IMG/VR virus record: IMGVR_UViG_3300036795_000338
Coordinates: 1-30,400 of that record
Length of the DNA: 30,400 nucleotides
Source of the DNA: a virus
Direction: 5' to 3' (one strand)
Part shown: positions 1 to 30,400 of the stretch, one piece after another
Layout of the letters: every line of letters begins with the position of its first letter
Numbering within the stretch: position 1 is the first letter of the stretch
Position numbers and translations under genes: made by a program
Notes under the pieces: model-generated
The model's database searches: none
Told to the model about the DNA's origin: nothing
What the model saw: the letters and a program-made list of their open reading frames with translations, nothing else

Positions 1-1
1 C

Positions 2-1315
2 CCGAAGCCGCTCTACATCCATGTGGCTGGCGTCAAGAGCCTCACACCGACGGGTGATCCAGCTGATAATCGGCGATGGTTCATTTACGACGTTGTCGCT
101 GGTGAGTGGGCGACGCCTGCGTTCACGAGTAGTTCGATCTCACCCAGCAGCGCACGTACTTACATGCCGGATGTTGACTTCTCCTTGGTGGCCAAGAACT
201 ACCGTGGCCCGGGTTATGACATCGACGATCGTGCGCGAGTGTATGTCGTTAGCGGTTCGGCGTTGAACTACGACGGGTCTGGTGCTCTTTCGTCCGAAGG
301 CGCTGGCGTCTACGAAATGATAATTGATGCCGATAACGACGAATGGGCGATGTTTTTCTCTCAGCAGTACTGGAGCTCATCCGGTGACATTGGCTATACC
401 CTGCCGTTTGGCGCTGCAGTCTGCACCAATGTGTTTGAAGAGGGGCTGTACCTTCTCGGCGGCCGGGTCAATCTCACCAGTCCGTATCGAGGGTGGGTGG
501 CGAGACCGTGGATTCGCAGTACCAATCTTGGGCTTGATGATCTTGCGAACTTCAAGCAGAACGGGCTGGGAGGCGACAGCGAGTTCAGCGCTCGTCGTCA
601 GGTGGAACGACGTAGCGATGGTCGTTTCGGGGCGTCGGTCGCCTCGGGGCCATTGGCTCAACATCCGGCGTACTCGAACATGGACAATTTGACGAGTTTG
701 GAGCAGACCGACGCAATGTCACCTGGTGTTGGCTATTTGGTGGCGATTCCGGTGCCTACGGTGATCGGTCAAGATGGCGGGTACCACGAGATGCGTCTTC
801 GTTTCATTGTTGATACTGCTGACGTCGATGCCCTTATGCTGAATGCCGCGTTGTACTACCCGTACCGTTATGATCCGGCGACTAACCGACAAGGGTACGA
901 CCCAGCGATCAATGTGACGTTGCCGAATCAGATGGTTCGGGTACCTCTGGTGGGACCGGGTGGCCCAGTCGACGTGAGTACCGTTGGACAGAAGAGTATC
1001 TTGCTTGGTTTTGCCCCGGCCGACGGTATCGAGACGCCAGGTTTGGTGTTCGCGGTCTTTACGGTCAACGCTCCGAACGTGCGGCTGCGCGGACTTGCGG
1101 GTTCCCGCGCGGATCAGATTCATGACCTAGTCAGCACGGGTGGAACCGGTGACGCGGATTGGCGGTTCATCCAGTTCGAGGGTAGTGACGAGGTGTCGGT
1201 GCCTGACCCGTCGGTGGATATGCCTGACGTATTGGACTTGAGCGATCTGGGTGGGTGGCCGCTCGGTCCTAGCACTTTTTTTCCGTTGGTTGTGATCAGT
1301 GCCGAAAACCGCTGA
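2..1315 (+). CDS. Unrecognised beta-rich phage structural protein, C-terminal part
   Basis: The reading frame is open to the left edge of the window, so the gene probably begins upstream; a GTG at 23 is the first possible internal start but has no clear ribosome binding site. About 437 residues are visible. They are rich in Gly, Tyr, Ser, Val and Asp with few Lys, no membrane segment and no motif I recognise, which fits a beta-sheet virion protein. It ends in a Asp/Pro-rich stretch (around VPDPSVDMPDVLDLSDLGG) and a hydrophobic tail. Codons end in A or T more often than in the connector genes that follow, as in the fibre genes at 18-21 kb. It lies just before the neck genes, so a head-fibre, decoration or other virion surface role is an inference from position only. 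It does not resemble an HK97-type capsid protein to my eye. Confidence 0.75.
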   Translation, partial: PKPLYIHVAGVKSLTPTGDPADNRRWFIYDVVAGEWATPAFTSSSISPSSARTYMPDVDFSLVAKNYRGPGYDIDDRARVYVVSGSALNYDGSGALSSEGAGVYEMIIDADNDEWAMFFSQQYWSSSGDIGYTLPFGAAVCTNVFEEGLYLLGGRVNLTSPYRGWVARPWIRSTNLGLDDLANFKQNGLGGDSEFSARRQVERRSDGRFGASVASGPLAQHPAYSNMDNLTSLEQTDAMSPGVGYLVAIPVPTVIGQDGGYHEMRLRFIVDTADVDALMLNAALYYPYRYDPATNRQGYDPAINVTLPNQMVRVPLVGPGGPVDVSTVGQKSILLGFAPADGIETPGLVFAVFTVNAPNVRLRGLAGSRADQIHDLVSTGGTGDADWRFIQFEGSDEVSVPDPSVDMPDVLDLSDLGGWPLGPSTFFPLVVISAENR

Positions 1316-1324
1316 GAGGGCTAT

Positions 1325-1969
1325 ATGACGACGCCGACTCGCCCGTATGAGGGCTACACCGACGACCAGCTTCAGGATCTGCTTACCCAAGCCGCCAAGT
1401 TGCGGCCGCCGCCGGCGGGCAGGTGGATGGTCAAGGGCATCCAGGCTGAGATCGACTACCGCAAGACGAACCCGCAGCCAAAGCCGCTGCCGGTCGCTCC
1501 GGTCGCCGGCTCGGCAGACGACTTCAAACAGGCGTTCCTCGCTCAGCAGGCCGTCGCTGCCATGACGCCGGACCAGCTTGCTCTCATCGATGTCCATGCC
1601 GCGGCCGAGGTGGCGACGGCAGCTGCGAACGGCGCCCTGTCGAAGGCGACTGCAGCCGCAACAGCGGCCAAGGACCAGTTCACTGCTGCCAGCGTGGCAG
1701 TGCGGGCTGCAGCCACGGCTGCCCAGGTGGTTGTGGCACGGCTCCCGGCTGACCAGCAGGCGTCACTGGCGTCAGTGGCTTCCCAGGTGCCGCAGCTCGT
1801 GCAGACGGTGTCGGCGCTTGCGGACTCCATCGACCAGGTCGCCAGTGACGCCTCCACCGCCCAGGGCTCGTTGAGCGTCGGGCAGCAGGCCGTCGCAACG
1901 GCCGTTGCGGCTGCAGTTACAACAGCCACCAGCGTCGGTGACGGCACGGAGGCTGTCCCGGCGTCCTGA
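1325..1969 (+). CDS. Ala-rich helical protein of the head/neck region
   Basis: A 214-residue protein starting with ATG nine bases after the previous stop, with GAGAGGG as ribosome binding site. Residues 1-55 are mixed and Pro-rich (a YTDDQLQDLLTQAAKL helix followed by RPPPAGR). From about residue 65 the protein is dominated by Ala, Val, Gln, Ser and Thr with regularly spaced hydrophobics, which predicts long amphipathic helices or a coiled coil; there is no membrane segment because charged and polar residues recur throughout. Function is not recognised. The position between a virion protein and the head-tail connector suggests a virion or assembly role, for example a scaffold-like or capsid-linked helical protein, but that is inference. 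Confidence 0.75.
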   Translation: MTTPTRPYEGYTDDQLQDLLTQAAKLRPPPAGRWMVKGIQAEIDYRKTNPQPKPLPVAPVAGSADDFKQAFLAQQAVAAMTPDQLALIDVHAAAEVATAAANGALSKATAAATAAKDQFTAASVAVRAAATAAQVVVARLPADQQASLASVASQVPQLVQTVSALADSIDQVASDASTAQGSLSVGQQAVATAVAAAVTTATSVGDGTEAVPAS

Positions 1970-2005
1970 CTTCCATTCGGAGGCTTGCGCGACGATAGGA
2001 ACAGT

Positions 2006-2548
2006 GTGACCACCGACCTTGCCGACTGGACCGACCCGCTGCGGCGTTCGGTTGCGACACCTGGCGAGTTCGCGTCGTTCTTCCCGAACACCTCCGACGA
2101 TGATCTGATCAGCAACCTGATGGACGGTCTCGGTCAGGCGCAGCTCGACGGCTTCCTGTTGGCGCCGACGATGTATGAGGTCGATGAGGACGGCATCGTC
2201 ACCCCTGACTTGTCCCGCCCGCAGGCCGCGCTGGTCGTGGTCTACTCCACGGCGCAATTCCTGACTGCGGTGATGACCAACCGCAAGAACAAGACGAAGT
2301 ACGCCGCGCGGGGCAACGAGGCTGACACCGAGCAGTCGGCGTCGATCATCACTGCGCTGCTCAAGCAGGCCAGCGACCGCATCATCTACCTGCGCGAGCG
2401 CCAGCGCCTCGCGGGCACCGCCTCGGCGTTCCTGATGGCCGACCTCTACCTGGTTAAGGCGATCGGCTATGTCAACTCCGGTGACCTCGCTCTTGCCGGC
2501 GAGGCGTGGGGTCAGGCGCTGGACATCGGGCCGTTCTACGGCGGGTGA
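2006..2548 (+). CDS. Head-tail connector (neck) protein
   Basis: A protein of 180 residues if it starts at the GTG at 2006, preceded by AGGA at a suitable distance; a longer TTG start at 1985 is possible but has a poorer ribosome binding site. The N-terminal half holds the motif-like stretch FASFFPNTSDDDLISNLMDG and the second half is mostly helical (SASIITALLKQASDRIIYLRERQRLAG). A small, acidic, largely helical protein as the first of a run of neck genes ahead of the tail tube matches the position and fold type of adaptor/head-tail connector proteins of siphoviruses. The assignment is by gene order and general character, not by a recognised signature. The next gene starts six bases after its stop. 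Confidence 0.65.
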   Translation: MTTDLADWTDPLRRSVATPGEFASFFPNTSDDDLISNLMDGLGQAQLDGFLLAPTMYEVDEDGIVTPDLSRPQAALVVVYSTAQFLTAVMTNRKNKTKYAARGNEADTEQSASIITALLKQASDRIIYLRERQRLAGTASAFLMADLYLVKAIGYVNSGDLALAGEAWGQALDIGPFYGG

Positions 2549-2554
2549 TGAGTC

Positions 2555-3019
2555 ATGGCCGGAATCAGTTCTGAGTTCGACGCTGACGGTTTCCGCGCGG
2601 CGATCCGCAACGTCGAGGAGATCTTCGCGCCGCCGCTCGAGGCGGAGCGCGCGACGTTCTTTTTCCCGCACCAGCTCGTCTACACCGACGGCACCGACGC
2701 CGACGATGTGCCATTTGACCGTGACGCGGTCCCGGTCGTCACCCAGGTGGTGCCCTCGGTGCAGGTGCCGTGCTCGGTGGCCTACTTTGATTCCTCCGGC
2801 GCCCTGACCGACTTCGGCATCCTGGTGCCCAGTCGGGCGGAGCTCACCTTCCTCGACGAGGACTACCACCGGGTCGATGGCAGTGTGATGGGCACCTCGC
2901 ACTTCAGCTACGTGGCGCTGCGAGGAGAGAAGTTCGTCTACCGCTCGACGGAGTTCCCGACCGGGCTGTTCGACGTGGGGATCTACGTCGTTCATGTTGC
3001 GGCTGAGGACCAGCGGTGA
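2555..3019 (+). CDS. Head closure / head-tail connector protein
   Basis: 154 residues from ATG at 2555, within a few bases of the previous stop. The predicted composition is beta-rich (runs such as VTQVVPSVQVPCSVAYF and RAELTFLDEDY) with an N-terminal acidic helix. It sits in the second position of the neck operon, where head-completion or stopper proteins, which are small beta-barrels that close the portal channel, are normally found. The protein ends in VGIYVVHVAAEDQR and its stop codon overlaps the GTG of the next gene (GTGA), a sign of translational coupling. No catalytic motif is seen. The name is an inference from order, size and composition. Confidence 0.6.
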   Translation: MAGISSEFDADGFRAAIRNVEEIFAPPLEAERATFFFPHQLVYTDGTDADDVPFDRDAVPVVTQVVPSVQVPCSVAYFDSSGALTDFGILVPSRAELTFLDEDYHRVDGSVMGTSHFSYVALRGEKFVYRSTEFPTGLFDVGIYVVHVAAEDQR

Positions 3020-3561
3020 CGTCCATCTTCGACCCGGTCGTCCTGCCGGGACTGTCGTTCTGGTCACGCCATGTGCACCAGACGGTGGCGAAGTTCATCG
3101 AGGAGCAGTTGGCGAACAACGGCTGGGTCAACGACCCGGTCAATTTCGGCACGAGCGCGGTGCACTTCGAGGAGTTCCAGCCCGAGGAGGCTGGCACTGA
3201 CTTGGTGCCTAACACGGTATCGATCTCCCTCGGCGACGTCCCGGAGCAGCAGCTCGAGCAGCTCGGTGGCGGCCTGTATTCGTTGTCGGTGCCGATCTTC
3301 GTCGACATCTATGGCGCGAAGATCTCGATCTCAGTCTCGATTGCCGACGACGTCCGCCGGCTGCTTACCGACCGCGCGCTGCCGCTGTTCGACTGGACGG
3401 ATCCGGCGAACCCGGTGGCGATGGACACCTCCTACATCGAGTTCGAGCGGGTGATTGGACCGCGGCAGCCGATGGCGGCCGCAGCTGCGTCGGCGGACCT
3501 GAAGCGAAACTGGCGAGTGGTGAAACTGACTGCGGTGGCGTACTTCGCCAGCGACTTCTAA
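3016..3561 (+). CDS. Tail terminator / tail completion protein
   Basis: 181 residues starting at a GTG that overlaps the stop of the upstream gene by four bases. The N-terminus carries a helix (WSRHVHQTVAKFIEEQLAN) followed by alternating strands: GLYSLSVPIFVDIYGAKISI and a C-terminal RNWRVVKLTAVAYFASDF. A helix followed by a sheet with a paired strand ending in a characteristic 'VxLTAxxYF' tail is the usual layout of tail terminator proteins, which cap the tail tube and join it to the head. Position just before the small helical gene and the tail tube protein supports this. Family membership is inferred and not proven by a diagnostic residue. Confidence 0.6.
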   Translation: MTSIFDPVVLPGLSFWSRHVHQTVAKFIEEQLANNGWVNDPVNFGTSAVHFEEFQPEEAGTDLVPNTVSISLGDVPEQQLEQLGGGLYSLSVPIFVDIYGAKISISVSIADDVRRLLTDRALPLFDWTDPANPVAMDTSYIEFERVIGPRQPMAAAAASADLKRNWRVVKLTAVAYFASDF

Positions 3562-3577
3562 GAAACGGAAACGGGAC

Positions 3578-3868
3578 ATGGCAGTAGAGGACAGCATCGT
3601 CAAGCGCCTCGCCAACGAGCATCGCAAGATCCTGGTGCGCAACCTCATGTTCTACTTCGAGGCCCAGTCCTGGTGGAAGGCCCTGACCGACGAGCAGCGA
3701 CGGGCGATTCGCAAGGAGGTCTACGAGAAGACCAACGGCTACCACGACTTCATGATGGCGGTGATTAACGTCACCGACCAGGACGAGCGCAACGAGGGGG
3801 CGGTCGAGCTGCTCGGCCAGGTCCTCGCCGGTCAGAACCGGCTCGAGCGGGCGATTGGCAATGCCTAA
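3578..3868 (+). CDS. Small helical neck-region protein
   Basis: 96 residues from ATG at 3578, with a purine-rich GGAAACGGGAC upstream. It is charged and predicted to be almost entirely helical (VKRLANEHRKILVRNLMFYFEAQSWWKALTDEQRRAIRKEV, split over several helices) with many Arg, Lys, Glu and Trp residues. No membrane segment. Its stop codon lies inside the start of the next gene, an eight-base overlap that suggests coupled translation. I do not recognise the family. Position between the tail terminator and the tail tube gene suggests a head-tail joining or tail assembly role. Confidence 0.7.
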   Translation: MAVEDSIVKRLANEHRKILVRNLMFYFEAQSWWKALTDEQRRAIRKEVYEKTNGYHDFMMAVINVTDQDERNEGAVELLGQVLAGQNRLERAIGNA

Positions 3869-4577
3869 CTGGTTCGCCAGCCTCGCGGTCAACGACCTCG
3901 AGAGTGACATCGACATCGAGTTCGTTTACATCCCGGACGCAACCGAACGAATGGCCCGTGACTCTAGAGGCTGGTTCGCTTCCGCTCAGGTCGAGATCGG
4001 CCAGGCGATGGAGACTCTGGCGATCCGGTTGCAGAAGGCTCAGGTCGCCGCACTGGAGAGAGCCATCGAGGCTGGTGGGCGCGAGCAACGCGGTACTCAC
4101 TACCTGGAGGACGCGATCCTTTCGCCGTCGAACCGGGTCGTCACCGGTGATGGTTTCCTTGTCGGTGTCGAGAGTGCTTTCGAGGAGTCCGAGGCCGGGT
4201 CCTACTGGCGTGGCCTGGAAGAGGGCACCAGCAAGCACATCGGCCAGAAGATGTATGGCCTCTGGGTGACTGCGGGCGGCGGGCTCGACATTCCTCGCGA
4301 GGGTGGAAGGAACGCGATCGGATTTCTGGGTTGGCGCAAGATCGACGAGGACACCAGGGCGGAGCATCGCGACGACGAGAAGGGCGGCAGGCTGCCGGGG
4401 TTCCGGATCCACAAGAAGACCGAGGCGGTGCACTACCTCCAGCAGGGAGTTGACGACTTCGTGGCCTCCGGGGCGATCCAGGAGGAGTTGAATGCCGCAA
4501 TCGCCAAGGCGCGCCGGGTCCAGGAGATTTCAATCGAGCGCGGGATCACGACCGTCGAGGCTCGTGGGCTGCTCTGA
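3861..4577 (+). CDS. Neck or minor tail protein, possibly tail-completion-like
   Basis: 238 residues from the ATG at 3861; a TTG at 3855 would add only two residues. The protein has an N-terminal alpha/beta part, a long helix around residues 40-75 (SAQVEIGQAMETLAIRLQKA), then a Gly-rich segment (THYLEDAILSPSNRVV, and YWRGLEEGTSKHIGQ) and a C-terminal helix rich in Ala, Arg and Glu. A central 'YW..LEeGts' segment after a long helix recalls HK97 gp10-type tail completion proteins, although this protein is longer than most of them. The assignment is tentative. A 61-base gap with a separate ribosome binding site separates it from the tail tube gene. Confidence 0.6.
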   Translation: MPNWFASLAVNDLESDIDIEFVYIPDATERMARDSRGWFASAQVEIGQAMETLAIRLQKAQVAALERAIEAGGREQRGTHYLEDAILSPSNRVVTGDGFLVGVESAFEESEAGSYWRGLEEGTSKHIGQKMYGLWVTAGGGLDIPREGGRNAIGFLGWRKIDEDTRAEHRDDEKGGRLPGFRIHKKTEAVHYLQQGVDDFVASGAIQEELNAAIAKARRVQEISIERGITTVEARGLL

Positions 4578-4638
4578 TTGTTGATTCCGGGCTGCGGGGG
4601 GCCGAGAACATGACTGTGACGACAATGAAGGAGACCAA

Positions 4639-5907
4639 ATGAGCGTCCGCGCTGCTGAGCTGATCCACGTCGGCAACTCGATCCTCATCGATCGCCTGCA
4701 GCAGGCGGGTCCGGCGAACCTGAACCAGAACGTCACCACGATCTACGAGCTGGGTGACTACGAGTCGCTGGACCGCATCCGCGACATCCCGGACTACACC
4801 ATGCCGATGCAGTCCTTCGACGCCCGGGCGCAGATGGAGGCCATCCTCCTCGGTTTGGACTATGACGGGATGGCCGATGGCCACCTGATGGACATCAGCG
4901 AGGTGCTGCCGCTCGACGTGCTCGGCGAGTACAAGAAGGGCAAGACCAACGCCGACCCGTTCGGCATCCGCGCCGGAGTCATCCTGCCGCAGCTCTACAC
5001 CGAGTCGATCCAGTACCGCTACGGCCTACGTCAGAACGCGGCTCAGACGGTCAACCTGCGTGGCGACCAGATCGGCTGGAACGACGCCTCGGCGTACGAG
5101 GAGACCTTTACCGGCTCTGGTGCGGCTGGTCAGGCCTGTGCGCTGACCCACGGCGCGCTGCCATATAACGGTGACTCGATCTCGGGGACTAAGTACGCCT
5201 TCAGCGTCTCCCTCGCCTCAGGCAAGCGGCTGTTCCTCGGCGCTGACTACACCGAGACCACCACCGGGTCCGGCCAGGCCAAGACCGCCACGGTGCATGT
5301 CATCGCCTCGGTGCCCAACACTGACAAGATCCGGATCACGTACTTCTCCCCGACCGTCGCGGAGTACCCGCAGGTCTCGCATGCACCGGCCAGTGCGGTG
5401 GCGCCGGCGGCGATTCGGGGCAAGGACATCGAGGTTCGCATCGGCGGCACGGATGTGGCCGATCGTTGGTCAGGTGTGCAGAGCGTGCAGTGGAACTGGA
5501 CCGTCACGCTGGACCGTGATGAGGAGTTCGGCAACCCACTCGTGGTCAGCCAGGACTTCGACGTCCCGGACGTCGGCGGCACGATCAACATCAAGCCGCG
5601 CGACATGGCCGACTTCCTCGCCCGGATCCGTCAGATCACTGGCGTGGCCTCGGGTGAGACCGCTGGCCCGAACGTCACCAACCCGGTGCCTGCCATGGTG
5701 ACTCTGCACTCTCCGGTCACCGGCAAGGCGATCAAGTCGTTGTTCACCCCGGACGCCGTGTTCGACCTGCCGGGCTACAACCAGCAGGTGCAGACGAAGT
5801 TCACCCAGGATATGACCTTCGCCAGCCAGAGCGGTCAGTTCTACGTCGTGAAGAACGGCTTCGTCGACTGGGACGGCACCGACGCGACCGGTGTGGCGGA
5901 CAGCTGA
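4639..5907 (+). CDS. Major tail (tube) protein
   Basis: 422 residues from ATG at 4639, preceded by a good ribosome binding site (GAAGGAG, seven bases upstream). It lies immediately before the frameshifted chaperone pair and the tape measure gene, the invariable place of the tail tube subunit. The protein has an N-terminal part with acidic and aromatic residues (TTIYELGDYESLDRIRDIPD), Ile/Val/Thr-alternating strands through the middle, and a region at about residues 185-260 rich in Gly, Thr and Ser that may be an inserted Ig-like or decoration domain. At 422 residues it is larger than the minimal tube fold of about 200, in keeping with extra surface domains. Strong codon bias (C/G third positions) fits high expression. 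A hairpin with 12-bp arms follows. Confidence 0.8.
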   Translation: MSVRAAELIHVGNSILIDRLQQAGPANLNQNVTTIYELGDYESLDRIRDIPDYTMPMQSFDARAQMEAILLGLDYDGMADGHLMDISEVLPLDVLGEYKKGKTNADPFGIRAGVILPQLYTESIQYRYGLRQNAAQTVNLRGDQIGWNDASAYEETFTGSGAAGQACALTHGALPYNGDSISGTKYAFSVSLASGKRLFLGADYTETTTGSGQAKTATVHVIASVPNTDKIRITYFSPTVAEYPQVSHAPASAVAPAAIRGKDIEVRIGGTDVADRWSGVQSVQWNWTVTLDRDEEFGNPLVVSQDFDVPDVGGTINIKPRDMADFLARIRQITGVASGETAGPNVTNPVPAMVTLHSPVTGKAIKSLFTPDAVFDLPGYNQQVQTKFTQDMTFASQSGQFYVVKNGFVDWDGTDATGVADS

Positions 5908-5932
5908 GCCTGATCCTCTAGGGGAGCATGAA

Positions 5933-5964
5933 CCTCGCCGGGTCGGTGTGCCCGGAGGCCGAGG
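5933..5964 (+). terminator. Hairpin downstream of the tail tube gene
   Basis: CCTCG (5933-5937) plus CCGGG (5938-5942) face CCCGG (5951-5955) and CGAGG (5960-5964), giving a bulged hairpin with ten pairs. It precedes a stronger hairpin in the same gap. It has no U-tract of its own, so it may be an RNA-stabilising or auxiliary structure and not a terminator. Confidence 0.45.
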
Positions 5965-5976
5965 AAATACAAGCGA

Positions 5977-6016
5977 AACGGGAGCAAGTCGGCCGCGCGG
6001 CCAGCTTGCTCCCGTT
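5977..6016 (+). terminator. Strong hairpin between tail tube and chaperone genes
   Basis: A perfect 12-bp inverted repeat, AACGGGAGCAAG (5977-5988) and CTTGCTCCCGTT (6005-6016), encloses the palindrome GGCCGCGCGGCC (5991-6002), so nearly the whole 40 bases can fold into one rod. It is followed by the T-rich but interrupted TGTGTGTTC. A partial terminator here would lower expression of the chaperones and tape measure relative to the abundantly needed tail tube protein, as is common in siphoviruses; that role is inferred. Confidence 0.75.
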
Positions 6017-6055
6017 GTGTGTTCACGGAACGGGACCGGACCAAGGGAGAGACAG

Positions 6056-6946
6056 ATGGCGAACAAGAGATACCACCGCCTGGAGGAGCTGTACCGCCGC
6101 GGTGTTGAGCTGGAGTTCGAGACCGGCGACGTGATGTGGATCCAGGTGATGAACCCCCTGGAGGCCGACAACGCCCGCGAGGAGTCCAAGACCGCCAAGG
6201 CGCGCCGGGTGATGGCCCTGAAGGAGATCGGGTCGGACGAGCAGACCAAGGCGATGTATGACTTCTCCCTGTTGCCGAAGTTGGCGGCGATCGAGACGAT
6301 CCTGACCAGCCAGCAGCCGCTATGGCTGGCGCAGGCCGACGAGAAGCTGCGGGACGACCCCGAGTGGAAGGAACGCCTGGAGATCGTCGACCGGGCCAAC
6401 GTCATTCAGGCAGCGCCACCGGATGAGGCCGAGCGCGAGCTGTCAACCAAGATCGTCGACGAGTACATCGCCGAGATCTACCAGCGGGTCGGTGAGGTTT
6501 CTGCGGCCGAGGCCGAGCACCTGCAGGCCAGCGAGGAGACCGACGTCAGGGACCGCTGGCTCGAGCTCTATGTCACCCGGCTGGGCGACGAGGTCGCGCT
6601 GGCAGAGTTCCAGGTCACGTCGTCGTGGTACGGCACCCGGGTGTGTGTGGCGACCAAGAACGAGGACGGCAGCTTCGACCACAGGAACTGCGGCGGACAC
6701 ACTGCGCAGGTCTATGACACCAAGGAGGACTTCAGGTCAGCGCCGCTTGAGGTGCAGAACGCGATCGAACTGAGGCTCATGGAACTGAATATGACCGCGA
6801 GGGCGGCAAAAAACTCGGACAGCGCAGCGAGTTCCTCCGACTCGTCAGCGCAGCAAAACACGCCGGAGGAATCGACGCCCTCTACCCCAACCGCAACCCT
6901 CTCGACTGCACCTGGTACCTCCACACTGCAGTCCAGCATGCCCTAG
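6056..6946 (+). CDS. Tail assembly chaperone (G-like, zero-frame product)
   Basis: 296 residues from the ATG at 6056, which follows AGGGAGAGAC; the frame is open upstream but that stretch runs through the hairpin and is unlikely to be translated. The body (residues 1-250) is helical and charged with a substrate-like mix (YHRLEELYRRGVELEFETGD). After the slippery site the zero frame continues for about 45 residues of Ser, Thr, Pro and Ala only, which is the kind of low-value tail seen when the other frame is the selected one. The gene sits between tail tube and tape measure, as lambda gene G does, and its product is expected to bind the tape measure protein during tail assembly without being part of the virion. 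Confidence 0.85.
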   Translation: MANKRYHRLEELYRRGVELEFETGDVMWIQVMNPLEADNAREESKTAKARRVMALKEIGSDEQTKAMYDFSLLPKLAAIETILTSQQPLWLAQADEKLRDDPEWKERLEIVDRANVIQAAPPDEAERELSTKIVDEYIAEIYQRVGEVSAAEAEHLQASEETDVRDRWLELYVTRLGDEVALAEFQVTSSWYGTRVCVATKNEDGSFDHRNCGGHTAQVYDTKEDFRSAPLEVQNAIELRLMELNMTARAAKNSDSAASSSDSSAQQNTPEESTPSTPTATLSTAPGTSTLQSSMP

Positions 6947-7140
6947 CGGTACTCGGATGGATGGAGATCATCAAGGACGAAGACCGGCCGCCGGAGGAGA
7001 TCTGGCTTGACGGTGAGGCGATCCAGGACTGGTTCGCCCGAGTGAAGGAACGACGAGATAGCGAGACCGCCGGCGAAGAGTCGGTGCCGATGGATCAGAA
7101 CGAGGCCACGAAGGGCCTCAGGCAGAGATTGGGAGGCTAG
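6056..7140 (+). CDS. Tail assembly chaperone (G-T-like, -1 frameshift product)
   Basis: The fusion is made by reading 6056-6814 in the zero frame and, after a -1 slip, 6814-7140 in the other frame, giving about 361 residues. The frameshifted extension is 108 residues long, begins LGQRSEFLRLVSAAKHAGG and contains aromatic and charged residues (DCTWYLHTAVQHALAVLGW, later IWLDGEAIQDWFARVKERR) in a natural-looking mixture with C/G-biased wobble positions. No good independent start exists in this frame other than ATG at 6961, which would miss half of it. In lambda the T part recruits tail tube subunits to the G-coated tape measure; the same job is expected here. The stop is two bases from the next start. 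Confidence 0.85.
6808..6851 (+). promoter_or_regulatory. -1 programmed frameshift site with stem-loop
   Basis: The zero frame reads gcA AAA AAC, so bases 6808-6814 form the heptamer A AAA AAC in the exact phase needed for simultaneous -1 slippage. Eight bases further on, GCGC (6822-6825) and CGAGT (6828-6832) can pair with ACTCG (6840-6844) and GCGC (6848-6851), a plausible stimulatory stem-loop. The -1 frame is then open to the stop at 7138-7140, right before the tape measure ATG. Confidence 0.88.
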
Positions 7141-7142
7141 GG

Positions 7143-10100
7143 ATGACTGTATACACCTTCGAAATCAATGCCTTTGCCAACCTGCCTTCGCTCGAGCAGG
7201 CGCTTTCGCAGATCCGTTCCGCCTTGGAGACCGGGTCCGCACAACTGCGCTCGGCGCTGAGTATCACTCCGACGGTGAACCCGGAAGCCTTCGAGAAACT
7301 GACCGCTGACCTCAATGCGACGGGCGAGAAGGCCGTGGCACAGGCCGTCAAGGCCGGCGAGGAGATCGGCCAGGCGCTTTCACAGAAGATCCCGATCAGC
7401 AATGATCTCGGTTCTCGTCTCAACACCGTACTTCGTGACGCGCTCGCGGAGATGCGGGCGCAGATCGAGCAGTTCTCTGCGACCACCCACATCCTTGGTG
7501 ACGACCGGGCGGTGTTGAGCGAGTTCGCTGGTGAGTTTCAGTCGACGATGCTGCGCTCGATCCAGGTGGTCGCTGCCGATCTGCGCAAGGAGCTCAACCT
7601 TGCGGCCCGTTCGGCGCAGTTGGACCCACGCGCGGTCACGGGGCAGTTCAAGGGCTCACAGATCGCGGCCGCCTCCAGCCGTCAGCTGACGCCGGTCGTT
7701 AACGACATGGAGGCGGAGCGCCAGCGTCTCGAAGCATCTCGGACTGGTGGGGCGGGCTCGCCCGCCGCAGTTGCCAACAGGCTCGTCACCGCTGTCGACA
7801 TCATTTTGCAGGAGGCGCTGGACGCGGTCGAGGCAGGGCGGGCGCTTACCTCTGCGCAGGCTGCCAAGTTGCGCGAGATCGGTCTGGCCCAGGACTTCCG
7901 CAGGCCTGGTAGTACAGGACCAATCTCGCCGACTGCGCCCTTGGTGGTCGATACCGGCGCAGGTCAGCCGGCGGTCTTCCGTCCCCAGAAGGATGGCACC
8001 TTCGCACCGTACAGCGAAGAGGAGACGCTGCAGTTCAACCGCGACTTAGAGAACGCCAGCGCACAGCTGCAGCGAACGACGGCAGCCGATGAGGTAAAGC
8101 AGGTTGCGACCCAGAACCTGGCACGTTTGCTGGCCGATCCAGAGGCAAAGCGAGTGGGTTCCGGCCAGACCGCGCCGTTCCGTTCGGGGCAGGGTGAGTT
8201 TTTCACTTCAACCGGAACGCCGATCGAGGAACAGGCCAGGATCAATCAGCTGCAGTTGCAGTACATCCGGCAGTTGGAGACGCGCAACTCCGAGCAGTCG
8301 GCAGCCAACTCCGTGGCGACGACACAGCGGAGCCCGGGCGGCGCCTTCCTTGGCGGCGCCACCGGACGTGGGTTCGACGCTCACGCGGCGTTCGACCCAC
8401 AGGCGGCGGTCGGGAACCTTCTTGGTACCGCCGGTGTCCTGCTGCGTTACGGCGCGATTGGTGCCGGTCTGGCCGGAGCCTTCTCGGGTCTGCACGAGCT
8501 TAAGACCCAGGTGGTGGACTACCAGTCTTCGCTGGCGAACCTCGACGAGGTCATGGGGGCCACCAAGTCCGGCCAGATCGACCTTACGAGCGCGTTCGCC
8601 GCCGCTGCGCCGGCGGGTATTGGCGCAGCCGACGCGGTCGACCTCGGCGCCGAGGCACTGGCCAGGTACCGCAGCGAGATCGAGGCCGGTGCTAGCGCGA
8701 ACGACATCTTCCAGACCAGCCTGCTCAATATTGGCCAGGCCTCGGTGCTCACCGGGGTTGACGCCAAGACCGTCGGCGAGCAGCTTATCGACGCCACGCA
8801 GGGCTTCAAGGTCGGCTCGACCGGTCAGAGCCGGATCCTGGACGCGGTCGAGAATGCGCGCAAGAACTTTGGTGGCGATCGTGCCCAGATCATCCAGGCG
8901 ATCGGCGACGCTGGCGACCTTGCTAGCCAGGCCGGTATCGACCCGGAAGAGCTCTCCAACATCGTCGCCCTGATCCAGTCACGGACCGGTGCCACCGGCT
9001 CCACGGTTGCCTCGGCCTTCGAGCGCACCGTCTCCCGCCAGGGCACAGGCCAGTTCCAGCAGGCCCTCGGCGCCTTGGGTATCCAGGACACCGGCGACTT
9101 GGTCAGTGAGATCACTCAGCTCAGTACGGCCTATCAGCACCTGAACAAGACCCAGCAGGATACCCTTGTCGCCCAGCTCGGTGGTGCCCGCCAGGCGCGC
9201 GAACTGTTGCCGCTGTTGGAGGAGGGTACCGGCCTGGTCGACGCAAACGCCCGTTCCTATGCGGGTGCCGGCGCGGCGGCGCAGCAGTACGAACGCCAGC
9301 AGGCCACGCTGGCCGGCGAGCTCCGCCAGATCAGTGGTGAGCTCAAGGACTTCGCGGCTGCGCTGGCCCAGTCCGGCGCCTTCGACGCGCTCGGGTTGAT
9401 TGCCGAGGGGTTCAAGGACGTCCTCGGCGGAGTCGATGAGTTGCTGGCGGCCTTCGATGGCGTTCCTCGGATCTTCCGTGACGCTGCGTTCGGCGCCTTC
9501 GAGCTCCTTCTGGTCCTGCGCCTGATCGGCAACGAGCAGGAGAAGATCGCGATCGGTAACGCCGTCGCCAAGGTACCGGTGCTGGGCAGTTTTGCCAGTC
9601 GTATCGGTCTTGGCACCCGGGCGGCTGCGGAGACCCCCGAGGCGACCGGGGCGGAGGCTCTGGCCAACGCCGGAAACGTCGCGGCCGAGCGGTTGATCGC
9701 AGGTGCCGACGCGGCAGCCGAGCGACTGGCTGCGGGTGGTGCCGCAGCGGGCGAGGCGAATGCGATCGGTGGCATCGGCGCGGCTGAGGCTGGTGCCGCT
9801 AGTCGTGTCGGCGCAGTGAACTTCATCGGCGACAGCCCGGAGGTTGCCGGTGTGGTCGCACCGGCAGAAGCGGCGGCGGTAGTGGCGCCCTCCGAGGGTG
9901 CGGCTATCGGTGCGGCTTTTGCTGGGGGCGCTTCGCGCGAAGCGGCTGGTCTACCCGCGTTGAAAGGAATCAGCGGGTTTGCTGGCGGTGTTGGAGTCGC
10001 TGGTGAAGGTGCTGCTGCCGGGGGCGCAGCTGCTCTGGGTCTGCTGACCAACCCGATCACGCTCGCTATCGGCGGCTTGATCGCCATCGGCGGTGTGACC

Positions 10101-12551
10101 AATTCGATGCATCGGCTCAGCGCGGCATCTGCGCAGGGGTCATTGGCGTTGGAGTCGTTGAACAACGCAAACACTCCGCAGACGTTGACGACGGCCGAGG
10201 ATGCATTGAGGTCTGCGCGGCAGCAGGTTGCCCACGATTCGGGTGGGCCGTTCGGCAGCATCGCCGGGTTCTTTACCGGAGCTCACGGCAAGGAGGCGAC
10301 TTTCGAGGCGAATGCGGAGTACGCACACAACCTGGCTTCACGGATCGCAGGGGAGACCGGTAATACCGCGACTCTGTCGCAGAACGTGTTTGGCCCGTCG
10401 GGCAGCGACATCGTCACCGGCTTGAAGACGATGGCACAGGAAGGTGTCTCGGCCTCGACCCAGCTGCATGCCGTCGCCAAAGCTCTTGGCGTGGTGGGTG
10501 CTCAGGCAGGGGATGCGAAGAGTCTGCTCGGTGGTACCGAAAAGGGGTCGCTGAACTCGGTGCTGGGGCTGCGCAACGTCGGTCAGCTCAACGCCGGACT
10601 CGTCTCGGATCCGGCGAGCTACGCCAGAGAGATTCCGAGTCTGGCCACCGATGGGCATTTGCGTCGGTTCGCCGGGCAGAGCAACGTCGACACTCTTGAT
10701 GTTCCCGATGCGGCCAAGCTTTCTGCGGCTGTTGACGCAGCGCTGAAGAACCGTCCCGATGGGGCGTTGCTGACTGACGCGGACAAGCAGAAGATCGCGA
10801 CGAATATCGCGGAGACTTTCGGGGTTACCGGTTCGGACACCGACAAGATCCGTGCCGATATCCGGGCGGGAGTGCTGCAGCGCCTTTCGACCTTGAGCCA
10901 TCGGTCGCAGACCACCGGAACTGCGCCGATCACCGACGACGCACTGAAGACGATCCTCGGTGGCGAGGATGGCAACTCCGGATTGTTGTCGGTCATTTCA
11001 TCTTTCCAGCCGGACGCCTTCGACCCGACCGGCGGCGCTGACCAGCTTCGCAACGCTATCGGGATTCTGAAGAACTTCGCTTCCCGGGCTGATCGCAGTG
11101 GGCCGGAGTATGCGGTCTTGATCGCGGCATTGCATCAGGAAGAAGATAAGTACGCCCAGGCCCGGATCTCTGACATCGAGCGACTGCGAGCGGCGGCAGA
11201 CGCCCGGACGTCGCCGGCCAACTACGCCGAGATCGACCAGGGCTACTTCGACCGCGAGATCACGGCCGCCGGCGCCGACACGAACCAGATCATCGGCGTG
11301 ATCGACAACATGACCCATGCCCAGATCAAGCTCGTCGAGCAGATGCTGCGACACCAGGTCCAGCTCGCTCGCGCCGCTGACGACGCCGCGACTGAGCTTG
11401 CTGCCCATATCCCGTCTGCCGAGCGCTCCGGGGTACTTGGTTCTGCTGATGACAACCTGAACACCGCACTGGATAACCTGCAGGCCTTCATCGAGGGCAA
11501 GAGGCGGTCGACGACCGCCGACGGCACGAACAGTGGCCCGAACGCAACTCAGCAGGCCCGTTTGGCCCAGATCGAGTCGCAGGCGCAGTCGGGCAACGAC
11601 GTGCAGAACGCCCAGATCGCGTTGCAGGCAGCTAATTACCAGTTCAAGATTGCCCACAAGGGCACTGCCGATTACTACAGCGCCGTGAAGGCGGTTGCGG
11701 ACGCAAAGTACCAGCTCTCGCAGGCCGAGGAGCAGGCTGCCTCGGCAGCTGTGGCCGCCAATGTCTATCCGGGCTCGGCGCTGTCTTCGGCTCGGGCCTC
11801 GATCATCGAGGCCAAGGATGCGGTGACGGCGGCGATCCCCGGCACCGCGGCGTTCTTCCAAGCCGAGCAACAGCTCAAGCAGGCCCAGATCGACTACGGC
11901 AACGCGCTAATCCAGTATCACGCCACCGAGCGATCGCTGAACACTGACGACACCGACCCGGTGGTGCAGGCGCGCAACACCCTGGCTACTGCCCGGGCGC
12001 AGCTACGGGTAGATCAGCGCCGTGGCGCTCCCAAGGATGTGATTGCTACCGATGCTCTGGCGGTCAAGGACGATACCCAGGCTCGGCAGGCAGCAGGGTT
12101 CCAGCAGCGGCTGTCCGATGTGCAGACCCTGCACAACCTGCAGCGGCTGTCTGATCAGGCGTACCTGAACTATCTTGGCCACGAGCATGACCGGCTCGAG
12201 GCGATCAAGCACAAGACCCGTCAGCAGACCGACGAGCTCAACTCGATCGACTTGGCGATTAAGTCTGCCAACGAGCAGATGCAGGGCCAGTTCAACATCG
12301 GTGACATCCATGTGCCGACGCCGTACGAGGCCAAGCGTTACGTCGAGTCACAGATGCAAGGCGAGAACTATGCCACTGCGCGGATCTCCCATACGCATAA
12401 TAACCAGCGCAACACGGTGATCAACAACCACAACCACCAGCGTTTCGACTTCCGGGGATTGGACAAGCGCGAGGTGCAGGAGATTCTACGTGAGGCGCTC
12501 GGTGGCGAGGCGACCCACCGTAGTGGGGTTGCTACCCGCAAGGGGATGTAG
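7143..12551 (+). CDS. Tail tape measure protein
   Basis: 1802 residues from ATG at 7143 (GGGAGGC upstream), the longest gene here. Residues 1-400 are helical and Gln/Ala/Arg-rich, with heptad-like spacing. A Gly/Ala-rich hydrophobic stretch at about 420-450 is followed by a region (about 455-700: DYQSSLANLDEVMGATKSG, and later FERTVSRQGTG and GGARQARELLPLLEEGTG) that resembles the TP901-type conserved block of tape measure proteins. Residues about 835-975 are an Ala/Gly low-complexity stretch; a second hydrophobic segment lies at about 961-985 (LLTNPITLAIGGLIAIGGV). The rest is coiled-coil-like, ending in a His/Asn-rich patch. It sets tail length and is threaded through the tube; at roughly 0.15 nm per residue the tail would be about 270 nm (inference). 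No lysozyme or peptidase motif was found. Confidence 0.93.
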   Translation: MTVYTFEINAFANLPSLEQALSQIRSALETGSAQLRSALSITPTVNPEAFEKLTADLNATGEKAVAQAVKAGEEIGQALSQKIPISNDLGSRLNTVLRDALAEMRAQIEQFSATTHILGDDRAVLSEFAGEFQSTMLRSIQVVAADLRKELNLAARSAQLDPRAVTGQFKGSQIAAASSRQLTPVVNDMEAERQRLEASRTGGAGSPAAVANRLVTAVDIILQEALDAVEAGRALTSAQAAKLREIGLAQDFRRPGSTGPISPTAPLVVDTGAGQPAVFRPQKDGTFAPYSEEETLQFNRDLENASAQLQRTTAADEVKQVATQNLARLLADPEAKRVGSGQTAPFRSGQGEFFTSTGTPIEEQARINQLQLQYIRQLETRNSEQSAANSVATTQRSPGGAFLGGATGRGFDAHAAFDPQAAVGNLLGTAGVLLRYGAIGAGLAGAFSGLHELKTQVVDYQSSLANLDEVMGATKSGQIDLTSAFAAAAPAGIGAADAVDLGAEALARYRSEIEAGASANDIFQTSLLNIGQASVLTGVDAKTVGEQLIDATQGFKVGSTGQSRILDAVENARKNFGGDRAQIIQAIGDAGDLASQAGIDPEELSNIVALIQSRTGATGSTVASAFERTVSRQGTGQFQQALGALGIQDTGDLVSEITQLSTAYQHLNKTQQDTLVAQLGGARQARELLPLLEEGTGLVDANARSYAGAGAAAQQYERQQATLAGELRQISGELKDFAAALAQSGAFDALGLIAEGFKDVLGGVDELLAAFDGVPRIFRDAAFGAFELLLVLRLIGNEQEKIAIGNAVAKVPVLGSFASRIGLGTRAAAETPEATGAEALANAGNVAAERLIAGADAAAERLAAGGAAAGEANAIGGIGAAEAGAASRVGAVNFIGDSPEVAGVVAPAEAAAVVAPSEGAAIGAAFAGGASREAAGLPALKGISGFAGGVGVAGEGAAAGGAAALGLLTNPITLAIGGLIAIGGVTNSMHRLSAASAQGSLALESLNNANTPQTLTTAEDALRSARQQVAHDSGGPFGSIAGFFTGAHGKEATFEANAEYAHNLASRIAGETGNTATLSQNVFGPSGSDIVTGLKTMAQEGVSASTQLHAVAKALGVVGAQAGDAKSLLGGTEKGSLNSVLGLRNVGQLNAGLVSDPASYAREIPSLATDGHLRRFAGQSNVDTLDVPDAAKLSAAVDAALKNRPDGALLTDADKQKIATNIAETFGVTGSDTDKIRADIRAGVLQRLSTLSHRSQTTGTAPITDDALKTILGGEDGNSGLLSVISSFQPDAFDPTGGADQLRNAIGILKNFASRADRSGPEYAVLIAALHQEEDKYAQARISDIERLRAAADARTSPANYAEIDQGYFDREITAAGADTNQIIGVIDNMTHAQIKLVEQMLRHQVQLARAADDAATELAAHIPSAERSGVLGSADDNLNTALDNLQAFIEGKRRSTTADGTNSGPNATQQARLAQIESQAQSGNDVQNAQIALQAANYQFKIAHKGTADYYSAVKAVADAKYQLSQAEEQAASAAVAANVYPGSALSSARASIIEAKDAVTAAIPGTAAFFQAEQQLKQAQIDYGNALIQYHATERSLNTDDTDPVVQARNTLATARAQLRVDQRRGAPKDVIATDALAVKDDTQARQAAGFQQRLSDVQTLHNLQRLSDQAYLNYLGHEHDRLEAIKHKTRQQTDELNSIDLAIKSANEQMQGQFNIGDIHVPTPYEAKRYVESQMQGENYATARISHTHNNQRNTVINNHNHQRFDFRGLDKREVQEILREALGGEATHRSGVATRKGM

Positions 12552-12554
12552 GCC

Positions 12555-14990
12555 GTGGCGACGCCGACGATCAACATAGTTGCGACTCCTAACCGCACGT
12601 CGACCACCACGAGTGTCGGCTCTCCTATCTCCGCCGTGCCCGAAGACGACATCATCGTCGCGGTGGTCAATGCCGGTTCGACTTCGAGTCAGGGGAGTTA
12701 TTCGGTCTCCTCGGTTACCGCTACCGGGTTGACCTTCACCCGGCGCAGTGCCAAATATGACTCCGGCGTTGCTTCGGGCTTCCAGGGAACCGAGGTGTGG
12801 TGGGCGCCGGTGCCTTCCGGAGGGTTCACCGGCACAGTTACTGCCACCTTCGACAGAACCATCGACGACGCCACGATGCATGTCTTCAGTGTCACCGATG
12901 CCGACACTACGAATCCGTGGAACGACGTCAGCGCAACGACGGCCTCAAACCCGTCAAGCTCCCTTACTCCGCCTCAGGTCACCTTCGATGCACCGGCGGA
13001 CTCGCTCGCGATCATCGCTGTCGGCACCGATGACGACTGGAGCGTCTCCTCGCCCGTTTCTGGGTTCTCGATCCTGAGTACGGCCACTAATGACAGTGGC
13101 GTTGAGTACGAGCACTCCTCTGTGGTTACTCAGGATCTGACGGGCAGTGGCCTGTCGAGTGCAACCGTTGGCTGGACCAACAACGTCGAGTGGTGGACTC
13201 TGATCGCCGACTCGATGATCGGGGTTGGCGCCGCCGGCGTTACCGTGCACGAGTCGGGGACTGCCTTGCTGTCGTTCGATGCGGTGCTGACTGTGTCTGC
13301 GCTGGTTGCGATGTCTGCCGTGGCCGGGCTCGACCCGAACGTGATCCATGCCGTTCCGTCAGGGATGGTGGCAGATACCTCGATGACGGTGGCGGGGGCT
13401 TTTCCTCGTCCGGTCAACGACAGCTTCGTTACTGCGTACGACCTGTCGGGGCTTGGCTCCGGCACCGTGGTGGGGACCAACGTCAATGCCAGCACGGAGG
13501 AAGACGAGCCTACGATCGCCAACGCCAACACCGTGTGGTGGAAGTACACCGCGGCAACTGATGGCTATATGACCTTCAACACCTTTGGCTCGATTGACCT
13601 CGAAGGTGATGTGCTCGATACCGTGTTGTCGGCTTACGCCGGTACTGCAGTCGATGCTCTGACTCTTCTCGCGCGCAGTGATGACGCCGATGACTCGACG
13701 GACTCGCCAGCCGTGACTAGTGAAGTGGTCTTTCGGGTTGAGGCTGGGGGTACCTATCACTTGCAGGTCGAGACCTATGACGGCGACAATCCTGGCGTCG
13801 GCACCGTCATGCTCACTTGGGCGGAGGATTTCGGGCCGGATAATGATGATTTCGCCGACGCCATTGCACTGGAAACGCCCGTTGGAAGTATCGATGGCAC
13901 TACGGTCGGCGCCTCGACCGAAGCCACCGAACCGACCAGCGCCGAGATTGTCGAGAACAGCGTTTGGTACAGATTCATCGCCACTCAGGACGGCTCGTAC
14001 GAGTTCGACATATCCAGTCCCGGGGGTGTGGTACTGGAGACCTGGACAGGTACCAGTATCGCGGACATCGTGTTCGGTGACAGTGTCGACTCTGATGGCA
14101 GCATCACTCTTTCTATGCTCACTGGCGACGTCGTCTATCTGCGGGTCGGGACGGTTTCGGTCGACGACGTTGCGGCATTCACGCTGGAGTGGTCGAGTGA
14201 CGCCCTGGTTGCGCCAGCGAATGACGACCGCGCTAACGGCTACCCCCTTGGAACCGATAGCGGCAGCATTGCCTACTACACAGCGGGCGCGACCAATGAG
14301 TCCGGCGAGCCTCAGCATCTCGGTGAAGACCCGCAGAGCGTTTGGTTTATCTGGACCCCGGGGACGTTGGCTGCCGGTCTGCTGGTGACTGACAACGCGA
14401 CCATTCTTGAGGTGTACTCGGTTCCGGTGCCTGGTTCTGATCCCGCTACGGCCGACTGGGACGAGCTCACTCCCGTCGGAGGCGGTCGGGGTACGGCGAC
14501 GCTGGCGCTGCGCGTCGGTGAGGCATATGCGATCCGGGCCTACCCGGTCGACAGCAACCTGCCGGGATACTCCCAGACGCTGACCTGGTCGGTTACCTCC
14601 ACCGGTGGAGGTGGTGGAGGTGATGTGCCTGTCGGCGACATTCTCGTCACGATCCCTGACGTCAGTGACGATGGCACCATTGACTCGCCGGATGTCATCG
14701 AGGCCCTCGTCGTCGATGAGAGTCCCGGCGCTTCGATCGTCATCACCGTTGATACAGATCCGACGGCGATCTTGAGCGACACCATTGATGATGACGGGAA
14801 CTGGTTTGGGAGCGTAGTGATCCCGGAGGGGCTGAGCCAGGGTGACCACTATGTGCTTGTGAGTATCGGCGGTCGTATCGGCGCTGCGGCGTTCACGGTG
14901 GACAGCGAAGTGACCTACTACGAAGATCCGACCGACCCAGCGGATGTGGCCGCTCCGGTGATTGTCGGCGGACAGTGGGTATTGCCGTGA
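12555..14990 (+). CDS. Tail-tip protein with three tandem PPC-like beta domains
   Basis: 811 residues starting at GTG 12555, three bases after the tape measure stop. Residues 1-225 are a Ser/Thr/Val-rich beta region. Three similar units follow at about residues 285-420, 426-550 and 552-675; each opens with an N-D-(S/D)-(F/R) motif (VNDSF, DNDDFADA, ANDDRANG), then a 'GttVGAstE..EPt' segment and a 'vWy/WwkftA..dG.y.f' segment. That layout resembles bacterial pre-peptidase C-terminal (PPC) beta-sandwich domains. A Gly-rich linker (around residue 684) leads to a final Ig-like domain rich in Asp and Val. It has no catalytic signature. It probably forms surface-exposed decoration at the tail tip, a carbohydrate- or envelope-binding role being inferred. 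The stop overlaps the next start. Confidence 0.82.
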   Translation: MATPTINIVATPNRTSTTTSVGSPISAVPEDDIIVAVVNAGSTSSQGSYSVSSVTATGLTFTRRSAKYDSGVASGFQGTEVWWAPVPSGGFTGTVTATFDRTIDDATMHVFSVTDADTTNPWNDVSATTASNPSSSLTPPQVTFDAPADSLAIIAVGTDDDWSVSSPVSGFSILSTATNDSGVEYEHSSVVTQDLTGSGLSSATVGWTNNVEWWTLIADSMIGVGAAGVTVHESGTALLSFDAVLTVSALVAMSAVAGLDPNVIHAVPSGMVADTSMTVAGAFPRPVNDSFVTAYDLSGLGSGTVVGTNVNASTEEDEPTIANANTVWWKYTAATDGYMTFNTFGSIDLEGDVLDTVLSAYAGTAVDALTLLARSDDADDSTDSPAVTSEVVFRVEAGGTYHLQVETYDGDNPGVGTVMLTWAEDFGPDNDDFADAIALETPVGSIDGTTVGASTEATEPTSAEIVENSVWYRFIATQDGSYEFDISSPGGVVLETWTGTSIADIVFGDSVDSDGSITLSMLTGDVVYLRVGTVSVDDVAAFTLEWSSDALVAPANDDRANGYPLGTDSGSIAYYTAGATNESGEPQHLGEDPQSVWFIWTPGTLAAGLLVTDNATILEVYSVPVPGSDPATADWDELTPVGGGRGTATLALRVGEAYAIRAYPVDSNLPGYSQTLTWSVTSTGGGGGGDVPVGDILVTIPDVSDDGTIDSPDVIEALVVDESPGASIVITVDTDPTAILSDTIDDDGNWFGSVVIPEGLSQGDHYVLVSIGGRIGAAAFTVDSEVTYYEDPTDPADVAAPVIVGGQWVLP

Positions 14991-15379
14991 CCGCGCATCT
15001 GCAGTGGGCATTTCTTGATCCGACCAACGCCGAGGTCTGGCAGTTCCCGATCGGCCCGAACCAGGCCGACTCGATCCAGCTGGCTCGGGTGTTCACCTAC
15101 GACCACACCTGCACGGTGCCGGGCGGTCAGCCATTCATCTTCGAGGGCGGCCAGGTCGCCAAGACCTGGACGTTCCGTGGCGACCTGCTCACCGCCGTTG
15201 ACGTCGCCGACCTGCTGAGCTGGCGCAACCGGCCCTACAAGGTCTTCATCGGTGACGACCTCGGTCGCGCCCTGGTGGTGAAGGTCGTCAGCATTGTGAC
15301 AACGGACATCATCAGCACCGATCATCCCGAAGCGCAGAGCTATGTCGCAACCTGCCTGCTCTACGGGAGGGTGGCATGA
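14987..15379 (+). CDS. Small minor tail protein, first of a paralogous pair
   Basis: 130 residues from the GTG at 14987, which overlaps the stop of the previous gene (GTGA); a GTG four codons earlier is less likely. The pattern is W-x-F-x-D-P near the N-terminus, a W-x-F-P-x-x-P/N-Q stretch, a central W-x-F-x-G strand, an L-x-x-W turn, then an x-D-D-x-G-R strand and HPE followed by a Tyr-containing strand. The same landmarks in the same order recur in the next gene. Position directly before the large hub protein resembles that of distal-tail or tail-tip adaptor proteins in actinophages. The function is inferred from position. Confidence 0.75.
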   Translation: MTAHLQWAFLDPTNAEVWQFPIGPNQADSIQLARVFTYDHTCTVPGGQPFIFEGGQVAKTWTFRGDLLTAVDVADLLSWRNRPYKVFIGDDLGRALVVKVVSIVTTDIISTDHPEAQSYVATCLLYGRVA

Positions 15380-15762
15380 TCACGCGATGGATCTTCCACG
15401 ACCCGGACGGGGTCCTTGACGACTGGACCTTCCCTAACAACCCGAGCCGGCGAGACCCTCCGCAGCTTGTCGAGAACGTCCAGCCGACGTCGGCGGACCT
15501 GCACGGCCATCACTACGACAGCGTCGCCGCGCCGAGTCCCACCACCGAGTCCTGGGACGGAGTGTTCTACACGCTGGTCAATCTCGATGTCTTTCAGGCC
15601 TGGCTGGACAACGCGCGGCCGGTGCGGGTCACCGACCACTTCGGGCTGCGGTACCTGCTCATGATCGATTCCTTGGACACCCAGCGCGCCGGGTCCAAGC
15701 GTCATCCGGAGCGGCACAAGTACACCGCGCATGTCAGCGTGATCAAGGAACTGGGGCTATGA
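15376..15762 (+). CDS. Small minor tail protein, second of a paralogous pair
   Basis: 128 residues from ATG 15376, overlapping the preceding stop (ATGA); its own stop overlaps the ATG of the next gene in the same way, so three tail genes are translationally coupled. Landmarks shared with its neighbour: WIFHDPDG and WTFPNNPS near the start, ES-W-D-G in the middle, FQAWLDNARPVRVTDHFGLR, then KRHPERHKYTAHVSVIKELG. The pair therefore looks like an old tandem duplication. A tail-tip ring or adaptor component attached to the hub is the likely role, inferred from position. Confidence 0.75.
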   Translation: MITRWIFHDPDGVLDDWTFPNNPSRRDPPQLVENVQPTSADLHGHHYDSVAAPSPTTESWDGVFYTLVNLDVFQAWLDNARPVRVTDHFGLRYLLMIDSLDTQRAGSKRHPERHKYTAHVSVIKELGL

Positions 15763-17987
15763 AGACCGTCACCGATGCGATGACCGACACCTGGCTGTCC
15801 GGGGTCTACACCGGCGCCAGTCGTCCGTGCGTGCGGGCGACCATCCAGCACACCCATCTGATCCGCAAGCGGTTTCGCAAGGAGCGTTACGCCAGCTATC
15901 TGTTTGGCAACCCCTACAGCGTGCTGGAGCTACCGAACATCAAGTCGTGCAACTGGCAGCGCACCGTGGACAGTGACGCCGGGACGATGACGCTGGTGCT
16001 GTTCAACGCCAAGGAGACGCCGATCGGGGTGGCGCCCGACGAGGAGGACTACGTCTATAACCGGCTCGGTTGGTTCACTTTCAACCGGGGTGACGATGAC
16101 AACCCGTGGAACCACCAGCCGAACGGCTGGACCCATCGGCTGCATCCGGACATGCTGATCAAGACCTACGAGGGCTATGGCCATGACCTGACGAAGTCGC
16201 CGGACCTCGACCCGAACCTGCTGCCGTCCGGTGTCTGGTTGATCGACACCATCAAGCTCGGCACAGATGCCATGATCACTGTGACCTGCCGGGATGCCGC
16301 GCGACTACTGATCGACCAGATCTCGTTTCTGCCGGTCATCCCGATGAGCCAGTACCCGCTGTACTTCTCGCACTTTCAGACCAAGTCGGACCCCAAGGTG
16401 CCACATACCGGTTCCGGTGACCATCACGACTGGGAGAACATCCCTTACGACGACGACTCCGGCGAGCCGTACTTCGGGCACAACGGCGCTATCGGCGTGC
16501 ACCGTCCGTCCGATGCCTTCGACACCGACAACAGCTCCTACTGGCTCTCGGTCGGCAACGGCTCACCGACGGCGGACTACGCGTATGAGTGGATCCAGGG
16601 CAAGTGGAGCAGTCCGCGCAAGGTCTCGGCAGTGCGGATCAAGGTCAAAGGCGGCCCGTACCGGCTTTACGTCAGTCTGCATCATCACACTGACGGCTGG
16701 TTGGGCACTTCGGTGATCCCCTACAACCCGAACGACGAGGTCAGCGCGCCGAACGGGGCTGACATCCAGTTCGTGAAGTCAGCTCATCTCGAGGAGGACG
16801 AGGACAACTACGTCAACCTCAAGGACCGTGACGGCATTGACAAGATCCGGTTGACCTTCCACGACCTGTGGGACTCCGGCTATGGCGAGTTTCCATTCCG
16901 CGCCGCGGTGCGCGACATCGACGTTCTGGTCAACTCTGGCAGCGCCAAGACCACGTGGGACCAACCGACCACGGTGCACTACGAAGGCAATTACCGTGAC
17001 TACTCCGACGTCGCGAAATGGCTGTTGGCCTACGCCGGGTTCTTCTGGCCCTATCAGCACGATCTGGCTTTTCAGCGCACCGTCGACGACCAGCTTGAGA
17101 TGCAGCCACCGAATCCTGACATCGTGCTCTACCACATTCCGGCCTGGACCGACGCACTGCATCCGATCCCCGGCACCTCGCTGGACACCTACATGTCCGG
17201 TCCGCACTTCAGGCCGCTCGGCGACATCTGGGGCGACATCGAGCAGTCCGGTACCTATGGTCCGTATGATCTGACCAGCGAGATCTTCGACAAGAAGCCG
17301 CTGATGGATGGTGTCAATTATCTGCGTGATCTGCTCGGGTTCATCTTCTACGTCGACGAGACGGGCGCGGCGATCTTCCGGTCGCCGAACATCTGGAGCC
17401 GAGGCAACAACGTCATCCCGGCCAGTGGCTATCGCACCGAGTATTTTGCGACTCGGACCACGACCGAGTTCGTCGTGCTGCGCGACTACGAGACCATCAA
17501 GGAACTCTCCACCACGGTTGACACCAAGGACTTCCGGCAGCGTGTGGTGGTCTCCAACGCCGGCGGCACCATCGGCGCGGTGACCAAGGCCATCCGGCCC
17601 TACGGGCTCGGCTACGGCAACCTGAGGCGGGTCGCAATCTGGAGTGACCTTCACTTCACCACCGAAAAAGAGTGCCGGATCATGGCCGACATGATCTCGA
17701 TCCAGCAGATGTTCGCGTTCCGGACGAATACCATCCGGATCCCGGGTTATCCGAAGATCCAGATCGACGACCAGGTCAAGATCCAGGAGCCGATCACCGA
17801 GGCGACCAACGACCTGCATTACGTCACCGGCATCACCTCTAATCTCGACAACGTCGCAGGTACCTGGTGGTACGACCTCGACACTCACTGGCTCGGGGAT
17901 ACCCCGTTCAGCAAGTGGATGTTCAGCCCTGATCGTTTCCATGGCGATACCCAGGCGTATCTGCAGGCATTGGGGAAGATCCTGTGA
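15759..17987 (+). CDS. Tail hub / large minor tail protein with inserted discoidin-like domain
   Basis: 742 residues from ATG 15759. The N-terminal part (residues 1-230) and the C-terminal part (about 400-742) look like the two halves of a tail hub fold: IKSCNWQRTVDSDAGTMTLV, GVWLIDTIKLG and, late in the protein, IRIPGYPKIQIDDQVKIQEP followed by a GTWWYDLDTHWLGD strand. Between them, at about 242-392, sits a module with the features of an F5/8 type C (discoidin) jelly roll: AFDTDNSSYWLS, a Trp-containing VSAVRIKVKGGPYRLYVSL strand pair and a closing DKIRLTFHDLWDSG...FRAAVRDIDVLV. Such modules bind sugars. The hub anchors the fibres encoded next. Start overlaps the upstream stop and the stop overlaps the next GTG. 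Confidence 0.8.
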   Translation: MKTVTDAMTDTWLSGVYTGASRPCVRATIQHTHLIRKRFRKERYASYLFGNPYSVLELPNIKSCNWQRTVDSDAGTMTLVLFNAKETPIGVAPDEEDYVYNRLGWFTFNRGDDDNPWNHQPNGWTHRLHPDMLIKTYEGYGHDLTKSPDLDPNLLPSGVWLIDTIKLGTDAMITVTCRDAARLLIDQISFLPVIPMSQYPLYFSHFQTKSDPKVPHTGSGDHHDWENIPYDDDSGEPYFGHNGAIGVHRPSDAFDTDNSSYWLSVGNGSPTADYAYEWIQGKWSSPRKVSAVRIKVKGGPYRLYVSLHHHTDGWLGTSVIPYNPNDEVSAPNGADIQFVKSAHLEEDEDNYVNLKDRDGIDKIRLTFHDLWDSGYGEFPFRAAVRDIDVLVNSGSAKTTWDQPTTVHYEGNYRDYSDVAKWLLAYAGFFWPYQHDLAFQRTVDDQLEMQPPNPDIVLYHIPAWTDALHPIPGTSLDTYMSGPHFRPLGDIWGDIEQSGTYGPYDLTSEIFDKKPLMDGVNYLRDLLGFIFYVDETGAAIFRSPNIWSRGNNVIPASGYRTEYFATRTTTEFVVLRDYETIKELSTTVDTKDFRQRVVVSNAGGTIGAVTKAIRPYGLGYGNLRRVAIWSDLHFTTEKECRIMADMISIQQMFAFRTNTIRIPGYPKIQIDDQVKIQEPITEATNDLHYVTGITSNLDNVAGTWWYDLDTHWLGDTPFSKWMFSPDRFHGDTQAYLQALGKIL

Positions 17988-18427
17988 GCGAGCTCTTTCG
18001 CAGTCTCGAGCGACGTCGCGGTCTGGTCGACCAGACCACTGAGAACAGCTCGCGGCCTGGTCGGTCTTACGCCCACTACATTGTTGACGCCACGGGTACT
18101 GGTTCCGTTATTGAGCCGGTGGTCTTCGACTTTGGTACTTCGTTCACGACGCTGCCGATCTTCACTTTTGGAGCTTCGGTGGATGAGGATGGCGACTCCG
18201 AGTTGCCATTGGTCCCGCCGATGTACGCCGCTGGGGTCTACAAGTGGCGACAGGACGCCTCGGGCTTCTATACCGGCGCTTGGTGCTGGTTCGTAGTGCA
18301 GTGGCTAAGCGACGAGCCGGATGACGACTTCTCATTGATCTTTTCGTTGGCATGGGAGGCGATTGCCAGCAAGAACTTTGTGAAGTCGCCGAACTTCCCG
18401 GTCAGCGATCTACTTGGTGGCGACTAG
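17984..18427 (+). CDS. Small beta-rich tail-tip protein
   Basis: 147 residues from GTG 17984 (GTGA overlap with the hub gene). It starts with a short basic helix (LFRSLERRRGLV), then strands VVFDFGTSFTTLPIFTFGAS and WCWFVVQWLSDEPDDDFSL. Aromatic-rich paired strands in a 100-residue sandwich recall the small lectin-like or 'fibre-base' proteins of phage tails, but no signature residues allow a family to be named. Its place between hub and Asp-box fibre suggests it is part of the adsorption apparatus. Its TAG stop shares its last base with the next GTG start. Confidence 0.7.
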   Translation: MSELFRSLERRRGLVDQTTENSSRPGRSYAHYIVDATGTGSVIEPVVFDFGTSFTTLPIFTFGASVDEDGDSELPLVPPMYAAGVYKWRQDASGFYTGAWCWFVVQWLSDEPDDDFSLIFSLAWEAIASKNFVKSPNFPVSDLLGGD

Positions 18428-20031
18428 TGGGTTGGCTCGTTGGTGGTGGCGCTGGCCCGGACTCTCTTGCTTCATCGCGTGATCTCGACAGGTGGACTTC
18501 GCGGCCAAATGGTTTTGGCGGCGCCTTTGCGCTCGCTACGAACGGTTGGCTGTGGGTGGCTGCGGACTTCGGTGGAGTATGGACCTCATTGGATGCGAAG
18601 ACTTGGAAGTTTCGTCCTTCTCCGGCCGACGACGGGCAGATCCTCGCGATCTGCTGGACTGGTGAGCGATTCGTCGCAGTGGGGAACCTCAGCGACGCCG
18701 AACACATCATCATGACCTCGCGTGACGGCATCAAGTGGGTGCAGCGGGACACTGCGGTCGATGGGATCGACCCTACGTTGATCGCGGTCGCCAGTGACGG
18801 CGATGGGAAGGTTGTCGCGGTCGGTGTCGGGTTTCATAAGTGGGACCCGCGGCTGATCTTGGTCAGTACAGACCACGGCACTTCCTGGACTCAGCGGCTT
18901 GGTGATGCCTTTCCGCCGAACTTTGACGACACTGATCCGCCGCATTCCGTGGAGTGGGTTCCCGACCCGGATGGGTTCACGGGGGATCAGCCGAACTGCA
19001 CAATCGTCATTCTTCCACCCCGGCTGCCGGACTTCCCGGGTCTCGACCCTTCGGATGGGCAGTTCGGAGATCCTGAAGTGTTTGTAGGGTTTCCAATCGC
19101 AGTGAGAGCGCCAGGAGTTGGCATACCTTTCCCGAGCATTATGCAGTGGCTTGCCACGATTACCGACTCTGGCTTGTCTGACAATGTCGTCGAAGTGGTG
19201 GCGTGGCTGTACGTTCCGTCGACCAACACCTATGGTGGCGTACGCCTCGGCGGCAGCGACCTAGTGCTTCATGTGAGTATGGCTTTGTCTTATGACGGAA
19301 TGGGGGCCTTTCCACCGGTCGGCAACGTCACACTGGTTGAGGACACTTGGGTCAAGGTTTATACGCAACTCGACAACACCGGTGCCGATCCGCTTAGCTC
19401 AGGGACGGAATTGACCGTGAAGATGTCAGCGTTCCTAACCGGTGACGACACTAGTCAGTTCGACGAAGGCGATGTCATTTATATGCTGGCTGGGCTGGAT
19501 CATTTTGCTGAACCTCAACTCCTCTCAGTTGCACATGGCGGCAGCGTCTGGCTGGCTACGACGTTGACGTCTACTGGCGCCACGCTGCTGAGGTCGACGA
19601 GTCCAGCTGCTATTTGGTCGGAGGTGGATGGGACCCCGCTCGATGATCCAGGGCCAAGGGCTGGTGGTGCATTTGCCATTGCCTACGGCAATGGCAAATG
19701 GGTGGCTGGCGGCATGACTCACGAGTCCGACACTGTCATCATGACCTCCGACGACGGTGGGGTGAGCTGGGATGCGCAGACCACGCCGGTCGACGGTTCT
19801 TATGTCCAGGATGTCACCTATGCCGCAGGGATATTTGTCGCCGCGACTGGTAGCGATCCGCCGATCATCAGTTCTGTTGATGGCGAGACTTGGATTGGGC
19901 ACTCATCGGATGTGCTCGGCACCGACGGCACCTTCGTGGTGAGGTTTGGTCCGTTGGGTTTGACTGGCGCACCGGTCGGCAGTTTCACTGTGATTCCGAG
20001 GTCTCGTATTTTTACAACGAGGATGTTATGA
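18427..20031 (+). CDS. Asp-box (BNR/sialidase-type) beta-propeller tail protein
   Basis: 534 residues from the GTG at 18427, one base overlapping the previous stop; an in-frame start at 18352 would run inside the upstream gene and is rejected. At least five Asp-box repeats (S-x-D-x-G-x-x-W or close variants) are visible: VWTSLDAKTW (about residue 50), MTSRDGIKW (96), VSTDHGTSW (146), MTSDDGGVSW (438) and SSVDGETW (480), plus weaker SSRDLDRW near the start and LRSTSPAAIW. Asp-boxes mark sialidase-type or other propeller blades. Residues about 165-365 interrupt the array with a different, Val/Pro/Gly-rich beta domain. No sialidase catalytic Arg triad could be identified by eye, so binding of host surface glycans is more likely than cleavage. 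Codons are A/T-richer than in the neck genes. Confidence 0.8.
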   Translation: MGWLVGGGAGPDSLASSRDLDRWTSRPNGFGGAFALATNGWLWVAADFGGVWTSLDAKTWKFRPSPADDGQILAICWTGERFVAVGNLSDAEHIIMTSRDGIKWVQRDTAVDGIDPTLIAVASDGDGKVVAVGVGFHKWDPRLILVSTDHGTSWTQRLGDAFPPNFDDTDPPHSVEWVPDPDGFTGDQPNCTIVILPPRLPDFPGLDPSDGQFGDPEVFVGFPIAVRAPGVGIPFPSIMQWLATITDSGLSDNVVEVVAWLYVPSTNTYGGVRLGGSDLVLHVSMALSYDGMGAFPPVGNVTLVEDTWVKVYTQLDNTGADPLSSGTELTVKMSAFLTGDDTSQFDEGDVIYMLAGLDHFAEPQLLSVAHGGSVWLATTLTSTGATLLRSTSPAAIWSEVDGTPLDDPGPRAGGAFAIAYGNGKWVAGGMTHESDTVIMTSDDGGVSWDAQTTPVDGSYVQDVTYAAGIFVAATGSDPPIISSVDGETWIGHSSDVLGTDGTFVVRFGPLGLTGAPVGSFTVIPRSRIFTTRML

Positions 20032-21437
20032 GCATCAATGGCCCGTGGCACAAGACGTCGGACTTGTCGACAACAATTGATTTGGAAATGACGGCACAGG
20101 GACAGAGTCGCTCTCAGTCGTCTGCCAGCGTCGCTGACTCTTTTTTTTGCGATATCCATGGTCCTGGTGGGGCGACAAACGGTCCGATTATCTCTGCTAA
20201 CTCTCAATCTGCTGTGAATGGTCGTCCATATCCGATCGACTCTACCTACAGTGCGGCTGCGTGGAGTAACGGTTGGATCTTCTGGTACGACTTCGATCTT
20301 GACCTGTTGTACTCAAATTTCATGAATACCGGTCCGGACGTTAATCCGGACTCACTCGGACAGTCATTTATCGAGTATGCCGATTTTGTGGATGTCGACC
20401 ACTGGGAGTTCTTTGTCCGAGACTTTGGCTACTCTTACCCGGAAGGTTCGACGCTCAGGCGTGACATGACGCCGAGGATCGGGACACTCATCACTGATTT
20501 TGTGGACTCCTACAACTACACCTGGTCTGAAGACGACGACCTTGGGGATTTCAAGTTTGAGTTCTACTCCATTCGACACACGATCGACCTGGTAAGTGAT
20601 TACTACGGTGTCTATTCGCCAGCCGCCGCCGCAGCCGCTGGCCTGGCTTACGGCACTGTTTGGAAGGATCGGTTCTATGACGAATTGAAGGCAGCGTTCA
20701 CGGATGCAAATTTCGAGTTCTCATTCGGTCCCACTGAGGACGAGTCTGCCACGGTGACTAAGCATGATCCTCATGGTGGTCCGATCCGAGGTCACGTCGG
20801 CTTCCTGAGCGCTACCAGCATCCTGTTGGCCAACGATGAATCGACACCTGGGTTAGCGCTGCCGGACTTCTCGCTGAGCGCCAACCAAACCGTCGACACC
20901 AGACTGGGTACGACTGTTATCAGGACCGGTCCGACGCTGATTGCGGAGGACGACTGGGGTACCAGTGGATACCCGCCCTACATTCCGGATGGTGGTGCAG
21001 CTGAAGGTAACGCCGCTGGTTTTGGTGGGGTTACGCAGACCAACTTCATGAGCACCCGAATGACCTATCGCCCCAGGGACTACCGCCACATCTATTCGTT
21101 TTTGTCTCTGTATCTTTCTGATCTTGACGACCCAACGCATTCGTCTACCAAGGTCAAGGATCCGTTCACTCTTACGATCCAGTCGCCATGGGTCGACAAC
21201 GACGACGACGAGATGTCGGGCGTGCGGTATCGCATCGACTGGGACGATGGTGATGTCATTGAGTCCACTGCTGACCTTGCGCATACCCACGCGTATCCCC
21301 AGTCGGGCATCTACTGGATCAAGGTCAAGGCCTTCGACGAGCATGGCGGGACCATGTTTGCGACTATCCATGTAGTCGTCGAGTTCACTATGACCGGCGG
21401 TCAACTCGATGGTGGATTTCGGATCGACACGATTTGA
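20028..21437 (+). CDS. Tail fibre-like protein with C-terminal PKD domain
   Basis: 469 residues from ATG 20028, preceded by GAGG and overlapping the previous stop (ATGA). The frame stays open further upstream, but that reading is a shadow of the propeller gene. Residues 1-380 are rich in Asp, Tyr, Phe, Trp, Ser and Gly without recognisable motifs. Residues about 392-455 read as a PKD domain: a W-D-D-G-D turn (YRIDWDDGDVIES), the H-T-H-A-Y-P-Q-S-G-I-Y-W signature strand and a final VKAFDEHGGTMFATIHVVV. PKD domains are Ig-like spacers and carbohydrate-contacting modules in secreted and phage surface proteins. As the last gene before lysis it probably encodes an exposed fibre or receptor-binding protein. 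It has A/T-richer codons like the gene before it. Confidence 0.78.
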   Translation: MSINGPWHKTSDLSTTIDLEMTAQGQSRSQSSASVADSFFCDIHGPGGATNGPIISANSQSAVNGRPYPIDSTYSAAAWSNGWIFWYDFDLDLLYSNFMNTGPDVNPDSLGQSFIEYADFVDVDHWEFFVRDFGYSYPEGSTLRRDMTPRIGTLITDFVDSYNYTWSEDDDLGDFKFEFYSIRHTIDLVSDYYGVYSPAAAAAAGLAYGTVWKDRFYDELKAAFTDANFEFSFGPTEDESATVTKHDPHGGPIRGHVGFLSATSILLANDESTPGLALPDFSLSANQTVDTRLGTTVIRTGPTLIAEDDWGTSGYPPYIPDGGAAEGNAAGFGGVTQTNFMSTRMTYRPRDYRHIYSFLSLYLSDLDDPTHSSTKVKDPFTLTIQSPWVDNDDDEMSGVRYRIDWDDGDVIESTADLAHTHAYPQSGIYWIKVKAFDEHGGTMFATIHVVVEFTMTGGQLDGGFRIDTI

Positions 21438-21526
21438 CCTTGTAACGGGTGTTGGGCCAGGGCGAGGGACCATCATTTTGTCGGTGGGGATGCCGATGCT
21501 CTAGGGGACGGGAGAGGCGGCCGGAG

Positions 21527-21859
21527 GTGTTCGAGGCGTTGCAGTGGGTTGCTCACGCGACGCTTACTACTCCGTTCGTCGTGACGTTTCACGAGCTCAG
21601 CCGCTGGGTTGCCGTGGCTTCGCCCGAGCCGGCGTCCGGTGGCGGCGGGAACACTAAACTGCTTGGCTGGGCTGCCTTGATCGCCTCGTGCACAGGGTTT
21701 CTGGCAGCAGCGGGCACGATCATCCTCGGCTGGCAGCACAGGCGCAACGACAAGCCTGAGGACGACATCCGGGACAAGGCCATGAAGTACCTGATGGAGC
21801 AGAACAAGGCGTTGCTGAAGGAGCAGAGCAAGCGCGAAGGGAAGAAGAACGGTGCGTAG
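21527..21859 (+). CDS. Small single-span membrane protein at the start of the lysis region
   Basis: 110 residues if it starts at the GTG at 21527 behind GGAG; the frame is open further upstream (to 21449) but that part is Arg/Cys-rich and unlikely to be coding. One clear membrane segment covers about residues 43-69 (LLGWAALIASCTGFLAAAGTIILGW) after a Gly-rich turn, followed by a charged helical tail (DDIRDKAMKYLMEQNKALLKEQSKREGKK). The layout, N-terminus about 40 residues, one span, strongly charged C-terminus, is found in accessory lysis or holin-like proteins of actinophages. No enzyme motif. Its stop overlaps the start of the next frame by eight bases. Confidence 0.65.
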   Translation: MFEALQWVAHATLTTPFVVTFHELSRWVAVASPEPASGGGGNTKLLGWAALIASCTGFLAAAGTIILGWQHRRNDKPEDDIRDKAMKYLMEQNKALLKEQSKREGKKNGA

Positions 21860-22271
21860 CCGGGGTCAGGTGCTCATCCTGGTCGCCTTGGGACTGGCGG
21901 TCGGGGTTATCGGCTTGCTGTTGTGGTTCTACGGCCAGGACTTCGGGCTTCGTTCGGGACCTTCGCCGCCGTCGTTGCGGCCATCACCGCGCGCATCCCA
22001 TCGTCATGCGTCTTCGCATCCGAGGTATCCGTTAGCCACTCCCGCGACAGCTTCTGCCATTCCGCAGTCGACGCCCGATGCTGTCGTGTCCGTCGTGCGC
22101 AGTGCGCCTTTGAGATCCCCACGTAGGTCCAGGCGGCCGTCGCCAGGCCCGACACGGTCAGCGTCACCGAAGTCAGCTCGGCCGCCAAGGAGATCACCTA
22201 CTTCGACCCCATGTCAGGTTGTCTGCATCACGATTGCCCCGTCGGTCCCGCCTATCGTGATCGGTAAGTGA
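21852..22271 (+). CDS. Membrane protein with an implausible C-terminal part (possible disrupted gene)
   Basis: 139 codons from GTG 21852, overlapping the previous gene by eight bases. Residues 1-35 are convincing: VRSRGQVLILVALGLAVG followed by VIGLLLWFYGQDFG, a start with one membrane span and well-biased codons. From about residue 38 the product becomes almost only Pro, Ser, Arg and Ala, the usual look of an out-of-frame high-GC reading. In the same region another + frame (from 21923) and the opposite strand (21907-22197) read far more like protein. I therefore accept the N-terminal part as a real gene start but think the gene is frameshifted, rearranged or interrupted. A second holin-like protein is the most natural role of the intact version, by position. 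Confidence 0.4.
   Translation: MRSRGQVLILVALGLAVGVIGLLLWFYGQDFGLRSGPSPPSLRPSPRASHRHASSHPRYPLATPATASAIPQSTPDAVVSVVRSAPLRSPRRSRRPSPGPTRSASPKSARPPRRSPTSTPCQVVCITIAPSVPPIVIGK
21907..22197 (-). CDS. Possible small membrane protein on the opposite strand
   Basis: 96 codons on the - strand from a GTG at 22197, directly after an in-frame stop, to a TAA at 21907. Unlike other opposite-strand frames in this window it has a natural protein look: a hydrophobic N-terminus (LAAELTSVTLTVSGLATAAW), then basic residues (KAHCARRTRQHR) as for a cytoplasmic flank, then a mixed helix with EWQKLSREWLTDTSDAK. The ribosome binding site is weak. It would be the only - strand gene in the window and lies opposite a suspect + frame. 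Alternatives are chance, or a piece of a + strand gene that has been inverted (see findings). Confidence 0.35.
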   Translation of the reverse strand: MISLAAELTSVTLTVSGLATAAWTYVGISKAHCARRTRQHRASTAEWQKLSREWLTDTSDAKTHDDGMRAVMAATTAAKVPNEARSPGRRTTTASR

Positions 22272-22299
22272 CCGATCTGCAAGAGTATCGCCGCGTGTC

Positions 22300-22317
22300 T
22301 GTCCTAAATCAAGGACA
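22300..22317. repeat. Short inverted repeat upstream of the endolysin gene
   Basis: TGTCCT (22300-22305) and AGGACA (22312-22317) flank AAATCA. The six-pair hairpin sits about 65 bases before the endolysin start. It could be an operator or a weak RNA hairpin; nothing else supports either reading. Confidence 0.3.
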
Positions 22318-22381
22318 CCTCTGGTAGAAACTGGCTTCTTCGGGGCTTTGTGCCGATGTATTCAGTGATGGAAAGGGACGG

Positions 22382-23194
22382 ATGATGGGCGTAGTGATGG
22401 CGGACAGCTTGATCAAGATCGATCGCAAGGTTGTGGGCAAGACGGAGCATCCGCCGAACTCCAACCGCATCTTCGTGTGGACCGACCTCATCAAGTGGGG
22501 TCTCGCTCCGAGCTCGATGCCCGGCCAGCCGTACTGCGCCGGCGGCGTCGAGTGGACCGACCACAAGGCCGGAGCGCCGCGGCTGCCGATTTCCTCGCCG
22601 TACTACTGCCCGTCTCGAGTCCAGTACGCACGAGCCCACGGCCTGTGGGACGCCAGCGGGCACTATGACGAGGCAGATGAGGTCTTCTTCGCCTGGACCG
22701 AAGCGTCCATCTCCGCTCAGCTCGCGGAGCACGTCGGCCGGGTGGTCACCGACGATGGCCGCGTCATCCACACGATCGAGTTCAACACCTCGAGCGGGCA
22801 GGTGGGCAGCCAGGCCAACGGTGACGGCGTGTGGGCGCGTGAGCGGCCGCACAACGACATGGTGTTGGGCGTCCTGAAGTACTCCGAGCTGCTCAAGCAC
22901 GTTGCCAAGGGCGGCAAGGTGCCACAGAAGGCGAAGCGGGTCAACCCCTTCGCCAAGGCGCTGCGAGGCGTGAAGCACCCGGTCCATTTCGGCGCCAAGG
23001 GCGACGAGGTGCGCGCGATCCAGTGGGCTGTCGGCGTACCGGTCGACGGCGTCTTCGGATCGCAGACGCTCAAGGGCGTCATGCACTTCCAGCGTTTTCA
23101 CCAGGACCGTAGCGGACGCGGTCTGCACTCTGACGGTGTGGTCGGTCCGACCACCGTGTGGGCGATCCTCCAGATCACCCACTTCAAGCACTAG
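22382..23194 (+). CDS. Endolysin: CHAP/NlpC-like cysteine peptidase or amidase plus peptidoglycan-binding domain
   Basis: 270 residues from ATG 22382, with AAAGGGACGG upstream; ATG 22385 and 22397 are alternatives. It cuts host peptidoglycan at the end of infection. The catalytic part (about residues 20-170) has the order expected for CHAP/NlpC-type papain-fold enzymes: NSNRIFVW near the start, the nucleophile region PYCAGGVEW (Cys52), then EHVGRVV (His117) and IEFNTS (Glu133/Asn135). Residues about 200-268 form a PG_binding_1 type wall-binding domain (GAKGDEVRAIQWAVGVPVDG, then TLKGVMHFQRFHQD and DGVVGPTTVWAIL). There is no signal peptide, so a holin should release or activate it. The holin gene follows 12 bases later. 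Peptidase or amidase specificity cannot be told from the sequence. Confidence 0.88.
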   Translation: MMGVVMADSLIKIDRKVVGKTEHPPNSNRIFVWTDLIKWGLAPSSMPGQPYCAGGVEWTDHKAGAPRLPISSPYYCPSRVQYARAHGLWDASGHYDEADEVFFAWTEASISAQLAEHVGRVVTDDGRVIHTIEFNTSSGQVGSQANGDGVWARERPHNDMVLGVLKYSELLKHVAKGGKVPQKAKRVNPFAKALRGVKHPVHFGAKGDEVRAIQWAVGVPVDGVFGSQTLKGVMHFQRFHQDRSGRGLHSDGVVGPTTVWAILQITHFKH

Positions 23195-23206
23195 GAAGGA
23201 GAAGTC

Positions 23207-23665
23207 GTGCGCCATCGCCTGCGCAGGGTGCTTGCCCTGCTCTCGGTCGCCATCGCATTGCCACTGCTCTTCGCCACCCCCGCGGTGGCCGCGCCACCAG
23301 GTGTCAGTCACGCAATCGGCCTGTACGCCCAGCAGCATCATGCGGAGATCGCGCAAGCGGTCGCGCTGCTCGCTGGGTTCGTGGCAGCCCACGTGACAGC
23401 CTGGCTCACACACGTTGACGCCCCCTCCTCGCTCAAGGCCAAGGTCGCGGCCCTCGCAACGGTCGTTGCGGCCGTCGTCGCGTCCATCGGCTGGGATCCT
23501 GGTCAACCCTGGTACTCGTGGGTCAAGGCCATCGGATGGGCACTGGTGGGTTCGCAGGGAACGTACCTGCTCCGGGAGGTGACCGGCGTGAAGATCACCC
23601 AGCAACTGGGGCTCGCCCTCGGTAGACCCAAGGCTGACACGGCGGTAGCTGCCAAGGCAGCCTGA
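23207..23665 (+). CDS. Holin with N-terminal signal peptide and transmembrane segments
   Basis: 152 residues from GTG 23207, with a strong ribosome binding site (AGGAAGGAG). Residues 1-28 are a typical Sec signal: basic MRHRLRR, a hydrophobic core VLALLSVAIALPLLF, and an ATPAVA-AP cleavage site. Then come hydrophobic spans at about 48-68 (AVALLAGFVAAHVTAWL), 78-98 (KVAALATVVAAVVASIGW) and 105-125 (SWVKAIGWALVGSQGTYLL), and a polar tail with KAD and Ala. Location right after the endolysin and the multiple small spans make it the likely main holin. Cleavage would leave the N-terminus outside the cell, giving a class I- or II-like topology. A strong terminator hairpin follows, ending the late operon. 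Confidence 0.8.
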   Translation: MRHRLRRVLALLSVAIALPLLFATPAVAAPPGVSHAIGLYAQQHHAEIAQAVALLAGFVAAHVTAWLTHVDAPSSLKAKVAALATVVAAVVASIGWDPGQPWYSWVKAIGWALVGSQGTYLLREVTGVKITQQLGLALGRPKADTAVAAKAA

Positions 23666-23685
23666 CCGCCACAGAGAAGACGCCA

Positions 23686-23721
23686 GCCCCCACCGGCCGA
23701 TGCAAGACTCCCGGTGGGGGC
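23686..23721 (+). terminator. Terminator hairpin after the lysis genes
   Basis: GCCCCCACCGG (23686-23696) pairs perfectly with CCGGTGGGGGC (23711-23721), an 11-bp GC-rich stem with a 14-base loop, 20 bases after the holin stop. It is followed by CGGTCATTTCC, with only a short T-tract, which is normal for actinobacterial intrinsic terminators. It marks the end of the long late transcript. Confidence 0.85.
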
Positions 23722-23849
23722 CGGTCATTTCCAGGGAACCTTGACGAAGCCAGGGTGAAGGTGGCTAGTGTCAGCAACACCCGGTTGACCTAGACCACGT
23801 CGGTCCGGTCCTGGAGTCTCAGCACTACTGACTATTTATTTTCGATCGC

Positions 23850-23880
23850 TTGACGACCCGCGGCCGACCCCGGCTAGGGT
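23850..23880 (+). promoter_or_regulatory. Candidate sigma70-type promoter for the downstream operon
   Basis: TTGACG (23850-23855) and TAGGGT (23875-23880) are separated by 19 bases, with an A/T-rich block (ACTATTTATTTTCG) just upstream. It lies after the late-operon terminator and before the first small gene. The spacing is one to two bases longer than ideal. Together with the terminator it suggests a new transcription unit starting here. Confidence 0.55.
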
Positions 23881-23888
23881 CACACCTT

Positions 23889-23908
23889 GCTGCTCAGCAG
23901 AGAGCAGC
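23889..23908. repeat. Inverted repeat just downstream of the promoter candidate
   Basis: GCTGCTC (23889-23895) and GAGCAGC (23902-23908) enclose AGCAGA, a 7-bp perfect hairpin near the expected transcription start and 15 bases before the TTG start codon at 23924. It could be an operator or a leader hairpin that affects translation. Confidence 0.45.
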
Positions 23909-23923
23909 AGAACGGGGGGAGTC

Positions 23924-24196
23924 TTGACCCGAGCGGAGTCTCTGGCTTTGCTCAAGGCCTTGGATGACACAGCTCTTGAGACCCTCGCCAGTCTGGCGCC
24001 CGTGGTCTCCGAACTCAGGCATAACGGCACCGTGAACACTCGTGCCTTCGCCCATTTCCACAGCCTCGGCATGCCGAGTACGTTGCTGGTCCACTCGCGG
24101 CCCGCACGTCGCGAGAAGGAGCGCATCGAGGTGTCGCTCGTGTCCGGTAACGCCGTGCAGCTTGCCCTGGACTTCGACGGTTTGAGGATTGCGTGA
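23924..24196 (+). CDS. Small protein of unknown function
   Basis: 90 residues from a TTG start with GGGGGGAG a few bases upstream. The N-terminal 35 residues are helical (SLALLKALDDTALETLASLAPVV), and the rest is mixed with a strand-like end (IEVSLVSGNAVQLALDFDGLRI). No Cys and no motif I recognise. Codon use (C/G third positions) supports coding. It is the first gene behind the candidate promoter and its stop overlaps the start of the next gene. An early regulatory or host-takeover function is only a positional guess. Confidence 0.7.
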   Translation: MTRAESLALLKALDDTALETLASLAPVVSELRHNGTVNTRAFAHFHSLGMPSTLLVHSRPARREKERIEVSLVSGNAVQLALDFDGLRIA

Positions 24197-24399
24197 TGCT
24201 AAGACAACAACAAGTGTTCCGTCATGCGCCACCCATGGTGGTGGCATCGAAGGCCGAGCGCCGGCGGGTGGCGCAGCGGGTCTGCGCCTGGGCCGTCCGG
24301 GAGTTCCCCGGCGAGCGTAACCGCCAGGTGCTGGAGGCCCATGCGATGTGCGAGGTGCTGGGTCTGATCCCTGCAACGCCCGTCGCAGTAACCAGGTAA
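24193..24399 (+). CDS. Small basic protein of unknown function
   Basis: 68 residues from the GTG at 24193, or 67 from the ATG at 24196; both overlap the stop of the previous gene. It is basic (AERRRVAQRVCAWAVREFPG) with a helical middle and two Cys that do not form a metal site pattern. Coding is supported by overlap and codon bias. No family is recognised. Confidence 0.65.
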   Translation: MMLRQQQVFRHAPPMVVASKAERRRVAQRVCAWAVREFPGERNRQVLEAHAMCEVLGLIPATPVAVTR

Positions 24400-24560
24400 A
24401 AACTTTTCACTGAAGAAATCTGCAGTAGCGCTTGCGGACCATGGCCTAGTCGGTCTACGGTCCAGATTCTGTCAGGGGCAGCACCTAGCCTCGGCAACAA
24501 CCGAATACAGGGGACTCACTCCGGTGGTTTGAGTCCTGGTACCAGCAGCCAGGGGCTGCC
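24400..24560 (+). other. Folded non-coding region
   Basis: No open frame here looks like protein. Instead there is a series of inverted repeats: GGACC/GGTCC (24436-24440 and 24458-24462), TCGG/CCGA (24491-24494 and 24501-24504), GGACTCA/TGAGTCC (24512-24518 and 24530-24536, loop 11), the palindrome CTGGTACCAG (24536-24545) and GCAGCC/GGCTGC (24545-24550 and 24554-24559, loop 3). It leads straight into the larger structure at 24561. This could be a small RNA, a processed leader, a homing or protein-binding site, or a replication origin. It does not fold as a canonical tRNA. Confidence 0.5.
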
Positions 24561-24630
24561 AAGGACCGGCTACACGACGTGACTGCGCCCGGGAAGGGCA
24601 GGTCACGCGAGTGGCCGGTCCTTTCGTTTG
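24561..24630 (+). terminator. Branched terminator-like structure
   Basis: A perfect 10-bp outer stem, AAGGACCGGC (24561-24570) and GCCGGTCCTT (24614-24623), encloses a second stem CGTGAC/GTCACG (24578-24583 and 24602-24607) and a third GCCC/GGGC (24587-24590 and 24596-24599). The outer arm ends in CCTTTCGTTTG, a T-rich run after a GC-rich stem. This is the pattern of an intrinsic terminator, with an unusually large head. It argues against an early start for the HNH gene. Confidence 0.65.
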
Positions 24631-24650
24631 TTACGGGAACGGGAGCGGAC

Positions 24651-25169
24651 TTGATTATCCAGCGAGTGACGACGACGCCGATAGCGAGAATGCTCGCGCG
24701 GTTGGTCGTCGATGCGGACGGTTGCTGGGTGTGGCCTGGCGCTACCAATCAGGTTTCGGAGGCTCAAGGCGGCGGTGGTTACGGTCAGGTGCGTGACACC
24801 GAAGCTCGGAAGACGCTCATGGTTCACATCGTTGCTTTCGAGCACTTCCACGGCTCCGTTCCGGAGGGGCATGTCGTAGACCATCAGTGCCACAACGACG
24901 ATCCAACGTGCCCTGGTAACGGCTGCAAGCATCGTCGCTGTTGGAACCCCGACCACCTGGTTGCTCGATCGTTTGCGGCCAACTGTGCCGCAGGTAAATC
25001 GCCGGGAGCGGTGGTGGTTCGCGAAGGTGTCTGCCAGAAGGGTCTGCATCCTCGAACGCCGGAGAACCTGATCGTCAGCATCCGCAAGAACGGCACCGTT
25101 CACGCTCAGTGTCGACCATGCAATCGCGAATGGCAACGTGCTCGGTATGCGCGGAAGGTGAACGGATGA
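24651..25169 (+). CDS. Free-standing HNH homing endonuclease
   Basis: 172 residues from TTG 24651, with GGGAG five bases upstream; GTG 24666 and ATG 24690 are alternatives, and the GTG at 24579 lies inside the terminator-like hairpin. It makes a DNA break at a specific site and spreads itself by repair. The signature is clear: DADGCWVWPGATNQ, GYGQVR, then MVHIVAFEHFHG, VVDHQCHNDDPTC (first His and Asn of HNH), a Cys/His cluster CKHRRCWNPDHL (second H and N) and a C-terminal C-x18-C-x2-C-like cluster (CQKGLHP to CRPC). This matches the zinc-stabilised HNH_3 type common in actinophages. Codons are more A/T-ending than those of the genes that follow, a sign of separate ancestry. Its stop overlaps the start of the nuclease gene (ATGA). 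Confidence 0.88.
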   Translation: MIIQRVTTTPIARMLARLVVDADGCWVWPGATNQVSEAQGGGGYGQVRDTEARKTLMVHIVAFEHFHGSVPEGHVVDHQCHNDDPTCPGNGCKHRRCWNPDHLVARSFAANCAAGKSPGAVVVREGVCQKGLHPRTPENLIVSIRKNGTVHAQCRPCNREWQRARYARKVNG

Positions 25170-27028
25170 TCATACATCAATCAGATCTGGGCGCGTGGAG
25201 CCGATGCCCCGCACAATTTGGCTATCAGCGCGCCGGGATGCCGCGCAAGACGACGTCGGCACTGGCGTACGGCTCTGTGATGCACCACGCACTGCACGTA
25301 CTGGAGGACCAGGTCGCCAACGGCACGAACCTGATCGATGCTCTCAATATCGCGATCGAGACGTTCACCACCTACTGGGACCCGCGCAACATCGAGGCGA
25401 TCTGCGAGAAGGTGGCCGAGGACGGCTGGATCCGTGGCCAGGGCTACACCGAGCTGCGGATGCGTGGAGTCGCAGCGCTGCGCAGCTACGCGGACCTGAT
25501 GCGGTTCGAGAAGATGGAGGTGCTCGGCCTGGAGTACTCCTTCATGTGCCCGATCGAGAACACCTGGGACGAGGAGCTGGGCGAGCCGCACATCCTTGCC
25601 GGGACCGTCGATCGGCTCGCGGCCAGGTTTCACAAGCGCGTCGAGACACTGTGCGTGGATGACTACAAGGGGCTGGCGCGGGACACCGAGATCCCCACGC
25701 CGACCGGCTGGACGACCATGGGTGCGGTTGAGGTTGGCGACGAGATATTCGGCGCTGATGGCAGTCCTTGTCGGGTGATCGGAAAGTCAGAGATCCATGA
25801 TCGGCCCTGCTATCGCGTGACGTTTGATGATGGGTCGAGTGTCGTCGCCGACAATGTCCATCTCTGGGCAACCCTCCGTGGCCGTCATTGTGAGCCGACT
25901 GTCATAGATGTCGAGGATCTTCGGTTGGATTTGGTAGACGACCGTGGGCAACGACACCATCGTGTGCAAAATGCCGCAGCTCTCCATCTGCCGGAAGTTG
26001 ATCTTCCAGTTGACCCTTATGTGCTCGGGTGTTGGATCGGCGACGGCAAGCGCAGCAGTGGCGAGCTCACTACTGGAGATGCCGAGCAGTGGGATCTCAT
26101 CAAAGAGTGTGGCTATGGAGTCGGTTCGAGTCCCGGTATCACGCGAACGATTCTCGGTCTTCGTCGTCAGTTGATCGATGCTGGCTATCTGGGACATAAG
26201 CAGATTCCAGACGTCTATCTCCGAGCCAGCATGGATCAGCGATTGGCGCTCCTGCAGGGTCTTTGTGACACGGATGGGTCATGGCATCGACGTCGACACC
26301 AGGTGCAGTTCGTATCGGTGGACAAGGGTCTCGCCACTTCGGTTCGCGAGTTGGCGTTGAGCCTCGGGGCGAAGGCTCGCTTGTGGGAGTACCAGGCTTG
26401 CGGGTTCGGCATTGTGCGTACTGCTTATCGTGTGACGTTCTCGCCGACTGACTTCAATCCATTCAGGCTTTCTCGCAAGGCTTCCTTGGTTCGGCCTGGA
26501 ATGACGAACGCACGTCGTCGCATTGTTGTGTCAGTTGAGCCGACCTTGAGGGTGCCGACGCAGTGCATCATGGTCGACTCGCCAGATCATCTGTATCTCT
26601 GTGGTGAGTCGATGATTCCTACGCACAACACCGGCAAGACCCAGTATCACCTGCAGCACAACCTGCAGTTCACCGCCTATCTGTGGGCCACGACCAAGCC
26701 CGAGTTCTGGCTCGGCTGGCGCGGCGAGGAAGGCTTCGGCGAGGCACGAGGCGCCCAGTTGTTCGAACGGTTCGCCGAGACGCCGCGGCGCGCGTTCTGG
26801 ATCAACCTCAAGGACCTGAAGGTCCAGGACGCCGGGTTCCGTAACGAGATCCACTACCGCCGGTTCATCCTCGCGGTCAACCAGGTCACAGCCAGCGTTA
26901 CTGCTGACATCTTCCCGCTGACCATCTCCGGTGAGGCCTGCACCTATTGCGAGTACCGCGACGTCTGTGGTGGTTTGCCGGTGCCGAGCGAGGACTACGA
27001 CCCGACGCTGGAGGTCCTCGGTGCCTAA
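25166..27028 (+). CDS. RecB/Cas4-type Fe-S nuclease with an in-frame intein
   Basis: A precursor of 620 residues from ATG 25166 (GGAAGG upstream); after removal of residues 169-488 the host protein is 300 residues, normal for Cas4/RecB-like exonucleases of phages. Nuclease motifs: YGSVMHHAL (His40/41, motif I), GTVDRL (Asp149, motif II) and DDYK-TGK (Asp166-x-Lys168, motif III, joined after splicing), then a QF...YLWATT helix. Iron-sulfur ligands are Cys14 (SRCPAQF) and the C-terminal set Cys592, Cys595 and Cys601 (CTYCEYRDVC). It should act as a DNA exonuclease in recombination or end processing. The intein splits the Lys of motif III from the following Thr, so the enzyme cannot work before splicing. 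It overlaps the BCS1-like gene by eight bases. Confidence 0.9.
   Translation: MIIHQSDLGAWSRCPAQFGYQRAGMPRKTTSALAYGSVMHHALHVLEDQVANGTNLIDALNIAIETFTTYWDPRNIEAICEKVAEDGWIRGQGYTELRMRGVAALRSYADLMRFEKMEVLGLEYSFMCPIENTWDEELGEPHILAGTVDRLAARFHKRVETLCVDDYKGLARDTEIPTPTGWTTMGAVEVGDEIFGADGSPCRVIGKSEIHDRPCYRVTFDDGSSVVADNVHLWATLRGRHCEPTVIDVEDLRLDLVDDRGQRHHRVQNAAALHLPEVDLPVDPYVLGCWIGDGKRSSGELTTGDAEQWDLIKECGYGVGSSPGITRTILGLRRQLIDAGYLGHKQIPDVYLRASMDQRLALLQGLCDTDGSWHRRRHQVQFVSVDKGLATSVRELALSLGAKARLWEYQACGFGIVRTAYRVTFSPTDFNPFRLSRKASLVRPGMTNARRRIVVSVEPTLRVPTQCIMVDSPDHLYLCGESMIPTHNTGKTQYHLQHNLQFTAYLWATTKPEFWLGWRGEEGFGEARGAQLFERFAETPRRAFWINLKDLKVQDAGFRNEIHYRRFILAVNQVTASVTADIFPLTISGEACTYCEYRDVCGGLPVPSEDYDPTLEVLGA
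25670..26629 (+). mobile_element. Class 3 intein with LAGLIDADG homing endonuclease
   Basis: 320 residues in frame, between Lys168 and the Thr that begins the C-extein. The first residue is Gly (GLARDTEIPTPTGWTTMG), not Cys or Ser, so it cannot use the class 1 N-terminal acyl shift. Instead it has the class 3 'WCT' residues: Trp66 (VHLW, block B), Cys299 (PTQCIMVDSPDHLYL, block F) and Thr318 (PTHN, block G), with penultimate His319 and terminal Asn320 and Thr as the +1 nucleophile. The middle holds a two-motif LAGLIDADG endonuclease: VLGCWIGDG (Asp125) and LLQGLCDTDGS (Asp202), both with acidic residues. Hand count of wobble bases: 5 of 43 A/T-ending codons in the 43 codons before it, against 17 of 40 in a stretch inside it (25792-25911), consistent with later acquisition. 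Confidence 0.93.
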
Positions 27029-28322
27029 CGAGGTCAAGGCTGGCAAGGTAGATGTCAGCCCCACTAGGCAGGCGCTGGAGCGTGCCAACGGCTGGTACGC
27101 CGCAATGGTCGGCGCCGTTGAGTTCGGTAAGTGGCTGCGGTCGAAGTACCGCGAGCATGAGCGCACCTTCACCGTCACCCTCACCAGCGATGACGTGATC
27201 TACCAGGAGGTCCATGACTGGCTGTTGGACAACGTCCCGCTGACCGAGCAGAAAGCACTGGCCGCCCACTCTGCGACCGGAGTCGGGCACGGATCGCATT
27301 ACGAGATCGCCGACGTCAAGAGCGGGGACGAGTCCTATCGGCTGTTCCTGACTTATGACTCCAACGAGGAGACGACGATTGTCGTCAACGGCCACCCGGT
27401 CAAGGTCAGCCTGATGAAAACCAGCGGTGGTGGTTCGATCAACGAGCGCGCCTGGCGTGAGCCGGACAAGATCACGTTCTCGGCGCGGTCCCAGGCAGGC
27501 CAGCAGGCCGTCGTGGCGCACCTGCGCGAGGTTGTGGCGCAACGCCAGAGCCTCAGGCGCCGGCCGTCGTTGTGGATGCTTAGCCAGTGGGGCAGCTGGA
27601 CACGGCGAATGGATGTGCCGTTGCGCACCGCCGAGTCGGTTATCCTGCGTGAGGACCAGATGAGTCGCATCGTCGACGACCTCGGCCAGTTCCTCTCTGA
27701 GGAGTCCGAGTACGTCCGTCGCGGTATCCCGTGGCATCGCGGCTACCTGCTGCAGGGTCCTCCTGGCACCGGTAAGACCTCGATCGCCAAGGCCCTGGCC
27801 CACGCCTACAACCTCGACCTGTGGTACGCGCCGCTGGGCGACCTGGACAAGGACGCCAACCTGCTGTCGCTGCTCTCCGAGGTTCATCCCAGGTCGATGC
27901 TGCTCCTGGAGGACATCGACATCTACCACGCGGCCACCTCCCGCGAGGCCACCAGCGGCCAGGTCACGCTGTCGGGTCTGCTCAACGCCCTGGACGGTGT
28001 CTCTACACCGCATGGCCTGATCACGATCCTGACCTCCAACGAGCCCGACGTGCTCGACAGCGCCCTGGTTCGCCCGGGCCGCGTCGACCGGATCGAGAAC
28101 ATCGACTGCGTCGTGCAGGAGCAGGCCGAGCGGCTGTTCGCCTACTTCTACGGCCAGCCATCGACACGTGCCTGGAACGTCACGGGCAAGGGCCTGTCCG
28201 CTGCTGATCTCACCGAGATTTTCAAGCGGCACCTACACGACCCCGCAGGGGCAGAAAGAACGATCCGCGAAAGGACGGCGCAAGGAATGGCCACAACCGA
28301 AAGAAGGACATCGTGCCTCTGA
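27021..28322 (+). CDS. BCS1-like AAA ATPase
   Basis: 433 residues from GTG 27021, overlapping the nuclease stop by eight bases. The C-terminal half matches the mitochondrial BCS1/AAA pattern: RGIPWHRGYLLQGPPGTGKT (Walker A at 246-253), MLLLEDID (Walker B at 293-300), the VTLSGLLNALDGVSTPHGL signature, LTSNEP (sensor 1) and RPGRVDR (arginine finger region, 351-357). The N-terminal 220 residues are alpha/beta with alternating strands, as in BCS1-type N-domains, and end in a basic helix before the ATPase. There is no membrane segment, unlike the mitochondrial protein. It probably forms an ATP-driven ring working on protein or DNA partners; the substrate is not known. The operon context suggests DNA recombination or replication. 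Confidence 0.88.
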   Translation: MPNEVKAGKVDVSPTRQALERANGWYAAMVGAVEFGKWLRSKYREHERTFTVTLTSDDVIYQEVHDWLLDNVPLTEQKALAAHSATGVGHGSHYEIADVKSGDESYRLFLTYDSNEETTIVVNGHPVKVSLMKTSGGGSINERAWREPDKITFSARSQAGQQAVVAHLREVVAQRQSLRRRPSLWMLSQWGSWTRRMDVPLRTAESVILREDQMSRIVDDLGQFLSEESEYVRRGIPWHRGYLLQGPPGTGKTSIAKALAHAYNLDLWYAPLGDLDKDANLLSLLSEVHPRSMLLLEDIDIYHAATSREATSGQVTLSGLLNALDGVSTPHGLITILTSNEPDVLDSALVRPGRVDRIENIDCVVQEQAERLFAYFYGQPSTRAWNVTGKGLSAADLTEIFKRHLHDPAGAERTIRERTAQGMATTERRTSCL

Positions 28323-30172
28323 AGATTCAACGAACCGGGCTCGCCCAGTACGCACCGGGCGGTGACGCCCGGGTGAAGATGCTTGTCGTCGGCGGACCCG
28401 ACACCGGCAAGACCCGGATGTCGACGTACTGGCCGAAGCCGATCATCGCCAACTGCGAGGCCGGTCTTGCCTCGGTTGCTGATCGCGGGGTGCCCTTCGT
28501 CGACATCAAGAACTCTCGCGACATGCTCGAGTTCCTGTCCGACCTGGAGAAGGTCTGCATGCGGGCTTGGGCCGACCGCGAGTTCCAGACCGTCGTGATC
28601 GACACCGCCGACACCTTCCAGCGCAAGGTCAAGGACGAGTACATGCAGGCGCACCCGGAGATGCAGTCCTTCCGGGGCTTCGACGCCTGGGGCTACCTCG
28701 ACTCGAAGATGCAGGCGTTGTTCACCCGGCTGCTCAACCTCGACATGAACATCATCGTCAACGTCCACTACAAGGACAAGACGATCCGGGAGGGCACCGG
28801 CGAGAACGCCACCGAGCGCCAGGAGCTCATGCTCCAGCTTTCCGGTGACATCAAGGACTCGATCTTCAACGATTTCGACCTGGTCGGCTGGCTCGGCACC
28901 TACTACGCGCCGGGTGCCACCGCCGACGAGCCGCGAGTGGAGAAGCGCGGCCTGACGTTCAAGAAGTCGCCGGACCGTCCATTCCTCAAGGACCGCCTTG
29001 GTGTTACGCCGCCGTGGATGGAGGTCACGTTCAGCGAGGACGACTACTACAACCTGTTCCTCAAGATCGTGGAGCGCCTTGACGCCATTCCGGAGACCGA
29101 GGATGTCCGTGAGCTCGAGCCGTTGCCGACGCAGATGGCTGGTAATGTCGTCGGTCCGCTGGCAGGCGGTGCGGTGGCGCCGCAGGACCCGGCGAGTATG
29201 CCGTTGGAGCAGCTCGACAAGCCGTCGCTGCAGACGAAGTGCCGGGAGTGGGCAGCCAAGGCCGAACAGGCTGGTCATGTCGACGTCGTTGGCCTCCTGA
29301 AGTTCGCCAGCAACGACACCAAGCCCGTTTTGGTCGAGAAGCTCAAGCAGGCTCGGAAGATCCTCGAAGAGCGAGCAGCGGCGAAGGCCGCAGGCGCCGA
29401 CGCTGTACCTGCAGAAGCGACGGAGACACCGGCTGCAGAAGTACCGCAAGAGGTACCGGCGGAGGCCGCTGAACCAGTGGCTCCTGTTGCATCTGCGACA
29501 ACAGCCGAGCCAGCAGCAGAGACGCCTGCCGAACCGACAACTGCACCAGTGGCAGAGGTGCCTGCCGAACCGACGCCTGCCGAACCTGCTGTCGCACCGG
29601 AAACGCCCGTTGCGCCAGAGTCTGCGCCCGCACCGGCGGCTGAGCCCGCACCGGCGACTGAGCCAGTAGTTGCAACACCAGAGCCTGCTACGGCTGCGGC
29701 ACCGGCGCCGGAAACGCCCGTCGCAGCACCGGCTCCAACGACTGCCCCGACTGAGACCGTCACCACGGTCGAAGGCCAGGAGCAGGTTGACACCGCCACC
29801 GGCGAACTGCCCACGGTGGCGCCGGAAGAGGGGGTCGCGAATGCCGCGGCCGCGCTTGGAGGCGAGGTCGTTTCCGAGACCCCGGCTGTCGAAGCACCTC
29901 AAGATGAACCCCCCGCCGAGACACCAGCACCACCGGCCCAGGCCGCGCCAGCCGCACCCGCGGTGGCAGCCCCGGCGTCAGGTGGATCAGCGGGAGGCCG
30001 TGAGATCCCGGCTATCTGTCAGCGGCTCGACTGCACCACAGAGCTTGCTGGGGAGAACCAGGACTACGTGAAGATCAGCTTCGTGAAGTTCCGCAACTTC
30101 TTCTGCAACAAGGACTTCACCGAAGCAAAGACCGCAGGCAAGGTCCCGTGGCCCGTCAAAGAATCCGCGTAA
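28313..30172 (+). CDS. Sak4-like RecA-fold ATPase with long disordered linker
   Basis: 619 residues from GTG 28313 (AAGGA upstream), overlapping the previous gene by ten bases. Walker A is GGPDTGKT (27-34) and Walker B TVVIDTAD (Asp97), in the order and spacing of phage Sak4/RadB-like single-domain RecA ATPases. Residues about 270-350 include a helical module (LEQLDKPSLQTKCREWAAKAE). From about 355 to 560 the chain is Ala, Pro, Glu, Thr and Val only, with tandem-like PAE/PAP units, so it is a disordered acidic linker. The C-terminus (about 565-619) has Cys569, Cys574 and Cys598, a possible zinc-binding or protein-binding tip. Sak4 proteins promote single-strand annealing and recombination with an SSB partner, which fits the neighbours. 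Function by family; the linker role is inferred. Confidence 0.82.
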   Translation: MPLKIQRTGLAQYAPGGDARVKMLVVGGPDTGKTRMSTYWPKPIIANCEAGLASVADRGVPFVDIKNSRDMLEFLSDLEKVCMRAWADREFQTVVIDTADTFQRKVKDEYMQAHPEMQSFRGFDAWGYLDSKMQALFTRLLNLDMNIIVNVHYKDKTIREGTGENATERQELMLQLSGDIKDSIFNDFDLVGWLGTYYAPGATADEPRVEKRGLTFKKSPDRPFLKDRLGVTPPWMEVTFSEDDYYNLFLKIVERLDAIPETEDVRELEPLPTQMAGNVVGPLAGGAVAPQDPASMPLEQLDKPSLQTKCREWAAKAEQAGHVDVVGLLKFASNDTKPVLVEKLKQARKILEERAAAKAAGADAVPAEATETPAAEVPQEVPAEAAEPVAPVASATTAEPAAETPAEPTTAPVAEVPAEPTPAEPAVAPETPVAPESAPAPAAEPAPATEPVVATPEPATAAAPAPETPVAAPAPTTAPTETVTTVEGQEQVDTATGELPTVAPEEGVANAAAALGGEVVSETPAVEAPQDEPPAETPAPPAQAAPAAPAVAAPASGGSAGGREIPAICQRLDCTTELAGENQDYVKISFVKFRNFFCNKDFTEAKTAGKVPWPVKESA

Positions 30173-30199
30173 GAACAGCGTCAGGAAGAGACAAAGACA

Positions 30200-30400
30200 A
30201 TGACTGACTTGACTTTTGAGAACAACGAGTGGGTCGACCAGACCGTTCCCGAGAACACCGTCGTACTGGCCAGGCTGGAGAGCATCGAGCTCCACAAGTT
30301 CACCTGGCCGGACAAGCGGGGCGAGATCGACCCCGCGACAGGTGTCACCCGTATCCATGAGGGCTCGAACCTGGAGTGGTGGTGGGAGGTCATCGACTCG
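30200..30400 (+). CDS. Start of a gene of unknown function (partial)
   Basis: 67 codons are visible from ATG 30200, behind GGAAGAGA, and the frame runs off the right edge. The visible part is acidic (LTFENNEWVDQTVPEN) and then beta-like (TVVLARLESIELHKFTWPDK, RIHEGSNLEWWWEVID). It follows a Sak4-like ATPase; in this position phages often carry a single-strand DNA-binding protein, but too little is visible to say. No motif was recognised. Confidence 0.7.
   Translation, partial: MTDLTFENNEWVDQTVPENTVVLARLESIELHKFTWPDKRGEIDPATGVTRIHEGSNLEWWWEVIDS

Follow-up and report, generated by a model that had tools for sequence, protein, structure and literature searches.

A nuclease gene of a phage contains a class 3 intein, and within this intein lies a LAGLIDADG endonuclease that retains its two acidic residues. 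The gene lies in positions 1 to 30,400 of IMG/VR record IMGVR_UViG_3300036795_000338, and this whole stretch of 30,400 nucleotides is referred to as the window. It is highly probable that a full-length intein, predicted to be active and equipped for homing, has colonized the PD-(D/E)XK motif of a phage recombination nuclease. The precursor gene and its parts are as follows.

25166..27028, plus strand: precursor, a PD-(D/E)XK nuclease (PDDEXK_1, RecB/AddB-like) with the intein inside (open frame, PF12705).
25166..25669, plus strand: N-extein, ending D166-Y167-K168 and holding motif residues D149 (GTVDR) and D166/K168 (PDDEXK_1 stretch 6-172).
25670..26629, plus strand: class 3 intein, 320 amino acids, G1/W66/C299/T318/H319/N320 (translation, phmmer, fold matches).
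25670..25888, plus strand: N-terminal splicing half, blocks A and B with H64 and W66 (phmmer alignment of residues 2-73 to 6rix).
26021..26278, plus strand: LAGLIDADG endonuclease core (PF14528, motif positions, I-DmoI and PI-SceI fold matches).
26534..26629, plus strand: C-terminal splicing half, blocks F and G with C299 and T318-H319-N320 (phmmer alignment of residues 289-320 to 6rix).
26630..27028, plus strand: C-extein, beginning T(+1)GK, with C-x2-C-x5-C at its end (Cas4 model match at residues 566-602, under its cut-off).

The insert is stop-free in translation, begins GLARDTEIPTPTGWTTMG, and ends MIPTHN. The left flank reads CVDDYK up to 25669, and the right flank reads TGKTQY from 26630. 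The host motif D-Y-K/T-G-K is thus divided precisely at the K/T boundary. In precursor numbering, the insert occupies residues 169-488, between residues 1-168, with DDYK at their end, and residues 489-620, with TGKTQY at their start. The precursor contains 620 amino acids, and the predicted spliced product contains 300. Its start is most likely the ATG at 25166 rather than the GTG at 25109 given by the ORF lister, since this ATG overlaps the stop of the upstream gene as ATGA. The earlier note had given the intein coordinates, the residues G1/W66/C299/T318, and the split of D-Y-K/T-G, and all were correct to the residue.

Class 3 inteins are defined by the absence of Cys, Ser, or Thr at intein position 1 (PMC3196547). 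Position 1 of this intein is Gly and offers no such nucleophile. The WCT motif is present as W66 (B12), C299 (F4), and T318 (G5), aligned with W67/C118/T137 of 6bs8. The block B His is H64, and the C-terminal H319-N320 is followed by Thr(+1). Solved class 3 DnaB inteins 6rix (E value, 9e-29), 6bs8, and 6riy match both splicing halves in phmmer at E values of about 1e-28. These matches, together with Pfam LAGLIDADG_3 in the middle, show that the insert is not a chance resemblance. An AlphaFold2 model of the intein, built on a 25-sequence alignment, had a pLDDT of 95.7 and a pTM of 0.92. It superposes on class 3 DnaB intein 6bs8 with a Z score of 22.7 (1.2 A, 124 residues, 45% identity). The class 3 assignment made earlier, from the triad and the missing nucleophile, is borne out by this structural match.

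The DnaB-1 mini-inteins of M. smegmatis and M. chimaera (6bs8 and 6rix) have the same splicing fold and WCT triad (1.2-1.9 A) but lack the endonuclease that this intein has. PI-SceI, the VMA intein, matches the model over its whole length, splicing domain and LAGLIDADG endonuclease alike (Z score, 26.5; 3.0 A; 308 residues). It differs in being a class 1 intein with a Cys1 nucleophile and a yeast ATPase host. LAGLIDADG_3 (PF14528) matches the intein middle with an E value of 3e-7 and is above its cut-off for the second motif. Motif 1 is VLGCWIGDG (intein residues 118-126), and motif 2 is LLQGLCDTDG (194-203). The acidic residues D125 and D202 are retained and are invariant among the seven sequences of the first alignment.

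The interrupted protein matches PDDEXK_1 (PF12705) in two stretches with 43.6 bits and an E value of 4.4e-11. Once the exteins are joined, there is a single match over profile positions 5-246 of 247, with 62.3 bits (gathering score, 22) and an E value of 8.8e-17. The active-site residues are D149, D166, and K168 in spliced numbering. The arrangement of C14, C272, C275, and C281 is consistent with the Fe-S cysteines of Cas4/AddB-type nucleases. The cut-off of the Cas4 equivalog model TIGR00372 is 65 bits, and the protein scores 24.8, in its C-terminal cysteine region only. By its profile matches, the host is a PDDEXK_1 nuclease, not Cas4, since the former model is passed and the latter falls far short. 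"Cas4/RecB-type" had been the earlier description; its nuclease family stands, and the Cas4 label was loose. Insertion after the catalytic Lys, with the conserved motif as the target, was described correctly. In an AlphaFold model of the precursor, pLDDT fell under 50 for most extein residues and the model was unusable there, so the nuclease fold rests on Pfam.

The genes around the nuclease include the following.

24579..25169, plus strand: free-standing HNH endonuclease, a separate gene outside the intein (PF13392, E value 1.3e-8; phrog_826, E value 2e-36).
28313..30172, plus strand: Sak4-like single-strand annealing protein (phrog_124, E value 7.6e-28; PF13479 AAA_24).

The HNH gene lies directly upstream of the nuclease gene with the ATGA overlap. 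Its GC3 is 0.65, which is below that of the nuclease exteins. A BCS1-like AAA ATPase is also encoded downstream of the nuclease gene. The Sak4-like protein is likely the recombination partner of the nuclease. Because these two genes lie downstream, the nuclease likely does resection in phage recombination. Window positions 1-12500 (megablast) and the long protein at 7143-9500 (tblastn) had no match among phages, which indicates a phage without a close sequenced relative in those stretches.

The chemistry of class 3 splicing has been published (PMC3196547). In this protein, C299 would attack the K168-G1 bond, giving a block F thioester branched intermediate, and the N-extein would be transferred to Thr(+1). 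N320 would then cyclize, and the nuclease would be ligated as DYK-TGK. Before splicing, the catalytic Lys of D-x-K would be severed from the residues that follow it, and we infer that the precursor is inactive. For homing, the endonuclease would cleave alleles that lack the intein at the conserved DYKTGK codons, after which the intein would be copied in during repair. A regulatory role of the intein, in which splicing would serve as a switch instead of running straight to completion, is speculative.

The precursor matched 726 phage records in tblastn. The top matches were exonucleases of Streptomyces phage Frankenweenie and cluster A mycobacteriophages, followed by Pseudomonas phage Rollin. 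Scanning the IMG/VR and GTDB genomes with profiles yielded a set of 218 distinct class 3 inteins. Equivalents of the block B His (H64), W66, and C299 are present in 218/218; T318 and N320 are as well, though the end filter of the collection required them. Ser or Thr follows the intein in 216/218. Lys precedes it in at most 196/218, an upper figure because the choice of start favored a Lys within a few residues.

The host motif D/E-x-K, with T, S, or C after the intein, is found for 32 of the 218. Gly occupies position 1 in 31 of these 32 and in 13 of the 186 others. The exteins of the 32 form 10 mutually diverged BLAST groups at 1e-5, and that of the window is alone in its group. Beyond the published C1 cases, nuclease-hosted examples were found in phages of Mycobacterium (cluster A), Streptomyces, and Pseudomonas, in uncultured phages, and in actinobacterial genomes. 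Pfam placed 7 of 14 distinct hosts scanned above the PDDEXK_1 cut-off (the window, L002, L004, L010, L013, L090, and L093). The hosts of L003 and L005 were just under it, and those of Frankenweenie, L011, L021, and L030 were not recognized as PDDEXK_1. For most loci added later, the nuclease label comes from the D/E-x-K motif or the record annotation, not from Pfam.

Several other insertions were seen. L090 (3001-4164), L093 (3001-4134), and L156 are class 3 inteins at VVDYK/TGK or VVDYK/TGR in RecB-like exonucleases on actinobacterial genome contigs; the L156 copy spans two open frames and is broken or mis-sequenced. L011 (195-1175) and L175 are nuclease-hosted class 3 inteins with Cys(+1), not Thr or Ser (DLK/CPG). 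Class 3 inteins at EGK/SSLGR were found in Actinomycetota and Chloroflexi genomes (L103, L099, L158, L146, L154, L164, and L165). Their hosts look like dCTP deaminase genes (Pfam DCD, E value 4e-45 for L103), a host besides ATPases and nucleases in which the insertion again follows Lys. L017, L019, L022, L036, and L078 contain class 3 inteins after YNF, YNY, or YNYW, not after Lys, in a group of phage proteins that are possibly portal proteins.

Both the kind of intein and the exact residue junction have precedents. Kelley et al. (2016) described 40 inteins in RecB/Cas4-like exonucleases of C1 mycobacteriophages, all at a single PD-(D/E)XK insertion point (PMC5050341). These nucleases were the second largest mycobacteriophage intein group, and the RecB intein was close to TerL1-d (PMC5050341). 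The junction of C1 phage Ava3 reads VELK/SLACST...VPTHN/TQNS; like the intein of the window, it is a class 3 intein at a K/T junction in PD-(D/E)XK. A nuclease had been expected to be a less usual host for class 3 inteins. The 40 published cases and the further examples across phages and actinobacterial genomes contradict this.

The C-cluster nuclease inteins differ from that of the window. Position 1 is Ala and Ser in the two that were examined, rather than Gly, and their host nucleases have no BLAST similarity to that of the window. Their lineage also appears to be different. The C-cluster intein L005 (ScoobyDoobyDoo) is sister to L050 with support of 100/100 in a careful 51-row tree, and L050 is found in the terminase of LittleE (cluster J) and other phages. 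The intein of the window falls within a 14-row all-nuclease clade in the same tree (100/98). It shares this lineage with the Cas4 exonuclease inteins of Mycobacterium cluster A phages (Traft412, Zeeculate, Dexes, and DiMaria) and with those of Frankenweenie and Rollin. These inteins are 41-47% identical to it over the matched part, and those of Traft412, Frankenweenie, and Rollin have the same K/T junction and Gly1. Their host nucleases are diverged from that of the window and are labeled exonuclease or hypothetical protein, mostly without mention of an intein. The Frankenweenie gene is annotated "Cas4 exonuclease and intron."

Forcing all nuclease inteins together was rejected in the 51-row tree (P = 9e-7), but an 84-row tree built more quickly did not reject it (P = 0.19). 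The C-cluster type therefore likely, though not provably, reached the K/T junction independently, making two arrivals. Traft412 (L002) and L013 have sister inteins (100/99) but exteins from different BLAST groups. This points to movement of inteins between diverged nucleases.

Empty sites are present in relatives of other carriers. Treddle lacks the intein and reads VVDWK-TGLK, versus VVDYK/intein/TGLK in Traft412, and the exteins are 98% identical. Differences between the two lie close to the junction, at -1, -4, -5, and +3, and the next ones are only at -58 and +162. Co-transfer of a short flank with the intein would produce this pattern. Chargie21 also lacks the intein and reads VELK-TQNS, versus VELK/intein/TQNS in Ava3. 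Intein-free D-x-K-T alleles of this kind had been predicted, and they do exist in related phage nucleases. Searches of phages and IMG/VR with the joined extein matched no relative of the window's own nuclease and hence no empty allele of its gene.

Two other signs were considered. The 17 of 18 identical central target bases between the window and L010 were dropped as a sign of homing, because both encode DYKTGK in GC-rich codons. The GC3 of the intein is 0.61, versus 0.85 for the exteins; this is a weak sign of recent arrival, as two other listed ORFs of the window are also at 0.62.

Splicing might be conditional, with a C47-C299 disulfide acting as a redox-sensitive brake on the nuclease. This would add to colonization by a homing intein rather than replace it, and we regard it as improbable. 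In M. smegmatis DnaBi1, a C48-C118 disulfide halts splicing under oxidation (PMC6195587). C47 aligns with C48 and C299 with C118, and position 47 is Cys in 179/218 class 3 inteins (27/32 of those in nucleases). However, C48 is also required for splicing itself (PMC6195587), so its conservation does not prove a sensor, and selfish homing by itself accounts for the insertion point. By analogy with DnaBi1, the putative switch is a lead only. Cys48 of DnaBi1 was termed nonconserved in PMC6195587, yet the aligned residue is Cys in the 179 inteins counted here.

It is very improbable that the intein has decayed, being class 3 by descent but splicing-incompetent, with an inactive nuclease gene. A precedent is the class 3 pseudogene Arth_1007 of Arthrobacter (PMC3196547). 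That pseudogene lacks the block F Cys and the block B His, whereas the intein of the window keeps H64, W66, C299, T318, H319, N320, and both endonuclease acids in an open frame, with a confident model. The chance is negligible that the insert is another HINT domain (BIL or Hedgehog type) or an inserted homing endonuclease that is never removed: the fold is common to HINT relatives, but splicing blocks lie on both sides, the terminal HN is followed by Thr, the class 3 triad is present, the splicing domain is 45% identical to class 3 DnaB inteins, and relatives of other carriers have precise empty sites.

Colonization by a probably active homing intein is thus the reading that we prefer. A broader account is possible but doubtful. 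The Gly1 class 3 lineage may be specialized for the PD-(D/E)XK Lys/Thr site and may move among nucleases that BLAST does not recognize as related, with the C-cluster inteins arising separately from a terminase-type intein. In this account, C47/C299 may block the nuclease under oxidation.

These findings matter for annotation, as labels such as HNH endonuclease, exonuclease, or hypothetical, given to many such genes, miss the intein. As with the P-loop of terminases and DnaB, class 3 inteins use the nuclease motif as a regular insertion target, and they do so in phages from several hosts as well as in some genomes of actinobacteria. The 32 inteins, together with relatives of two further carriers whose sites are naturally empty, allow a direct test of whether homing follows a few conserved active-site codons.
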